From a virus, in IMG/VR virus record IMGVR_UViG_3300040801_000976, positions 62,001 to 126,000 of that record: DNA of 64,000 nucleotides. The stretch is one strand, 5' to 3'. The translations under genes and the position numbers were made by a program. Shown here one piece after another: positions 1-64,000 of the stretch (position 1 is the stretch's first letter; every line of letters starts with the position of its first letter). The notes below the pieces were generated by a model. The model was not told where the DNA came from. It ran no database searches and saw only the letters and a list, made by a program, of their open reading frames with translations.

Positions 1-1782
1 CAAAGGTATAAAATTGACGAACCTCTAGATGATAAAAGTATGACTGGTGGGGATGCTTATGTTGGTTATTTTTACCACAGATTATTTAGACCCGGAGGTG
101 TTGAAGGAGCTCCAACAGCATCCAATCCACAGGATTATAAGAATGATGATGGTTCCGGTCGTGAGGGTACGGGATTAACTAACGCAGGTTATGGTGTGTG
201 TTTTCCCGTGAGGTCTAGTTATAACTTTGCTCTACGTGCTTTAGATAAAGTATCTGACGAGGAATATGCTATACACAGGTCGGAGAGAACTTATCTATCT
301 GATAAGAATCGAGATAAGATACGCGGAAATATGCAAGCAGAAACACTAACCTCTAATTACGGTAATTATATTGAGAATTCAATTGTTAAAAAATCTCAAT
401 ACAACAACTCTATACCTTTCAATCAAGTAAACCAACCAAACAGGGTTTATATATCTTCCGCAGATATAACGAGTGAGTTTGAAAATGGTTATAGAGATTT
501 TAGGGGTTTTAATTTTAGGGACTATGAAAATAAGTTGGGTCCTTTAACCAAGATTGAGTCAAATGGTATACTCACATACTTAATATTCATAAGCGGAGTT
601 GCTGTAATAGAAGTTTCTGAAAGAGCCGCAATACAGTCTGAGCAAGGTAATAACGTTTACATGGCTAATGCAGCCGTTTTACCAGATAAAGCCAATACTG
701 TTTTATCGTTTATAGGATCAAAATATCTTAAATCAGTGGTATCAACCAACTATGGTATATATGGTGTGGATACGGATAAAAAGAAAATATGGCAGATACT
801 AGGTTCACAGCCGAAAATAATATCTGACAGTCGTGTACAATCTATAATAAATCCTTGGTTTACAGATGAGTTAACAAACATTTACTCAAGTCATAACTCT
901 ATAACCGACGAGGTTAAGTTTGTTTTTGAGTATTCAGATAATTCATATAATACTATATGGTACAACAGTAAATTAGATACGTGGTATGGTACTTCAGATT
1001 TTAGTCCTATTTATCAATTTGCAGTGGCAAATAAGCATTATAATGTTGAAAAGGTAGGTACAGACACTTTTAAGTTTTTGAACACGGATAATAGTCTTAA
1101 AACGCTTTCTTTTTACGAAGATGCCTATCATAAGTTTAACGCCAGTTTTGAGTTTGTTATTCGAGATGAGTCAGGTTTAAGGTTTATGTTAGATAATCTC
1201 GTCGTTAATGGTGAGTGTGTGCCTGATTCTATAGATATCGTACCACAATCATATGCACCTTATTCGGTAGATAAAATGAATGTAACGGGATTTTCCGGTA
1301 TACCTTGTCATACTAACTCTTATGTAGCTGATACAACATCTATAACAGTGGTAGACGATTATACTATATCTGCAAACTTTGTTAGAGAATTTAAAGTCGG
1401 TGACTTAATCACATTGAAGGTGGATGATGTATTAAAACAGTTTATAGTTTCCAAGGTAACTATGGCTGGTAGTACTTCTACTATAGTGTTAAATAAAGAA
1501 GTTGGTGCAACGTCTAGTGTTACTGAATCCTACTTTGGTTGGAGAATACCTTTGAGATTAAGTCTTATGGAATACTATGAAGATACATTGAAGGTAAGTA
1601 TACCAACTAAACAGTTTGCGGAACTTCTTAGCGGTGTCACCATCGACAAGAATACTTCTAGAACAAATCAAGATAATGCTAGACCTTCTGGCAGGTGGAT
1701 AAAAGTGAAATTTAACTTTGAAGGAATAGATCCCGTGTACATAAACTCGATTATTTCCTCAATTAATTTTACTTATTCATAA
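1..1782 (+). CDS. Tail-tip structural protein, muzzle-like (5' end missing)
   Basis: The frame is open to the left edge: 13 sense codons precede the first ATG at position 40, so this is very probably the C-terminal ~590 residues of a larger protein rather than a gene starting at 40. The visible part is rich in aromatic residues, Asn, Ser and Thr, with short beta-type segments, no membrane segment and no enzyme motif. A stretch around residues 285-330 alternates strands with W/Y residues (IWYNSKLDTWYG), which resembles the large muzzle protein at the tail tip of crAss-like phages as I remember that family. Position supports this: the muzzle gene lies just upstream of the cargo and RNA-polymerase giants in those genomes. 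A tail-hub or adaptor protein is the alternative. The structural class is fairly safe; the exact name is inference. Confidence 0.55.
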   Translation, partial: QRYKIDEPLDDKSMTGGDAYVGYFYHRLFRPGGVEGAPTASNPQDYKNDDGSGREGTGLTNAGYGVCFPVRSSYNFALRALDKVSDEEYAIHRSERTYLSDKNRDKIRGNMQAETLTSNYGNYIENSIVKKSQYNNSIPFNQVNQPNRVYISSADITSEFENGYRDFRGFNFRDYENKLGPLTKIESNGILTYLIFISGVAVIEVSERAAIQSEQGNNVYMANAAVLPDKANTVLSFIGSKYLKSVVSTNYGIYGVDTDKKKIWQILGSQPKIISDSRVQSIINPWFTDELTNIYSSHNSITDEVKFVFEYSDNSYNTIWYNSKLDTWYGTSDFSPIYQFAVANKHYNVEKVGTDTFKFLNTDNSLKTLSFYEDAYHKFNASFEFVIRDESGLRFMLDNLVVNGECVPDSIDIVPQSYAPYSVDKMNVTGFSGIPCHTNSYVADTTSITVVDDYTISANFVREFKVGDLITLKVDDVLKQFIVSKVTMAGSTSTIVLNKEVGATSSVTESYFGWRIPLRLSLMEYYEDTLKVSIPTKQFAELLSGVTIDKNTSRTNQDNARPSGRWIKVKFNFEGIDPVYINSIISSINFTYS

Positions 1783-1802
1783 TTTTTTACTATAATACTA
1801 AT

Positions 1803-2843
1803 ATGAAAAAACCTTATTTATTAATGAAGAAAGGTCCGAGAGGCGTACTTAAGGGTCAAGAGGGCCTTCTTCTTTCAAACTATGATACCAATAAGGCGAT
1901 GAAGCAGGCTTGGGACAGCTCATTTAGTGGCAGTGCTTTTGGGGGGCGGAAACCCGGGTTTACTACAGATTTATATAGTGGTGATATAACCGATGGTGTA
2001 ACTAATGGTGTAACTGACATTGTTGAAGAACAGTCCAAAGGATTATCACCTACCACTAAAGCCGGCCTTTATTCTGCAGGAGCAAACCTAGTTAACATGA
2101 CGGGACAGTCACTTATTGAGAGAAATAGCAACGATAGAGTCGATTCTTTTGGTTCTGTGAATCCAGACGAATCCGCTATTAAAAAATCTGCTGCACTACA
2201 AGGAGCTTCAACAGGAGCAGGGGTGGGCGCCACTATAGGTACCTTAATTCCTATACCAGGAGTTGGTACGGCAGTAGGTGCGGGTGTTGGAGCTTTAGTC
2301 GGCGGTGTCGCAGGTTTATTATCAGGTTCCAACAAAGCATCTAAGGCCCGTAAAGATTATCAAACCAATAGGACTGCTAATTTACGTGCCGCTAACAGGG
2401 CGAGGGATGCGAGGGATGCAGCTTCTATCTATGGTTATGCGAAAAGTGGTACCAAAACTACAACCTACGGATCATTTAAAACACCGATTGGAAAAGGTAA
2501 TAAAATAACACCAATATTCAAGTCGGGTGGTAAATTAGAATCACCCGGTAAAGTAAATATTATACCTAAAGGTAAATTACATAAAGAGAATAATAACCTA
2601 GGTAATAAAGATAAAGGTATTCCCGTAGTTTCTAAAGATGGTACAAAGGAATACGAACTTGAGAAGGATGAGTTAGTTCTACGACTAGAGGCCACCAACA
2701 AAATTGAAGAGTTGGTGTCTAATTATAATAAAAGTAGTGATGATGATATTTTAGAGGAGTTGGGTAAATATATAACCGATGAACTTAAAAATAATACACA
2801 CTCCTACAGCAAGAAATACAGTCGTATAAAGATTAAAAAATGA
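1803..2843 (+). CDS. Glycine-zipper virion protein, probable ejected cargo
   Basis: 346 residues. Residues ~135-175 form a Gly/Ala/Val-rich stretch with GxxxG spacing (GAGVGA, GVGTAVGAGVGALVGG), which can insert into or oligomerise in membranes. A basic, Arg-rich segment follows (~178-210), then a KSGGKL motif at 240-245. The C-terminal ~100 residues resemble a domain I recognise from Bacteroidota phage proteins: a segment like IIPKGKLHKENN, then KGIPVVSKDG, then an acidic EYELEKDELVLRLEAT stretch before a helical end. It starts 20 bases after the tail-tip gene and overlaps the DUF192 gene by ATGA, so the two are probably translationally coupled. Together with the next gene (transglycosylase two genes on), this suggests an internal protein injected with the DNA to form a channel across the envelope. 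No enzyme motif is visible. Confidence 0.6.
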   Translation: MKKPYLLMKKGPRGVLKGQEGLLLSNYDTNKAMKQAWDSSFSGSAFGGRKPGFTTDLYSGDITDGVTNGVTDIVEEQSKGLSPTTKAGLYSAGANLVNMTGQSLIERNSNDRVDSFGSVNPDESAIKKSAALQGASTGAGVGATIGTLIPIPGVGTAVGAGVGALVGGVAGLLSGSNKASKARKDYQTNRTANLRAANRARDARDAASIYGYAKSGTKTTTYGSFKTPIGKGNKITPIFKSGGKLESPGKVNIIPKGKLHKENNNLGNKDKGIPVVSKDGTKEYELEKDELVLRLEATNKIEELVSNYNKSSDDDILEELGKYITDELKNNTHSYSKKYSRIKIKK

Positions 2844-3418
2844 AGGTAAAGATAGGCGAAAGCGAGTTTAAAGTTGTTGTAGCTGATACAGACGAGAAGC
2901 GTGAGGTTGGTTTATCTACTTTAGATAAATTACCAAAAAAACATGGTTTATACATGAAGTTTGATAATGCCACGCGAATCCCGATTACTACTGAAAAAAT
3001 GAAATTCCCGTTGGATGTTTTATTTATTAAGGACAGTAAGATACAAAAGATTGTTCCTATGGAAGTAGGTAAAACAACCTCAATAGGAAAAGATTCCGAC
3101 GCTGTGTTGGAAGTGAATATGGGGGAGGGTGGTAAGTTTCGAACTAATCAAAGGATAGAACTAATAGGATCTAAAGAAGAAGACGGTTCTATAAGTATTG
3201 TGGAAGGAGAAATAAAAGCTTCTGGAAATAGACATCTTTTGGACGATAATGGTAAAGTCCAGATGAATTTACTTGGTGAGGAGAGAATTCTTTCTAGAAA
3301 AGATACAGAAAAATTATTGACGTTAGCTAAAAAGAAAGATTACAAAAAACTAGGTAGGTTTTTAGTTAATGTTATAAATAAGCAAGACAGCCAAGAACCT
3401 GAATTTTCAAATAACTAA
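2840..3418 (+). CDS. DUF192-domain virion-associated protein
   Basis: 192 residues. The N-terminal ~110 residues match the DUF192 (COG1430) family: an ADTDEKREVGLS segment near residue 16 and the family hallmark KMKFPLDVLFI (~55-65) followed by IQKIVPME. DUF192 is a small beta-rich domain of unknown function. The last ~70 residues form a second, helical unit (HLLDDNGKVQMNLLGEERI, then SRKDTEKLL) similar in plan to the C-terminus of the preceding gene: a short acidic strand, an ER(I/V) or ELVLR turn, a threonine, then amphipathic helix. The start ATG overlaps the upstream stop (ATGA). The neighbours are internal-virion candidates, so a structural or cargo role is inferred. Domain identity is fairly sure; function is unknown. 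Confidence 0.75.
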   Translation: MKVKIGESEFKVVVADTDEKREVGLSTLDKLPKKHGLYMKFDNATRIPITTEKMKFPLDVLFIKDSKIQKIVPMEVGKTTSIGKDSDAVLEVNMGEGGKFRTNQRIELIGSKEEDGSISIVEGEIKASGNRHLLDDNGKVQMNLLGEERILSRKDTEKLLTLAKKKDYKKLGRFLVNVINKQDSQEPEFSNN

Positions 3419-3420
3419 TA

Positions 3421-4071
3421 ATGCCTAAGTACAAAGAATTATTCGACATATTTTATGCAGAGAACCCCGAATACACATTACCCAAAAAGGATAATACTGA
3501 GGTTATTACACCTGGTAAATTAACTAAAAAAGACGAAGACTACGAGTTTGACTGGAAAATTAAAGATGAAGAAAGTAGTGATGACGACACTTTTATATCA
3601 AGAGATTTAAGGTGGAACGATAAAGTATCTAGAAACGCTTTACTTGACGCACAGTTGTACCACGAATCGAGGTTTAATCCTACTGCTGTATCACCAGCAG
3701 GTGCCCAAGGCATTGCGCAGTTTATGCCTGAATCTTGGGTAGATGCGATTAATAGGGGATGGGTGTCGCCTGATTCTACTCCATTCGACCAAGAGGAATC
3801 TATTAAAGCTCAGAGTAAATATATGGATTGGGCTTATAATCTCGGTGAAGTGAAAGCTGCAACTACTGAAGAAGAAAGACTTGCTAGAGCATTAGCTGTA
3901 TATAATTACGGTATAGGTAACTTTAGAAAAACATTAAACAGATCTTTCGAAGAAAGCAGGGATTGGAAAGAACTAATTCCTAATGAAACTAAAAAATATA
4001 TTAAAGACATCTTAAACGATACAAGGCAGTATATTTCTTCTGGAAATTATCAGCCTAAATTTAACAGATAA
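3421..4071 (+). CDS. Lytic transglycosylase (SLT type), virion-associated
   Basis: 216 residues. The C-terminal ~140 residues carry the SLT fold signature: ESRFNP with the catalytic Glu at residue 82, SPAGAQGIAQFMP (91-103), and the downstream ALAVYNYGIGN motif (~160). This enzyme class cleaves the glycan strands of peptidoglycan, leaving 1,6-anhydro ends. The N-terminal ~65 residues are acidic, low in complexity and probably disordered. No signal peptide is present, and the gene sits within the virion block, so it most likely acts from the particle by opening the cell wall during DNA entry rather than in lysis. It follows the DUF192 gene by two bases. The family call is very secure; the entry role is inferred from position. 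Confidence 0.93.
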   Translation: MPKYKELFDIFYAENPEYTLPKKDNTEVITPGKLTKKDEDYEFDWKIKDEESSDDDTFISRDLRWNDKVSRNALLDAQLYHESRFNPTAVSPAGAQGIAQFMPESWVDAINRGWVSPDSTPFDQEESIKAQSKYMDWAYNLGEVKAATTEEERLARALAVYNYGIGNFRKTLNRSFEESRDWKELIPNETKKYIKDILNDTRQYISSGNYQPKFNR

Positions 4072-4093
4072 CAATTAAATTATTTACAAAACT

Positions 4094-4417
4094 ATGAATT
4101 CAAAAAAAGATTGGTTAAATACCTACGGCAATAAGTCGGTACGAAAATTTCAAATGGGTGGTCCTATGGAGGGCGGAGATATGACAGGAGCAGGTCCTCA
4201 AGCAGGTGCTGCACCAGAAGCCCCGGGCGGTAATTTAGACGCAATGTTAGCAGAATATGCTCAGTCTAGAGACCCTCAATTAGCGGTTCAAATTTGTGAC
4301 ATGCTGGTTGAACTCATTGCTTCACAAGGTGGTGGTGCAGGAGCTCCGGCCGAAGGTCCTGCGATGGCAAGGAACGGAGCTAAGATGTCAAAGAAAGCAC
4401 CTGTATTTAGAGCTTAG
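4094..4417 (+). CDS. Small Gly/Ala-rich virion protein
   Basis: 107 residues, unrecognised. An N-terminal basic segment contains RKFQMGGPM (residues 17-25). A Gly/Ala/Pro-rich linker (~26-46) follows, then an acidic amphipathic helix with a Cys (LAVQICDMLVELIASQ, ~63-78), a second Gly-rich linker and a basic tail (RNGAKMSKKA). The basic-x-GG motif recurs in four neighbouring proteins and may be a shared processing or packaging tag (see findings). A stem-loop follows the stop codon. Small size, the location among cargo genes and the flexible linkers suggest a minor structural or internal protein. Function unknown. Confidence 0.7.
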   Translation: MNSKKDWLNTYGNKSVRKFQMGGPMEGGDMTGAGPQAGAAPEAPGGNLDAMLAEYAQSRDPQLAVQICDMLVELIASQGGGAGAPAEGPAMARNGAKMSKKAPVFRA

Positions 4418-4435
4418 AAATATTTTATAAGTGTC

Positions 4436-4466
4436 AAGGTTTAGGTAGTTTGACTACCTAAGCTTT
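4436..4466 (+). terminator. Stem-loop between late genes (weak terminator or processing site)
   Basis: A 13-bp stem with two G-T wobbles (arms 4436-4448 and 4454-4466, loop TTTGA) lies 19 bases after the 107-aa gene. It is not followed by a good T-run (GGTTAATTTAAT), so it may only slow transcription, stabilise the upstream mRNA 3' end or be cleaved. Confidence 0.55.
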
Positions 4467-4495
4467 GGTTAATTTAATAAAGGAAACATTTAATT

Positions 4496-5707
4496 ATGCC
4501 AATATTGAGAAATAAACAAAAGGCTAGAGAACAGGCTAAGGCGTTGCAAGAAAAAGGCTATACAATATCCTACGGTGATGATCCTTCTACCTACCAAATA
4601 CTAGATAAATCTGGTAATGTGGTTGGTTTTACTGGAGGAGAATCGGGATTAGATGTTGGAGGTCTAGCTGAAGGCTCTGGTTTGTTTCCTGGTAAGAGAC
4701 GATATAAGAAACTAACAGGTAAGGCGATAGAAGGTATTTTACCAAAATATAAAACATCTACTAAACCAAAGATTGACGATACTGATATTGATCCAGCTCA
4801 GAAAGGTGGTAAAGAAGACTTGGAAGGCGATAAACCTGAATATATCAAAGACTTCGAAGAGAGGTTAAAGAATATCGAATCTTCTGTAGAGTCTACTTCT
4901 ACAAATAAAGCCAAAACTGTTTCTTCTGAAGTAATAGGTAAGGATTTTACACCAGCAGAGAGTGCATCGAGAGAAGATTATTTTCTGCACCCTTTAAATA
5001 AGAGTGAAAACGCGAAGGGTAGTCAAAATACAGTTGAAGTACAGTCCGGAGGATTTAACGAGGAATCGTTTTACACAGTTACAGGTAAATTCAGACCTTC
5101 GATAGAGGATTTCTTTTCTGCTTATAATTCTGGCAAAGATTACTTACGTGTTGGAGATAAGGTGTTTGATGTAAATGAGTCAATACAATCTCTACAAGGC
5201 GGTAACGATCCAGTAAGGATTAATACCTTTGTCAACGAAAAAGTATTTACTTCTGATGAACTAAATGCTGCTGAAGCTTTAGATGCTAAAAGAAAGGGTA
5301 TTAGGTACTACAAGGTTGGCAACGAAATGTATGATTTATCAACTATTGATGATTTCACAGACCCAGCTTCTTGGTCATCAACCCCAGCACAACCGACCTC
5401 TAGAAATATTTCTGTCCCATCAATAGGTAGGCATGCAATAAATGCTGTATTACCCGGCGGTGGTTATATAACTAAGGTGTTGGATGCAGTATTATGGGGT
5501 AGAAATAGAATGGTTGGAGATAGACTTATTGAACGTACACCAGATATTCAACCATCTGTTGCAGGTAAAAATCTTACCGAGGCAATTAATCCTGTAGAAA
5601 ATACTGTACCACCGTCCACAAGACCAGAGGGTGGGAGAACAAGAGAAGGGTATGAGGTACGTCCTTCCATAGTAGAAAATATTGTATTACAAAACTTAAA
5701 CCGATAG
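4496..5707 (+). CDS. Uncharacterised late (virion) protein, 403 aa
   Basis: Not recognised. The first ~20 residues are a basic helix (RNKQKAREQAKALQEKGY) followed by a short beta segment. Residues ~70-170 are polar, low in complexity and rich in Lys/Asp/Ser, probably disordered. Residues ~185-285 contain two similar-looking units of ~75 residues: each has an F..Y.SG/A..Y or RYYKVG strand with a KVFDVNE or NEMYDLS turn, suggesting a small repeated beta domain. A Gly/Pro-rich hydrophobic stretch lies near 305-330 (GRHAINAVLPGGGYITKVL). The start follows an A-rich leader with AGGAAA 17 bases upstream. One base separates it from the next gene. Its place between the transglycosylase and the giant genes suggests an internal virion protein; no enzyme motif is seen. 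Confidence 0.65.
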   Translation: MPILRNKQKAREQAKALQEKGYTISYGDDPSTYQILDKSGNVVGFTGGESGLDVGGLAEGSGLFPGKRRYKKLTGKAIEGILPKYKTSTKPKIDDTDIDPAQKGGKEDLEGDKPEYIKDFEERLKNIESSVESTSTNKAKTVSSEVIGKDFTPAESASREDYFLHPLNKSENAKGSQNTVEVQSGGFNEESFYTVTGKFRPSIEDFFSAYNSGKDYLRVGDKVFDVNESIQSLQGGNDPVRINTFVNEKVFTSDELNAAEALDAKRKGIRYYKVGNEMYDLSTIDDFTDPASWSSTPAQPTSRNISVPSIGRHAINAVLPGGGYITKVLDAVLWGRNRMVGDRLIERTPDIQPSVAGKNLTEAINPVENTVPPSTRPEGGRTREGYEVRPSIVENIVLQNLNR

Positions 5708-5708
5708 T

Positions 5709-6950
5709 ATGGGATATTTATATAGGAAACCTAGAAAATACCAGACTGCGGGGAAAACCTCTCCTTACGGTGAATATTACACCATAGATCCTAAGGTATC
5801 TAAAGCAATTATGTATGGCTCCGATGAATTTGGTTATACACCGTCTGCTATAAGTCCTTATTTGGGTGGGGGTCAGGTTAACAGGGATTTAACACTAAGT
5901 AAGCGTAGAATACCTGAATATACAGATATACAGAAGGCACCTAGGTTGTCTGCGGTGGGCGCGGTACCCTCGATCCCAACTGATCCCGAAGAATCCTATA
6001 CGCTTGGTACCCCTACCAGAGTAGAACGTATGGCGCCTAGGGAACAATCTCCGGTTGGAACTCCAGAATTAACTATCAAACCAAGACCGTATCCTCGCGG
6101 AGATACTTTATTTGAATCTAATAATGATACTGAGTTTAAATCCCAAAAGGATGGTTTATTTGGATCATTAGAGGGTAATGAGTTAGCTCTAGGTGCTTTA
6201 GCCAAAGCAGGACTTAATTTATCTAATGTTGTTATGAACAGAATGAAGATTGAGAAAGCCGTTGATAGAGCTAGGGATAGAATTGTTCCTAGAGTTGAAG
6301 CTGAGGTTAGGGAGATTAGACCTGTTCAGGATATACCAGAAGAAGTTTTACAAGAACGCAAAGAACAAATAAGTAATATTAAAAGTGGTTACAGAGGATC
6401 GGATGTAGTTTCTGATATATTAAGTAAAGCAATTACCTCTGACCAAAAAGAAAACTTGATGCAACAATTAGGTGCTGAAAGGGCTGCACACCTTACTTCA
6501 GAAAGAAATAGAGTTTCTGAACAACGTGGACAGAATCAAATAGCTCAAACAAGAGCCAGAAATATGTCTGCTGCCCAAGGTGCTGCTGAAAGTGCTAGAA
6601 TAAGAGGTGTAGATGTACAGAAAGAAGAAGCTCTGAGAGATTTATACTCTAAAGCTATAAATGAGACAGTTAAGTCTATTGACTCAGCTGCCGCATATAA
6701 TATAAGTAAAGATTTAAAAGAAAGTGATTCCGCATTAAAGTCTATAGATAATGATGTGAATACTATTTTATACCAACTGGCTTTAGATCCAGACTATAAA
6801 ACTAAAAAACAACTAAACAACCTACTAGCAATTAAAAGGGGGGAGAGGCAGCAAATTGTGGACGAAGCTTTACCTTCCTATAGTGAATTTCTAGGAGGTG
6901 GTTTAAAAATTCGTTTTAAAAAAGGTGGTAAGTTATTACCCAAAAAATAA
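5709..6950 (+). CDS. Helical virion protein with terminal basic-GG motif, 413 aa
   Basis: Not recognised. The N-terminus reads RKPRKYQTAGKTS (6-18) and the extreme C-terminus RFKKGGKLLPKK (402-413); both resemble the KxGGK motif in neighbouring proteins. Residues ~20-140 are Pro-rich and extended. From ~150 to 375 the protein is strongly helical, rich in Arg, Glu, Gln and Ala (for example EQRGQNQIAQTRARNMSAAQ), with heptad-like spacing consistent with long coiled coils. This architecture (disordered N-terminus, long helices, basic tag) resembles ejection or internal core proteins of short-tailed phages. The gene is followed by a strong terminator, so it closes the first late transcription unit in the window. 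Function is inferred only from layout. Confidence 0.65.
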   Translation: MGYLYRKPRKYQTAGKTSPYGEYYTIDPKVSKAIMYGSDEFGYTPSAISPYLGGGQVNRDLTLSKRRIPEYTDIQKAPRLSAVGAVPSIPTDPEESYTLGTPTRVERMAPREQSPVGTPELTIKPRPYPRGDTLFESNNDTEFKSQKDGLFGSLEGNELALGALAKAGLNLSNVVMNRMKIEKAVDRARDRIVPRVEAEVREIRPVQDIPEEVLQERKEQISNIKSGYRGSDVVSDILSKAITSDQKENLMQQLGAERAAHLTSERNRVSEQRGQNQIAQTRARNMSAAQGAAESARIRGVDVQKEEALRDLYSKAINETVKSIDSAAAYNISKDLKESDSALKSIDNDVNTILYQLALDPDYKTKKQLNNLLAIKRGERQQIVDEALPSYSEFLGGGLKIRFKKGGKLLPKK

Positions 6951-6956
6951 CTTTAG

Positions 6957-6987
6957 AACCCCTCGCCGCCTGGTGCGGGGTTTTTTT
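6957..6987 (+). terminator. Rho-independent terminator
   Basis: A GC-rich stem (AACCCC...GGGGTT, extended by inner C-G, G-T, C-G and C-G pairs around a GCCT loop) is followed directly by seven T residues. It lies 6 bases after the 413-aa gene and separates it from the 661-aa gene and the giants. This is the strongest intrinsic terminator on the + strand. Confidence 0.9.
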
Positions 6988-7033
6988 CTGTCTTGATAAT
7001 AATATTAGTGAAAAACTAACAAAATATACATAT

Positions 7034-9019
7034 ATGATATTAAAGAAAAAACAATCCGGAGGACGTTTGTTTGCACCAGCACAACTAGATTTTGGTGCCC
7101 GGGATTTTTCCGGTTTACTGAATCAGTTTGACTCTGGAAGAGCCGGAAGAACATCTTCTGGTGTTAGACTTCCTAGAACTACTGCTAAAAGTCAACAAGA
7201 TGTGTCGAGTAAAGGTTTACCGAGCGATATAGCCTATTACCAACAAACTAAAAAAGAAATTGAGTCAGAAATTGAGGACGGTTTTATAGCTGATGAAAAT
7301 TTTGACCAGACTAAAAAATACGAAGCTCTAACAGACAGTTTGTACAGTCTTACAAGCTCTTTCGTACCTACATTCGAAACTAGAAAGAAACAGTTTGAAG
7401 ACGCTAGGAAACGATTAAGAACTGAGAAGGCGTCTGGTATGCCCGCCATAATGGGAGATAAAGTGTTAGTTCAAAGTAAAGATGGATCAATGGAGTTTCT
7501 AGATGATGAACAATTACTACAGTCTCCAGAAGACTATAAGATGTTAACTATACGAGAAGCAGCTGACTTACGATATAACAACCCACAATTCAGCGGTGCA
7601 ACAACACAAGGTCGTTTATTAGATATGGTCATGGAGGATGCGTTTGGTGGCTCTTCATTCAACGATTATATAGGAGATCTTATTAAACAGGCTGGTTATA
7701 CATCTATTGACGGGAAGTTAGCTGACAATGAAAAGCGTATAATTAATATAAATGATATTGTTTTTGAGGGTACTGAGTACAGATCAAAAAGTAATCAGAA
7801 GTCTTTAAATGGTTTAGTTCGAAACTTTGTGACACAAGCTGACCCCGCAGCATCTAACTATGTCCAGGGCATGGCTTTGAAGAATTTATATAACAAAGCT
7901 GCACGCGGGGAAATAGATCTTGAAGATAAATCTCCGCACGAAATAGAACAGATGATAGTTAATAACTACGAATCTTTTGTTTTAAAAACTATACTACCGT
8001 CGTTAAAAGAGGAGTTTGAGTTAGACGGTGATGTAGACGGAGGAGGAGATGGTTCAGATTGGACTACTAAAGATTTAATTAAAACAAAGGTACCTATGAA
8101 TATATTTAGATTCGCTAACCTACAAGTATTAGGAACGGGTAGAGAGTCTGTTGAAAGCGTCCCAGGTGTGAAGGAAGATTCGGATATGGGTTCAATACTA
8201 TATAATATACCGAGTACAAAGATACCGGAAACCAATGAATTATTAGAGAATAAGTATGTTGAATTCGAGGGTGATGACGGTAATAAAATAAAAACCATAG
8301 GAGATAATAATCTTCTTAGAGATATCGGAGATCCGTCGGAAGCTACATTGGCTAACGGAGTAAAATTAGAAGATATTACGGATGGAGGTATGCAAAATAT
8401 TACTACTAATTGGTCAAGTAATATAAGATTAATCATAGCTCCTGTGATAGATGGTAAGGTGACTTTTGATATACCACAAAATAATCAGGTTGTAGATTTG
8501 GTAAAGGAGTTGGAAGAAGAATTGAAGAAAGTTAATTTAACTCCAGAAGATATTCAAACCAATTCTGATAGCGAAGTAGTTCAAGATATCAGAAGAAGGA
8601 TCAACCAAAAAGCCTCTAAGATTCCAAACAGTAACATAAGTTTTGATTTAGCTGTAGCATTTGATGTGTACATGCCTGTTACCAAAGAAGCGGAAAGACA
8701 GTACGATATGTTCTCAGATGCTTCGTCGGTAGCTGATAAAATAAAATCTAGAATAACAGATCCTATAAGAAATAAGAGTAGATATAAATCAGCTAAAGCT
8801 TTTATGCCTGTGAGCAGTTCTTTTTATAAAACTATGGCTGATGCTAATAAATATAACACCAAAGGGGATTATAGTTTAGCTGAGATTAGAGCTATTACAA
8901 CTACCCAACCACAGGGTCTTGGGTCACAGAGTCAGGATGATGTGATAAAAGATGTTACTAAAAAAGAAGATGGTGGTAAAATACCAACCGCGGAAGAGAT
9001 TAAGAATATTTTATTCTAA
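7034..9019 (+). CDS. Uncharacterised virion protein upstream of the giants, 661 aa
   Basis: Not recognised. It begins with KKKQSGGRLF (residues 4-13) and ends with KKEDGGKIPTAEEIKNILF (643-661), so both ends carry the basic-x-GG-basic motif of the neighbouring late proteins. The body is mostly helical and acidic, with a Gly/Asp-rich loop near 331-345 (DGDVDGGGDGSD) and a beta-rich region around 400-500. No catalytic motif, signal peptide or membrane segment is visible. It is the first gene after the terminator at 6957-6987 and lies 17 bases before the first giant, so it is probably co-transcribed with the polymerase genes. It may be a partner or scaffold for the ejected polymerase complex; this is inference. 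Confidence 0.65.
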   Translation: MILKKKQSGGRLFAPAQLDFGARDFSGLLNQFDSGRAGRTSSGVRLPRTTAKSQQDVSSKGLPSDIAYYQQTKKEIESEIEDGFIADENFDQTKKYEALTDSLYSLTSSFVPTFETRKKQFEDARKRLRTEKASGMPAIMGDKVLVQSKDGSMEFLDDEQLLQSPEDYKMLTIREAADLRYNNPQFSGATTQGRLLDMVMEDAFGGSSFNDYIGDLIKQAGYTSIDGKLADNEKRIININDIVFEGTEYRSKSNQKSLNGLVRNFVTQADPAASNYVQGMALKNLYNKAARGEIDLEDKSPHEIEQMIVNNYESFVLKTILPSLKEEFELDGDVDGGGDGSDWTTKDLIKTKVPMNIFRFANLQVLGTGRESVESVPGVKEDSDMGSILYNIPSTKIPETNELLENKYVEFEGDDGNKIKTIGDNNLLRDIGDPSEATLANGVKLEDITDGGMQNITTNWSSNIRLIIAPVIDGKVTFDIPQNNQVVDLVKELEEELKKVNLTPEDIQTNSDSEVVQDIRRRINQKASKIPNSNISFDLAVAFDVYMPVTKEAERQYDMFSDASSVADKIKSRITDPIRNKSRYKSAKAFMPVSSSFYKTMADANKYNTKGDYSLAEIRAITTTQPQGLGSQSQDDVIKDVTKKEDGGKIPTAEEIKNILF

Positions 9020-9036
9020 TACCACAAAAAATAAAT

Positions 9037-12000
9037 ATGTCAGATAATATCGATAAAAATATAAACGAAGACCTTACTCAGCAAGAAAACAATATTGAAG
9101 TTGTTGAGCAAGAAGTTAAAGATGATGTAAAACAAGTCGACGAGACTAAAGAATTATCTTTTTTCGATAAGGTTATACAGGCTAAAACTAAACCCACGGA
9201 AACCTCTTACTTACCAGGTAAAGAAGATTTCAAAAAAGAGTTAGAAGAACGGGCTGGTAGAGAGTTAGAAGATGAAGAGGTTGACGAGGCTTACAAACAT
9301 ATTTCAGATTATTATAACGAGTTAGCTCGAGAGGAACTAGAAAACGCACAAGTATTTAGTTCCTTTGATTATATGTTTGAGGGCGCGGAGGATGATGTAA
9401 ATTTTGTGGACGAAGGGGATTATCAACCTACTTTGGATGTTACTGTAGAGACTAACTCTGGTGCAAAAAGAATTCTAGATACATGGACAGACCCAACCAG
9501 GTCAGTCAGAAAAGGCTCTATCCTATCTAAAAAGTGGATAGACCATAATGGTGAGGTACGTGAGTTAAACACTGATCTATTTGACGGTATGGTTGGTAAT
9601 AAAGAGTTCGCCAACGACGAGGGTAAAAATATTATAGGATATACTTATCTGCCATCGGATCCTTATGCTAGAGGAACTGGTCTTGTTAAAGCTTTTTACG
9701 AGGGTGAAGAACCAGACGGTGAGGTAGTAAGTAGATGGGATGCCAACGGTAGGTTTTTAAACGGAAATGACTTAGATTTCAGTACATGGAAAGTTCCTAT
9801 TGCGTCCACATTTAATTTTGCTGTCAACCTGGTAGATACGGCTCTAGCTCTATCAGAGAATGTTTCTGTAATAGCAACACACGGAGGTGTTACAGACACG
9901 GAATTCTACAAGGATTTACGTGATGTTAGAAATAAGTTACAATCGTTCAATGTATCTAAGTCTGACTGGGATCAGCAAAAGATGTTTACTGTAAACAATA
10001 TGGTAGACCTCGGTATTAATGTAGGTTTACAATTACTTACAGCTCGTGGGTTAGCAACAGCTTTTGGTAAAATATTAGGAGCTTCCGCCAAATCTGTTAA
10101 AAAACTATCTGCCATGCAGCAGACATTACAACAAACTACGGATCCTGTTAAGAAAAAGGCACTAAGAAGTTCGATTGATAAACTAACTGCTACAATACAA
10201 AAGGCCGGTAAGGGTAGCCAGAGAAGTACTTTATTTATGCTAGGTGCTATGGCAGCCAAAGACGCTTCACAAGAGGCTAAACATGCTGGTTTTACAGACT
10301 TAGAGTCAGCTTATATCTATGCAGCTAGTTTAGGTGGTATGATGTGGGTGAATCAGCTAAGTAATCTAGGATTCGAGCGCGTGGGGCTAAATAGAGCTTC
10401 TAAAATTACTAATAATATATCTAAGCGTATTTTTAATGAAAATACAGCGGCTAAAGTAGTAAAAAATCCTAAGAGTTTAAAAGGTTTAGTTAGTAAATAT
10501 TCCGATGATTTAATAAAAAAGTATAAAGAGGCAACAAGTAAAACGGGCTACGCATCTCATATGCTCTCTGAGGCAACGGAAGAGGAAGCTGAATTACTTA
10601 TGCAAGAAGTAGTCAATCATACGGCAAATTTATATTCTGCTCTTGGTTACAGGGAAGAAGATAGACCTAAATTTAAGACAGTATTTGACGAGGGGTATTG
10701 GGGAGAATTCATGACAGAATCTGTTATGAGTGTATTAGGCGGTGCTATGGGTGGTGCTATGGCTAGAGGATTATTTATACCAAAGTCTGAGTTAAATAAG
10801 ATCAAAGAGTCAGAATTACCCGTTACAGGTAAAGAGGCTGATGCTTTTAAACGTGTAGCATATATGTCTACCAGAACGCAGGAAGGTGCTCAGTGGGAAG
10901 ATATGATGATGACCAAGATGAAAGATAAGAGGGAGAAAGGTTTATTTGGCAGAGAAGATATTTCTACCCTATGGGATAAAGAGTTGGGTAGGTATAAAAG
11001 AATGACGGAACTAACGGAGGAGGAATCAGAGAAATATTTTAGCCAGGCGGAGACTGCTTATAGAGCATCAATGGCACAGTATCAATACTACAAATTAGTA
11101 TTCGCAAATGAATCTGGTAAGTTTGAAGATATAGTAAAAAATAACCCAAATTTTGCCCATTTAACAGAAAGCCAGCAGTTACAAGATGCTACTATGGATA
11201 AGATACAGAGAAAATCTGAAATTCTTAATAGTGCTGATTTGGGTACTATGGAAATAGATACTCTGATTACTAAACTGTCTGATACCAAAAACAAACTTAA
11301 AAAGGATGAGGATGGGAAGGTAGATGATGCTAAATACCAGGAAGAGTTAACTGAGGTATCAGGAGCAACCAAGTTATCTGTAAAAGATGTAGAAGAGTTG
11401 GTTGAAATAAATCAATTTCAAAAAGATGTGTCGTCTGGCGCAATACTAGAAAATGCTTTTATAGACTTACAGCTTACAAGCGAAAACTATAGAGATGTAT
11501 TTTCCCCCGAAACTTTTAGAATGCTTATAGAGTCTGATTCAGAGGCTCAAGATAGTTATCAAGAAAGTAAATTATTGCTAAAAGAGCTTCAGGACAAAAT
11601 GTCTGAGTCATTCGATAAAGTATCGGAAGAAGGTGGTCTAACAGACGAGCAGAAGTCTATATTACTTTCTGGTAAAGCTGTGTTAAATCCTGACACAAAA
11701 GAAAGGTTATTGGAGGTTGTTAGAAATACAGGAGTGCCGTTGGTTGAAAGGAAAAAAGCCGCTGCTATGCATGTTTTGAACTCAATGAAAACCAATGGAT
11801 TATTACAGAATGAGGAGAAGTATTATGGTCAACAGTTAAACTTTTTAGCTAATCTTGAAAAGACTGTTAATACTGACCCAAGTGCTTTACCACAGACCAT
11901 AGAGGGTATGTTGGATAAGATACCACCAGACTACGAAGTATATCCATTTACCCAGAATGAAGAAGTAGAAGCTGTAAAATTAGCTTACGCAAACAAAACT

Positions 12001-15000
12001 TTAAAGAAAATTGCTACGGCTAAGTCTGAGAGTGAATTATCTGACATTTTGTACGATGAAAAAGATGTTACTGCCGCGAACTACGCTGCGGATTATGCTA
12101 CACCAGATTTTCCATTCGCAGGTACCAGTTTAGAGGGTGAACCTCTAATGTTTAACGAATCACCTAATGCCGCTCCTATATACGATGCCGTTGGTTTTTC
12201 AGAAGACGCTAAAGAAAAAGCACAATTACTCGACGCTATAAATAACACGCAGTCAGTAGAAAACGCAGATGAAAATAGGCCCGATGCACTGTTTGATTTT
12301 GACGATAGTAATCCAAACAAAATAAAATACTTAACTTCTAGTTTAGAAGAAAAATATTTATCGTTAACCGGTGGTGAAGAAAATCCTCGTACTTTTGCTA
12401 ATTTATCAGGAGCAAAAAAACTAGCTGATAAATTACGTATGCGAATAAAGCAACTACATTTTCTTGTAGAGAATGTTCCTGCTCTACTAACAATACAACA
12501 AATTAACGAAGAACAGTTTGGTGAATTAAGAGATGATCTAACATACTTTACGAAGCATCTAAATAAAATAGTAGATACTAAAGCTATACGTGAAAACGAT
12601 GCTTATAAATCGCAGTATTTATTAAACCTAGTTCAGCAGCAAGTCAGTCTAATTAAATTATTAGAGAAAACGGAAAGGTTAACTAAGTTAGCGGAGAATT
12701 CGTCCGTGGACTTACAAAAAGCTTATTTTGGTGATGCTGTGAGCTACGCGTCTGATTCAATAGAATCAGTATCGGCAGTATTTTTACGAGATGGAGGGCA
12801 AGCAGTTATACAGTCAAATCCTGCATTGGAAGGTATCGAAGACTTAACTATAGGCTTGAACTACGAAGATACAGATCAAATAAATGTAAAGAAGTTGTTC
12901 GATTCGTTGTACGAAATTAGGAGAAAACTACAAAAAGCTCGTGTCGACAACCCAAAATTTGTAGATGAGTTAGTGACACATCTTTCTGATAAAAAAGGTA
13001 CAGATAAAAGTTTAATTAATACTATACTACTTACACTATCCCCATCGGATTATATTTTTAGTCGAATGAGGTCTGTATATGATGAAGCGATAAAAGCAGC
13101 TGACAGTGTAGAGAAGCTAGAAGCTTTACAATTACCTACGATAAGCCAATTACGTTTAGCGGAGGAAGCTGTTACTGCGTCAACAACATCGTTTCTGTAT
13201 TATGCTAATATTTTACGCGGCAGTAAAACGAAGATGTTACCCATAGCGGTATTTTCTGGAGCTCAGGGTACAGGTAAAACCCAGGTAGTTGGTAAAGATG
13301 CAGCTAAATACGCTCAAGAAGTTCTATATAAGTTAGAACAGGATAAAGCATCTAATAAGTTACCGAAAATATTATTTGCATCTAACTCGGAAAGTCAGGC
13401 TAAAAATTTACGTGTTTCAGCCGAAAAGGGTGATGTTGTCAGCGGAAGTTTAGAAGGTAAGAAAGATGTAACACAGGAAGATCTCTGGAACTTATTCGTC
13501 GGCTCAGATTTATCTGTAAAAGATATTGCTGATAAACTTACTGACATAGGAGCTATTTTTTATGATGAAATAGCTGATGTAGAGTTTGATGCCAGTACTG
13601 CTGGTGTTAAGAAAGGATTCGATAATCCTAAAGAAGCTTTTGTCTTAAATGCTATTTTAGCAAAACTTTCTCAGGTTAACGATTATAGGAAATCACTGAA
13701 GCAGGAAGCTCTGGTATTAATAGGACTCGGGGATACGGCACAGGGCGGTTATATGGAAGGATCACCTAGTCCTAGAAACCCAGACGGTAAAGAACAATTA
13801 ACAGGTAGAGTATTTTCGGTAACAGATCCTACTACTAGTGTTTATAAAGGTTCTGTAGAGTTAAAACACCCGTTCAGATATCGCGTAGGAGAATTAATAA
13901 AAGCTCCTAAAGAAATTCTTGAGAAATTAGACCCGAGGATGAGGTTAGATTCCAAGGAGATGCAGCCCGTTACATTTAACTATAATTTCGAAGAAGGTAC
14001 TTTTACTGGAGTTAAAAAATCTAATACTTGGAACGATATAATAAACGACGAAGATTTAGCTCAATCTATTAGAACTAAACTAGGCGCACCAAATAGTGGA
14101 GGAAACTTTACTATATTAGTTGTTACTGGTAAACATAGTTACGATGGAGTTGTAGACTCTAACTCTGCATTGGGTAAATTGTTGAAGGAGTATGAGGGAG
14201 ATGAACGTATATTACTACGTGGGTTCTATAATGTAAAAGGTTCGGAAGCAGACTATGTATTAGTTAATATGCCTAAAGATCATTTTATACACTCTAAAGA
14301 AGAGGTGGAATCACCGGACTTTGCTTCCCCAGAGCAACTTACAAACAGACTACGTATAATGGCTTCTGTTATTGGTAGAGCACATACGTTTACCAATATA
14401 GCTGTGACGGGAGATTATCCCATACACTCTAATAAAAGTACTACCACCATTATTCCGGTCAACGAAACCAATGAGTTTAAACGTGCTTGGAGTGAAATGT
14501 TATCTGGAGCCATATTATCTAACTATGACGTGATTCCAGAGTCAGTAATACCTAATATTGAAGTAGGAAAAGAGTCTGATAAAAGTGGTTTTGATACATC
14601 GGTTACCGACGAAGAGGGTATTGCCGGAGTGTCGGATCCTTATACTTCATCCGCCACAGAATCTACGGAGTATGCAAACTCTGTTGCCAGGGAGTTGGGG
14701 ATAGAAGAACTTACGGAAGATAATGTTATTGCGGCACGAGAGTTAGCAAAAGAGTTGGAAGATAGTTCCACAGGTACAGATAAAGATAATGCTGGTTCGC
14801 TTAAAGTGTTGCTGAACAATATCTTCAGCGTGATAAAAAATGAAAATGAAGGTGAGGTAATATCATTTGATGACTCAGATCCAATTGGTAATAATTCTTC
14901 TTTCCAGAATATGTCAGACAAGAAGATTATGCAGGAAATAGAGAAACAGGAAGGTAAGATTCTGTTTTTCGGACAGTTAGGTCAAGAAGTTACGCAACAA

Positions 15001-18000
15001 AAATCTTTAGAGAGTAAAAGAAATTATAGTTCTCACCTTTACGACAATGTTCCGTCTGCAGAAAATTTTAAGCCTGAATTCTATAGTGCATTGGGTTTAG
15101 GACCTAGTGGTACATCAGGCATGAGAGATTATAAATATCATGTGGTTAGTTATGAATTTGCTACACAAAACAGGGTTCAGGCATTTAATCATGTTATAGT
15201 AGCCGAAAATAAAAATGGAGAAAAGTTTATAATAGGAACATTAGGAAAAAGAGCTAACTACGATCCTAACGGTGATATAGCTAAATGGATGGATGCAAGA
15301 GAAGAGAAGTTAAAGTTAATAACCGAAGCCTACGCTAACGATGAAGAAGTTAATGTTGACGAAGTACTAACTCCTAGCGAGAGAGTGTCTTTTAGTGAAA
15401 TGCGTAACGACTTTATGTTACCGGATTCCGGTAGAAGAGGATCTAAATTTAACAAACAAAATAGATTCTTCATCTACAACGAAGTACCTAACGGCGCTAA
15501 TATAATAGATGGTGTAACGGTAGGTAACACTGACTCAGGTAATAGTGTAATACTTAATTTAGCAAAGCAAATTGACGAAGTTAGAGCGGAATTACCAAAT
15601 ATAGACAAACTGTCTGCTGGGGAATTTGTAAAAAGTAAGCTCGACGACGCAGACACAGTAAATAGAATTGATTCTTTTAAAGAGAAGGGTAAATTTATAC
15701 CTGTAAAAGATATAGTTAGTACAGATACTAAACAAAGAATTAATCCGTTCGAAATCATAAACGGTAATATGTTTTATTCTATAGGTGGTTATGACATATT
15801 AGGTATCAAACTACGAAGAGGAACTGTATATTTTGCTAAATCAACAAAGGCCTGGGTTCCAGTGCTAGGATTAAATACCACGGACAACACGCTAATACTG
15901 GATAACGAATCCTTAAAGCCGGGTGCTAACTACGACGCGGAGTTTACTAAAATCTCTAATTCATTAAGAAATTTACGTGTAGATAAAAACTTTCAAAAGA
16001 AATTTTCTGATAGTACTTTTTCTGAAAGAGTAGCATCGTTGATGGGATATAAAACAACTATATTCTCAGAAATAAGTAATAAAAATAATTTAAAAAAAGA
16101 ATTACGTAGAATATCAACAGAAAATACAACAAACACGTTTTTTGGTAATTCTAGGTTAACACTAAAAACAGCTATTAAGTTATGGAATAAAACAGGAGCG
16201 CCTTACTCTATTTCTAAGCCTTATGTTATAATGAGAGGAGAGAATGCTGGTAAATCTATGATATTTTATTCGTTTGATAGATCTAAAAATTTACTGGATA
16301 TGTCAGAGGATGCTATTATGAGTGAATATAACGCGATGTTGGATAATATGAAAAACAATCCTACAGCGATGACTTCCAATAGAAATAATCTAGGTTATAT
16401 ATTACTGGACTCTAAACCAACTACAATTCAAGAACTAAATGAATTGTATCTAGGTGTGAGTAATAAAGGTATAACAGATAAATTTAATAAAGTTGTTATA
16501 AGAGGTAATGCCGAAAGTAGATTAATATCATTACTGGCTCATTTACATATAGCGATAAATAGACCTACTTCTACTTCTAAAGTATATCAATTACTAGAAG
16601 ATGTGGACGATAACATCAATAAAGATGCGGTCTATTCCTGGGTAAAATCTAAAGGAGATTCTCAACTTAAGGATATTAGTACAGTTTTGCGTTCTATATT
16701 TCAGGATGAAAATCTTGGGAAAATAGCCATGACTAATACAGATGAAGCCTTAAATAATTTTATAGAAGATATTAAGAAGTATAAGGATAATAGACAAATG
16801 TTAGATTCAATTTATGATTCTTATTATTCTGTTAATGCAACACAAGAATTATTAGATCGTTATGGTATAAATAAAAATAACATGACAGATTTACTAATAA
16901 CTGGTGGGGAAGGTTCGGTAGGTAAAATTGTATTGAACAAACATGGCGTACCTGCGGTATATGGAACAGAATCTACTGTAATAAAATACATTCCTAGTTC
17001 TTTGGTTAATAGTTTAAGTCAAGGTGAAAAATCTTCTATAACACCTTCGTTGGATCTATTGAAAATGTTCACTTTAATACATTCTACTTCTCTTACAGAG
17101 GATAGTAAGAATAATATCTTTGAACAGTTAGATGAGATTATGCCAAATATTGATGGTTTAGGTAAAGGCTTAATGGTATCACCGCTTGCTGTCGACAATA
17201 AAAATCCTATATCTAGAGCGATAACATCAACAAAACAACCTTTAAGTGAGATGTTGACAACTAATGTAAAGCAGATAAAGGAACCTAGTATAGTGTTTGA
17301 TGTACATACAGAACTTGATTCAATATCAACTCCTCGAAAACAATTTAGAGTTGCCGAGGAAAAAAGTTCGGAAAATAAGAATTTATCTGAAACCACCTAT
17401 GAAGATAGAATTAAATCTTCAGACCTTAGAGAACTAAGTAGAATACAGAAAGAAGTAAATAAAGATAACTCATTGTCTTCTGATGAAAAATTAAATATAT
17501 CCTTAAAGATAAAAGAGAGAGTAAAGAGTTTGAGGGGAGAAGGTTCGTCTGTTTTTGATTTTAGAAAAATGTCTTTAGTAGAATTTGTTGGTGATACAGT
17601 AACTCCGGAAGTAAAAGTTGTACTGGAACAGTTTGATAAATTACGACCAGTAATTAAAAATAAAGAAGAGTTAGATAATATTTGGGTACAGGGATTAATT
17701 ACTACACTTAATAATCAACTAAACTCACAGATAAGTAAGTATATATCGAATATACAACAATCGTCTGGAGAAATGGTACAACTATCAGACATCCAGGTGG
17801 TCGAGGCTGCTAAAACAATAGTTGAAAATAACGAATCTATACCCAAATTAGATATTGAAGGGTTTGATGTGTCATCGTTAGAACTTAAATGGGATACTAA
17901 TCAGGACAACATGGGAAATAGATTGGCTATGTTATTGTCATGGTCTGTAGCAGAGGGTGATGAGAAAGCTAAACTTAGAGATATGCTTTTAACTAATCCT

Positions 18001-18579
18001 AATGACCCAGAACTAATAGATCGTCGTCGGATAATGGACGAAGAAGTATTGTTCTCAGATGTCTTACAGGCAAATGTTGAAGATAGAGTAAATTTATTAA
18101 GACAGTATTTTTCAAATGTCATAAATAATTACTATAATATAACTAGTCAAGCCAACGCAATTTCCATGATAAGAGAGGTATTAGAAACAGTACCAGATAG
18201 TTATGTGGGAAAAGCCGAATTAACCAAAGATATTACTGATTATTACAAAAATACTATTGTAGAGTCTCTAAGACCTACTTTTGCGGAGAGAGCTAGTTCT
18301 TTGTTTGCAAACAACCAGGATTTTGTGGATAATGTGGATAAAGATATACAAAATTTAGTTATTAAAGAGGTAGTTCCTTTGATAGAATCTATGCAAAATG
18401 TAGATCAGTACCTGGAGTTTTTACAGCAAGGTACTCCATCAGATCCTACTAAACTAAATATGAATCACATAACTGCACAAAGTGAATTTTCAGATTTATT
18501 AAACGAAAGTTTGAGGATTCCAAACGAAGCAAAAGACAAGATACTGGAGGCTATAGATATAATGGTAGCATGTAAATAA
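9037..18579 (+). CDS. Giant virion protein 1 with embedded SF1 helicase domain, 3180 aa
   Basis: An uninterrupted 3180-codon frame, expected to be packaged with the RNA polymerase. The first ~60 residues are acidic and disordered. Residues ~1380-1800 hold a superfamily 1 helicase motif set: Walker A GAQGTGKT (1408-1415), Walker B/DEAD-like YDEIAD (1509-1514), motif III GDTAQ (1565-1569), an HPFRYR motif IV-like segment (1611-1616), motif V-like KGSEADYVLV (1734-1743), and motif VI-like SVIGRAHTF with Arg finger R1781. The motifs are in the right order and spacing for an ATP-driven 5'-3' or 3'-5' translocase. The rest is mostly helical, without motifs I recognise. In crAss-like phages the genes in this position encode virion RNA-polymerase-associated polypeptides. 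It is followed after 35 bases by giant 2. Helicase-type ATPase: confident. Its role (DNA intake, unwinding ahead of the virion polymerase or host DNA attack) is inference. Confidence 0.8.
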   Translation: MSDNIDKNINEDLTQQENNIEVVEQEVKDDVKQVDETKELSFFDKVIQAKTKPTETSYLPGKEDFKKELEERAGRELEDEEVDEAYKHISDYYNELAREELENAQVFSSFDYMFEGAEDDVNFVDEGDYQPTLDVTVETNSGAKRILDTWTDPTRSVRKGSILSKKWIDHNGEVRELNTDLFDGMVGNKEFANDEGKNIIGYTYLPSDPYARGTGLVKAFYEGEEPDGEVVSRWDANGRFLNGNDLDFSTWKVPIASTFNFAVNLVDTALALSENVSVIATHGGVTDTEFYKDLRDVRNKLQSFNVSKSDWDQQKMFTVNNMVDLGINVGLQLLTARGLATAFGKILGASAKSVKKLSAMQQTLQQTTDPVKKKALRSSIDKLTATIQKAGKGSQRSTLFMLGAMAAKDASQEAKHAGFTDLESAYIYAASLGGMMWVNQLSNLGFERVGLNRASKITNNISKRIFNENTAAKVVKNPKSLKGLVSKYSDDLIKKYKEATSKTGYASHMLSEATEEEAELLMQEVVNHTANLYSALGYREEDRPKFKTVFDEGYWGEFMTESVMSVLGGAMGGAMARGLFIPKSELNKIKESELPVTGKEADAFKRVAYMSTRTQEGAQWEDMMMTKMKDKREKGLFGREDISTLWDKELGRYKRMTELTEEESEKYFSQAETAYRASMAQYQYYKLVFANESGKFEDIVKNNPNFAHLTESQQLQDATMDKIQRKSEILNSADLGTMEIDTLITKLSDTKNKLKKDEDGKVDDAKYQEELTEVSGATKLSVKDVEELVEINQFQKDVSSGAILENAFIDLQLTSENYRDVFSPETFRMLIESDSEAQDSYQESKLLLKELQDKMSESFDKVSEEGGLTDEQKSILLSGKAVLNPDTKERLLEVVRNTGVPLVERKKAAAMHVLNSMKTNGLLQNEEKYYGQQLNFLANLEKTVNTDPSALPQTIEGMLDKIPPDYEVYPFTQNEEVEAVKLAYANKTLKKIATAKSESELSDILYDEKDVTAANYAADYATPDFPFAGTSLEGEPLMFNESPNAAPIYDAVGFSEDAKEKAQLLDAINNTQSVENADENRPDALFDFDDSNPNKIKYLTSSLEEKYLSLTGGEENPRTFANLSGAKKLADKLRMRIKQLHFLVENVPALLTIQQINEEQFGELRDDLTYFTKHLNKIVDTKAIRENDAYKSQYLLNLVQQQVSLIKLLEKTERLTKLAENSSVDLQKAYFGDAVSYASDSIESVSAVFLRDGGQAVIQSNPALEGIEDLTIGLNYEDTDQINVKKLFDSLYEIRRKLQKARVDNPKFVDELVTHLSDKKGTDKSLINTILLTLSPSDYIFSRMRSVYDEAIKAADSVEKLEALQLPTISQLRLAEEAVTASTTSFLYYANILRGSKTKMLPIAVFSGAQGTGKTQVVGKDAAKYAQEVLYKLEQDKASNKLPKILFASNSESQAKNLRVSAEKGDVVSGSLEGKKDVTQEDLWNLFVGSDLSVKDIADKLTDIGAIFYDEIADVEFDASTAGVKKGFDNPKEAFVLNAILAKLSQVNDYRKSLKQEALVLIGLGDTAQGGYMEGSPSPRNPDGKEQLTGRVFSVTDPTTSVYKGSVELKHPFRYRVGELIKAPKEILEKLDPRMRLDSKEMQPVTFNYNFEEGTFTGVKKSNTWNDIINDEDLAQSIRTKLGAPNSGGNFTILVVTGKHSYDGVVDSNSALGKLLKEYEGDERILLRGFYNVKGSEADYVLVNMPKDHFIHSKEEVESPDFASPEQLTNRLRIMASVIGRAHTFTNIAVTGDYPIHSNKSTTTIIPVNETNEFKRAWSEMLSGAILSNYDVIPESVIPNIEVGKESDKSGFDTSVTDEEGIAGVSDPYTSSATESTEYANSVARELGIEELTEDNVIAARELAKELEDSSTGTDKDNAGSLKVLLNNIFSVIKNENEGEVISFDDSDPIGNNSSFQNMSDKKIMQEIEKQEGKILFFGQLGQEVTQQKSLESKRNYSSHLYDNVPSAENFKPEFYSALGLGPSGTSGMRDYKYHVVSYEFATQNRVQAFNHVIVAENKNGEKFIIGTLGKRANYDPNGDIAKWMDAREEKLKLITEAYANDEEVNVDEVLTPSERVSFSEMRNDFMLPDSGRRGSKFNKQNRFFIYNEVPNGANIIDGVTVGNTDSGNSVILNLAKQIDEVRAELPNIDKLSAGEFVKSKLDDADTVNRIDSFKEKGKFIPVKDIVSTDTKQRINPFEIINGNMFYSIGGYDILGIKLRRGTVYFAKSTKAWVPVLGLNTTDNTLILDNESLKPGANYDAEFTKISNSLRNLRVDKNFQKKFSDSTFSERVASLMGYKTTIFSEISNKNNLKKELRRISTENTTNTFFGNSRLTLKTAIKLWNKTGAPYSISKPYVIMRGENAGKSMIFYSFDRSKNLLDMSEDAIMSEYNAMLDNMKNNPTAMTSNRNNLGYILLDSKPTTIQELNELYLGVSNKGITDKFNKVVIRGNAESRLISLLAHLHIAINRPTSTSKVYQLLEDVDDNINKDAVYSWVKSKGDSQLKDISTVLRSIFQDENLGKIAMTNTDEALNNFIEDIKKYKDNRQMLDSIYDSYYSVNATQELLDRYGINKNNMTDLLITGGEGSVGKIVLNKHGVPAVYGTESTVIKYIPSSLVNSLSQGEKSSITPSLDLLKMFTLIHSTSLTEDSKNNIFEQLDEIMPNIDGLGKGLMVSPLAVDNKNPISRAITSTKQPLSEMLTTNVKQIKEPSIVFDVHTELDSISTPRKQFRVAEEKSSENKNLSETTYEDRIKSSDLRELSRIQKEVNKDNSLSSDEKLNISLKIKERVKSLRGEGSSVFDFRKMSLVEFVGDTVTPEVKVVLEQFDKLRPVIKNKEELDNIWVQGLITTLNNQLNSQISKYISNIQQSSGEMVQLSDIQVVEAAKTIVENNESIPKLDIEGFDVSSLELKWDTNQDNMGNRLAMLLSWSVAEGDEKAKLRDMLLTNPNDPELIDRRRIMDEEVLFSDVLQANVEDRVNLLRQYFSNVINNYYNITSQANAISMIREVLETVPDSYVGKAELTKDITDYYKNTIVESLRPTFAERASSLFANNQDFVDNVDKDIQNLVIKEVVPLIESMQNVDQYLEFLQQGTPSDPTKLNMNHITAQSEFSDLLNESLRIPNEAKDKILEAIDIMVACK

Positions 18580-18614
18580 TCTAGGATTAACATATTAAAA
18601 AAAATAAGAGAAAG

Positions 18615-21600
18615 ATGAAAAGAAAGATCAGTTGTGTTCCAACACTTTCGTCTATTTCTCAAAGAATGGTTAATAGCATTAAAAAAGGAAAAGGTATGGC
18701 TCCTAGTGAGTTATACCTTTTTGTTGTTAAAGATGTTATGCCAACTATTCTAGGAGAACAAGATGTCCGTAAAGAATTAGATAATATTGCCAAAGGTGAG
18801 TTTAACAGTAACTTGGGTGAGTTGCTCATGGGAATTGGTATGTCTATAAACCAGATAGCCAAACTTAGTAATGATAAGTCGCAGACTGTAAGTACTACGG
18901 ATATGATTTCTATCTGGAGAGATACATCAACCAAACTATTAGCCAACTTAGAACCAACTCCGGGTAGTGGTGTATCTAATATCAGTTTAGACGAAAACAC
19001 TACTCAAGAATTAACAAGCGACGATGAAGTAGAGGCACCCTCTAAAGTAGATACTGAAGATATTCCTGGGGAAATTTCTATAAGGAAACCTTTAGGGTCT
19101 AAAAATATAAACGAAGTGTTAGACCACTACCTGGTAGGAGATCTACGTAAAATACCTGATAGTTTACAATCATTCTTCCAAAGTATGATAAGTAAAGTTT
19201 GGTTAAGTGGAGATAATCAGACTAATTTCACTAGCGAGGCTATAAAAGCAAAATTGAGAGATAGTCTAAATGCTGTTGTACGGAATTATTATTCCGGCAA
19301 TGCGGTAGAAATGATCACATCTTCTATTGTTAGTCGTAAAAATTTTATCTCTACAGACAACCTAAATACCTTGATATTTAACGCAGAGTCAGCAATACCT
19401 TCCGATAGTAAACTTGTACATGAAGATGTAGATTTTGGTATTAAATATTATACTAACTCTAGTATATTAGGTACCGATAATATGCCTATGTTACTTGTAG
19501 TAGGTGAGGATCCTACTATGATGTTGGAACAATTCCTGACAAACGAAGAATTATTTGGTGAAAGAGCTGGTAATAATACTGTTATACCAGAATCGCTACA
19601 AGATGGTATAGATAGAAAATATAGTTCGATAGATAGAGAAACAGTTCAAGATAATTACTACATACCAGAGGTTAGAAATACTTATTTCGCACAGATTATT
19701 AACAACGAGTTAGATACTTTTATTAGGTCTTACGCACCAATGTTAGATAGTACCTATAAAGAAATATTTAGAACTTCGTTTGGTGATATACAATCTTTTG
19801 GTAGTAGTATGGCAAACAAACTTACAAAAATCAACATTTCTACCACACCTTTATTATATAAAGGTAGAGAAGCTAAGGATGTTAAATCTTCCCTAGGGTC
19901 ATTAAAGTCAGAATTATCTAAGTCCTCTAATTATTACGGAACACTAGCTAACTCTTCTTTACTATCAGAACTGGATACTAACGGTAATAAAATGATTTCA
20001 GTTAGGTTAGATAATAAAGAATACAGCGGTGTTATGTTGGATCTAGGACCTAAAAATCTTATCGTAGTCAATGACGGAAACTCCTGGTTAGTACCTATAT
20101 CTAATGTTGATGGAGATGTAAGTATGGTACAAGCTCAGGAATTATTTAGGGATAGTAGTAACATTGATATGTTCTATGAAGCAGCTGTCATATCCGCTGT
20201 AGATTTTTTAAATAGAAATGCCACGGATATTGAAGGATTACGAAATAATACTACAGAAGCTAAATTCGATAAAAGTACATTTTTCAATATTATCAAAAAT
20301 ACCAACACACCTCTAACAGAAGATGTGGATAATATTAATCTATTTTCAAATGAGGGAGGGAGAAAGTTTTTACAAGAGTCTGACTTAGAAATAGCTTCTG
20401 AAGTATTTCAATTTTTACCTGGTAATATAGCTGACGCGTCTAGGTACCTGGCTAGAATAGCATCTGATACAAGCTCGGTGTACAAAGATATAGCTAGGTC
20501 ATTATACTATAGATTTTTTAAAAAAGGTAAATACTTAGTAACTTCTATAAACCCAGAAACCGGTAGACTGGAGACCACAGAACAAATGTCTATGTATGAA
20601 AGATATCATAGATTTAATGATACAGTGGCGCGAAATTCATTAATCTCGCTAATGGTTCAGTTAAGATCCTCGTCGTTAGATAATAAAGCAATGGTTCAAG
20701 ATAACGAATTCATCGTTACAAATGTACAAAAAGGAACCACATTACAATCACTTATCTCCGAAATAGAAAATTCAAATACAGAATATTTTGCAGGTAAACG
20801 TGTAACACCAGACAAGGTATATGAAAACTTTACTGTAAAGGAATTAAGAGGTAATGAGTATGCTATAGAGTTTTATAGATTTAGTAGTAAATCTTCTCCA
20901 GATATTAAATTTTATATCAAAGACTTGGGTACCAATAACGACGGTAGAGCTAAAGGAAATAAATTTGAGGTTGTTGAAAAAGATGACTCAAGTTCACTGA
21001 ACCTTGAAAATATCGGTATATTATCGGGGTTTATGGGTTTACCAGCATTTTTATCTAACAAAAACTTCTACAACCAACTATATGATGACTCCGTTACCGG
21101 AAATGATGTAAGTAATTTCTTCGCTAATGTAATAGCACTAAAATTAGCAAACGGGAATAAATTGTTAGGTAATAAAAATTATACAAGTTCTGGTGCTTCA
21201 AAACTAGCCCTAGTAAGATCAGAAGGTGACATCAAACATACTTTCGCCAACAACATGTATGGTTATACTAATTTATTAGATACTACCATAGAGAAAGTCC
21301 TAGGTAACTCCAAAAGAGCCTATATAATGAGTCCTGAGGGTCATAAATTGTCCGTATCCATAATTACTAACAAAGCTAAGTCGAAGCAGGAGTTGGTGGA
21401 CCAGGTAAAGGATAATAAACTGTCTGAGTCAAATTTATATCGACATAGCGAGTTTGCTACTGGTGATATGAGGTTAACCAATAACGGTGTTACTAAAAAC
21501 GGTATTCGTGTAGGTGTTGACGGAAAAGGTAACGCAAAGCTGGATAGTTTAGAACACGTTATCTACTTGATGGAAAACGCATACTTGGCTCATGCAGAAA

Positions 21601-24600
21601 AACGTAATTTTTTAGAGTATCTATCCCAAGCGGGTACAATGTCAGATAGAACAACTGTGAATTTAGATGGTGTATCGTTTGAAAGTATGCAAGCATTGCC
21701 GGTAAAAGAAGGTAAGTTAGATGAGGAATTACTGAGGAAGAAATTTTTTGAAGTACAACGAAATTCACAAAAAGGAATAAATGAGTCATTGTTAAACGGA
21801 TGGAATGGATTTATTCGGAAAATTAAATCCGGTGAAATTGTAATGAATTCTGGTAATATAAAGCTATTACCTAACTCATTTACATCCATAAGTTCTTTAT
21901 ACAACACATTAGAAAAGGTTAAATTTGATCGTAATGAAGTACTAAAAAAATCTGGTTTAACAGACAAATCTTTTATTGACGATTCTAAAAAAATAGCTAA
22001 TATAAGATATAGTATTATAATGATGGATAATGTAATTTCTTCGCAGGGCGATGGACTACGATCTTTATTTCTAGATACTTATCTAAATACATTTAAACAG
22101 TATCTAAAAGACGTAGAGTATAAAATAAGTCCAAAAGCAGTTAGTATATTAGCTAATAGATTTCCATCAGCACTAAGTTCATCCAATGGATTTGAACACA
22201 ATAGGGTTATTGCGCAAGAAATACTTACAAGATCTTTCTTTTATCAAGATACTATAGCAGAACAAAATCTTATTAGTATACTCAGTGGTAATGTATTTCA
22301 ATATAAATCAAAAATACCTAGTGTATTTGAAAAACTTAACGCTAAGAATTTTAAAAGCGATATAGATAAATTACGATGGTTAGGGGAGCAAAAAGGTTAT
22401 GAAAATAAATCTATAGTCGAATCGACGTTCGCTGAATTAGAGAAGTTAGGTTCAGAAGGTAATAGATTAGGCTTCATAAAATCAATATTAGACTCTAATT
22501 TATCTGATAAGCAAAAGCTTTCTTTATTATATTTCGACGATCTATATACACAAATAACTCCAATGTACGTCGACCGTGTTAAACGTAACCAAGGTTCTGG
22601 TACTAGCTTTCAAAACTACGTTTTTGCTGCAGATAATTCTTCGGGATTTTTAATAGATAAAACTAGTAAAGAAATATTGGTAAAAGATCCAGAAACAGTA
22701 GTAAAATTATTGGGTAGTGGTTCGTTGTCGCAGGATATTTATGATGCTGTTCAAATGGCACACCCACTATTTTTTTACAAACATAACATGTCTTTAGGAG
22801 ATAAATTCTCTAACTTTAGATCTAGGAGCATTATTAAAGATGTCAATGCTTCTAATTTTGAAGATACATCGGAGTACTTGTTACAGAAAAAAGCTACTTT
22901 TCCTATGTTTAATTGGGAATTTATTTTTAGAGGTACACCTGAACATAATAACTTATTCTCATTAATGAATTCTCGTATTAAACTGGATATAGACGGATTG
23001 TTTTTGGATGAAAACCCATTATTGCCATTTCCAAACTTTGGTACAACTATTTCAGAAGAAGTACTACTTAATCACGGTGAGTATTTAGGAGAATTACTTG
23101 TAGATGGAAATAAAACTACAGCATCAGAACTATTATACTTACACAACAATAATGAAATAGATTTAAGTACTTTAGATATAAAGTCGAATAAGGTATATAA
23201 GACAGGCTTTTATACATTACAAGATATTTATAACTACTATGGTGGTGCGCAAGGTGATTTGGATGCTTATAACTCAGCTGATAATAAAACTGCTTTTATA
23301 GAAGAATTTCCTTTTGGTTGGACGTGGTTTAAAATAGGTGAAATAATTACTAATTACCGAGGTGTAGAAAATAATTATCCTATAAGAAATAGTTACATTT
23401 CTAAATTAGGATTTACATCTCAATCTAAAACTGGTAGTAGAAATATAAATGAGGAAACTATTCTATCGGATAAATTGTCTAAATATGATGAAGTAGAATA
23501 CGCGGAAATACCAAATAGATTTTCTGGTCCTGTTCTTGACGCAGAGCATGAGCCGGACACGACCGCTGAACTTAGTATGTCAGAAGAAGCACAAAACAAT
23601 ATGGTTTCAATGATAACTCAGGTTATGTCAGCTTCTATTGCACAAGGAGAATCGTTTAATGAGGTGGAGGCTATGTTTGGTGCACTAGGTACATTAAGTG
23701 ATCTTCAGTTAAATATAATAAATGAAAAACTATCTGATTATGAAGCATCATCATCTTCGCTAAATAAACTTTCTGACTCAGTGAGACGCTATGCTTTGGA
23801 GTTAGCTCAAGAAACCATGACTACTAGAAAAGATCCTGGTTCAACGTCTGCTTTCTTAGGATTAGGCACCGAAAGATTAGATAAGATTTCATTTGATTTA
23901 AAACAAATTTTACCACTAGTGCGACAATCTTTAAATGCACATTTAAATAGTCAGACTGTTAGGTTTAAAATGAAGGGTGGTCAATACATTGTCTCTCCTT
24001 CCCACGATCAGATTAAAACTTATAGCTTTGGTAAGTCCACAAATCTGTTCAGAAGTTCTATGAACTCTGGTAATAACGATGTAAACTCTATGATAGTTGA
24101 TGCAGTTAAAACAGATACATTACCAAACGGATGGGAATTAAACACAGTAACAAGTTTAGATCAGTTCGATAGATACCATACTAATACAGACACAGTGTTT
24201 ATTCGAGAAGATAAAGAATCTGTTTCCGACCTAGTACCTGTAAAAGTATCGGAACTATTAAAAGACAAATCAAATTTAATATCTCTAATAGAAAATGGTT
24301 TAATATCATCTGCCTGGGTAAACCCAGACCCGGGTAATACAGTTTCTGCTAAAGCACGTTCTATTGAAGGTAATACACTTTCGTGGTTAAATTATTTTAA
24401 AGATGGTAAAAATATATATAACACTGATGAGTATTATAGTTATTACTTAGCAGGTAAAGCACCTTTATATTTATCTAATCTAAAAGAAAACACTAAAAAT
24501 AATGCGGAATATTTATCTAAAGCTAGAAAGTTCTTTAGTGACGAAACAGAGGGTTCCGGTGTTCCGAAATTATTGTGGGCAAGGTATTATTATAATTCTT

Positions 24601-27600
24601 TAAATAAAAATAATACATTATCCTTATCTCCATTATTACCCGAAAGTAGTATAAATAAAGCTTATGAATCTTTTGATATAAATAACGAGGAACAGTTTTT
24701 AAAATTTTTAAATTATATAAAAAGACAAAAATCTGACCCAAGATTTTTTACAAACCAGTTTAAATCACAACTTCAATCACAACTTGAAAACGGAAACTGG
24801 CGTGCTAAAGAAGCAGAATTCTATATGCCTCCTATGCATCAGTCCGCTTTTTTAATAGATTACGGGGATTCAATACAAGATATAATTGGTACTCAAGAAC
24901 AACCAGATGTAGAAAGGGTCCGTGATAATTTATCTGAAGAAGAAATTAACATAATTACTAATAGATTTAATTCCTCTGAAGCACAATCCATAAAAGATAA
25001 ATTGAAAAATACTACTTTTTTACGGTTAAAGGAGGAACAGAACCAGCATATGTTAGATTATTTCTTAGCTAAAATTAATAACTTAGAGAAATTATCGCGT
25101 AAAAGTAGTCTTAAAGAATCGGAGAAAGAAAGTTTAATGCGTAGGTCCCCGTTATTTTTATTACAAAATTCAGTGCGTAATAAAGATACTTTAAGTAAAG
25201 CTGTAGATAAATTACTAACCAAAGAAGTGGTGCTGGCTAATAGTTCTAATACAAAAGACCTAATTACACTAAAACAAGAGTTAATAAACAATAGAGGTAG
25301 TGCTTCGGAAATACTAGATGATGCCTTATTATCTTTTAAGGAAAAATGGTCCGCTACTCTAGCTAATAACTTTGAAAAAAGTTTGACTTTTATAACTGCA
25401 CGAATTCCTGCACAAGGTAAACAATCTTATACTGTAGGAAAAATAAAGAATTTTATTTATTCGACCAGAAATGCGATATATGGTCCTCTAGAGATGTTAA
25501 CCGTAACTGGCGCAGACTATGATATAGACAAACAAAATAATATGGCATGGGATGTAGACGACCACGGTACCGTTATTGATTGGACACCTTATCTTGATAA
25601 AAGTGGTAAGATTAATGCTGTTAAGATTAATAATGTAATTAATAAATCTACTAGTGAATTTAGGGAACAATTAGAACAATTAGGTTTAACAGATATAGAT
25701 AATAGAGTATCTGCTTTTAAAAAGAATAAAATAAACTTTATATCGAGAGCAGTACAAAACTTTGTGGTAGATAGATTAATGAAAGGTGCTTTAGACCCAG
25801 TAAATGGTATCGAAGCAGCTACAGCAGTATCTATGCGTAAGTTAGGTGTTATAAAAGAAGTGATGGATAGTTTTAATTTTGAAAATTTAGGTATAGATAA
25901 ATATAAATTAACTACTACTGATGGTAAATATAATTTTTCTGAAAGTTTAGTTAAAGCTATTCAAAAAAGACAACATGCCTTACCGTTCTCCCCCAGCACT
26001 AAAATGATTTACGAAAGAGTAAATATGGATGGTAAAACCGGCGTCGGTATTTATGCTTCAGCACTGAAAGCTTATTTAGCAACCTATTATGCTTGGTTAA
26101 AGAACAATAGTATCACTAATTATAATTCTACTTTGACTAATAGGTACACTATGGATGATATATTAAACGCTAGCGAGAAAGAATTACAGTCAATACATGA
26201 TGCTATCGTTGACGAGGATACTGATAGAACTTGGATAACTTTTACCAATAAATTTGCTCCTAGTATAAATAGGGATGCTAAGAAAATACCAAAAGGTACA
26301 AAAACTGATTTATCTTTGGATAATAATGCTTTACATTTTATATGGAAAGATCCTGAAACTGGGTTATTTGAGATAAAATCAGATATTTATTCTTTAGCTA
26401 ATACTGGTAAACACATGCCTTCTGTAGGAAAAACATTATCTAAGATAAAAACTCAGAGAGCTAAAGAAGTTTATAAAAGAATTGGTTTTGCAGACGAACA
26501 AGAGCAGGTAGCTTTATTATCCAAATATATGGATGATTTAAATTTGTTAGATAATTACAATACAGAATCACAGGCTTGGGAAGACTTATCCGAATTATTA
26601 TCAGCGGCCACAGATAATGCTAAAGAACTTATACTAGGCAAAATTGGATCTAATGCCACAACCAGTTCGATTATATCTGTTATGGTTGTTTTAGGAATAG
26701 ATTTACAAAACGCTTTACTATTAATTAATGACACTAAAATAAAAGATATTGTTAGTTTAGTAGAACAAAAATCTAGATTGTTAGGAGTCAAAGACTCTTA
26801 TATACCAGCTTTATCTAAACTATTAGAGAATAAGATAGATAAATATAAGCCAAACGAAGAGTTGTCTGACGAAAAAATAGAACAGTTAGTGAGGAAATCT
26901 GCTACCGCAAATACACCTGAAAAAGAAATTAACGCGCGTATTGAGAAGCAAAAAGTTCTTCGTAAACACTATAATCCTTATGAACAATTTATGTTCTTTA
27001 CCAAAGCAGCAGATGAATTAACTAAACTAAGTAGAATACTATCAATAAACCAAGGCTTACCAAATAGTGAATTTGAAGTATTTAACTATATCAGAAATGT
27101 AGAAGATGCTATAGGAGCACCAATTGAAGAGTTTGTGGGAGATTCTAATATGTCAGCAGCAGATATTGATGCTAAAAGATTAGAGATAATAAAAAAATAC
27201 GACGTTACAAAAACTGTATTTAATATTCCTTATATTTTATTAAAAAATGAACATTATTTTTCGTATATCAAAAGTTTATTAAAAAGCAATAATATATTAA
27301 AAAATCTATCTTATACAGTAAGATTAGTATATAATGACTTAAATACCAACTTACCTGTAGACAAAACTTCTGTGACAAAAAGCGAGTTTACTAACTATAT
27401 AAATACATTAACTGATTTTGTTATCTCTAAATTTTACAAATCTCCATCAGTAAATAGTATTGTAAATTTAGGTAAATATGGTTCTTATGACTTATCCAAG
27501 GTTTCTTCTGGCGATACTGATATAAAAGGTAGACAAGAATTTATAAAAGAATTTCCTGATATATTAAATAATATTAAAAAATCTTCCGAAGAACTAAATA

Positions 27601-30032
27601 ATAATACATTATTATCTCAAATAAGTCGTAAAGAAACGGAGACAGATATTATAACTAAAGAATCTTTTGATATACTAGGTGGTATAAACACCGAAACTAC
27701 CACAGTAGGTGATATAGCTAACTTCAAAATATTGTTAAAAAATATTCAAAAAACACATCCAGATTTATACAATGCTTTATTTAATTATAGCTTGATTATA
27801 AACAAAGGTGGTTTAGGTAAATCTTCTTTAACATCTTTATTTGATTTGAAAATATTTGAAGACTTTGAAAACTTTTTAAATACTATTGAAAAGGAAAAAT
27901 TAATAGAAGAAGAATTTCATAGTTTATCTAAAGATGTAAAGGGTTTATTAATTCCTATGTTATTGCAACAATTCCCGACCAAGACCGGTGTAAAAATATT
28001 AGAAAAAACCTTAGATAAATCAGGCCTGACGGATGAAGAATTAGAGCAAGAATTTTCAGAGTCTCAAGAAAGTGAAGAGAATCTACATGAATTCATGGAA
28101 GAGGATTTTTCTAATATTCACAGGGATTATAGAGAGGAGATAGCTAAAAACTACGATGTTAGTAGTATATTATCTGCAAAAATCAGTGGTAATATACACG
28201 CTCCGGATATTTTTAAAAGTAGAACTAACAATTTGGTGTATGCCTATAATGAGAAAGTGAATGATTATGTACCTATAACCAAAACAATATCTAACAGGGT
28301 TATACCTATAGATATAACCACAGATACTGATGTATTAAATAATCTTTCTACAATAGGATATGATTGGGGGTGGGAAATAGAGATGCCTAACGGAACAAAA
28401 GCTAGATTACTAAATCTATCGGACAGGGCCAAAGGTACTTATAATGTACTACAACCCGACGGTACTGTGATACAGATGAAAGATATTGATATTATGACAT
28501 TTAATCCAAATGTTAGATTATATTACGAAGCTATAAAAATCCTACCAGGTAAATTTGAAAAAAAATATCCTTATAATTTTTTCAAAGATAAAAATACTGG
28601 TGATATAACTGTAAATGATGGTGATAGTGCTATACCTATTAAAATCGAAGTAAAAGACACAGATGTAATTAGAAGTTCAGATAAAACAGTATTAACATCA
28701 TACTTGGTAGACCTTATTAATAGTAAGGTAAAAAATAAACCTAAAGAGAATAAAAAATTTGATGATATATTAAAGTTATTTGATGATCTAGTAAATGAAG
28801 TAGAAGTAGCTATACAGCTGTCGTCTATGCCAGATAATACTGATGTGTTTGAAGCTCAACAAGCCATAAAATCAAATCCTAATCCCGCTATCAATCATGT
28901 AAGATCTGTTTTATATAATCTACCTCTGGTACTAAGATATTCATTATTAAGAAAACCTGAATCACAAAAAATAGATTATATTAAAAAGATAGTAGGTTCT
29001 AATATGAATATTACTTCTTGGCCTAAAGTACGAGGTTCTAAAGTAAAAGATATGAGTGTTCCTAAAATATTTGAGTCGGATATAGAATTACTTACCAAGG
29101 AAGAGTTAGCTTCCCAATTACAGATTATGGATTATTTACCTATATTAAAGTGGGTAGGTATTTCAGAGAATGTTTATAGAAAAGCTATAAATAAAAAAGT
29201 TTTGGTAGATGGTAATAAAGTATATACAGATCCAACTATTATAAAAAATATAGACGAAGATGTAAAATTTGATAAAGCTATACCTATTCCAGAAGTAATC
29301 AGACAAAACTCACTAAATAATATTAGTCCTGTAGTTATAGAACGATTGGGTGCTTTTGTTAGAAGTAGATTTACTGGTGTTTCTGTTAAAGTGTTGGGAA
29401 CATCTGATATAGTGGCACAGTATGGTGAAAAATACAATCACGCTGCTTTTGTGAAAGATGGTACTATTGTGTTAAATAGAGACAAAGCCACATTAGATAG
29501 TGCTATGCACGAGATGGGCCACCTATATCTTGCAGAGATTAAGAATTCAGATAAAGAATTATATATCAATTTAATGAGTTTAGCTTCTAGACACGAAGAC
29601 TATAATTTAGTAAAAAAGTTATACCCTGAACTAAGTCCGACAGATATTGCTGAAGAAGTGTTTGTTGGTTTATTATCTAAAAATAAACGATCCAAACTTG
29701 AGAATGCGGTAGTAAATGAGATGGCAAATACATTGTCTGATGAAAATGGGAATCTTTGGGGTAAAGTAATAAACTTTTTTAGAAATTTATTCAAGGGATT
29801 TGTTGGTAATTCAACTATAAATAACGACTTTATCGACTTAGACACTAATTTGACAGAAGCGTTAAACACTATCAGTGATGATATATTATATGGGAAAAAC
29901 TCTAAACTATATAACTTTACATCTAGTTTTAAACAAGATATTAAAAAATCTAATCCTTCATATGAAATGAGTACATCGGAAGCACGCGCTTATTTAGAAG
30001 AAAGAGGTTTCATAAGATGGATTTGTAATTAA
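18615..30032 (+). CDS. Giant virion RNA polymerase protein with C-terminal zincin, 3805 aa
   Basis: The largest gene in the window. A metal-binding DYDID motif (D2301, D2303, D2305) follows a conserved R-x-P segment (RIPAQGK, 2263-2269); this pair matches the beta'-type double-psi barrel of two-barrel RNA polymerases, where three Asp bind catalytic Mg. crAss-like phages carry a single-chain virion RNA polymerase with such a motif. A Lys-containing segment upstream (FKMKGGQY, 1784-1791) could belong to the beta-type barrel, but that is weak. Near the C-terminus MHEMGHLYL supplies an HExxH zinc site (H3632, E3633, H3636), with DIAEEVFVGLL ~45 residues on as a possible third ligand: a metallopeptidase that might process the giants. 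An AGAGAAAG run lies just before the ATG. It is expected to be injected and to transcribe early genes. Confidence 0.85.
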   Translation: MKRKISCVPTLSSISQRMVNSIKKGKGMAPSELYLFVVKDVMPTILGEQDVRKELDNIAKGEFNSNLGELLMGIGMSINQIAKLSNDKSQTVSTTDMISIWRDTSTKLLANLEPTPGSGVSNISLDENTTQELTSDDEVEAPSKVDTEDIPGEISIRKPLGSKNINEVLDHYLVGDLRKIPDSLQSFFQSMISKVWLSGDNQTNFTSEAIKAKLRDSLNAVVRNYYSGNAVEMITSSIVSRKNFISTDNLNTLIFNAESAIPSDSKLVHEDVDFGIKYYTNSSILGTDNMPMLLVVGEDPTMMLEQFLTNEELFGERAGNNTVIPESLQDGIDRKYSSIDRETVQDNYYIPEVRNTYFAQIINNELDTFIRSYAPMLDSTYKEIFRTSFGDIQSFGSSMANKLTKINISTTPLLYKGREAKDVKSSLGSLKSELSKSSNYYGTLANSSLLSELDTNGNKMISVRLDNKEYSGVMLDLGPKNLIVVNDGNSWLVPISNVDGDVSMVQAQELFRDSSNIDMFYEAAVISAVDFLNRNATDIEGLRNNTTEAKFDKSTFFNIIKNTNTPLTEDVDNINLFSNEGGRKFLQESDLEIASEVFQFLPGNIADASRYLARIASDTSSVYKDIARSLYYRFFKKGKYLVTSINPETGRLETTEQMSMYERYHRFNDTVARNSLISLMVQLRSSSLDNKAMVQDNEFIVTNVQKGTTLQSLISEIENSNTEYFAGKRVTPDKVYENFTVKELRGNEYAIEFYRFSSKSSPDIKFYIKDLGTNNDGRAKGNKFEVVEKDDSSSLNLENIGILSGFMGLPAFLSNKNFYNQLYDDSVTGNDVSNFFANVIALKLANGNKLLGNKNYTSSGASKLALVRSEGDIKHTFANNMYGYTNLLDTTIEKVLGNSKRAYIMSPEGHKLSVSIITNKAKSKQELVDQVKDNKLSESNLYRHSEFATGDMRLTNNGVTKNGIRVGVDGKGNAKLDSLEHVIYLMENAYLAHAEKRNFLEYLSQAGTMSDRTTVNLDGVSFESMQALPVKEGKLDEELLRKKFFEVQRNSQKGINESLLNGWNGFIRKIKSGEIVMNSGNIKLLPNSFTSISSLYNTLEKVKFDRNEVLKKSGLTDKSFIDDSKKIANIRYSIIMMDNVISSQGDGLRSLFLDTYLNTFKQYLKDVEYKISPKAVSILANRFPSALSSSNGFEHNRVIAQEILTRSFFYQDTIAEQNLISILSGNVFQYKSKIPSVFEKLNAKNFKSDIDKLRWLGEQKGYENKSIVESTFAELEKLGSEGNRLGFIKSILDSNLSDKQKLSLLYFDDLYTQITPMYVDRVKRNQGSGTSFQNYVFAADNSSGFLIDKTSKEILVKDPETVVKLLGSGSLSQDIYDAVQMAHPLFFYKHNMSLGDKFSNFRSRSIIKDVNASNFEDTSEYLLQKKATFPMFNWEFIFRGTPEHNNLFSLMNSRIKLDIDGLFLDENPLLPFPNFGTTISEEVLLNHGEYLGELLVDGNKTTASELLYLHNNNEIDLSTLDIKSNKVYKTGFYTLQDIYNYYGGAQGDLDAYNSADNKTAFIEEFPFGWTWFKIGEIITNYRGVENNYPIRNSYISKLGFTSQSKTGSRNINEETILSDKLSKYDEVEYAEIPNRFSGPVLDAEHEPDTTAELSMSEEAQNNMVSMITQVMSASIAQGESFNEVEAMFGALGTLSDLQLNIINEKLSDYEASSSSLNKLSDSVRRYALELAQETMTTRKDPGSTSAFLGLGTERLDKISFDLKQILPLVRQSLNAHLNSQTVRFKMKGGQYIVSPSHDQIKTYSFGKSTNLFRSSMNSGNNDVNSMIVDAVKTDTLPNGWELNTVTSLDQFDRYHTNTDTVFIREDKESVSDLVPVKVSELLKDKSNLISLIENGLISSAWVNPDPGNTVSAKARSIEGNTLSWLNYFKDGKNIYNTDEYYSYYLAGKAPLYLSNLKENTKNNAEYLSKARKFFSDETEGSGVPKLLWARYYYNSLNKNNTLSLSPLLPESSINKAYESFDINNEEQFLKFLNYIKRQKSDPRFFTNQFKSQLQSQLENGNWRAKEAEFYMPPMHQSAFLIDYGDSIQDIIGTQEQPDVERVRDNLSEEEINIITNRFNSSEAQSIKDKLKNTTFLRLKEEQNQHMLDYFLAKINNLEKLSRKSSLKESEKESLMRRSPLFLLQNSVRNKDTLSKAVDKLLTKEVVLANSSNTKDLITLKQELINNRGSASEILDDALLSFKEKWSATLANNFEKSLTFITARIPAQGKQSYTVGKIKNFIYSTRNAIYGPLEMLTVTGADYDIDKQNNMAWDVDDHGTVIDWTPYLDKSGKINAVKINNVINKSTSEFREQLEQLGLTDIDNRVSAFKKNKINFISRAVQNFVVDRLMKGALDPVNGIEAATAVSMRKLGVIKEVMDSFNFENLGIDKYKLTTTDGKYNFSESLVKAIQKRQHALPFSPSTKMIYERVNMDGKTGVGIYASALKAYLATYYAWLKNNSITNYNSTLTNRYTMDDILNASEKELQSIHDAIVDEDTDRTWITFTNKFAPSINRDAKKIPKGTKTDLSLDNNALHFIWKDPETGLFEIKSDIYSLANTGKHMPSVGKTLSKIKTQRAKEVYKRIGFADEQEQVALLSKYMDDLNLLDNYNTESQAWEDLSELLSAATDNAKELILGKIGSNATTSSIISVMVVLGIDLQNALLLINDTKIKDIVSLVEQKSRLLGVKDSYIPALSKLLENKIDKYKPNEELSDEKIEQLVRKSATANTPEKEINARIEKQKVLRKHYNPYEQFMFFTKAADELTKLSRILSINQGLPNSEFEVFNYIRNVEDAIGAPIEEFVGDSNMSAADIDAKRLEIIKKYDVTKTVFNIPYILLKNEHYFSYIKSLLKSNNILKNLSYTVRLVYNDLNTNLPVDKTSVTKSEFTNYINTLTDFVISKFYKSPSVNSIVNLGKYGSYDLSKVSSGDTDIKGRQEFIKEFPDILNNIKKSSEELNNNTLLSQISRKETETDIITKESFDILGGINTETTTVGDIANFKILLKNIQKTHPDLYNALFNYSLIINKGGLGKSSLTSLFDLKIFEDFENFLNTIEKEKLIEEEFHSLSKDVKGLLIPMLLQQFPTKTGVKILEKTLDKSGLTDEELEQEFSESQESEENLHEFMEEDFSNIHRDYREEIAKNYDVSSILSAKISGNIHAPDIFKSRTNNLVYAYNEKVNDYVPITKTISNRVIPIDITTDTDVLNNLSTIGYDWGWEIEMPNGTKARLLNLSDRAKGTYNVLQPDGTVIQMKDIDIMTFNPNVRLYYEAIKILPGKFEKKYPYNFFKDKNTGDITVNDGDSAIPIKIEVKDTDVIRSSDKTVLTSYLVDLINSKVKNKPKENKKFDDILKLFDDLVNEVEVAIQLSSMPDNTDVFEAQQAIKSNPNPAINHVRSVLYNLPLVLRYSLLRKPESQKIDYIKKIVGSNMNITSWPKVRGSKVKDMSVPKIFESDIELLTKEELASQLQIMDYLPILKWVGISENVYRKAINKKVLVDGNKVYTDPTIIKNIDEDVKFDKAIPIPEVIRQNSLNNISPVVIERLGAFVRSRFTGVSVKVLGTSDIVAQYGEKYNHAAFVKDGTIVLNRDKATLDSAMHEMGHLYLAEIKNSDKELYINLMSLASRHEDYNLVKKLYPELSPTDIAEEVFVGLLSKNKRSKLENAVVNEMANTLSDENGNLWGKVINFFRNLFKGFVGNSTINNDFIDLDTNLTEALNTISDDILYGKNSKLYNFTSSFKQDIKKSNPSYEMSTSEARAYLEERGFIRWICN

Positions 30033-30046
30033 TAATTATTATTTCG

Positions 30047-30080
30047 AGAGTACGGTGTAAATTACCGTACTCTTATTTTA
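30047..30080 (+). terminator. Stem-loop/terminator between giants 2 and 3
   Basis: A perfect 10-bp stem (arms 30047-30056 and 30064-30073, loop GTAAATT) is followed by TATTTTA. It lies 14 bases after the giant 2 stop. The T-run is short, so partial termination or mRNA 3'-end protection is likely; it could lower expression of the downstream genes relative to the giants. Confidence 0.65.
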
Positions 30081-30092
30081 AACTGAATAAAG

Positions 30093-33000
30093 ATGGCAAA
30101 AGATTGTAAATTTGTATATTTTGATGGTGACGGTAAGCCTTCTGTAGATTACTATAATTATATCAATAAACATGGTCATGTTAATGCAGAAACTAATTAT
30201 ATTAATAAAACTTTAGCATTAGCAACTACTAAGTTTCAAAAAGATATTGATTTGAGAAAAGTACTTGAAGATGAGGCTAATTCTCCTAAATCAGATGTTA
30301 GTTACAAAGCTGTAACAACAGTTATATCCGAACACACACAGGATATTCCTGATGAAGTAGTTACCTTTATGGCTAAACAGCAGCGTACACAAGATATTAT
30401 AAATGAATATAAAGAACAAGGTAATAAAATTGATTGGAAGAAAGCCAATAATCAAGCTACTAAGTTTTTTGAAAAAGAAGATAACGCAGAAATATCTAGT
30501 CTATATAAATCCGAAGTCAGATCTAAATGGTCCAATCAAGCTAAACAGGGAGATTTAGTCCATGAATCTATACAATATGCTTTGGAAGAAAGGGAGGATA
30601 GCGAAGACAAAAGTTTAGGTAAAATACCGGAGTTTGTAGCTAAATCCAGGAGAAAGATGGATGATCGTTACGGTGAAGGAAATCATTTGAGTTTTAACAC
30701 TATTTCTCTAGTATCTGATATTGTAAAGGAAATCACCAATTTAGAAAATAAATACAAGACTACTTTTCAGGTGTTGCCTGAAGCAGAGCTAAAAAGTAAG
30801 AAGTTACAGATAAATAATCAAAAGTTGTCTGGTAAAGTAGATATTTTACTATATTCTCCACAGTTAAATAAAGCTGTAGTGATGGATATTAAAACCAAAT
30901 CTTCGGACAAAGTACATAATTTTGATAATGTTAATCTACCTAAGATGACAGGTCCGTTCTCATCTTTAGTGGGTAATTCCGAAGAGATGGCAAACGTACA
31001 GACCACTATTTATTCTGATATTTTAGAGAATGATTATGGTGTAAATGTATTAGAAACAAAAACTTATGTGGCTACAGGACAACTAAAACAAGATGGTAAT
31101 GAAGTTGGTAATCGTGAGTGGAGATTCTCGTATTTAGATCCCAAAACCACAAAGTTTGTTGAAGGTCAAAGATACTCTGGTTTGACATACGATACTTATG
31201 ATAAAAGTGATAGTGATTTAGAAAAAGATCTAAGTATAGATAAAGCTATAGATTTTTTATTTAAAGGAAAATTCGCCACAACTATAGATAGAAAAGATCA
31301 GTTTGTCGAAAGTCAGATGTCTACTATACAAAAATCAGAAGAGTCTGGTAAATTTTATTGGAGGAATACGTTTGATAGAAGTTTTGAATATGCCGTTACT
31401 ACTGATGAATTAGAGAAAAAAATAAAAAAGGCGTATGATAAATTTTCTGAGAGTAAAAAGACGGCATCGCAGGATTTAATTTATTTGTTTAAACACGGAG
31501 ACGCTCCTAAAGATTCAATATGGAATAACGAATTTTATCGAAGAAAAGCTAATAAACTATTCGAGGGTATAAATCCTGAAACACATATTTTACTAAATAG
31601 TTCTCAAGTAAAAAGTCTAAAGGGTATAGGTAAAGATATACTTATAGCTCAAGACAAGAATACAAAAGAACTTACATTAATGTCTATATCTCCTACATGG
31701 GATATGCAACAATATTTTCACGAAGAGGGTTCGGACGAAGCTAGAACTACCATCCTAGGTCCTTATATGACAGATACCACAGTATCAAAACTATATAATG
31801 AAGGTATAATACCTAAAGCAACAACACACTCTATGAATATGCTGAGATTAGCTTTAGTTGCTGCTGACCTTAGAAAAAACAATCCTTCTTCTATGGGTAA
31901 AGTAAAAAAACTAGTATCTCTAACCGTGATGGGGGAGAGTCATAACTTCAGGACCTCTTCTATGGCAGAACAAATAGCCCTACTTCGTGAATTACATTCT
32001 GTTATTAGCAAAAATAACGGTGATATACCAAAACCTCTGGATGATATTGTGATGGATAAAGATTTACGAGATCCATCTAACTACAATAGTAAATATTTCG
32101 ACGATTTTGTTTCTAGATTTATTCATGACCAAGATGTATTTGGTGGTATTAAGATTAGAAAAGAAACACAACAAGCCATAAATAATCTTAGGAAAACACT
32201 AGAAGAAGCTGGTAAAGACGAGGATAGTTTGTACGGACAATTTCGAGTAGAACAGAGTTTAATGAATTATGGTAAACAAGTATATACAGAAGTAGCTGGT
32301 ATAAAGAATGTATCTCTTACTGAAAAAAAAGCAATTATAGCTGATTCCCGTGTACAAGAAGCTATGAATGCATATTTAGCATATAAGAATCTAAAAGTTA
32401 ATACAGACCCTTTGTTTAAAGGAAAATTTCTACATATGCTTAATTCTGCTAAAACAGCTAACGATCCTTATGCTGATATGTTAGATAAATTAGTAGCTCA
32501 ACATGAACAACGTGTCCGAGAAGATATAATGGAATTTATGTCTGAGCATGATCGTTTGGTAAAAAACCTTGTCAAAAAAGAGGGTATAAATGCTGCACAA
32601 CAAATGGTTTCATTAGATTTTTATGAAAAAATATTTAAACCATTAATGCGAGATGAATACCGATTCGATGAGAATAATACGGAAGATTGGATGAGGTTCA
32701 AAGATCCTAAAGATAAAAATAATGATCTAAACGATGACCAGCGAGCTTATATTGAATTCTTTAATAAACATATTAAAGATGCCTCAAGGGCTATGTTACC
32801 TAAGAAATTATTCACGAACATGTTTCCTGATCCAGAAAGTGGTATAACAAACGATTCTTGGAAAGAAGGTTATTTACCCATTATACCCGGTACTGCTACC
32901 GGCGAGATGCAGAAAACCATGAATATGGAAAATGGACAGGATGTTTTAGAGGTTATAAAAAGATCATGGAGTAAAGCTTTTAAACCAACGGATGATGGCA

Positions 33001-34667
33001 AAATAGAAAAAGAACCATGGAGTTACGAGGCGGCTTTTATGGAACAAGTTGATGCTAATAAAGGACGTGGTACAAGACAAACTAGAAATTTGTTAGGTAT
33101 GACAGATGAAGGAGAAGCTTTACCACAAAAACGAGACGTAGAAAAAAATCCCGTGGTACTATTGAATATGTATGTTGTTAATGCCTTTCGATCTAAACAT
33201 ATGGCTCAAGCAGCGTTTGCATATCATGCTTTAGACTCATCTTTAATAGCTCAAAGTTTGTTAATGAAAGAAGCCGGCGTAGACATAGAGCCTTTACGAG
33301 AAATTTTACGTAATGTTAGTAAGATAAGGATACATAATAAATTCAAGGATGAAGACTTGATGGGGAATATGCTAGACCTAATGAATAGGTTTAGTTCCGT
33401 TGCCTTATTTGCTGGCTCATTACGCCAATTCTTTACAGAAGGAGCTACAGCTACTGCACAAACTGGATCATCTTTGTTAGGAAATGCTTTTAATAATATA
33501 TTATTTAAAGGAGAGAAAAAATATACTGCTAAAGATTATGCCTGGGCTTCAAAACACGTTGGTTCTGGTTTTGGACATCAGGTTATGATTGAATATGGTC
33601 TATATAATTCTGATCTAGGGCAATTCTCATCTTCTGATTATGTAGCTACAAAAAAGAATTCTTTATATCAAACAAAACATTTATTTGCTCCTATACACCA
33701 GGTAATGAAACAATCTTTTCAAACAATTACTATGTCACAGATGCATAAAGAAGGTGTGACGGAGAAAGCGTTTGAGTATAATAAAGATCTTGGTAGATGG
33801 TCTTATAATGAAACTCAAGATCCTAGGTTTTATGTTTACAATGCAACCACACCATTAGAAGGTCAACAATCTAAACCACCAGAAACAAAAGAAGAGTTAA
33901 GCAGGTATAATCTATGGAAAGCGCATAGAACAACAATGCAGCAAGAGGGTAGTGGTATCAAAAATAATCGTATGACACGTCCTTTTACTATCGATCACCT
34001 ACAATCTATGAAAAACTATACAGTAAGATTACTGGGTGCCATGGATTCTTCACAGATGACAGCTATGGAATATGCTGCTACCGGACGTGCTCTCGGCAAA
34101 TTCAAAAGGTGGATGAGGCAAAAACTAGACAATATATACGCTAAAACTTACAAGTCAACGAAGGAAGGTCAGTGGGTTGAAGGAGATAATGGTTGGGAAT
34201 TTGTTGCCGAAGAATTTGAGGGTTATGTACAATCTTTTATGGGTTTAGTAAAAGAAGTGAGAAAACAAGGATGGAGTAATGCTGTAGAAAATATGTCTAA
34301 TAGACGAAAAGAAAATTTATCAAAATTACTAGCAGACTTATTTTTATGGATGATCCTTATGTACACTGTTAATTTGTTGATGGAGGATGAATTATATGAC
34401 TCTAAGTTAGGTAAAGAAGTGGTAAAAGGTATGGGTAATGCCGTGGGTGATATCATGCCTATCCAGGGTTTATACGGAATTACTACAAGTAGTCCTATGG
34501 CTGCTGTAGGTGTAACTTCGAATATAGGATTTAATTTTTTTAGATCCGTGGGGTATGCATTTACTTTAGATTTTGAAAATGCTAACAACGCAGCTAGTAA
34601 AGCAATGGAATCCTTTGGATTATATAGATTTACAGATGGTTTAATAGAGTTTGCAGAAAATAAATAA
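30093..34667 (+). CDS. Giant virion protein 3 with RecB/Cas4-type nuclease domain, 1524 aa
   Basis: Residues ~150-345 contain a PD-(D/E)xK nuclease core of the RecB/Cas4 kind: an H-x-x-I-Q-Y-A helix (~154), an acidic PEAEL (229-233), GKVDILL (G247, D250), DIKTKS (D265, K267) and a helix with VQTTIYSDIL (~303-312) equivalent to the Q-x-x-x-Y motif. These residues coordinate metal and cut DNA. The middle is long and helical, without motifs I know. Near the C-terminus a hydrophobic segment (LLADLFLWMILMYTVNLLM, ~1411-1429) could span a membrane, followed by Gly-rich hydrophobic stretches. Position after the polymerase giant suggests a co-packaged, ejected protein. With the helicase in giant 1 this provides the parts of a helicase-nuclease. 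The nuclease fold is likely; the target is unknown. Confidence 0.75.
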   Translation: MAKDCKFVYFDGDGKPSVDYYNYINKHGHVNAETNYINKTLALATTKFQKDIDLRKVLEDEANSPKSDVSYKAVTTVISEHTQDIPDEVVTFMAKQQRTQDIINEYKEQGNKIDWKKANNQATKFFEKEDNAEISSLYKSEVRSKWSNQAKQGDLVHESIQYALEEREDSEDKSLGKIPEFVAKSRRKMDDRYGEGNHLSFNTISLVSDIVKEITNLENKYKTTFQVLPEAELKSKKLQINNQKLSGKVDILLYSPQLNKAVVMDIKTKSSDKVHNFDNVNLPKMTGPFSSLVGNSEEMANVQTTIYSDILENDYGVNVLETKTYVATGQLKQDGNEVGNREWRFSYLDPKTTKFVEGQRYSGLTYDTYDKSDSDLEKDLSIDKAIDFLFKGKFATTIDRKDQFVESQMSTIQKSEESGKFYWRNTFDRSFEYAVTTDELEKKIKKAYDKFSESKKTASQDLIYLFKHGDAPKDSIWNNEFYRRKANKLFEGINPETHILLNSSQVKSLKGIGKDILIAQDKNTKELTLMSISPTWDMQQYFHEEGSDEARTTILGPYMTDTTVSKLYNEGIIPKATTHSMNMLRLALVAADLRKNNPSSMGKVKKLVSLTVMGESHNFRTSSMAEQIALLRELHSVISKNNGDIPKPLDDIVMDKDLRDPSNYNSKYFDDFVSRFIHDQDVFGGIKIRKETQQAINNLRKTLEEAGKDEDSLYGQFRVEQSLMNYGKQVYTEVAGIKNVSLTEKKAIIADSRVQEAMNAYLAYKNLKVNTDPLFKGKFLHMLNSAKTANDPYADMLDKLVAQHEQRVREDIMEFMSEHDRLVKNLVKKEGINAAQQMVSLDFYEKIFKPLMRDEYRFDENNTEDWMRFKDPKDKNNDLNDDQRAYIEFFNKHIKDASRAMLPKKLFTNMFPDPESGITNDSWKEGYLPIIPGTATGEMQKTMNMENGQDVLEVIKRSWSKAFKPTDDGKIEKEPWSYEAAFMEQVDANKGRGTRQTRNLLGMTDEGEALPQKRDVEKNPVVLLNMYVVNAFRSKHMAQAAFAYHALDSSLIAQSLLMKEAGVDIEPLREILRNVSKIRIHNKFKDEDLMGNMLDLMNRFSSVALFAGSLRQFFTEGATATAQTGSSLLGNAFNNILFKGEKKYTAKDYAWASKHVGSGFGHQVMIEYGLYNSDLGQFSSSDYVATKKNSLYQTKHLFAPIHQVMKQSFQTITMSQMHKEGVTEKAFEYNKDLGRWSYNETQDPRFYVYNATTPLEGQQSKPPETKEELSRYNLWKAHRTTMQQEGSGIKNNRMTRPFTIDHLQSMKNYTVRLLGAMDSSQMTAMEYAATGRALGKFKRWMRQKLDNIYAKTYKSTKEGQWVEGDNGWEFVAEEFEGYVQSFMGLVKEVRKQGWSNAVENMSNRRKENLSKLLADLFLWMILMYTVNLLMEDELYDSKLGKEVVKGMGNAVGDIMPIQGLYGITTSSPMAAVGVTSNIGFNFFRSVGYAFTLDFENANNAASKAMESFGLYRFTDGLIEFAENK

Positions 34668-34676
34668 TCAAAAATA

Positions 34677-35240
34677 ATGACAGAAATAAAATTAAAAACA
34701 AAATCAACCAGTAATCACGTAGAATATGCTGGCAATAAAGGTGTACTAGAATTAATGCAAAGGCAAGTAGATCACGAATTTGAGAATGAACGTCTATACC
34801 TCTCTATGTCTATATGGTTACATAGTAATGGATTTATTCAAACAGCTAAATTTTTTAGCAGACATTCTGTAGAAGAACGAGGTCATGGAATGGATTTTAT
34901 AAACGCTATGTTAAAACAAAAAGTAGCAATAAAAACACCTTATACAACGGACATAGAGCGTGATTTTACAGATGTTAGAAGTCTTTTGGTAATAGCAGTA
35001 GAACAAGAAGAGAAGACGTCTAAAATGATACTAGAATTGCATAAGAAAGCTATAGAAGAAAATAGTTTATTCTCGGAAGTAAGTACTAAATACGTAGAAG
35101 AACAGATGGAGGAAACACAATTATTTAACTCTTTATTAAATCTATATGATTTGTGTGATGGGTCTAAAATAGATTTTGAACTTGAGGTTTTAGCACTTAA
35201 AGATTCTAAGAATAATAAATATAAAATGGGTATGTTATGA
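34677..35240 (+). CDS. Ferritin
   Basis: 187 residues, close to bacterial FtnA in length over its four-helix bundle. The ferroxidase-site residues of FtnA have clear counterparts: E38 (NERLYLS), E67 and H70 (VEERGHGMD), E111 (VEQEEKT), and Q143 with the following acidic pair (YVEEQMEETQLF). Ferritins oxidise Fe(II) and store iron as a mineral in a 24-subunit shell. The first ~18 residues extend beyond the usual start, with no signal peptide. It follows giant 3 by nine bases and is coupled by ATGA to the next ORF, so it is expressed with late genes. It could limit Fenton damage in infected gut anaerobes, sequester iron or be packaged. The family call is very secure; a phage-borne ferritin in a late operon is unusual. 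Confidence 0.95.
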   Translation: MTEIKLKTKSTSNHVEYAGNKGVLELMQRQVDHEFENERLYLSMSIWLHSNGFIQTAKFFSRHSVEERGHGMDFINAMLKQKVAIKTPYTTDIERDFTDVRSLLVIAVEQEEKTSKMILELHKKAIEENSLFSEVSTKYVEEQMEETQLFNSLLNLYDLCDGSKIDFELEVLALKDSKNNKYKMGML

Positions 35241-35452
35241 ATATAACTATTGATACAATTAATAAAACGATTATTATTAACGAATTAGTTAATGTAGAAA
35301 TTTTATATAAAAATCTAAAAGATATATTAGGTGAAAAATACAAATCTTATAGTATCGCTTCAATTATATCAAGTTATTGTACACCAATTCCTTGTAAAGG
35401 AAATTATGAAATTAATTCTTCCGGTCATAATTTAATAAACACTACTGGTTAA
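35237..35452 (+). CDS. Small uncharacterised protein, 71 aa
   Basis: Not recognised. The ATG overlaps the ferritin stop (ATGA), the usual arrangement of coupled genes in this phage, which argues it is real. The sequence starts with a beta-type hydrophobic segment (ITIDTINKTIIINE), then a helix with basic residues and two Cys (SSYCTPIPC, ~47-55). It is the last gene of the + block before the bidirectional terminator. A partner of the ferritin is possible only by position. Confidence 0.5.
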   Translation: MNITIDTINKTIIINELVNVEILYKNLKDILGEKYKSYSIASIISSYCTPIPCKGNYEINSSGHNLINTTG

Positions 35453-35461
35453 ACTAAAAAA

Positions 35462-35493
35462 AATAGCCGAGTCCAATTAAGGGCCCGGCTATT
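35462..35493. terminator. Bidirectional terminator at the convergent junction
   Basis: An 8-bp perfect outer stem (AATAGCCG / CGGCTATT) continues after one mismatch into four more pairs around an AATTAA loop. On the - strand the stem is followed by a run of eight T residues; on the + strand by CTGGTTTT. It sits between the last + gene and the first - gene, so it stops both converging transcription units. Confidence 0.88.
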
Positions 35494-35526
35494 CTGGTTT
35501 TAAAACTATTATTATGAAACAAAAAG

Positions 35527-35862
35527 TTATTCTGGTAATCTATTTAATATAGTACTTACTTTCGTGTCAATTGATTGCAGTTGCGTAATTAACATTGCTA
35601 CTACTTCTTTGCCAGCTTTGTCATTATCCAATCTCCTCAACTCCTCTCGTAAATTATTTATCGACTCTTTATCAACCTTATCTTTCTCTAATTTTTCAAT
35701 ATTATTTTTTAGAGATATTATATCTCTCTCATGAGTTCTGTCTTTTTCATTAGAAGAAGATTTGAATCCTAACATTGTAACGATAAATGTAACCAAAGCG
35801 GTTAATCCCGAAGGTATTAAATAGTGTAACCAGGATACTGTAGTAGGATCTTTGTCCAACAT
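35527..35862 (-). CDS. Membrane-anchored coiled-coil protein (holin/spanin-like candidate)
   Basis: 111 residues. One hydrophobic segment near the N-terminus (HYLIPSGLTALVTFIVTMLG, 13-32) is followed by a charged region (~36-90) with heptad-like Leu/Ile spacing, indicating a coiled coil. A short N-terminus, one membrane helix and an external coiled coil are the layout of inner-membrane spanins and of some phage membrane proteins of unknown role. No lipobox or endolysin partner lies adjacent, so a lysis role is unproven. It is the last gene of the - block, downstream of the tRNA cluster, and ends at the shared terminator. Confidence 0.6.
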   Translation of the reverse strand: MLDKDPTTVSWLHYLIPSGLTALVTFIVTMLGFKSSSNEKDRTHERDIISLKNNIEKLEKDKVDKESINNLREELRRLDNDKAGKEVVAMLITQLQSIDTKVSTILNRLPE

Positions 35863-35913
35863 TTTGATACTTTAATTTAAAATTAATAATTATATCTATA
35901 AACCACACCGTAG

Positions 35914-35987
35914 TTGACCTGGGAAGATTTGAACTCCCAATCTTCTGGACCAAAACCAGACGTGTTAACCAATTACACTACAGATCA
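35914..35987 (-). tRNA. tRNA-Gln (anticodon TTG)
   Basis: A full cloverleaf on the - strand: a 7-bp acceptor (TGATCTG with CAGGTCA, one wobble), anticodon stem TCTGG/CCAGA around loop TTTTGGT, and a T-arm with TTTGAAT. The 3' CCA is not encoded (the sequence continues ACT). Confidence 0.94.
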
Positions 35988-35996
35988 GTATTTAAG

Positions 35997-36069
35997 TAGC
36001 CCATAGGGGATTCGAACCCCTGTTACCAGGATGAAAACCTGGCGTCCTAAACCTCTAGACGAACGGGCT
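35997..36069 (-). tRNA. tRNA-Glu (anticodon TTC)
   Basis: Acceptor AGCCCGT/ATGGGCT, anticodon stem CCAGG/CCTGG with loop TTTTCAT, and T-arm AGGGG-TTCGAAT-CCCCT. The 3' CCA is not encoded. Only nine bases separate it from tRNA-Gln, so both probably come from one precursor. Confidence 0.96.
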
Positions 36070-36089
36070 ATTTATTTTAATTACACTAG

Positions 36090-36173
36090 TGGGGTATGTA
36101 GGATTCGAACCTACTCAGTCTTACGACATCAGATTTACAGTCTGACCCGGCTCTCCAACTCCGGCGCTACCCC
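36090..36173 (-). tRNA. tRNA-Tyr (anticodon GTA), class II
   Basis: Acceptor GGGGTAG/ATACCCC, anticodon stem CAGA/TCTG around CTGTAAA, a long variable arm (class II), and T-arm GTAGG-TTCGAAT-CCTAC. The 3' CCA is not encoded. Confidence 0.96.
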
Positions 36174-36316
36174 AGTGTAGAAGTCATCCACACCTCTTCT
36201 ACATGACAACTTTATGGTTTCGAATTGTTTTACGTCTTGTTCTGAAAGACACGTAGTATAAGGATTCTAAGTACTACACCGCACGCTTGTTGCTTCACCA
36301 TGAACGCGATAGGGTA
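36174..36316 (-). other. Noncoding spacer with hairpins between tRNA-Tyr and the exported protein
   Basis: No ORF or convincing tRNA. It contains a perfect 7-bp stem-loop (36177-36183 with 36196-36202) right at the 5' side of tRNA-Tyr, and a second inverted repeat (GTAGTA...TACTAC) further on. These could be processing signals for the tRNA precursor or part of a small RNA. Confidence 0.4.
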
Positions 36317-36592
36317 TTAAGGTAATTGTGTTTTTATCATTTCGACCACTAAAGTATCATTATTAATATGTTTATTACATATAGAATAACCATAGTAAGA
36401 GATTATTGGATGGTTAGTATTAATTTCTGCCACACCAGACTCATCTGTATAAGTTACCTCGGTAGAATTATGTTTATAAACAAAAGCTAACGGTATAGGT
36501 TTGTTTGTTAACTTATCTTTAACAACCACTACCATACTATTAATATTTAAAGACCATAATAATAATGTAATAATAACAAATAGATTTTTCAT
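36317..36592 (-). CDS. Small exported protein with carboxypeptidase-regulatory-like beta domain
   Basis: 91 residues. The N-terminus is a typical signal peptide (MKN, hydrophobic LFVIITLLLWSL, then NINS before the mature part). The remainder matches the start of carboxypeptidase regulatory-like / TonB-receptor N-terminal beta-sandwich domains: VVVKDKLTNKPIPLAFVYK, then a TYTDESGVAEI turn (the T.TDE.G signature), ending in short strands. Such domains are abundant in Bacteroidota outer-membrane transporters (SusC-like). The gene lies alone between tRNA genes, behind an A-run leader. A protein exported to the host periplasm or surface could modify the receptor or block superinfection; that is inference. 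The domain call is moderately secure, the signal peptide secure. Confidence 0.7.
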   Translation of the reverse strand: MKNLFVIITLLLWSLNINSMVVVVKDKLTNKPIPLAFVYKHNSTEVTYTDESGVAEINTNHPIISYYGYSICNKHINNDTLVVEMIKTQLP

Positions 36593-36748
36593 TTTTTTTT
36601 ATACTGAGTAGTATAAAAAGTGGTTTTTAAAATACCCCAGAACCACTAAACTGCGCCAACCTACGATTTGGACATTACCGTATCACCCATATTTACACTG
36701 GGGAGAGGGTTATATGTGTCTTCGATCTCTGGTACCTTAGAGCTTGTG
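36593..36748 (-). other. Noncoding spacer with stem-loops upstream of the exported-protein gene
   Basis: No ORF. A 7-bp stem (36619-36625 with 36641-36647) and a small ATACT/AGTAT hairpin (36601-36614) followed by an A-run lie immediately before the start codon at 36592. A D-arm-like TTGGCGCAGTTTA is present, but no T-arm follows, so no tRNA is called. Confidence 0.35.
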
Positions 36749-36823
36749 TAACCCCTCTGGGACTTGAACCCAGGATCCCCGCCTTAAAAGGGCGGCTCTC
36801 TAACACAACTGAGCTAAGAGGTT
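36749..36823 (-). tRNA. tRNA-Lys (anticodon TTT)
   Basis: Acceptor AACCTCT/AGGGGTT, D-arm with AGCTCAGTTG, anticodon stem CCGCC/GGCGG with loop CTTTTAA, T-arm CTGGG-TTCAAGT-CCCAG. The 3' CCA is not encoded. Confidence 0.96.
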
Positions 36824-37135
36824 AAATGTACCTGGTGACTAACCTAAAGTTTGGTACAAAACTACAACTGTTTACATAACATCTCCCAGACAGTTGCCTA
36901 CGGTTGGGTTTAAACTGAAAACCTCACTCTCCTAAAACAGTTGGTTTTAAAGATTAACCAAAACTACTTAGTATCGTTAAGCTAACGAACTATGCACGGT
37001 AACCGTTTGCATAGATTAAACGGTACATTAAAGTGTGTAGCACTATCAGGTGTTTTAGCTTCAACACACTGTAAAAAGCCGAACTAACGATATTCTACCG
37101 GTATATTAACGTAATATACAACGAGTCAATAGTAT
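36824..37135 (-). other. Hairpin-rich noncoding segment upstream of tRNA-Lys (candidate ncRNA)
   Basis: A stretch of 312 bases without a plausible ORF but with six inverted repeats: CAACTGT (36865-36871) with ACAGTTG at 36890-36896 or, alternatively, 36937-36943; TTGGTT/AACCAA (36941-36961); CGTTA/TAACG (36975-36987); a two-part stem CTATGC-ACGGT with ACCGT-GCATAG (36990-37014); AGTGTGT/ACACACT (37032-37080); and GTATATTA/TAATATAC (37101-37119). Some arms can pair in two ways. It may hold a structured small RNA, an attenuator before tRNA-Lys or processing signals. Confidence 0.4.
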
Positions 37136-37513
37136 TTAAACACGATTTTCGGGAAATTCTTCCGGATCAGGCTCTGTAAGAATTAATTGTTTTAATCTAT
37201 CTTCATCCGGAATATATTGACCATGTTCGTTTTTAGTTATATAGTTTTGATATAAAAAATCAGTGGATTCTTCTTCCAAGATATTTTTTATAATAGATTC
37301 CCAAGACTTAAACGGCGTAAAGTGTAGCCGATACAAGTAATTACAGATTTCCTTAGCTTGTGCCTTTACAAAATTATACTGAAATTCTTTTTTATCGCAC
37401 GTTGTAAGAAAATTAAATTCTTTTTTTATCTTTTCCTGAAATTTAAAAACTTTATCAAACTCTGCTTGTTCTTTTTTTTCTACCTCTACATTAATAGTAT
37501 TCATATAAAACAT
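37136..37513 (-). CDS. Uncharacterised helical protein, 125 aa
   Basis: Not recognised. It is charged and helical, rich in Lys/Glu and aromatic residues, with two Cys (TTCDKKEF near 38 and EICNYLY near 56) and an acidic C-terminus rich in Glu and Pro. The start could be the first Met or Met4 (37504). It is the last protein gene before the tRNA-Lys segment and lies 71 bases downstream of the phosphoesterase of the RNA-repair module, probably in the same transcript. An inverted repeat (37527-37558) in front may mark a separate control point. No function can be given. Confidence 0.6.
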   Translation of the reverse strand: MFYMNTINVEVEKKEQAEFDKVFKFQEKIKKEFNFLTTCDKKEFQYNFVKAQAKEICNYLYRLHFTPFKSWESIIKNILEEESTDFLYQNYITKNEHGQYIPDEDRLKQLILTEPDPEEFPENRV

Positions 37514-37526
37514 TTTACATTATTTC

Positions 37527-37558
37527 CTAGTAACAATATTATAGTAAATTTTTACTAG
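37527..37558 (-). promoter_or_regulatory. Inverted repeat upstream of the 125-aa gene
   Basis: Two 7-base arms (CTAGTAA and TTACTAG) are separated by 18 AT-rich bases, located 14 bases before the start codon. On the - strand the loop holds TATAATATTG. It could be an operator or a weak hairpin; no promoter match is secure. Confidence 0.3.
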
Positions 37559-37584
37559 AAAGGAAACTAAGAAATAATAAATTT

Positions 37585-38316
37585 TTACCCTCTGGTTTTA
37601 TTATCATGATGATCTATGGAAATTATTTTTTGTTGGTCCATGATAACTCTTAATTGTTGATATTCAATTGGAGAATAAGAACCATAGTATTTGTATAGAT
37701 TATCAATTCCAACATCAAATATCTTACCGTTAGTATACCAGTGGTTTGACCCTACCCACTGTATATTTAACTTATTGTTTAATGTACCATGACAATGCCC
37801 ATGAATCATCCAAGAGCCTTTGTAAGAGTGGTCCCAAGATACCATAGGAAAATGAGACAAAATTATTTCTTGTTTATCTACAATTATTTTTAAATACTCA
37901 TGGACTTCGGAGAATAAAGCTGTAGCAGGTGTATTTCCCGATTCACCTTCTTGTGGTTTACGTAACATGTCATCTATTGTCCAATAACAATTCGGTAGTG
38001 TTACATCATTTATAATGTGGTCGTCATGGTTACCAGCAATAAAGTAAATTTCTTTACACAAAATTCTCTGTCTAAAATCAAATATACTTTCTTTACCTCC
38101 AAAAGACCAGTCACCCACAAAAATTAACACATCCTCTTGTGACACAGTATTATTTATAGACTCTATAATACACTCATTCATTAATTCCAGAGAATCAAAG
38201 TCACGACATCCTTCCTTATTTTCCCACTCGGAAACTCCTCTACAAATATTTTTATGGTTATAGTGAAAATCTGCAGCAAAAAATATTTTACGTTCTTTAG
38301 ATTTAAATTTAAGCAT
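37585..38316 (-). CDS. Calcineurin-like metallophosphoesterase of the RNA-repair module
   Basis: 243 residues with the full metallophosphoesterase motif series: AADFHYNH (D16, H18), GDWSFGG, IAGNHDDH, LSHFP and IHGHCHG. Two metal ions bind here and hydrolyse phosphate esters. The N-terminal spacing (DFHYNHKNI) is that of the small phage/COG4186-like enzymes. The stop overlaps nothing downstream, but its start shares a base with the end of the kinase gene (38316), so the two are tightly coupled. In bacterial Pnkp a kinase, this phosphoesterase fold and a ligase are joined in one chain to repair cut RNA; here the equivalents are separate, adjacent genes. Enzyme class: certain. RNA 2',3'-phosphate removal as its job is inferred from context. 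Confidence 0.88.
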   Translation of the reverse strand: MLKFKSKERKIFFAADFHYNHKNICRGVSEWENKEGCRDFDSLELMNECIIESINNTVSQEDVLIFVGDWSFGGKESIFDFRQRILCKEIYFIAGNHDDHIINDVTLPNCYWTIDDMLRKPQEGESGNTPATALFSEVHEYLKIIVDKQEIILSHFPMVSWDHSYKGSWMIHGHCHGTLNNKLNIQWVGSNHWYTNGKIFDVGIDNLYKYYGSYSPIEYQQLRVIMDQQKIISIDHHDNKTRG

Positions 38317-38729
38317 TATAAATTATATCTTTTATAAAATGACCTTATCACTTTAAACCCCACACATCGACCACCTAGTAAACCTCGTTTTATATCTCTA
38401 AGAACAGATAAAATTATGGGTGTTTCAAACTTTTTAATTGTAATGTCACAACCAGTACTTAATCTGCGTAACTTTTTTAATGTTTTATTATTTAAGTTTG
38501 TAGCATCTACAATAACATTATAACCGTGGTCTAATGCTGTTGTTAAAGTACTATGTTCTATTTCCGTTACTAAAACTTCCCTACCAGGCACCCAATAATC
38601 CCCTAACATAGATCTTATTGAATCTCTATTCACAATAATCCATCTATCGGATTTATTTTTAACAAAAGACCTGGCCCAGGTACTTTTACCTGAAGCCGGA
38701 GGTCCTTGCAATATTATAACTTTCTGCAT
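38316..38729 (-). CDS. Polynucleotide 5'-kinase (P-loop), kinase domain only
   Basis: 137 residues, matching the T4 Pnkp-type kinase domain: Walker A GPPASGKST (9-17), the NRDSIR motif (34-39) with the catalytic-type Asp36, a VDATN strand end and a C-terminal Arg-rich lid (RDIKRGL...RCVGFKVI). The enzyme moves the gamma phosphate of ATP to a 5'-OH of RNA or DNA, creating the end needed by a ligase. No HAD-type phosphatase domain is fused, unlike T4 PseT; the neighbouring metallophosphoesterase may replace it. It is separated from the ligase gene by seven bases. The call is secure; RNA rather than DNA as substrate is inferred from the ligase type. Confidence 0.88.
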   Translation of the reverse strand: MQKVIILQGPPASGKSTWARSFVKNKSDRWIIVNRDSIRSMLGDYWVPGREVLVTEIEHSTLTTALDHGYNVIVDATNLNNKTLKKLRRLSTGCDITIKKFETPIILSVLRDIKRGLLGGRCVGFKVIRSFYKRYNL

Positions 38730-38736
38730 GTTTATA

Positions 38737-39999
38737 TTAATTTAAATCTTCTTGATCAACCACTCCTTCATCTCTTAGTTTAGATTCACCGAGTCTAAAA
38801 GCATCGGATTTATATTTTAAAGCTACCCACTTACCGTGTCTATCAATAAACCAAACCACAACACCTTCTTTAAGAGTGTCTTTTGCCATTTCGGACTGTC
38901 CTTGAGCGTAAGCAATAACCTTTTCTTCTAGAATTTCCAAAGATCTATCGGTTCCTAAATAATAGAATTTCTCAAATAAATGAGGTTTCTCAAATCCTAG
39001 CTCTTCAGCCCTATTGTAAACATACTCTCTATTATAATCAACAGTTTTACCATCTTCATTATTCATGGTTATCCTATAAAGCAGAGAACGATAATTACCG
39101 GCCTCACATCCATAAGGAAATCCTTTTTGAATATGCGAACCTGTTTTTTCGTAACCAAATAGTTCTAAATATAGTTGTTCACCTTTAAAGAGTAAACCTT
39201 TAACTTTATCAAGAACCTCTTCCCTCATTGTGTTTTCATGATAAGGATTAACCCTTTTTTCTGGAGAATGAATAACACGTCTAGTTCCATTTATATATTC
39301 CCATGAAGACACAGAACTACTACCCGTTAACCTACCTTCTTTTTTGGTAGAGAATAAATTCCAAACAAACCTTTTAATCTTTCTTATGGGATTTTCTGTT
39401 ACATAAATAACTCTACCGGATCTATGAGAAGTACCGTGAATTTTTTCTTCAATATAACAAACAGTACCGGCAGGTATTTTATGTTTATTACGCATGAAAT
39501 GTTCAGTAGAAAAATGTTCCTTAAACATAGGTACTTCTAATTTTTTCTTAGACTTTTTAGATTTATTGTTTGAAGAAGAAGAGTAATTTCTGGTTGGTGG
39601 AATATATTTTTCACAAAATTTAACACCATTTATACTGTCGAGTTCTGTTCCTATCTCTAAAGAAATATCCTCTTTCAAATATTTTAAATAACTAACAGGA
39701 AACAGAAATCCGTCACTAATCTCACCGCGTAATTTTATACACTTCACGCGACCGTCGTCTTCAAAAAAACCCGATTTAGAGTTATCTTTGTTTAGTTCAC
39801 TATGTCTATACAAATTATTATTATGTAAGAAATCAGGTAATATTCTCATATTAGAATCAACATATATCATAATATCACCCTTTCTAGTTTCTTTACCAAC
39901 AACAACTTGCGTACCAAATATTTTAGCAAGTAATAATTTATCTGCGTTAGGATGGTTTTCTATTTTAGCTAATTTTACCACCGCTGCTTGATTATTCAT
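38737..39999 (-). CDS. RNA ligase (DraRnl/Rnl5-like)
   Basis: 420 residues. The N-terminal ~120 residues form an OB-type domain (AKIENHPNADKLLLAKI, as in the Deinococcus RNA ligase and tRNA-binding-like folds). The nucleotidyltransferase domain has motif I K-x-H-G-T (K186 in EEKIHGTS, the lysine that takes AMP), a LYLELFGY motif III-like segment, KEGVVVWF (motif IV) and ALKYKSDAF (motif V). The enzyme seals 3'-OH/5'-phosphate nicks, and the Deinococcus type prefers a nicked RNA 3' side. It lies between the nucleotidyltransferase gene and the kinase gene. A Lys/Ser-rich linker at ~140-155 separates the domains. Identity as an RNA ligase is confident; the subfamily is by memory of the domain layout. 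Confidence 0.88.
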   Translation of the reverse strand: MNNQAAVVKLAKIENHPNADKLLLAKIFGTQVVVGKETRKGDIMIYVDSNMRILPDFLHNNNLYRHSELNKDNSKSGFFEDDGRVKCIKLRGEISDGFLFPVSYLKYLKEDISLEIGTELDSINGVKFCEKYIPPTRNYSSSSNNKSKKSKKKLEVPMFKEHFSTEHFMRNKHKIPAGTVCYIEEKIHGTSHRSGRVIYVTENPIRKIKRFVWNLFSTKKEGRLTGSSSVSSWEYINGTRRVIHSPEKRVNPYHENTMREEVLDKVKGLLFKGEQLYLELFGYEKTGSHIQKGFPYGCEAGNYRSLLYRITMNNEDGKTVDYNREYVYNRAEELGFEKPHLFEKFYYLGTDRSLEILEEKVIAYAQGQSEMAKDTLKEGVVVWFIDRHGKWVALKYKSDAFRLGESKLRDEGVVDQEDLN

Positions 40000-40117
40000 A
40001 ATTATATAAATTTTTATTTATTTTGTATCTAGTTTAATTTTAATAATAAGATCATTTACTAAATTATTAGAAACTTTAGTAGGTAAAGTTGTTTTATCTA
40101 TAACTTCGTCAAACTCT

Positions 40118-41098
40118 TTAATTTTTTTCTTCTGCTAAATCTATTAAATAATCATAGTCAAAATCTCCTTTACGTACTTTTAATAACCAATCTCTATTAG
40201 GTCTTTTTAATATTAATTTACCCTCTTTACATGCCTCAATACCCATCTCTAATAATCTAAAACAATGCATTAGATTTTTACCATCGTAACCTTTTCCGTG
40301 TTTCTGATTAGCATCATATCTTACAGGATTTCTTTTTTCGACCCATTCCCAATATTCTTTATATTCTTTACAGTAAGAAGAATATCCTTCATGGTTACAA
40401 TATATTAGATTATAATTTGCTATAGCTTCCTTAGGTATAGAAGATAATCTTAATTCATTTGAATGTTCTCCGACTAAACCCTTATAGTTATATTTATTAT
40501 TATTAAAATATAGATAATAAATGTTATGAACATTGTTTGCTTTAGATAACCCATAATTTTCTTGGCGAACAGCAGGTCCCCGTTGTATTTTAAACCAATC
40601 TTTTAACGAAGTTGTTCCTAATGCAGTAAATATATAACAAAAATCTAATATATCTTTTTTCTCTTTACTTACGGGATTCAACACCTTTTTATTTAATCCT
40701 CGTGCTTTCTTAATCTGCCCCATAGCATACCCACCCAAACTATAACGTATATTTTTAGTAAGAAATTTATCTTTCTCATTTAGTATCAAATCATACTTTC
40801 TGGTTTTTGTTATAATTTTATCTTCTGGAACATACAATAATTCTAGGATATTTGGATTTGCTGACTGTGCTAATTGTAAAAATCTTCTTACTTCATAATA
40901 AACAATATCATTTTTCTCGTCATCTATTTGAATTGGAGCATTTAGTTTTAAATAATCGCTAATAGGTAGATTAAATACACCTTTTACATCTGTATCGGAA
41001 GTAGGTAATTCTAACCCATACAACCTACTCCCAACTACAGAGTAAAAAATTATGTTATCGGATTTTAATAATTCATCTATAGACATATGTCCAATCAA
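40118..41098 (-). CDS. RlaP-type (COG3541) nucleotidyltransferase, C-terminus frameshifted
   Basis: 326 residues. The N-terminus has the Pol-beta nucleotidyltransferase core GSRLYGLELPTSDTD (G23-S24, D35, D37), then FLQLAQSANPNILELLYVP and GGYAMGQI, which I know from COG3541/RlaP, the predicted nucleotidyltransferase found beside RNA ligases. It probably transfers nucleotides to RNA ends before sealing. The frame ends at 40118 after a run of seven A, but shifting by one base opens 33 further codons (to 40018: KIKEFDEVIDKTTLPTK and onward) that look like the usual helical C-terminus of the family. So the natural product may be ~360 residues. The start overlaps the upstream 86-aa gene by 26 bases; Met5 is an alternative start. 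Confidence 0.85.
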   Translation of the reverse strand: MIGHMSIDELLKSDNIIFYSVVGSRLYGLELPTSDTDVKGVFNLPISDYLKLNAPIQIDDEKNDIVYYEVRRFLQLAQSANPNILELLYVPEDKIITKTRKYDLILNEKDKFLTKNIRYSLGGYAMGQIKKARGLNKKVLNPVSKEKKDILDFCYIFTALGTTSLKDWFKIQRGPAVRQENYGLSKANNVHNIYYLYFNNNKYNYKGLVGEHSNELRLSSIPKEAIANYNLIYCNHEGYSSYCKEYKEYWEWVEKRNPVRYDANQKHGKGYDGKNLMHCFRLLEMGIEACKEGKLILKRPNRDWLLKVRKGDFDYDYLIDLAEEKN

Positions 41099-41333
41099 AT
41101 TTATTTAATAACTGATTTAACTCTCCACCTCCTACTAAACATTTTATATCTTGAATGTCCCCAGCGGGATGTTTGACTTCATATCCTTGTACATACGATT
41201 TATAGCGTCTCTCTGATCTAGTGGTTATTTCCAAAACCTGACCCGGCTTTATATCATTAAATATACTATAACGAGATTTACCTCTTAAACCACTATGTGC
41301 CTCAATAAAAGTGGTAAACTTTAAACCTTCCAT
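41073..41333 (-). CDS. Uncharacterised small protein upstream of RlaP, 86 aa
   Basis: Not recognised. It is basic and mostly beta-type: FTTFIEAHSGLRGKSRYS, then GQVLEITTRSERRYKSYV, then a C-terminal Gly-rich turn and NKFDWTYVYR. The pattern suggests a small RNA- or DNA-binding barrel, but no family is evident. It overlaps the RlaP gene by 26 bases and lies one base before the start of the next upstream ORF region, so it is probably the first gene of the RNA-repair operon proper or its immediate accessory. Overlap and shared strand support it as a real gene. Confidence 0.55.
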   Translation of the reverse strand: MEGLKFTTFIEAHSGLRGKSRYSIFNDIKPGQVLEITTRSERRYKSYVQGYEVKHPAGDIQDIKCLVGGGELNQLLNKFDWTYVYR

Positions 41334-41334
41334 A

Positions 41335-41526
41335 TCAAATAAAAGTTATAAATTTACCACATTCTTTACATAATACAGCATCTCTATTTGCTACTGTACC
41401 CTTAACATGGTTTTCAAATTTATCACAACAAGTATTCGCATGTTTTAGTAATTCCCTAACTTCTGTACCAAATTCTTGATCGTTAGGGTATAATTTTTCT
41501 AATTGTTTTATTATATCTAAAGCCAT
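41335..41526 (-). CDS. Small Cys-containing protein, 63 aa
   Basis: The frame extends upstream to 41571, but starting at the internal Met (ALDIIKQLEKLYP) leaves only a ten-base overlap with the membrane-protein gene, so I choose 41526. The product has an acidic helical half and a Cys/His set in the second half (ANTCCDKFENH and LCKECGK), which could bind one zinc ion. The function is not recognised. Confidence 0.5.
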   Translation of the reverse strand: MALDIIKQLEKLYPNDQEFGTEVRELLKHANTCCDKFENHVKGTVANRDAVLCKECGKFITFI

Positions 41527-41981
41527 AATATTATTAATATATGTGTAAATTGTAGTATTTCTATTCCCCAAATTAAATTTTTTCGAGGAATATTACTGCA
41601 GGATATTACTATAATAAGATTATTTACCAACACTAAATTTAAAGCATCAAATTCTAGTATTAGTGATATATTGGCTAGTAGTATACCACCAATTGCTCCA
41701 ATCATATGTATATATTTTGTTATTATAGATCCTGTAAAATTAGAAGCTGCGCCAACTAGGGCTACTAACCAGATAGCCACGGGCATGAGTACTTTATCGT
41801 CTGTCAAAAATATTAAAGGTACAGTAAAACTAAAAACAAACAAAGTAAATAACCATCTATATTTACTCTGTAAACAATAAAAACTCTGCGATATAGATTT
41901 TTGTGCACCATATTTATTCCATATGAATATTACATAAGAATAAAACACCAAACTCGATATTATTATTAAAATATTTGTCAT
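41517..41981 (-). CDS. Multi-pass membrane protein, 154 aa
   Basis: At least five hydrophobic segments: residues 3-21 (ILIIISSLVFYSYVIFIW), ~44-60, ~66-82 (LMPVAIWLVALVGAA), ~90-110 (MIGAIGGILLANISLIL) and ~113-127 and 137-153. No signal peptide cleavage site, lipobox or catalytic motif is seen. It overlaps the 145-aa gene upstream by ATGA and the small Cys protein downstream. An inner-membrane role during early infection (such as superinfection exclusion or host membrane change) is possible, but only because such small membrane proteins are common among early phage genes. Family unknown. Confidence 0.6.
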   Translation of the reverse strand: MTNILIIISSLVFYSYVIFIWNKYGAQKSISQSFYCLQSKYRWLFTLFVFSFTVPLIFLTDDKVLMPVAIWLVALVGAASNFTGSIITKYIHMIGAIGGILLANISLILEFDALNLVLVNNLIIVISCSNIPRKNLIWGIEILQFTHILIILWL

Positions 41982-42415
41982 AAAGTATTTTGTAATTCTT
42001 TTATAAATTCATCTCGCGTCTTCTTATTCCATCGTTTAAAATCCTGATAAAGTATGTTAAATTTTTCTGGTAAATCTGGTATGGCCCAAGATATATAAAC
42101 ACTGTTTATAGGAAATTTAATATTTTCCAAAGTACCTATTTTTAGATTGAATCTAAACGTTATTTGATCTAATTTTTCTTTTAAAAATAATTCTGCTTTA
42201 TTCTCTAACTCTATGTTATCGTTCTTATCATAATAAGGTTTACCAAAAACAATAATATCTTTTTCGATATTTATAACCTTTATTAAATTATCTTTACCAT
42301 ACATAAAGCGATCCAAAGTCTTAATATTATCTTCAATATAATTAGGAAATTCTAATATCTCTCGCCGATAAAGTAATATAAATTCATTATTTAATAATAA
42401 TGTAATATCATTCAT
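41978..42415 (-). CDS. Uncharacterised protein, 145 aa
   Basis: Not recognised. Mixed alpha/beta, rich in Ile, Asn and Lys, with aromatic residues at regular intervals (FILLYRREILEFPNYIED near the start, VYISWAIPDLPEKFNILYQ near 106-125) and a basic C-terminal helix (RWNKKTRDEFIKEL). No metal, P-loop or membrane motif. It lies five bases after the DHH gene and is coupled to the membrane-protein gene. Confidence 0.5.
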   Translation of the reverse strand: MNDITLLLNNEFILLYRREILEFPNYIEDNIKTLDRFMYGKDNLIKVINIEKDIIVFGKPYYDKNDNIELENKAELFLKEKLDQITFRFNLKIGTLENIKFPINSVYISWAIPDLPEKFNILYQDFKRWNKKTRDEFIKELQNTL

Positions 42416-42420
42416 AGTAT

Positions 42421-43356
42421 TTAATTATTTATTAATTCTAAGAACTGCTTATTGTTTAGTACAAATCCAGCAGCACCCTTATGTCCACCACCCTCATATT
42501 GTTTAGCAATAACAGAACAATCAACTTCTCCATTATCGTTATAAAGGCTAAACTTCCAATTTACTCCATCATAATGAAAACAAGCACACCCATCATATCC
42601 ATCTTTATGATAATCAATATCAAAATTAGCAGGATTAAATCTTTCTTTATTAATGCAGATGAATTTTAAGGTATCTAAACATGTATGTCCTAAATCAATA
42701 TTAAATTGAACTTCAAATCCATTCTTATAAACTTGTTTGGCTTCCGTGCAGAGATATTGATAAATAGATTTGCCTTTAGAAAATATTTCATTTAAAGTAT
42801 CACTTTCTCCATGTTTTTTATCGGAAATAAAATATAGTAAATGTTCATAAGCTTCTTCATAGCTACTAATGCACTGCATTGCACCATATTGAAATTCTAA
42901 TACTTTTTGTTCTTCATCTGTATTTTTATGACGAAAGCTATCATACATTCCAAGTAATCTAACTATTTCAGGCATAATTTCGTTAGGAAAGAAGTATTTC
43001 CAAGTTAGTTCACAAGCTGCAAAATTAGTGTCTCTTAAACCTTTATATACTAAATCGTTATTATCTTTTATTGCAGAAATATGGTGATCAATCCATATCA
43101 ATTCTTTATCAAGATTATGCCAAAGTTTAGACATCTCTTCTTTAGGAAAACTAATATCACACATTATTACTTTATCGTATTCTGATAGATCTGGTATAGG
43201 TTGTCCATAGTTGTAACCTATAAACTCAATAGTATTAATTGGTTTTTCTTTTTTATTTGGGATTTCTTGTTGATTAAACCAATATTTAACTATTGCTGCT
43301 GACATCCAACCATCGAGGTCGATTGAATGATATATACAAACTATTTTACTCATCAT
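42421..43356 (-). CDS. DHH-family phosphoesterase (nanoRNase/RecJ-like)
   Basis: 311 residues. The DHH domain is clear: HSIDLDGWMSA (a D-x-D-G metal motif near 10-20), an ICDISFP strand and IDHHIS (~90-95). The C-terminal DHHA1 motif is GGGHKGAAGFVL (~290-302). These enzymes use Mn ions to cleave short oligoribonucleotides, cyclic dinucleotides or single-stranded DNA. Length and the single DHH-DHHA1 pair fit oligoribonuclease (NrnA/NrnB-like) rather than RecJ, which is longer. It might degrade signalling nucleotides of host defence or recycle RNA fragments. It overlaps the upstream 265-aa gene by ATGA. Family secure; substrate unknown. Confidence 0.88.
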   Translation of the reverse strand: MMSKIVCIYHSIDLDGWMSAAIVKYWFNQQEIPNKKEKPINTIEFIGYNYGQPIPDLSEYDKVIMCDISFPKEEMSKLWHNLDKELIWIDHHISAIKDNNDLVYKGLRDTNFAACELTWKYFFPNEIMPEIVRLLGMYDSFRHKNTDEEQKVLEFQYGAMQCISSYEEAYEHLLYFISDKKHGESDTLNEIFSKGKSIYQYLCTEAKQVYKNGFEVQFNIDLGHTCLDTLKFICINKERFNPANFDIDYHKDGYDGCACFHYDGVNWKFSLYNDNGEVDCSVIAKQYEGGGHKGAAGFVLNNKQFLELINN

Positions 43357-44150
43357 GGTGATGTTATTAATTTATTAACTAATTCTTCTACAATAGATTT
43401 TACATCTTTATAAGAATACATAGGTTTATTTTCTTTAATATAGTTTTTGGCAGATGTTTTTGTAGAAAAAGTTTTTAAAGGTTCTGGATTTTCATAACAT
43501 ATATCTGCGGTAACCTCAATAAGTGAAAAATCTTTTCTAACTAACCAATAACTATCACCCGGATAAATATTAACCCCATCTTCACTAGTAAATAGAGGTT
43601 TAACTACGTCATCAATATAAATATTCTCATTTAAATGATTAAATAATATTTGTGTATTACAATTGGGATTTAACCATATCTCATTTATAGTACAAATACA
43701 ACCCGATCTATCTTTTACCGTATCTCCGATTGAAAATACTTGTCCATCACTAAGTCTTTTAATTCTAGATATTATAAAATATTCTCTAGAAAGATAGAAA
43801 TCTAAATTTTTACCTAAACCGGTTTTTGATACCGAATCATTCCACACTTTGTCCCGTCTTCTTTCCCAGTTTTTATATTCAGGTGTAATAACATGTGGAA
43901 AACAAGACCATGTACCTTGTATAGTTTTATACCAATATATATTATTACAAATATTTTTTAGTTCTAATATTTCATAATTTACAAACTCTTCGAAGAACTC
44001 AGGGTAATTTTCTACATATTTAGCGCAATACCTTTGACCAGAATCTCCAAAATATTCTGGGAAAGTTCTTGGATGATAAGTAACATAACTACCCACTTTA
44101 TCTCCATTTCCAGGGAAATCTTTTAATATTTTATACTTTTTAGATGTCAT
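43353..44150 (-). CDS. Uncharacterised protein with KILKDFPG-type repeat unit, 265 aa
   Basis: Begins YKILKDFPGNGDKVGSYVTY and runs to ENYPEFFEEF, a short beta unit (YK-LKD-PG...G....ENYPEFFE) that I recall from many hypothetical proteins of Bacteroidota phages. A second unit (RLSDGQVFSIGDTVKD, ~128-143, then CTINEIWL) and a third (EDGVNIYPGDSYWLV, ~189) look related, each about 60 residues, suggesting tandem small SH3-like barrels. The C-terminus is helical and basic (KDVKSIVEELVNKL). No catalytic motif. Function unknown; a nucleic-acid or peptide-binding accessory protein is possible. Confidence 0.55.
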   Translation of the reverse strand: MTSKKYKILKDFPGNGDKVGSYVTYHPRTFPEYFGDSGQRYCAKYVENYPEFFEEFVNYEILELKNICNNIYWYKTIQGTWSCFPHVITPEYKNWERRRDKVWNDSVSKTGLGKNLDFYLSREYFIISRIKRLSDGQVFSIGDTVKDRSGCICTINEIWLNPNCNTQILFNHLNENIYIDDVVKPLFTSEDGVNIYPGDSYWLVRKDFSLIEVTADICYENPEPLKTFSTKTSAKNYIKENKPMYSYKDVKSIVEELVNKLITSP

Positions 44151-44151
44151 A

Positions 44152-44499
44152 TTATTTAATTTTAGGTTGGTTCAAAAATTCATTAAATAATTCTTTTGTT
44201 GTGTATTTTGTATTATATTTTTTCATACCATCCCAGTAGAACCATTTATCATCTTCTTTTATATAATCACATTTATCAATCCAATCAGCAAATTCTATAG
44301 CTTTATCTTGGTTTAATTTTAAACCTTGATTTTCTACAATTATATCTTTAAAAGCATTTTCTAATTTTTGAAGTGTAATTTCTATAATTTGCTTAATTAT
44401 ACCTATATTAGCTTTAAATTCAATATTATTACTTGTATGAAACTGTTTGGCATACTTTTTAGCAGCTTCCTCTATTTCATTTTGTGGTATTAGTTTCAT
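44152..44499 (-). CDS. Uncharacterised small early protein, 115 aa
   Basis: Not recognised. A helical N-terminus with EIEEAAKKYAKQF, a helix with alternating Ile/Leu (IIKQIIEITLQKLENAF) and an aromatic-rich C-terminal part (IEFADWIDKCDYI, then DKWFYWDGM, then TKELFNEFL). This resembles the generic small helical accessory proteins that occur in several copies in Bacteroidota phages. It overlaps the 102-aa gene upstream by ATGA. Confidence 0.5.
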   Translation of the reverse strand: MKLIPQNEIEEAAKKYAKQFHTSNNIEFKANIGIIKQIIEITLQKLENAFKDIIVENQGLKLNQDKAIEFADWIDKCDYIKEDDKWFYWDGMKKYNTKYTTKELFNEFLNQPKIK

Positions 44500-44804
44500 A
44501 ATTTTATATCATTCACTATTTCTTTAGCTTCTCTATATTTTCTTTTTAAATAAGAATAAAATTCTTCATATTTATCAGAAAGTTCATAATATATTCTGTC
44601 GTCTTGTTCAGAATTAAATAATTGAATCTCAGTATTAGCCTTATTAATATTTATACTTACAGCAAAATACCAAGAACATATTGTTATGTTTAATAATGTA
44701 TCATGACTCCTCCAACCTTCTTTGTTGTACATTTCATTATTAATCTTCTGTACAGCTTTTAAACATTGCAATTGTTTTTCAGATAAAAAATCTTTAACCT
44801 TCAT
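44496..44804 (-). CDS. Uncharacterised small early protein, 102 aa
   Basis: Not recognised. It begins with a basic helix (VKDFLSEKQLQCLKAVQKIN), has a Trp/Cys-containing middle (ITICSWYFAVSI) and a charged C-terminal helix (YLKRKYREAKEIV). It is coupled by ATGA on both sides, which supports it as a real gene. No motif indicates a function. Confidence 0.5.
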   Translation of the reverse strand: MKVKDFLSEKQLQCLKAVQKINNEMYNKEGWRSHDTLLNITICSWYFAVSININKANTEIQLFNSEQDDRIYYELSDKYEEFYSYLKRKYREAKEIVNDIKL

Positions 44805-45190
44805 ATCGTTTTAATTATTAATAATTCTTCTTCATTACTTGTATTAATACCTTCTGATTGTAGAAGAGAAATGAAAGATTGTTTGGCTGTCGGCAAGTCA
44901 TCTTCCCAATAAGTTTTTGTATAATCTTCCCAATGATTATCATTTATATCAAGTAATTCATCATTAGCTTTTTCAACAAATTCTTTACAATCATCCTCAG
45001 TAATTTCTGAAAGTTTTCCTAAGATAAGACTGTTGTATGGATTATTATCTTTAAAAATACCATAATCCTTAATAGGATGCATTACAAAATCAACATATCT
45101 CTTATACCATTCTAACTTTTCATAGTCTTTAATATCTTCAGGAACTTCTATTACTAAAATATTTCCAGATTTAGTCTTTATTTGTTTCAT
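44801..45190 (-). CDS. Uncharacterised small early protein, 129 aa
   Basis: Not recognised. It starts with a strand pair (KQIKTKSGNILVIEVPED) followed by helices. The middle (LSEITEDDCKEFVEKAND, then WEDYTKTYWEDD) and the end (SFISLLQSEGINTSNEEELLII) have a layout I recall from Bacteroidota phage proteins in which a short Leu-rich helix with ALQSEG or LLQSEGI recurs. Acidic. It shares one base with the downstream end of the 64-aa gene (45190). Confidence 0.5.
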   Translation of the reverse strand: MKQIKTKSGNILVIEVPEDIKDYEKLEWYKRYVDFVMHPIKDYGIFKDNNPYNSLILGKLSEITEDDCKEFVEKANDELLDINDNHWEDYTKTYWEDDLPTAKQSFISLLQSEGINTSNEEELLIIKTI

Positions 45191-45384
45191 TATTTAATTT
45201 CACTAAATTCAAATTCTTCATCTTCATATCCATTATTATCTAACCAATTTTGTATTTCTTCTGGTGGATTATAAGGACTATCTGCAAATACATCTAATTC
45301 ACATAATATACTATTATCATCATAAACAGTTATCACATCAATTCCTGTAATACCGTTTGCATATTTATAATTAAGTGTTTTCAT
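45190..45384 (-). CDS. Uncharacterised small protein, 64 aa
   Basis: Not recognised. Short and acidic, with an N-terminal beta segment (NYKYANGITGIDVITVYDD) and a Pro/Asn-rich end. It overlaps the 82-aa gene by 14 bases. Kept because the gene string here is continuous and each ORF meets its neighbour at the stop/start. Confidence 0.45.
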   Translation of the reverse strand: MKTLNYKYANGITGIDVITVYDDNSILCELDVFADSPYNPPEEIQNWLDNNGYEDEEFEFSEIK

Positions 45385-45619
45385 TTAATTCTTTTTTAAG
45401 TTTATCTGCAATTAATAAGATTGATTGTTTATCAATTATAGGGAATCTTCCATTATCTGTTATATCTGCTCTATCAGCACAAACTCTACAAGTTTCTTCA
45501 ATAGCATCTATCTGAGCTTGTTTGATTAATTGTAAAAAATCATAATCGATAGAATTTTCATCTTCTAATTGGAGTGGTTCCTTAAATAATTCTTTTAAAT
45601 ATTTTTCCGCAGGTTTCAT
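45371..45619 (-). CDS. Small helical early protein, 82 aa
   Basis: It has the pattern QAQIDAIEETCRVCADRA, then a DKQSILLIADKLKKEL end helix, which I recognise from many short Bacteroidota-phage proteins of unknown function (a helix with AQ.DAIE.T...CA..A, then an ID..SI...AD.L.K.L helix). The two Cys are four residues apart. Overlaps genes on both sides. Function unknown. Confidence 0.55.
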   Translation of the reverse strand: MKPAEKYLKELFKEPLQLEDENSIDYDFLQLIKQAQIDAIEETCRVCADRADITDNGRFPIIDKQSILLIADKLKKELNENT

Positions 45620-45747
45620 TTTAAAATATTATTAATTTTATTTATTAAAAATTTATCGTGTTTGTATAAAATACTAATACTCTTTCTAAATTTCTTAAGT
45701 AAGTATATACGCCACTTTACATGAGCTATCTCTTTTCTTGTTAACAT
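45616..45747 (-). CDS. Possible very small basic protein, 43 aa
   Basis: The frame is open to 45831, but that would run 137 bases inside the HAD gene. The internal Met giving LTRKEIAHVKWRIYLL leaves a 53-base overlap and a Lys/Arg-rich helix. It meets the next gene by ATGA at its stop, which is the main argument for it. It could also be a shadow. Confidence 0.3.
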   Translation of the reverse strand: MLTRKEIAHVKWRIYLLKKFRKSISILYKHDKFLINKINNILK

Positions 45748-46099
45748 ACTTAGGATGTTTTCTAACCATAATATCAATATCAATCCAGTTATCAGGGATA
45801 CCACCAAGGTTTTTATCGTCAATATAAACATCTCCCGATATTTTTCTACAATCCATTTTAAAATGTTGTATTTGAACAGGTAAATTACAATTAAAATAAT
45901 GAAATGGTATATTATTTTCTACCAAAAAATCTACCGCCATACCTTCGTATCTACCAGTTCTACAACTATTGATTATTATTTCATTACCATCATCATACCA
46001 AGATTGTATTACTTCTCTACATAATAATTTCGAAAAAGTTATGTTGGGATAGTTATCCCCCGACACGATTGTGCCATCAAAGTCTATTACTATTATCAT
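45695..46099 (-). CDS. HAD-superfamily hydrolase-like protein
   Basis: 134 residues. Motif I DFDGTI (6-11) holds the nucleophile and acid Asp pair. NSCRTGRYEG (~49-58) gives the motif II Ser/Thr-like position, and VYIDDKNLGG (~91-100) supplies the acidic motif IV. There is no cap domain, as in the compact HAD proteins common in Bacteroidetes and their phages (BT0820-like by memory). Substrate unknown: a small phosphomonoester or nucleotide is likely. The ATG overlaps the stop of the decayed phosphatase (ATGA). The C-terminal ~20 residues are basic and may be extra. Family fairly secure. Confidence 0.8.
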   Translation of the reverse strand: MIIVIDFDGTIVSGDNYPNITFSKLLCREVIQSWYDDGNEIIINSCRTGRYEGMAVDFLVENNIPFHYFNCNLPVQIQHFKMDCRKISGDVYIDDKNLGGIPDNWIDIDIMVRKHPKYVNKKRDSSCKVAYILT

Positions 46100-46712
46100 T
46101 TTCTTGCGTTTATTTGGTCAGGATACAAATCTAAAACTGAATCACTTTGCCAGTATTGTTTAGAATTAATATCCATTATTATTAGTTTTCCATTCCAACC
46201 AGCTCCTGTATCTAAATCTATTAGGTTACAAGGCATAATCGGATTTAACGAAGGTTTATAGTTCCAGCCAAAATGTATTTATGTAGAACTATGACCCACA
46301 TAAATTTCTTTATAATTTCTAAAATAAAGTTTTTTGTCCGTGGGGTGTAATAAATTATAATTTTCCCACTGTATAGCGGTAGAAACCATATGTCTATCCC
46401 ACATCATATCTTCTGCGTATTGTTCTTCTATAGGAGTTTTCCAATCAATACCACCATGAACAAACAATCTATTTGAATTATCAATGTGATATACTGTAGT
46501 TTTAAAAGTACTCTTTATAATGTCGTTTTACTAATTCATTGTCATTATTATAAGATTTTAAAGCAGCTAAACCATCCGTCAACAACATCTCCTAAAACAA
46601 TTAAGGTATCTTTTTCTTTATCTATATCTGAACGTTCTATGCATTGTAATAATGCTTTATTAGAACCATGAATGTCACCTATTGCGTAGGTTTTCCCTTT
46701 GTACTGATCCAT
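46096..46712 (-). pseudogene. Decayed Ser/Thr-type metallophosphoesterase
   Basis: Fragments of one phosphatase lie in order in different frames. The start (46712) reads YAIGDIHGSNKALL then VLGDVVDGW, followed by stop. After a shift comes AALKSYNNDNELVKRHYKEY and stop. After another shift, VYHIDNSNRLFVHGGIDW to IYVGHSST ends in an in-frame TAA at about 46279, and the same frame continues HFGWNYKP...DLDTGAGWNGK...YWQSDSVLDLYP to a TGA overlapping the HAD start. About 40 residues, including the GNHD metal motif, are missing between the first two pieces. With two shifts, one stop and one deletion it cannot make an active enzyme. The 62-aa ORF at 46279-46467 is only a remnant. Extra sequence errors cannot be excluded. 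Confidence 0.85.
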
Positions 46713-46918
46713 ACTTTATATTTTTCTTCTAATGTTTGAATAAATAATTTATCAGAAGGCTTGGTATTTTTTATAGAAATAGTATATCCAATTTTACTAT
46801 CCCCCAATAATTCTCCATTCTTTTTCCATTTTAATATCTTCTTAGCAGCTTTTTTCTCCGTCATATATAGAGCCATTTTTATAAAACTAAGTAGATCTTT
46901 TATCGTATTAAATTTCAT
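46679..46918 (-). CDS. Uncharacterised small basic protein, 79 aa
   Basis: Not recognised. Lys-rich, with a helical N-terminus (IKDLLSFIKMALYMTEKKAAKKILKW, quoted only in part here as residues 6-30) and a short beta C-terminus (KIGYTISI, KYKVWIS). It overlaps the start of the decayed phosphatase by 34 bases and starts directly after the DUF4326 remnant. Confidence 0.45.
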   Translation of the reverse strand: MKFNTIKDLLSFIKMALYMTEKKAAKKILKWKKNGELLGDSKIGYTISIKNTKPSDKLFIQTLEEKYKVWISTKGKPTQ

Positions 46919-47229
46919 TTATTTAAAATTAATTACAAATTCTTTAATTATATCTCCATGACATAGTTTAGGCTTACAAAAACAAACCAGATTTACGTCG
47001 CTATTTGTGGACATAAGTTTAATCTTATACAACTCTTCTATCACAGACCTGTCTTTAATTTATATAACCAACTCTTATATCTTTCTATAGCTTCTTCCCT
47101 TGAATTCACGACCACACTTGCTTTAGAACTTTTTAAATGTGAGAAAGGGTTCCCAAGAACGGAACCCCTTCCAATATAAATATCATTTTCTGAAGCTTGA
47201 TGTTTATATTTATTTACAACATTAATCAT
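46919..47229 (-). pseudogene. DUF4326 protein gene with frameshift
   Basis: The first part (start chosen at 47229, overlapping the upstream stop by eight bases) encodes NDIYIGRGSVLGNPFSHL and REEAIERYKSWLYKLK, the hallmark of DUF4326 (YIGRGS-LGNPF, then EAI..Y..WL). The frame then ends at 47041. In the -1 frame the sequence continues RSVIEELYKIKLM to LVCFCKPKLCHGDII and a stop at 46919; the C-x-C-x-P-x-x-C-H-G motif is the second DUF4326 signature, with likely zinc ligands. A single base change in length near 47050 would restore a ~100-residue protein. Either an early-stage pseudogene or a sequence error; programmed shifting is less likely. Confidence 0.8.
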
Positions 47230-47446
47230 ATTCAATAATTTCTTTAAATAAATCACCTTCCCCACTAGAACTTCTTACTTTATCATTTATATAAATTCTA
47301 AATTTATTTACACCGTCTTCAAACACACAACGTGTGGTAATTTTGGTGCTATAACTTTTAACAGAAGATTCTAAACCGCGAGTTCTATGACCACAGCGTG
47401 TAATTCTTTGACCACTACCCTGTAGAGAACCAATAAACTGTGCCAT
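47222..47446 (-). CDS. Conserved small phage protein (MAQFIGS-type), 74 aa
   Basis: Begins MAQFIGSLQGSGQRITRCG, then RTRGLESSVKSYSTKI; I recall many gut-phage proteins that start M-A-Q-F-x-G-x-x-Q-G, followed by R-x-G-x-x-x-S-G-L and a small beta-rich body. No function is assigned to that family as far as I know. The basic N-terminal half and strand-rich C-terminal half suggest a nucleic-acid-binding beta protein. It overlaps the DUF4326 start and shares one base with the dUTPase stop region. Confidence 0.6.
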   Translation of the reverse strand: MAQFIGSLQGSGQRITRCGHRTRGLESSVKSYSTKITTRCVFEDGVNKFRIYINDKVRSSSGEGDLFKEIIEYD

Positions 47447-47982
47447 TATTCTATACCAGTATGACCAAAACCACCTTCACCTCGTGATGTGTTCGATAGT
47501 TTTTCAACTTTTCTAAGATTAACATCTTTAGCTACAGGAACTACTACTGCTTGTGCGATTCTATCCCCAGGATTAATTCGAACAGGTGTGTTATATAAAG
47601 TAGTTAATATTACTTTAATCTCTCCCCTGTAATCGGCATCAATAGTACCCGGACTATTTAATACGGTAATTCCATGTTTAGCAGCTAAACCACTTCGCGG
47701 TCTGATTTGAATCTCATAACCCTCTGGTATAGCAACATAAATACCTGTAGATATAACTTTGCCACCACCCATTGTAAGTGTAATAGCAGCTTCTTCATTA
47801 CAATATAAATCAAATCCAGAAGATAATTTAGTTTTCTTTTCTGGATCTGGGTATCTAGAACTATTGATAAAGTCTATATCGAGCTCGAAAGGAACCTCGG
47901 TAATTGTATCCTTCTCTTTTTCTTGTACAATAACTTCATTCGGCACTGAATCTTCTTTAGTCTGTCTTTTTCTTCTCACCAT
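47446..47982 (-). CDS. dut: dUTP diphosphatase (trimeric dUTPase)
   Basis: 178 residues. After a ~30-residue charged N-terminal extension come all five dUTPase motifs: SSGFDLYC (motif 1), RPRSGLAAKHGI (motif 2), GTIDADYRGEI (motif 3, uracil pocket and catalytic Asp), NPGDRIAQAVV (motif 4) and RGEGGFGHTG (motif 5, P-loop-like). The enzyme hydrolyses dUTP to dUMP, feeding ThyX and keeping uracil out of DNA. It works with the uracil-DNA glycosylase and ThyX encoded nearby. The start overlaps the 134-aa gene by 26 bases. The extension is longer than in Escherichia coli Dut. Identity is certain. Confidence 0.96.
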   Translation of the reverse strand: MVRRKRQTKEDSVPNEVIVQEKEKDTITEVPFELDIDFINSSRYPDPEKKTKLSSGFDLYCNEEAAITLTMGGGKVISTGIYVAIPEGYEIQIRPRSGLAAKHGITVLNSPGTIDADYRGEIKVILTTLYNTPVRINPGDRIAQAVVVPVAKDVNLRKVEKLSNTSRGEGGFGHTGIE

Positions 47983-48361
47983 AATTAAATATTTTTAATA
48001 AATCTTGTTCTGTTATGTCTTTTCCTTTTAATATTTTTTTAACCAATTCCCGTATTTTAGTTATAGATTTCGGACTCTCTTCCAATAATGTTTTATAAGG
48101 ATCTTTATCTCTTAACTGTTTGATTAGTTGAAATTCTAAAAATAAATCGTTTAGTCCTAGGACATTAAAACCAATATCCCCATCAGAATTAGCAGTAAAC
48201 ATTAATTGTTTTATCCTATCTGTATCATTGCCTTTATAACCCATATGCTCGGCAAAAGACTTAAATATAGTTTGATACTCTTCAAAAGCTAGAAACTCCT
48301 CTAAGATAGGTCTTAATTCTTTTTTAATAGGTTTTATAGATTTAAAATTGTCTTCACTCAT
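47957..48361 (-). CDS. Uncharacterised helical protein, 134 aa
   Basis: Not recognised. Largely helical and charged: SIKPIKKELRPILEEFLAFEEY, quoted here as residues 8-27, then LMFTANSDGDIGFNVLGLND, and a KIRELVKKILKGKDI end helix. No catalytic motif or membrane segment. It overlaps the dUTPase start and is coupled by ATGA to the KilA-N gene, so it may be co-expressed with that regulator. Confidence 0.5.
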   Translation of the reverse strand: MSEDNFKSIKPIKKELRPILEEFLAFEEYQTIFKSFAEHMGYKGNDTDRIKQLMFTANSDGDIGFNVLGLNDLFLEFQLIKQLRDKDPYKTLLEESPKSITKIRELVKKILKGKDITEQDLLKIFNYGEKKKTD

Positions 48362-49548
48362 AAAATATTTTCTTTTGTTAAAGTATGTTTATATACGATA
48401 GTAGCTAAAGTATCAGGATTCATTATAAGAAAGTATCTAATTCCTATAGAACCTACCATAGTACCTACAAATAAACCATTATTTTCACTACAATTAAATG
48501 TGATACTTTTTTTATATAACGATGCTTTAAATAATATTGAAGTATAGTTAGTATTTGACCAGCCTGCGATGTTGTATTGTGCCGAACCATTTAAAGGACT
48601 TACAAACTCAGGAAGATTTTTACCATTATCACTTACATTTCTACCTTTATACTGTAAAAACCCTTTATATAGAAGTGTAGCACCGTCTATATTTTTTATT
48701 GTTCTGTCTAATGCATTTAAATCCTCAGAAGTATTAAGGACGATTGAATCTACTGGTATAGGGGGATATTTTTCAGGCTCAAGTATTTTACCTAAGTTTT
48801 CTTTTATCTTCTTGGTCGATTCTAACAATCTTTCACTTTTTTTATGTTCTTTTGTTAAACGACCTGATAAAATTTGTCTGATACGTATAAACATATAATT
48901 GGTTATATCTTCCCATAACCTTCTTTCTATAACACCTTCCTCAAAAAGGTCGTTGTAGTATTGAATCATTCGATTATAGATCTTAACAGAATCGCCCTTA
49001 TATTTAGAAGCGCACTGTTTTACAAAATCTTTGTGTGTTTGAATTTTATCTGATTCCTTATTAATCTCGATTACAACATTCTTAAATTTAGGCCCCCAAT
49101 GTTTGTAATAATCCATAGATTTGAATAAATGTGGTAACTTATCTAACCAACCAGAACGTTCTTTAGCAGTAGCTTCTGTTTTACCAGAATATAATAACTC
49201 ATTTATTTTTTGATCACACCATATTTCAAAATCTATACTTAACCAACGAGCAAACATAACAGCTAATTTCGGGTGAAGCCATGTCCCTTTCTTTGTCGCA
49301 TCATTACCACCTTTTCTAACTATCACTAAATCAGCCAAGTCAAGATTTTCTTGACTTGGTATTATCCCCGCATTTATTAATTTTTTAGCGTATGGTTTAA
49401 CATGATCATTGATAAAATTTGATAGAATTTGACGACTCTTTCCCCATAATTTAGAAGCTTCTGTAGCATTGATATAAACACTATCGTCGAACGAAATTTT
49501 GATTTTTTGATCGTTTTCTGTATATGTAAATGTTTTAATATTTTTCAT
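48358..49548 (-). CDS. KilA-N domain protein (antirepressor-like)
   Basis: 396 residues. The N-terminal ~120 residues are a KilA-N domain: VYINATEASKLWGKS (~25-39), then DLVIVRKGG, then the hallmark GTWLHPKLAVMFARWLS and FEIWCDQKI (~88-112), a DNA-binding fold typical of phage antirepressors and large DNA viruses. The middle is a long helical segment, and the C-terminal ~130 residues contain beta-rich repeats (NISGW-type segments such as NIAGWSNTNYTSILF) that may form a ligand or partner domain. It lies 19 bases downstream of ung. It may adjust host or phage transcription early in infection. Domain secure; role inferred from the family. Confidence 0.85.
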   Translation of the reverse strand: MKNIKTFTYTENDQKIKISFDDSVYINATEASKLWGKSRQILSNFINDHVKPYAKKLINAGIIPSQENLDLADLVIVRKGGNDATKKGTWLHPKLAVMFARWLSIDFEIWCDQKINELLYSGKTEATAKERSGWLDKLPHLFKSMDYYKHWGPKFKNVVIEINKESDKIQTHKDFVKQCASKYKGDSVKIYNRMIQYYNDLFEEGVIERRLWEDITNYMFIRIRQILSGRLTKEHKKSERLLESTKKIKENLGKILEPEKYPPIPVDSIVLNTSEDLNALDRTIKNIDGATLLYKGFLQYKGRNVSDNGKNLPEFVSPLNGSAQYNIAGWSNTNYTSILFKASLYKKSITFNCSENNGLFVGTMVGSIGIRYFLIMNPDTLATIVYKHTLTKENIL

Positions 49549-49567
49549 TTAATTTGTTATTTTTAAT

Positions 49568-50239
49568 TTAAAAAGGAAGGCTCCATGTTATGGGATCACC
49601 TTTAATTACTTTATCACACTTTAAAAATATATCTGACTCCACAAAAGGATTAACTCTATTTAATGGAGACGGATGTCCTGCTTTTAAAATATGATGTGAT
49701 TCATTAGTTATTAATTTCTCATAGTTCTGAGCTTTACTTCCCCACAACAGCCATACAATATCATCTTTACGATTTAAATTACTAATAATAAAATTAGTAA
49801 AATCCATCCATAAATCAAGGTGGCTACCTGGAATACCTCTAATAACTGTATGTGCTGTATTAATTAATAATACACCTTGTCGGGCCCAAGAATATAAACT
49901 AGTATCAATATCAGAAGATCCGTAAGATCTTTCTACTTCTTTTAATATATTTCTTAGCGAAGGCGATACATGTTTAATCTTCTCATTTTCTTTACCGTTA
50001 CCAAAAGCAACGCCATTAAAAGAACCGTCGTGATAAGGATCCATACCCAAAACTACCACACGTACTTCATCACATTTAGTTAGACGAAATGCTTTAAACA
50101 TATATTCACTACCAGCTAATGGAAGTATATTTTCTATCTGACGTTGTTCTTTTAGTTCTTTATTAACTTCAAGTAATAACTTTAATAACTTATCTTCTCC
50201 TAAAAAATCTAACCAAGATTTATCAAATAAATGTTCCAT
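49568..50239 (-). CDS. ung: Uracil-DNA glycosylase (family 1-like, GMDPYH variant)
   Basis: 223 residues, the usual family length. Motif A is GMDPYHDG (65-72), with Met66 where family 1 has Gln but with catalytic Asp67 and Tyr69 kept. GVLLINTAHTV (~125-135) is the uracil-binding strand, WGSKAQNYEKL follows, and HPSPLN (~190) gives the catalytic His and DNA-intercalation loop. The enzyme flips out and removes uracil from DNA. Its gene shares one base with the 68-aa ORF upstream. The Gln-to-Met change touches the water-activating loop main chain, which family 1 holds by backbone contacts, so activity is probably kept. Identity is strong. Confidence 0.92.
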   Translation of the reverse strand: MEHLFDKSWLDFLGEDKLLKLLLEVNKELKEQRQIENILPLAGSEYMFKAFRLTKCDEVRVVVLGMDPYHDGSFNGVAFGNGKENEKIKHVSPSLRNILKEVERSYGSSDIDTSLYSWARQGVLLINTAHTVIRGIPGSHLDLWMDFTNFIISNLNRKDDIVWLLWGSKAQNYEKLITNESHHILKAGHPSPLNRVNPFVESDIFLKCDKVIKGDPITWSLPF

Positions 50240-50445
50240 TACCCAATTTTGACTTTAACATTATAAGAATCATTTGCTTTATTAGGCAGTACAATTATAT
50301 TTAACTTCATCTCATCTTGATCTAGAGATTCTTCTATTGCTTCTAATATATCTTGGATATCAATTTGTAGAAAAGCTCCTGTTTTTTCGTTATCCTTGTC
50401 TAGTTTTTTAATTTCTCCTGTGCCTACATATTTATAAATTGCCAT
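50239..50445 (-). CDS. Uncharacterised small protein, 68 aa
   Basis: Not recognised. An acidic helix (FLQIDIQDILEAIEESLDQ, ~25-43) is flanked by short strands (MAIYKYVGTGEIKKL and LNIIVLPNKANDSYNVKVK). It overlaps the 164-aa gene start region by 22 bases and touches ung. The pattern beta-alpha-beta is compact; it could be a small partner or inhibitor protein. Confidence 0.5.
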   Translation of the reverse strand: MAIYKYVGTGEIKKLDKDNEKTGAFLQIDIQDILEAIEESLDQDEMKLNIIVLPNKANDSYNVKVKIG

Positions 50446-50918
50446 GAGTTTTGTTCTCTTATTAAATTATAATTTTGTAAATAATAGATACAATTATTTT
50501 TATCTTCGTCTGATAAATTTATATTTGGCTTACGTAAACCGATATAATCTACAATAGAACCGTGTTTAGGTCCAAATCCATATTGATGGTCGGATCTTTG
50601 ATAAAAAGATTCATATCTTTTATTACCATAAAATTCTTTACATAAATGTTTACAATCATAGGCAATATCCTCTATAGCTAACTCTGCTATAGATTTAGGG
50701 GGTTCAGAAATAGTATAAATATCTCCATAAACTTTTATTAAAGTTTCAGCTTTTTGTATTCTATCAGTATCTAAACCAACTTTATTTAAAGATTCTAATC
50801 TTCGAAGTTCGTTTATTTTAGATATTAACTTATTAGATTCTGAAGTATATTTATCATGTAATTCTGTTAAATCTTCTTCTAGACTAACTCTATCTTTTAC
50901 AATTTCAAATAGTTTCAT
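50424..50918 (-). CDS. Uncharacterised early protein with N-terminal coiled coil, 164 aa
   Basis: Not recognised. Residues 10-60 are strongly helical with heptad spacing (DLTELHDKYTSESNKLISKIN as residues ~17-37, cited as a region). A Cys/Trp/Tyr-rich second half has DIAYDCKHLCKEFYGNKRY (~108-126, with two Cys), a GFGPKHGSIVDYIGLR loop and an aromatic end. No known motif. It follows the terminator at 50939-50968 and so starts a new transcription unit or depends on read-through. Confidence 0.5.
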   Translation of the reverse strand: MKLFEIVKDRVSLEEDLTELHDKYTSESNKLISKINELRRLESLNKVGLDTDRIQKAETLIKVYGDIYTISEPPKSIAELAIEDIAYDCKHLCKEFYGNKRYESFYQRSDHQYGFGPKHGSIVDYIGLRKPNINLSDEDKNNCIYYLQNYNLIREQNSWQFINM

Positions 50919-50938
50919 AATTTTATTAAATAAATTTT

Positions 50939-50968
50939 AAAAAAGGCCCTGAAATAACTCCAGGGCCT
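50939..50968 (-). terminator. Rho-independent terminator after the PhoH-like gene
   Basis: On the - strand an 8-bp stem AGGCCCTG/CAGGGCCT with a nine-base loop is followed by a run of T residues. It lies nine bases after the phoH-like stop and divides the early block at this point. Confidence 0.9.
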
Positions 50969-50977
50969 AACCAGTCT

Positions 50978-51673
50978 TTACAGACTTATGGAATCAAATT
51001 CATCAAGAAGTTCTTTTACAATAGGATCTCTGTGATTTTCTTTTAGAAATATAGAACTTATAGAATTTACATTATTTCTTTCTATAACTTTGTTTAAAAG
51101 TAAAATACCAGAGTCCTCTATTCTTTTTAAATCACACTGGTTTAAATCTCCACAAATAATCATTTTTGTACCCTTACCTATTCTAGTGACTGCCATTTTT
51201 AATTGTTCTATTGTTATATTTTGTGCTTCATCAAGTATAACGTAAGAATTACAAAAAGTTCTACCACGCATAAAACCAATAGGTGCTATTTCGATATCTC
51301 CATCATCTATATACTGAGATATTTTAGAAACACCTTTATTTTGATGTCTATCAGGATATATCTTTAATAGATTATCATAAATAGGCAACAGTATCGGATC
51401 CATTTTTTCTTTTATATCTCCAGGCAAAAATCCCCACTCTTCAGTGGTTACATAAGGACGTGTTATAAATATAGTATCTATCTCACAACCGTGTAAAGAA
51501 TTTAACGCTGCGTATAAAGCCAAAAGAGTTTTACCACTACCAGCTTTACCATCAATATAAGTTAAAGTAGAGTTACGAATTTTGTCATAACCTACCTCTT
51601 GTTCCTTATTTAAAATGATATCCAAAGAAGGTAATCTTTTAGGCGGTATTTTTTGTGTTCTTTTAGTTCCCAT
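50978..51673 (-). CDS. phoH: PhoH-like P-loop ATPase
   Basis: 231 residues. Walker A GKAGSGKT (42-49), ITRPYVTTEEWGFLPGDI (the PhoH-specific segment near 75-92, cited by its first part), a DEAQNITIEQL Walker B (~150-160) and CGDLNQCD (sensor-like, ~178). PhoH-like proteins are common in phages and are proposed RNA helicase/ATPase components; the phage role is not settled. The gene has its own terminator and a 60-base AT-rich leader after the thyX stop, so it may be a separate unit. Family secure. Confidence 0.93.
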   Translation of the reverse strand: MGTKRTQKIPPKRLPSLDIILNKEQEVGYDKIRNSTLTYIDGKAGSGKTLLALYAALNSLHGCEIDTIFITRPYVTTEEWGFLPGDIKEKMDPILLPIYDNLLKIYPDRHQNKGVSKISQYIDDGDIEIAPIGFMRGRTFCNSYVILDEAQNITIEQLKMAVTRIGKGTKMIICGDLNQCDLKRIEDSGILLLNKVIERNNVNSISSIFLKENHRDPIVKELLDEFDSISL

Positions 51674-51733
51674 GTAAGTAATATATAATTATAAAATAGT
51701 TAAACTTCTTTTAAATAGAAACCACACCAAACT

Positions 51734-52351
51734 TTATATATCAAGAAAAATCTCTGGTAATTTTTCCTTCAATTCTTTTAATAAAGGAACCATTACTTCT
51801 CTAATTTGCGGGTGTGCAGCATTAGCTGTTCTTTGTGTTAATATTAAACGCCACTCTCGTAAGTTAGCTGAAACCACTATCTCTGTCTTTAACGAATTCG
51901 GTAATACACTTCTTGCAATTTGGGGTGTTTCTCCAAATTCTATAAGTTTAAAGTATGCATCTTCGGCATTTTTCATCGCATTCAACCATACTTTTAAACT
52001 ATTCTCGTTCTTCAAATACTGTGATAATCCAATAACAGTAATTTGATTATCATACTTATCGTTAGAATAATTACAGTACCTTGTACTTTCTTGACTAAAC
52101 GATGCGAGACGATGTCTTACCATTTCATGGGAAATTCCACGATCAAATATAAATCGTACAGTAATTGTTTCGTGTTCAATAACACTCAAATGGCCGTTAT
52201 TCACAATCATACGCACAAATTTTCTAGCAGAATCATCCGTAATCTTATCTTCGCTTTTATAGCAAGTACGTCCGATGGATTCGATATTTTTAATTATTTT
52301 TTCAGAATCAATATCTGATAAAATTTCGTAAGAAGAATTAACTATTTTCAT
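51734..52351 (-). CDS. thyX: FAD-dependent thymidylate synthase ThyX
   Basis: 205 residues, the usual size. The ThyX signature R-H-R-x(7)-S-x-R-Y is present as RHRLASFSQESTRY (79-92). The N-terminal GHLSVIEHETITVRF segment (53-67) contains the conserved His-x-S and Glu residues of the dUMP and FAD pockets. The enzyme methylates dUMP to dTMP using methylenetetrahydrofolate, FAD and NADPH, forming one homotetramer. It follows nrdJ by 16 bases, and both are fed by the dUTPase product. Many gut phages use this ThyA-independent route. Identity is certain. Confidence 0.97.
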   Translation of the reverse strand: MKIVNSSYEILSDIDSEKIIKNIESIGRTCYKSEDKITDDSARKFVRMIVNNGHLSVIEHETITVRFIFDRGISHEMVRHRLASFSQESTRYCNYSNDKYDNQITVIGLSQYLKNENSLKVWLNAMKNAEDAYFKLIEFGETPQIARSVLPNSLKTEIVVSANLREWRLILTQRTANAAHPQIREVMVPLLKELKEKLPEIFLDI

Positions 52352-52367
52352 TTATATGTTTTTTATA

Positions 52368-54842
52368 TTAACCACACTGACCATAACCACACTCCGGGTT
52401 TTTACATTGAGCACACCCGCCCTCAACCACCATAACTTGACCACAAGAAGGACATACACGACCTTCGTCAATTGTAGTATACTTCTTCAATTGTCTAGCA
52501 ATAACTTTAGCATAATCAGTAATAATACCGTCGTTATTGTTTAATACTTTTACAACATGATCTATTTTAGCACCTGTGCGCAACGATAAAGATGCTAACA
52601 AAGTAACAGTACCATATTCAGGAATCTCGAATTCTTCTATTATATTATCAATTAAAACTTCATTATCGTCAGATAATAATACCCAATGTTTTGATTTTTG
52701 TTTTTTAATAATTCCTGTATTTATAGAATCCGGTATATTAAATTTACCTCTAACCTTTAAAGCAAAAACTTCATAAGGCTTTTCTTCCAGAATACCTACC
52801 ATTACAATATATTTTTGTCCTTTTATAGTAGGATGAAAGATATCGCAAGGTAGTTCTCTAGGTCTTTTAGGTGCGTCATATTGCGGAAATGTTATTTCGG
52901 TGTTTGATGTTGTGTTTAATACACCTGTCCTGGAACCTTCCCTATACACAGTAGACCCTTTACAACCACTGCGCCAAGCTTCCATATAAATATTTTGTAT
53001 ATCTTCTATAGAAGCTGATTTAGGTAAATTTACTGTCATAGAAATTGAATGGTCGATGCTTTTTTGAATAACTCCTTGCATCTTAACTTTATCTAATATA
53101 TTAATTTCATGAGATGTACTACCATTATATGGTGATATTTTGGCACATGACTCTTTGTTTTCAGACAACTCGTCTAAAGATATACCTTTTATCCTTGCCC
53201 ATTTTATAAAATTATTATGAAAAACAAAGTATTTTTTCCATTTATCACCTAGTTTATCCACTAAATCAAACTCTTCGTCATCCGCAACTTTTCTACTTCT
53301 TTCGTACCATAACGCAAAAACAGGTTCAATCCCAGAGCTTTGATTATTAAGTAATATAGAAATAGTACCAGACGGAGGAATCGTTAGTATTGCTATATGT
53401 CTTCTTGGAATTCCTGTTACATTTATCCTATCAGTAAAATCGGAACCATCAACTTTAGAATCAAATGCTGGAAATGATCCTCTAGCTTCAGCTAATTTTA
53501 TAGATTCTTGGTAACTGGTTTTAGCGTGAAGTTTATGAATTTTATCTACAAAAGATATTGCTTCCTCACTACCATATTTTAAGTTAAGCATAGCTAACAT
53601 GTCACCATGACCTATTAAAGATATACCTAACCTTCGACCTCTTTCCGTAGATTTAAGAATATTTTGCCATAAATTCAACTCTACAGATTTTGTTAAATCT
53701 GATTCGGGGTCATTTTTAACTTTTTGTATTATTGCATTGATTTTCTCAATTTCTAAATCAACTATAGCATCCATTATTCTAACAGACTTTTTAACAAAAA
53801 TAATAAACTTATCTATGTTAAATTTTGCTTCTTTAGTGAAAGGGTTTTCAACATAAGAAGTTAGTGGTATAGAAAATAATCTACAACTATCGTAGGAACT
53901 TAATGGTATTTCCCCGCATGGATTCGTAGATTCTGATCTAAATTCTGGATAAGCATCAGCAGGGCTTTCTTTTATTATATTATCCCAGAATAAAATACCG
54001 GGCTCTGCTCTTCTCCAATTAACTTCTGATATCTTATTAAAAAGATCTCTAGCTTTAATATTCATTCTCATTACACCCGATTCATCTGTATATAATTTAC
54101 CTAAAGGTACTGAATATTTATTGGTTAAGACAGCATCTACAGGAAATCTTAGTTGATGAATATCATCATGTAAAACAGCTTCCATGAATTCATCTGTTAC
54201 TTTTACAGATACATTGGCTCCAGTAACAGATTCATCATCATCTTTCATAGATACAAAACGAAATATATCTATATGATTTACATGACAAGACAGCATAAGT
54301 GCTCCACGTCTACCTTCCTGACCAACTTCTCTTGTTGAATTAGAAAATCTCTCGCAAAAAGATACAATTCCACTAGAAGTGCCAGCAGCATTTTTTACGG
54401 GTCTGCCGTGTGGACCTAAATGACTTACATCTAATCCTATACCACCCCGTCTCTTAGCTATTTGAACAATTTCCTGATCATTTCTTAGAATAGAACCGTA
54501 ACTATCTTCTTTATTTCCAGAAGTAACAAAACAATTACCTAAAGAAACTACTGAAAATGGATTATCAACACCGGTTATTATTGAACCACCCGGCATTAAC
54601 AGGTTATTAATAAATGATTGTGTCAAATCATCTATATCCAAAGAACAATCTGAGTATTTAGAGTCTATCCTAACTACTTCTTTTGCAATTTTATAAAATC
54701 GTTCAAAAGGAGAACTTTCTACAAATTCTTCTTTATTATTTTTTAATATATATTTTTTTAACCAGATAGTTGTCGCCAACTCATCGTTGTTAAAGAATTT
54801 TAAGGTATTTTCTTTTACAATTTTTTCGTCAAATACTTTCAT
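52368..54842 (-). CDS. nrdJ: Adenosylcobalamin-dependent (class II) ribonucleotide reductase
   Basis: 824 residues. It has the ten-stranded reductase barrel motifs: SLGNCFVTSG (~107), RRGGIGLDVSHLG (~134), GRRGALML, NPCGEIPLSSYDSC (near 313, containing the active-site Cys loop) and ILTIPPSGTISIL (~480). The C-terminal ~30 residues are a Cys-rich zinc-ribbon-like tail (CPSCGQ, CAQC, CGYGQCG). No small subunit gene is nearby, which fits the cobalamin-dependent class, and the spacing matches NrdJ. It reduces ribonucleotides to deoxyribonucleotides. B12 would come from the host. The next gene downstream in transcription is thyX. The class is assigned by motif layout and tail. Confidence 0.92.
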   Translation of the reverse strand: MKVFDEKIVKENTLKFFNNDELATTIWLKKYILKNNKEEFVESSPFERFYKIAKEVVRIDSKYSDCSLDIDDLTQSFINNLLMPGGSIITGVDNPFSVVSLGNCFVTSGNKEDSYGSILRNDQEIVQIAKRRGGIGLDVSHLGPHGRPVKNAAGTSSGIVSFCERFSNSTREVGQEGRRGALMLSCHVNHIDIFRFVSMKDDDESVTGANVSVKVTDEFMEAVLHDDIHQLRFPVDAVLTNKYSVPLGKLYTDESGVMRMNIKARDLFNKISEVNWRRAEPGILFWDNIIKESPADAYPEFRSESTNPCGEIPLSSYDSCRLFSIPLTSYVENPFTKEAKFNIDKFIIFVKKSVRIMDAIVDLEIEKINAIIQKVKNDPESDLTKSVELNLWQNILKSTERGRRLGISLIGHGDMLAMLNLKYGSEEAISFVDKIHKLHAKTSYQESIKLAEARGSFPAFDSKVDGSDFTDRINVTGIPRRHIAILTIPPSGTISILLNNQSSGIEPVFALWYERSRKVADDEEFDLVDKLGDKWKKYFVFHNNFIKWARIKGISLDELSENKESCAKISPYNGSTSHEINILDKVKMQGVIQKSIDHSISMTVNLPKSASIEDIQNIYMEAWRSGCKGSTVYREGSRTGVLNTTSNTEITFPQYDAPKRPRELPCDIFHPTIKGQKYIVMVGILEEKPYEVFALKVRGKFNIPDSINTGIIKKQKSKHWVLLSDDNEVLIDNIIEEFEIPEYGTVTLLASLSLRTGAKIDHVVKVLNNNDGIITDYAKVIARQLKKYTTIDEGRVCPSCGQVMVVEGGCAQCKNPECGYGQCG

Positions 54843-54887
54843 TTATAAAATTTAGAAAATTAAGTTCGTTATCATTAATGTAAAATT

Positions 54888-55136
54888 TTAAAAAATAGCA
54901 TCTAATTCTATTAAATTTAATATAAAACTCTTTTCAATTGCATTACCTAGTTTTTCTAATTTAAGTATTTGATTTTGATCAATATCTTTTATATAAATAA
55001 AATCTATATTTGATAATGATTCAAACAGTGGCTCAATAAACTTTATAGACTCTTCTAAATCTAAATTTAATTGAATTTTGGACCACGCCAAAATAACCAC
55101 TTCATTTTTCTTAAACCTTATTTCTACAAATGTCAT
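54888..55136 (-). CDS. Uncharacterised small protein, 82 aa
   Basis: Not recognised. Alternating strand and helix: FVEIRFKKNEVVILAWSKI (2-20), an acidic helix (EESIKFIEPLFESL), FIYIKDI, and a final helix. The layout fits a small ferredoxin-like beta-alpha-beta fold. It is coupled by ATGA to the nuclease gene upstream and is the last gene before nrdJ in transcription, 45 bases away. Confidence 0.5.
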   Translation of the reverse strand: MTFVEIRFKKNEVVILAWSKIQLNLDLEESIKFIEPLFESLSNIDFIYIKDIDQNQILKLEKLGNAIEKSFILNLIELDAIF

Positions 55137-55630
55137 ATTTTATTTTGAGATAATATTTTCCTTCTTGTTAATTCTTTATAAAGTAATTTAAACTCTTCTA
55201 AAGAATAAACAATATATCCTTTATATCCTTTTAACTTAAACAACTTCCATCGTAGTTTAAAAACTTCATCAGCATAACCTTTAATCTCTATGTATACATC
55301 AAACTCAGGTAAGTAATAATCAGGAGTATAGTGTATTTCTTGCTGTGAAATACTTTTAATTTCTCTTTTATTGCGTTTTTCCTTTCTTGCTTTAGCAGTT
55401 TGTCTGGGTTTCTGGAATTCTTCGGTATTTACTGAATCAAATAATTTTAATGTAATTTGAGTTTTAAAAGAGATACCAGAATCCTTCAGATATTCCCAGA
55501 CTTCCCATTCCAGTTTACTATCAAAATAACGTTTACCAGGATTATTTTTTATCCAAGATTTTAAATTCTTTATAGCTACACCGTTTTCATCTACTTTATT
55601 TACAACTACTCTTCCAGCGTATCGTGCCAT
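55133..55630 (-). CDS. PD-(D/E)xK nuclease, DUF1064-like
   Basis: 165 residues. The core is FDSKLEWEVWEYLKDSGI (the F-D-S-K-x-E helix, ~36-53), TPDYYLPEFDVYIEIKGY (catalytic D, then E-x-K at ~103-120), and a final helix-strand (KLRWKLFKLKGYKGYIVY). This is the plan of DUF1064-type endonucleases and Holliday-junction-type resolvases found in phage replication clusters. A Lys/Arg-rich insertion (~80-92) probably contacts DNA. The start overlaps the chaperonin stop by 25 bases. It may resolve branched recombination intermediates together with the RecT-like protein. Nuclease fold: likely; specific role: inferred. Confidence 0.78.
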   Translation of the reverse strand: MARYAGRVVVNKVDENGVAIKNLKSWIKNNPGKRYFDSKLEWEVWEYLKDSGISFKTQITLKLFDSVNTEEFQKPRQTAKARKEKRNKREIKSISQQEIHYTPDYYLPEFDVYIEIKGYADEVFKLRWKLFKLKGYKGYIVYSLEEFKLLYKELTRRKILSQNKI

Positions 55631-57195
55631 ACATCATCTTCTGTTATTATAAAATTTTTAGAATTTAATATTGTTGTAGCGATGGCTAATGCTTGTTGTA
55701 AAGCTTTAATTTGAACATCAACCGGATCTAAAATACCCAATTCTAATGGCAATCCTTGCTTGCCTGTTCTAAGATCTACTACAAGTCCTTCGTTATATAA
55801 ATTTAATAAATCATCTATATTTAATTCTGTATCCTTTATTAGTACATTTATAGGAGATTTACATAATGTTTCCATGTGAGAAGAAGAGAATTTTAATTTT
55901 TCCTCAACCCATGCTTTATATAATATGTAACCCGCACCGGGTACTACACCACTTCTAATAGCAGAAGAAACTGCTTGTACAGCATCATCTATCCTATCCT
56001 TTTGTTCTTTCATAGCTGATTCTGTAAAACCACCTACACGTATCGTAGCTGATTTATTGAATTTAGATAATCTCTTTTTTAACTGAGATAATTCACCCGT
56101 TTTAGAATCACCAGAAGATTTTATCTTTTCTATCTTAGATAAAATTAATTTTTTACGTTCTAAAGCATCCATATTATCTTCCAACATCTTATCCTTTAAT
56201 AACACAGTCTGATTGGGAGAAATTATAGCTTTATCAACAACACTTAGATCTTCTTGCAAATTCATTATAGATAAATTTGCAGAATTAACATCGGTAGTAA
56301 GTACTTTTGTATTTAATATTATAGACATATCATCCATAATATCATAAAAAGTATGGGCAAAACCGTCTGCTTCTACTAAAAACAAAGAGGTTAAGTTCAT
56401 GGCGTTATTACGATATATTATATCTACAATATCTTTAGTAAATTCTTTTGCTATTAAAATAATACTACCGTCTCTTTGTGTTTTAACAGAATTAGCTATT
56501 TTTAACAAAGATTTGATAGAAGATATATTAGAAATTTTATCTGAACATAAAACTACTTGAGGTTTATATAACTCTTCTGTTTTATACACATGTGCTTTAG
56601 TATACATAGACATACCATCAGTAATATGTACAGTAGTTTGATGGGATTCTGATTCTTCTACTTCTAGTATACCCTCAAATCCAATTTTATCTATAGCGTG
56701 TGCTATAATATCTGTAACTTCTGTATCACCATTTGAAGATATATTAGCAACAGCATCTACTATATTTCTAGAATTAACATTTATAGTATTTCTCTTTATA
56801 AAATCAATAATAATGTCAATATCTTTTTTAACCGACTTCAAATGTTGTATTCTAGAAGTGTGATTTTTCGATACCGCAAATATACTTTTAATAAGAGATA
56901 TAGCTAATAAAATAGAAGTAGTAGTACCATCACCCACCGTTTTAGCTGTTTTACGCGCTGTCTCTTTTACTATTAAATTAATAGCTTGTTCAAAAGGATC
57001 TTTAAAATTTAAAAATTCAGAAACACTAACTCCGTCTTTAGTTATATGTGGTGAATTAATACCGTCAAATAGCACAGCTGTATTTCCGTTCGGACCCATT
57101 GTACTAATAACTGTACTATTTATTTTATTTAATATTCTTAATAACTTATCTTTTACTTCTTTATCAGAAATATCTAAAATATTTACTGGTTTCAT
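55606..57195 (-). CDS. GroEL-type chaperonin (Cpn60), divergent
   Basis: 529 residues, near GroEL length. Equatorial motifs: STMGPNGNTAVL (31-42), HITKDGVSV (D54), VGDGTTTS (D89, ATP site), and near the end SGVVPGAGYILYKA and GLPLELGILDPVDVQIKALQ (the ATP-hydrolysis loop Asp). The apical part is recognisable but strongly diverged. It forms double rings that refold proteins with ATP; GroEL partners a GroES lid, but no groES-like gene is visible here, so it may use the host lid or work without one, as described for some large phage chaperonins. It may help fold the giant virion proteins. The gene overlaps the nuclease gene and lies 11 bases after the DNA ligase gene. Family certain. Confidence 0.93.
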   Translation of the reverse strand: MKPVNILDISDKEVKDKLLRILNKINSTVISTMGPNGNTAVLFDGINSPHITKDGVSVSEFLNFKDPFEQAINLIVKETARKTAKTVGDGTTTSILLAISLIKSIFAVSKNHTSRIQHLKSVKKDIDIIIDFIKRNTINVNSRNIVDAVANISSNGDTEVTDIIAHAIDKIGFEGILEVEESESHQTTVHITDGMSMYTKAHVYKTEELYKPQVVLCSDKISNISSIKSLLKIANSVKTQRDGSIILIAKEFTKDIVDIIYRNNAMNLTSLFLVEADGFAHTFYDIMDDMSIILNTKVLTTDVNSANLSIMNLQEDLSVVDKAIISPNQTVLLKDKMLEDNMDALERKKLILSKIEKIKSSGDSKTGELSQLKKRLSKFNKSATIRVGGFTESAMKEQKDRIDDAVQAVSSAIRSGVVPGAGYILYKAWVEEKLKFSSSHMETLCKSPINVLIKDTELNIDDLLNLYNEGLVVDLRTGKQGLPLELGILDPVDVQIKALQQALAIATTILNSKNFIITEDDVWHDTLEE

Positions 57196-57205
57196 ATTTT
57201 ATTGT

Positions 57206-58321
57206 TTAATCAGGTCTTTTAATATCAATACATACAGGAAATCTTAAACTTCCATCTGGAGTTTCACCAAAATGTCGTACAGTAGCATTTTCACCTATTA
57301 ACTCTTCAGCATTATCTAAAAGATATTTACAATACTTCCAAGAACCTCTAATCCCACAACCTACAAATTTATCATTATGTTGGATGAATACTGTTCCGGC
57401 AATATCGTATTTATTCCCTTTTCCTGCAACTATATCATGTATTTTAAATTCCTCTGTTATAAATTGTTTAATTTTCATTAAGGTTTTTGTTCTCTTATTT
57501 ACATAAGGTGAATCATATACCCGCGCAATACTACCTTCATACCCATCAAGTAAATGTCTTTTAGTGCATTCTTCGAACTGGTCCTTGGTAGTCACAACTT
57601 CCCATTCTACTAATTTTATATAATCGCATTCGACTAAATGATTGTTTAACCATCTTTTACGTTCTATAGCAGGCATATCAGGATTAGCTGAATCATGAAT
57701 ATCGTAAACATGGTACTCTAACTTTTCTTCAGAAATCTTTAAATCTTCAACCGATGGTTTAGTTTTTCTAGCAATACTCATTAAAGTATTAAAATCTTCT
57801 TTAAATTCATGGTTATAGATTTCTCCGTCCAATCTGATTGTAGGATATTTTCTATAAAATTTTTTAAGAAAATTTTTTATATGAGGTACAGTAGGGATAT
57901 TTTTACCTTTTCTACTTATACATTCTTCATAAACACTGGTCATACGCATACCATCAAGTTTTGGATCAAGTATTAGAGGAAAAGTTTTATCTTTATCTTT
58001 TACTTTATCCCATTCAACAGCTAACATAGGTTTAAAAAATTTACCGTCGATATTCTCTAACGCTTCTTCTTTTGATGTAAAATAACCCTCATTAACTTTT
58101 TTAGTGTACTTTGCTAAAATTTCAGCATCTGCTTGTTGTACACTTGTAGTTTCATTAGATCTTCCAATATTCTTTGGTTTGCACACAGTCCATTTGGAAC
58201 TAACTAAGTTTCCCTGGTCAACACCAGTTACCATCCTGTATTTTTCTTCCTCTTGTTCTATAAAGTAGACTCTTACTTTATTAGCAGAGTCTACTTTAAA
58301 TAGTTTATGATGCTTAATCAT
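57206..58321 (-). CDS. ATP-dependent DNA ligase with N-terminal WGR-like domain
   Basis: 371 residues. Nucleotidyltransferase motif I is KLDGMR (K121 takes AMP), then SRKGKNIP, LDGEIYNHEF (motif III), EGSIARVYDSPY (motif IV) and LMKIKQF (motif V), followed by a short OB domain (GTVFIQHNDKFVGCGI). The first ~85 residues (VYFIEQEEEKYRMVTGVDQG..., ending VNEGYFTS) look like a WGR domain, a small DNA-end-binding fold known from PARPs and some bacterial and phage proteins. The enzyme seals nicks during replication and recombination. It is overlapped by eight bases by the upstream phosphoesterase gene. Ligase certain; the WGR call is moderate. Confidence 0.9.
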   Translation of the reverse strand: MIKHHKLFKVDSANKVRVYFIEQEEEKYRMVTGVDQGNLVSSKWTVCKPKNIGRSNETTSVQQADAEILAKYTKKVNEGYFTSKEEALENIDGKFFKPMLAVEWDKVKDKDKTFPLILDPKLDGMRMTSVYEECISRKGKNIPTVPHIKNFLKKFYRKYPTIRLDGEIYNHEFKEDFNTLMSIARKTKPSVEDLKISEEKLEYHVYDIHDSANPDMPAIERKRWLNNHLVECDYIKLVEWEVVTTKDQFEECTKRHLLDGYEGSIARVYDSPYVNKRTKTLMKIKQFITEEFKIHDIVAGKGNKYDIAGTVFIQHNDKFVGCGIRGSWKYCKYLLDNAEELIGENATVRHFGETPDGSLRFPVCIDIKRPD

Positions 58322-59843
58322 AATTTAAACTTAAATCCATACTCATAATCGATTTAAATGTATTATCAAATCCCAAGAATTTAATACCAGGTGAACTTCC
58401 TGTGGATACTGTTTTACCAAACCGCTTATCAAGAGGGCAAAATGAAGGTAGTACTTCTTTTCTATACTTTAAACCATCATCTTTTGATTTTATAGATCTA
58501 CTATGATAATGCCCTGTACAAATATAATTAAATTTATTAGGATCTCCATAATTCCAAGAAAGTGCACGTGCATCTTCATTATCTACTTTATTGTCTCCAT
58601 GTAATAAAATAATACATAGATTAGGATCGTTATTATCAACAATCATATCGGAGTCAAATTTAACAGGTACACCTTCAAGACTAGTATCTAGCATGTAAGC
58701 TATTAATTTACCAGCTTCATCAGTTCTATCCATTGATTTATCTGCTTGTAATCGGTCATGATTACCACCAACTATATTCACAGCATATAAATTATTAATA
58801 GAACTTAAAAACCTAAATAAGATTTGAAATGGATTTATAATAGAGTCTGCACCATGATAACCGGATTCTAAACCTTTCCAACTATCTTTATGATTTAAAC
58901 CAGATACTGATTCAATTATATCCCCTAAGAAATGTACAATAACAGGAGCATCTGTATCTTTTAAAAAGTCTAAAACAATACCTAATTTAGATTCAATGAT
59001 TTTAGAATTATAATTATCCTGTTCCATTCCTATATGCATATCTGGTATCACTAGGTGTACAAATTCAGATATATCTATAGGATTACTGTTTAGTGAATCA
59101 AACTTTTTAGTCGGAAGTAACATTTTTAAATTGTCAACAATAGACTGTAGGTAGGAATCTTTATTCCTATTTTTTACAATTTCTTTAGTATATAATTTAT
59201 TAAGATGACTAGTTACTACACCCCCTTCTTTTTCACCTAATTTATCCAGAATAACTTCTACATTTGATTGTATATAAGTAGATAACTCATTTTCCGGCAA
59301 TTTAAGGTTTTCTGTAGCTTTAGAATAAGGATTAGATTCTTTTGTTATTCCTGCATAATTAAGTATAGAAGAAAATAATCCGGGTTCTATATCCAATAAC
59401 TGTTGTACCACAGGTCCAGATAGATTTAATCCTTTTCTGGTATAAGCACAACAAATCTGATCTACAATAGATGACTCATAACGATATACTACATCTTTGT
59501 ACTTAAATACAATACCTTTAAAATTCGTAGCGTCGTCTTTGTTCATTTCCTTATCATATTGTTCTAATTCTTCTAAAGTCGGTTGATTAGATAATTTTTC
59601 TACCTCATAGTCAGATAATACTGGATCACCGATAGGATCACTATTAATATCGTTACTTAACGAATTATCACTATCTAAACGCACTTCTTTATGATATAAA
59701 GCTATATACCTTCGCATAGTTCGATGAGATAAACCAATATCTTTATGATCATCTAATAGTTTTTTGGCAATCGTCGAGAAATTTTCACCGTTGTATAATT
59801 TAATATACTTTAAAATTAAGGATTTAATTTTTTTTCTATCCAT
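58314..59843 (-). CDS. SbcD/Mre11-like metallophosphoesterase with N-terminal HTH
   Basis: 509 residues. The N-terminal ~70 residues contain a helix-turn-helix-like unit (ENFSTIAKKLLDDH, then SHRTMRRYIALY). The C-terminal half (from ~240) holds the phosphoesterase motifs: VIPDMHIGM, FLGDIIESVSG, VGGNHDRLQ, LLHGD and CTGHYHSRS, all metal ligands present. The layout resembles Mre11/SbcD nucleases or DNA-repair exonucleases; the HTH suggests DNA targeting. No SbcC-like ATPase is adjacent. It sits between the primase and the ligase, sharing one base with the primase gene end (59843), so it is probably a replication or recombination nuclease. Alternative: a regulatory phosphatase. Confidence 0.82.
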   Translation of the reverse strand: MDRKKIKSLILKYIKLYNGENFSTIAKKLLDDHKDIGLSHRTMRRYIALYHKEVRLDSDNSLSNDINSDPIGDPVLSDYEVEKLSNQPTLEELEQYDKEMNKDDATNFKGIVFKYKDVVYRYESSIVDQICCAYTRKGLNLSGPVVQQLLDIEPGLFSSILNYAGITKESNPYSKATENLKLPENELSTYIQSNVEVILDKLGEKEGGVVTSHLNKLYTKEIVKNRNKDSYLQSIVDNLKMLLPTKKFDSLNSNPIDISEFVHLVIPDMHIGMEQDNYNSKIIESKLGIVLDFLKDTDAPVIVHFLGDIIESVSGLNHKDSWKGLESGYHGADSIINPFQILFRFLSSINNLYAVNIVGGNHDRLQADKSMDRTDEAGKLIAYMLDTSLEGVPVKFDSDMIVDNNDPNLCIILLHGDNKVDNEDARALSWNYGDPNKFNYICTGHYHSRSIKSKDDGLKYRKEVLPSFCPLDKRFGKTVSTGSSPGIKFLGFDNTFKSIMSMDLSLNYD

Positions 59844-60964
59844 TAAGCTGAAAGTTTTAATAAGAGTTGGTTTAACTCAACCACTCTTGTTTCTTTAAAA
59901 TAAACGTCTGAAAGTTCTGTAAACATATTCTTTAAATGAAATAAAGTACTTTTAAACCCATGGTTATTACAATAGTCACTAATATCTTTATCATCTGGTC
60001 TATTAGTGTGAGGATTAATTTTATTACTCACCCACTTTTGTTTAAAACCAAATTCTTTAACTAGATTATTACTAGCAATTTTACCAGCTTCATCGTAATC
60101 ATAAATAATATAAATATTTTTATATGTATTTTTAATATAATTAATTTTACTGGGTGTAAAATGCATAGATTCACCCTGGGGCGCTATAACATCAACATTC
60201 ATAAAGGATTTAAAAGTCATAATATCTTTTAAACTTTTGGTTATTATTAGTGTATCAAAGCCCTCTAATTGCTGCCATCCTTGTATATATTCCGAAGGAC
60301 AGGTATTACGCCATTTAAATGTGGGCTTTGCTTCTGGTTGATATAATTTAACTTTATCATAAATAACATAAACATAAGCTAGTTTAAATGTTGAAAATGT
60401 TTTAATAATATTAAATTCATCGTCCAATAGATGTTTAACAGATCTAACATCATACTTTTTTAATAAACATTCATCGATACCAAAATTTAGCCACCAGAGT
60501 AAATCTCTACGTGTGTAATTTCTGGATGAAAAGTATATGTTTTTACTCTCTTTTAGTTTATTATAATTAATTTTTCTTTTTTTAATATACTTATTACCAT
60601 TGTTGTTGTCAAAAATACCTAATTCAAGTTGTTTATCAATAAAAAAGATAATTTCTTTGATACTAGTTAATTCAATATCATAATGAATTCTAGCATAATG
60701 TTTGACAAATGAAAAAATATCCCCACTACCATCCCTAAAATCTCTATACCAAACCTCTTCCGGTCTAGTATTCTTCTTTTTAGTTGGTATAAATAACGAA
60801 AAGGAAGGTACATCGTCGTCAGACCTTAGAGGCGAATTAACTGGTTTACCAATATCAAATTCAACACCAGTTAATTCGCAGTAAATATCTATATCGTTTA
60901 CTTCTAAAAGTAATTTATCAACAATAGCAGATTTATTTTCTATAAATAATTTAAATAAATTCAT
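59843..60964 (-). CDS. DNA primase (TOPRIM, DnaG-like, no zinc finger)
   Basis: I choose the Met at 60964 (MNLFKLFI); the longer frame starts at 60982. The N-terminal part lacks CHC2 zinc Cys but has the primase-like LRSDDDVPSFSLFI and RDGSGDIFSFVKHY segments (~45-85). The TOPRIM half has TLIITKSLKDIM (normally E-G-x-x-D; here the Glu is replaced), APQGE and IYDYDEAGKIASNNL (the D-x-D metal pair). It makes RNA primers. It fits the crAss-like primase plan, in which a DnaG-type protein follows the SSB-like genes. A hairpin (60965-60980) lies just upstream of the chosen start. Start changes only the first six residues. Confidence 0.85.
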   Translation of the reverse strand: MNLFKLFIENKSAIVDKLLLEVNDIDIYCELTGVEFDIGKPVNSPLRSDDDVPSFSLFIPTKKKNTRPEEVWYRDFRDGSGDIFSFVKHYARIHYDIELTSIKEIIFFIDKQLELGIFDNNNGNKYIKKRKINYNKLKESKNIYFSSRNYTRRDLLWWLNFGIDECLLKKYDVRSVKHLLDDEFNIIKTFSTFKLAYVYVIYDKVKLYQPEAKPTFKWRNTCPSEYIQGWQQLEGFDTLIITKSLKDIMTFKSFMNVDVIAPQGESMHFTPSKINYIKNTYKNIYIIYDYDEAGKIASNNLVKEFGFKQKWVSNKINPHTNRPDDKDISDYCNNHGFKSTLFHLKNMFTELSDVYFKETRVVELNQLLLKLSA

Positions 60965-60991
60965 GAGAATTAATATTCTCAATATAAACTA

Positions 60992-61702
60992 TTAAATTGA
61001 ATCTAATGCATTTACAGAAGCTTTTATTTCTTTAGGAGATTCATTCGTAGTATTATTTCTTGGAGCCTCACCTACTGAATCTGGTTTAGCTTTACGATCT
61101 CTAGTTAAACCTTTTTCTCTCATACGTAATTCAGAAGCTGAAATAGGAGGTAAATTATTCTCAGAGTCCATCGGTAATACCCAATCCATTGTAGAAGCGG
61201 TGATAATATACCCTTTACTGTTATTTATCATTTTACACTTCAACAGTTTACTATCTAACCCAAAAGTTAAATTCTGTGACTTAAAACCATTTACCAAAGC
61301 ATTTTGTACTTTTTTAGCGTTATCAGCACTTTTTAGAAACTTTTTAATAGCACTTTCTTCAGTAGAATCTAGTATACCCACAACTTCTTCATCATATTTA
61401 TTTACGTCTCCTCCTAAAGCAGAAATTAATCCGCTAATAACTGTGAATTGAGACATCATATTATCAAAAGCAAAATCTTTTGTCGAATCAATGTCAAAGA
61501 AATTAATTTCAGTTGAAGCTATTGCTTTACGCGTTTCTGGATTTACTTTAGTAAGTCGAATAAAAGTGTTAGCTCTAATCCTAATACCTTTGTTTTTTCG
61601 GTCGCCAAAATCAACAGATTCCACCACTACGTTTTCATTATGACCAAAATCCAAAGGTGTGGAAATTGGCATACTCTCTATAAATTTTTGAAATATATTC
61701 AT
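60992..61702 (-). CDS. Replication-cluster protein, possible ssDNA-binding, 236 aa
   Basis: Not firmly recognised. The first ~175 residues are beta-rich with a helical insert: VVVESVDFGDRKNKGIRIR, then IRLTKVN, then a KKFLKSADNAKKVQNALVN helix, then LLKCKMINNSKGYIITAS. The C-terminal ~40 residues are polar, with Lys and Asn and an acidic-hydrophobic tip (VNALDSI). A globular N-domain with a disordered C-tail ending in a short acidic tip is the layout of phage SSBs. It lies between the primase and a 212-aa protein of similar style. Lacks a clear OB signature. Function is inferred from position. Confidence 0.6.
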   Translation of the reverse strand: MNIFQKFIESMPISTPLDFGHNENVVVESVDFGDRKNKGIRIRANTFIRLTKVNPETRKAIASTEINFFDIDSTKDFAFDNMMSQFTVISGLISALGGDVNKYDEEVVGILDSTEESAIKKFLKSADNAKKVQNALVNGFKSQNLTFGLDSKLLKCKMINNSKGYIITASTMDWVLPMDSENNLPPISASELRMREKGLTRDRKAKPDSVGEAPRNNTTNESPKEIKASVNALDSI

Positions 61703-61715
61703 ATCTAATTATAAA

Positions 61716-62354
61716 TTAAAGTGTTGTGTTTTCAGACATATTCTTTTTACTAACAGTACCGGCTTTAGATTTTAATCTAAGTTCAAAATCATCGAATTTT
61801 AAATCAGATTCTTTCTTAATCATGGGCTCAACGAACGAGCCTTTAGATGGAATATCTGTGTCTTCACCTTTATAATTAGGTACCATTTTCACTCGAAGTG
61901 GTTGCTCTGAAGAATTTATATATGGTTTGATTGCCTCCGAAAAAATCGAATTGAGTTTTTCCATTAAAGATTTAACTTCGCTTTTTTTCCACTTTTTTGA
62001 TTCTATATCAACAGTATCCGTTATATCTTCAAATTCAGAAAAAACATCTTTAAATTTATCAACAGCTTCATCATATGACATAAATGCTTTTAGTATATCA
62101 ATTATTTGAAAACAAAACATTCTTAGATTAATGATAAAAAACTCACTGGTTGGATCTGGAGTCCACCAAGAAAGTTCAGTTTCACCTATCTTTTTGTCTT
62201 CTTTAAATTTAGCAAAAGTAATAAATAAATTTCTCTTTATCACTTCTCCGTTTCTGTTTTTTCTAGGATTAGGATCAACTCTTGTTATTCTACAATTATC
62301 ATGAATATCGGCAGTCAAATCCGCTACCTTTACTTTATTTAATAATGATGGCAT
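61716..62354 (-). CDS. Replication-cluster protein paired with the 236-aa gene, 212 aa
   Basis: Not recognised with certainty. A beta-rich start (KVKVADLTADIHDNCRITRV, cited as residues 6-25, then VIKRNLFITFAKF) and a SWWTPDPTSEFFI aromatic region (~63-75) lead to helices and a C-terminal tail rich in Lys/Ser. The aromatic/basic strands could bind single-stranded DNA. It lies 13 bases from the 236-aa gene and precedes the primase, so the pair may act at the fork as SSB and loader. Alternative: recombination mediator beside the RecT-like gene. Confidence 0.55.
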   Translation of the reverse strand: MPSLLNKVKVADLTADIHDNCRITRVDPNPRKNRNGEVIKRNLFITFAKFKEDKKIGETELSWWTPDPTSEFFIINLRMFCFQIIDILKAFMSYDEAVDKFKDVFSEFEDITDTVDIESKKWKKSEVKSLMEKLNSIFSEAIKPYINSSEQPLRVKMVPNYKGEDTDIPSKGSFVEPMIKKESDLKFDDFELRLKSKAGTVSKKNMSENTTL

Positions 62355-62394
62355 AATTAATGATTAATTATTTTTTGTTTTATAAATATCTAAT

Positions 62395-63045
62395 TTAATT
62401 ATCTGTTGTGATTATAACTTCACCTAAATCATCTAATTCCACATCGGAATTACCTTCTACATCATTCATTTCTAGATCAGTATAAATACCAGAAAAAACC
62501 TCTGGAAATAGGGCTCTAGCTCCATAAGCTAGACATCTAGCACGCATCATTTCTTTCGGATATTTTAACCAATTTTGTTTTTCAGTATATCCAGCTAAAG
62601 ACATTTGTGCCCAAGTAACAGAGAATTTAGTTTCTAACTCTCTGCCATCTAGTTCTTTTTCTTTCCATATAAATCTAACAGTAGTTCTTTTATTAACAGA
62701 ACCGTTTGCTAGTACTTCAGGTTTTCCTGCGTCATCTTTTATAGATACAAAATCTTCTTCCCATAGAAATATAATACCGCGCCTTTTTAATAATGCACCG
62801 ACCATAGATGAACCTAATGTAGGCCTTCCATTAATAACATGAATGTTTTGTAATGATACAAATGGACTTAAACCAAGTTCTTTACCATGCTGTACGATTG
62901 TCATAGCAGCTTCTGGTGTTTCTATGGACTCCGGTAATAATCCAGAATTAATAGCAAAGTTAGCCCATCGTTTAAGTTCTTCATAATTATTAAAGTTCTC
63001 TAACTTAGTTAAAGCATAATCATTTTCTTGTTTTTTGTTTGTCAT
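62395..63045 (-). CDS. RecT-type single-strand annealing protein
   Basis: 216 residues. The central pattern GLSPFVSLQNIHVINGRPTL (~53-72) and LKYPKEMMRARCLAYGARALFPEVF (cited by region ~160-184), ending GIYTDLEM, is the core I know from phage RecT-like proteins: a G-x-S-P-x-x-x-L-x-x-I-x-V-I-x-G-(R/K)-P segment, then a Y-P-x-x-M-x-x-x-R helix and ARxLFP. Such proteins anneal complementary single strands at recombination ends. The acidic C-terminus (VELDDLGEV) may bind SSB. Placed between the helicase and SSB-like genes, it fits a recombination-dependent replication module with the PD-(D/E)xK nuclease. Confidence 0.8.
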   Translation of the reverse strand: MTNKKQENDYALTKLENFNNYEELKRWANFAINSGLLPESIETPEAAMTIVQHGKELGLSPFVSLQNIHVINGRPTLGSSMVGALLKRRGIIFLWEEDFVSIKDDAGKPEVLANGSVNKRTTVRFIWKEKELDGRELETKFSVTWAQMSLAGYTEKQNWLKYPKEMMRARCLAYGARALFPEVFSGIYTDLEMNDVEGNSDVELDDLGEVIITTDN

Positions 63046-63114
63046 TTCTAATAACCAATATTTTATTTATAATAATTTTATCTCTTTTAGTTACTAGAAT
63101 TTAAATAATAATTT

Positions 63115-64000
63115 TTAATTGTCTTTAGATTTAATTAGATTGGTGTCTTCTCTAAGAATATCAATCACCTGAGATATATCAACTATATGATTATCTTTAT
63201 CAAAGTAAGAGTATTCTTTCATATAACTTGTTCCTGGCATAAATAACATTCTATCATAAGAATTATCTACACCGTCAGTATTTCTCACTACATGCCATGA
63301 TCTAAGTAAAATATTACCCTTTTTTGTAATATATAAATCTACATCACCATCAAAATATTTTACATTATTTTCAGCTAAAGGATTATATATACAAATACCT
63401 TTATTGGCAATATTTGCATAAGAACCAAGATGTCTTAAATGAGGTTCGGTATCTTTTACTGTTTTTATCATACCAGTGGTTGGAGGAACAATCACTACAG
63501 GTGTAATTTTATACCTTAAAACTAATTCTTTTAAATATTTTTGAAATCTGTTGTCTAATTCTCTACCATATATAGAACCATGGTCGTCTAAATCCGGTAG
63601 AAAATAATCTGTTGAATCTACAATTAGAATAGTTATAGCTTCTTCATAACCCTCATTAAATTTATATTTTTTGGTTTTTGAATCAAATTCTCCTATTTGG
63701 TGCATGTAATCAGTAACAGTATTATAAATATCACTAGGTCTATGTTGACCATCAATTATATTTAATACTTGTTCATTAATTACTGTATCAAAAAATTCCG
63801 ATGAATTTTCAATGTCAGCTTGTATAGCGTCATCTTCATTAATATCATATAAACTGCCGACCTGACTATTTAAAGTAGGTATATCTATTTGTTTATTATA
63901 AATTAATTTGATATAATTACACAAAAGGCTTTGTAACATTTTCATCTCCGAATTTTTCATAGAATAATAAAAAATCTTTAGTGGAGGTCTATTATGTTCT
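63115..64000 (-). CDS. DnaB-like replicative helicase, 5' end beyond window
   Basis: The frame is open to the right edge: 13 sense codons precede the Met at 63960, reading NRPPLKIFYYSMKNSEMKM, which is the PP-x-K-x-x-Y-x-S-M/L-E segment after the P-loop in DnaB-type helicases. So the Walker A motif lies outside the window. Inside it, AITILIVDSTDYFLPD (Walker B strand, ~122) and LKELVLRYKITPVVIVPPT (sensor-type strand) fit the RecA-fold core, and a C-terminal beta region (GNILLRSWHVVRN) follows. It is the leading helicase of the fork, next to the RecT-like, SSB-like and primase genes. Helicase family: likely. Confidence 0.78.
   Translation of the reverse strand, partial: EHNRPPLKIFYYSMKNSEMKMLQSLLCNYIKLIYNKQIDIPTLNSQVGSLYDINEDDAIQADIENSSEFFDTVINEQVLNIIDGQHRPSDIYNTVTDYMHQIGEFDSKTKKYKFNEGYEEAITILIVDSTDYFLPDLDDHGSIYGRELDNRFQKYLKELVLRYKITPVVIVPPTTGMIKTVKDTEPHLRHLGSYANIANKGICIYNPLAENNVKYFDGDVDLYITKKGNILLRSWHVVRNTDGVDNSYDRMLFMPGTSYMKEYSYFDKDNHIVDISQVIDILREDTNLIKSKDN

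Follow-up and report, generated by a model that had tools for sequence, protein, structure and literature searches.

A four-gene RNA-repair cassette and the tRNA genes downstream of it in a crAss-like phage

The phage described here carries four adjacent genes, encoding an RlaP nucleotidyltransferase, an RNA ligase, a polynucleotide kinase and a phosphoesterase, which probably constitute a counter-defence kit for the healing and sealing of RNA ends, a system of a known kind, next to a small set of tRNA genes that is independent of it. A complete four-enzyme RNA-repair kit is thereby placed in a crAss-like phage. The kit recurs in other phages as a module, and its kinase and phosphoesterase genes show a regular pairing that probably accounts for the missing half of the kinase. 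The nearness of the kit to the tRNA genes is accidental or at most specific to this genome and does not mark a conserved functional unit.

Genome setting and enzymes of the cassette

The window (the whole stretch of 64,000 nucleotides that was analysed, to which positions refer) comprises bases 62001-126000 of the 128,786-bp virus record IMGVR_UViG_3300040801_000976. The phage encodes terminase, portal and capsid proteins that match phrog_6681, 6547 and 11589, and its terminase matched Crassvirales records in tblastn (~24-30%). By these markers the 128.8-kb phage is assigned to the crAss-like phages (Crassvirales). A scan of the genome contigs for a host returned likely mis-binned contigs only, and no host was found. 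At the left of the window, a plus-strand block of structural genes and giant ORFs converges at ~35.5 kb with a minus-strand block, and GC skew changes sign at this meeting point. The cassette and the tRNAs form the final part of the minus-strand block. The cassette genes and the DNA ligase gene of the phage are as follows:

40118-41098, minus strand: RlaP nucleotidyltransferase (Pol-beta fold); PF10127, E 1.2e-19; phrog_388, E 4e-49
38737-39999, minus strand: ATP-dependent RNA ligase with N-terminal OB domain; phrog_968, E 4.7e-51; PF21189 OB fold
38316-38729, minus strand: 5'-OH polynucleotide kinase, kinase domain only, 137 aa; phrog_505, E 8e-31
37585-38316, minus strand: calcineurin-type metallophosphoesterase; phrog_547, E 4.2e-41; PF00149
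57206-58321: ATP-dependent DNA ligase of the phage, separate from the cassette RNA ligase

The original prediction of four repair genes in a row was confirmed with respect to families, motifs and coordinates. The genes occupy 41098-37585 of the minus strand in the transcription order RlaP, ligase, kinase, phosphoesterase, and the catalytic motifs are intact in all four. Almost no space separates ligase from kinase (7 bp) and kinase from phosphoesterase (-1 bp, the phosphoesterase start overlapping the kinase stop by 1 bp), and the gap between RlaP and the adjoining ligase gene is 118 bp. For RlaP, the ATG at 41086 is the probable start codon. With 71.4 bits against PF10127, RlaP lies above the gathering score of 23. 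Its GSRLYG...SDTD motif is intact, residues G23, S24, Y27, S34, D35 and D37 are invariant across 11 relatives, and both the GS and the DxD elements of the nucleotidyltransferase motif are present (G23, S24, D35 and D37). The predicted structure of RlaP is weak (pTM 0.55). Among solved folds it comes closest to nucleotidyltransferases of other kinds, such as the defence enzyme HalB and those that modify aminoglycosides, with E-values of 0.04 or worse.

The ligase has an intact adenylation motif, KIHGTS, and K186, H188, G189 and other motif residues are invariant across 10 relatives. Positions 14-132 of its profile match the N-terminus of the Naegleria RNA ligase (5cot) and positions 279-431 the core of T4 Rnl2, in an architecture of the Rnl5 type (Naegleria, Deinococcus) with an N-terminal OB domain followed by the nucleotidyltransferase core. 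By sequence the ligase does not group with T4 Rnl1, and no T4 Rnl1 chain occurs among the solved-structure matches of the ligase. The kinase contains the P-loop GPPASGKS and covers positions 1-141 of the 295 of phrog_505, without the C-terminal HAD 3'-phosphatase domain. Its nearest solved relatives are Pnkp1 (4xrp, E 8e-15) and then T4 Pnkp (1ly1, E 5.5e-9).

In the phosphoesterase, the metal-site motifs DxH, GDxx, GNHD, SHFP and GHxH are intact, and H18, G68, D69, G95, N96, H97, H155, G173, H174 and H176 are invariant across 22 relatives. The AlphaFold model (pLDDT 80) has its closest solved fold in 1xm7, a protein of unknown function, and then in lambda phosphatase. Members of this family also occur away from RNA ligases, in the DNA replication block of Cellulophaga phage phi17:2. 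An upstream DHH phosphoesterase (42421-43356) was considered as a fifth cassette member and rejected, as its 12 relatives had no cassette gene nearby. A Hen1 methyltransferase was not found in the cassette.

Recurrence of the module and the kinase-phosphoesterase pairing

A single-protein query with the ligase retrieved no relatives from viral contigs, and alignments were used instead. The search with the ligase alignment yielded 80 viral loci, of which 69 remained after dereplication (90% identity over 1 kb). Within 10 kb of these 69 ligase loci, a kinase was present in 43, RlaP in 38, a phosphoesterase in 31 and all four genes in 19. The four-gene kit is thus a recurrent phage module. In six loci that were anchored on RlaP (L244, L246, L271, L274, L275 and L288), ligase, kinase and phosphoesterase follow one another in this order, RlaP lies 4.5-7 kb away from the ligase, and the stretches available contain no tRNA. 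At the crAss-like loci L107-L109 and L111, the absence of RlaP applies to its long form only, because the phrog_388 profile missed short RlaP-like ORFs that lie between ligase and kinase.

The best new mechanistic evidence of the analysis is the pairing of the kinase with the phosphoesterase. Of 18 genes for a kinase domain only, 14 have a phosphoesterase gene no more than 600 bp away, versus none of 18 kinase genes with a further C-terminal domain. Because of this pairing, the phosphoesterase probably takes the place of the customary 3'-phosphatase domain and supplies the 3'-end healing that is the task of the second domain in T4 Pnkp. The simple rule that emerges is that a kinase without its phosphatase half is accompanied by an adjacently encoded calcineurin-type enzyme. 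Calcineurin-like phosphatases in such a role have been noted for a few phages in work on jumbo phages (PMC7824862).

tRNA genes and their relation to the module

The following features lie between the cassette and the end of the minus-strand block, with a fifth tRNA elsewhere:

37136-37513, minus strand: 125-aa ORF between the cassette and tRNA-Lys
36748-36823, minus strand: tRNA-Lys-TTT; ARAGORN and RF00005, 58.2 bits; anticodon loop CTTTTAA
36317-36592, minus strand: 91-aa ORF between tRNA-Lys and tRNA-Tyr; PF13715, E 2.5e-5
36089-36173, minus strand: tRNA-Tyr-GTA; ARAGORN and RF00005, 40.2 bits
35996-36069, minus strand: tRNA-Glu-TTC; ARAGORN and RF00005, 61.1 bits
35913-35987, minus strand: tRNA-Gln-TTG; ARAGORN and RF00005, 64.8 bits
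35462-35493, minus strand: hairpin then T run, read from the sequence, at the meeting point of the convergent blocks
G000:20721-20795: tRNA-Met-CAT, among structural genes, far from the cassette

All four tRNAs of the minus-strand block score above the Rfam tRNA threshold. The repair genes had been described as running on the same strand into these tRNAs; strand and downstream position hold, but "into" overstates the arrangement, given a gap of 762 bp with ORFs between the cassette end and the first tRNA (Lys). The tRNAs do not form one tight cluster, because ORFs interrupt the series between the cassette and tRNA-Lys and again between tRNA-Lys and the Tyr-Glu-Gln trio. The 125-aa ORF has no match in Pfam or PHROG, and the 91-aa ORF has a weak carboxypeptidase-regulatory-like match (PF13715) below the cut-off. 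No terminator-like site was found between the cassette and the tRNAs, the only hairpin being a weak one inside the kinase gene, and co-transcription is therefore possible. The hairpin at 35462-35493, which scored merely as a sub-threshold STnc240 match, is likely the terminator of the block that holds both.

The observation that no tRNA encodes CCA is correct for all four. Among Infernal tRNAs of crAss-like records, C74 is present in 102/109 and CC in only 5, and a Cellulophaga phage follows this pattern. A missing CCA is ordinary in crAss-like phages and is no pointer to RlaP or to a special 3'-end enzyme. A comparison to the tRNA-Lys of E. coli yielded no match over the full length.

Physical linkage to tRNAs is not a property of the module, because in 45 ligase-bearing records 27 tRNAs lay within 5 kb of the ligase (54.9 expected) and 88 within ~10 kb (115.8 expected), in a ratio that is approximate, with one locus per record, ARAGORN near the ligase set against Infernal for the whole record, and many fragments. 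In 32 tRNA-bearing records of this survey, no tRNA was near the ligase (5 kb). Among crAss-like records of 95 kb or more, those with a ligase contain 5, 0, 3, 3, 9, 21, 9 and 34 tRNAs and those without it 28, 29, 2, 9 and 8; in this set, tRNAs within ~10 kb of the ligase occur only in the phage studied and in G042. The predicted coupling of module and tRNAs is not supported. It was proposed to fall if relatives carried one without the other, and this is the case: MT835470, whose terminase is the nearest among annotated phages, combines a ligase, a kinase and a phosphoesterase with zero tRNAs, and the large crAss-like records G021, G031, G041, G045 and G034 lack such a ligase although they contain 2 to 29 tRNAs. 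In close relatives (terminase 57-67%), whose records are short fragments, no cassette gene was found.

The choice of tRNAs was the other ground for the coupling. Zymocin-type toxins, named in this connection, are yeast toxins; better bacterial parallels are PrrC, RloC, PARIS, retron-Eco7/Septu and Cas13a. It is unlikely that cassette and tRNAs work as a single counter-defence unit, with the kit mending host tRNAs that have been cleaved and the four phage tRNAs standing in for exactly those species, even though they share a strand with no clear terminator between them and the match to anticodon-nuclease targets fits the literature (PrrC, RloC, Cas13a, retron-Eco7). Lys, Glu and Gln tRNAs with U34 are main substrates of PrrC, RloC and LshCas13a (PMC11042736, PMC2610378), the preferred tRNAs of Cas13a are those for Lys, Glu, Gln and Thr (PMC11042736), and tRNAs encoded by phages give protection, tRNA-Tyr against retron-Eco7 and tRNA-Lys against PrrC170 (PMC11555353). 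Four random isoacceptors would all fall in the seven listed nuclease-target classes with P 0.003 (uniform) or 0.004 (crAss-like background), but this list was drawn up after the tRNAs had been seen, and P is as high as 0.14 when a broader set of published targets is used. Target-class tRNAs show no enrichment around the ligase (28/131) and make up 21/63 in ligase-positive versus 20/73 in ligase-negative crAss-like records. The shortage of tRNAs within 5 kb of the ligase also argues against the single unit, as do the distinct whole-module contigs, only 2 of 20 of which have a tRNA within 2 kb, and a close relative (60% terminase identity, a 32-kb fragment only) with tRNAs Met, His, Ala, Ile and Tyr. 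The fit of Lys, Glu, Gln and Tyr to known nucleases is a lead rather than a test. We give a low probability to a two-layered protection against nucleases of U-rich anticodons (RloC, PrrC or host Cas13), in which the RlaP kit would restore tRNAs even without the wobble base and the Lys, Glu and Gln genes would refill the pool; the lack of linkage elsewhere need not speak against it for this particular phage.

Codon use explains the choice weakly. Lys-AAA is the commonest codon of the phage, and among 25 boxes ranked by codon demand Lys is 1 and Glu 2, and mean demand is high for the four tRNAs (P 0.04); however, Tyr ranks 11, Gln 16 and Met 19, P becomes 0.11 for five tRNAs including Met, and the phage provides no tRNA for Asn, Asp, Leu or Val, which are also in strong demand. 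It is accordingly conceivable, if somewhat doubtful, that the tRNAs serve an AT-rich phage and came by chance to neighbour the kit at the end of an early block. A different question is whether the cassette enzymes act on DNA ends or in nucleotide metabolism rather than on RNA. Kinases of the cassette type act on DNA too, a phosphoesterase of this family stands beside DNA replication genes in phi17:2, and the phage does handle DNA nicks, as its own ATP-dependent DNA ligase indicates. The cassette ligase, however, belongs to an RNA-ligase family distinct from that DNA ligase, and in jumbo phages RlaP goes together with RNA ligases (PMC7824862), which makes a DNA role very improbable. As a caution, tRNA clusters beside repair genes should not be taken as one system.

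Proposed role and comparison with known systems

For the RNA-repair kit, we infer the following course from the enzyme families. The trigger would be cleavage by a host ribonuclease to a 2',3'-cyclic phosphate and a 5'-OH, the ends that anticodon nucleases usually produce. The metallophosphoesterase would clear the 3' end; lambda phosphatase and the Clostridium thermocellum Pnkp phosphatase can open 2',3'-cyclic phosphates. The kinase would phosphorylate the 5' end, RlaP would add back any nucleotides missing at the cut, and sealing of the healed ends would fall to the ligase. The likeliest substrates are tRNAs cut in the anticodon loop, and the kit would keep translation going as a counter-defence against host nucleases. 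The downstream tRNAs, which close the gene block that also holds the kit, are probably an exchangeable supplement to translation and separate from the repair function. RlaP has been predicted to restore lost nucleotides, for example after excision of the wobble base by RloC (PMC7824862, PMC2610378). Phage RNA ligases could also counter type VI CRISPR, as the authors of PMC11042736 suggest.

The closest parallels are the jumbo-phage systems of RlaP and ATP-grasp RNA ligases (PMC7824862), in which RlaP, ligase, polynucleotide kinase and phosphoesterase likewise occur together, tRNA repair is predicted and tRNAs are supplied elsewhere in the genome; the present kit differs in its location in a 129-kb crAss-like phage. 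The repair of PrrC-cut tRNA-Lys by T4 Pnkp and Rnl1 shares the heal-and-seal logic and a related kinase domain. In contrast to T4, the ligase here is of another family (Naegleria-like OB domain, Rnl2-like core), the phosphatase has an unrelated fold and is encoded by a separate gene, and RlaP is additional. A Capnocytophaga complex with the kinase-phosphatase Pnkp1 repairs ribotoxin-cleaved tRNA in vitro (PMC4411300). This Pnkp1-Rnl-Hen1 system resembles the cassette in its separate ligase and in Pnkp1 being closest to the cassette kinase, whereas in the cassette no Hen1 was found, kinase and phosphatase are separate proteins and RlaP is again extra. Phage tRNAs that evade retron-Eco7, PrrC170 and PARIS (PMC11555353, PMC12409363) include protective tRNA-Tyr and tRNA-Lys, as in the set found here, while the available parts of these reports describe no repair genes. 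In the literature found, the biochemical role of RlaP is a prediction, and the compact kit of the present phage would be convenient for reconstitution.

3′ ends of the phage tRNA genes

The crAss-like phages, a Cellulophaga phage and one phage of 635 kb show a common pattern in their tRNA genes: C74 is encoded, C75 almost never. The loci behind this pattern are the window tRNAs (35913–36823), L003:721–795, and the viral loci L110, L115, L214–L229, L230 and L231. Within the crAss-like set (n = 142), C74 is present in 97% of the tRNAs and C75 in 4%, the commonest 3′ ends being CAA or CTA. As a check on these ends, Infernal matches gave C74 in 102 of 109 cases and CC in 5 of 109. The presence of C74 without C75 may reflect tRNA processing in Bacteroidota, with CC being avoided for tRNase Z.

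Repair genes and tRNA sets in other phages

The nearest relative by terminase in the annotated phage set, the 117-kb crAss-like record MT835470 (L012), carries genes for a ligase, a CCA-enzyme-like nucleotidyltransferase, a kinase-HAD protein and a phosphoesterase at 8688–19943, and zero tRNA genes were found across the record. In G004, a fragment from a close relative by terminase, a cluster of five tRNA genes (Met, His, Ala, Ile and Tyr; L115:114–1600) adjoins the terminase gene, close to the site of the lone tRNA-Met of the present phage. Repeated Tyr-Glu tRNA pairs, similar to the Tyr-Glu order of the window, occur in the 635-kb phage LR745206 (L231), whose genome also has, elsewhere, one of the closest RlaP relatives.

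Relatives of the DHH phosphoesterase and of RlaP

The genes considered here are as follows:

Window 42421–43356: DHH/DHHA1 phosphoesterase, immediately upstream of the repair cassette
L107:7996–8394 and L111:10414–10809, also L108 and L109: short RlaP-like ORF in the ligase-kinase interval

Relatives of the DHH/DHHA1 phosphoesterase, mostly with 52–67% identity, were found without repair genes. In each of the four large crAss-like records, the RlaP-like ORF of ∼130 aa separates the ligase gene from the kinase gene, and the PHROG model for RlaP (phrog_388) gave no match to any of the four ORFs. Most of the ∼40-kb contigs L254–L269, apparently prophages of isolates, contain two RlaP-type genes 0.7 kb apart; no ligase of the cassette's family was found within the contig stretches examined.

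Other phage genes

The phage encodes a GroEL-like chaperonin (window 55606–57195; phrog_5725, E = 4e-93), whose gene adjoins those of an ATP-dependent DNA ligase and an exonuclease, and a ferritin-like protein, whose gene lies where the plus-strand block ends (34677–35240; PF00210, E = 1e-15). In the viral locus L004, a homing-endonuclease ORF (11061–11948) seemingly splits the capsid gene (9989–12562), an organization like that of a group I intron.
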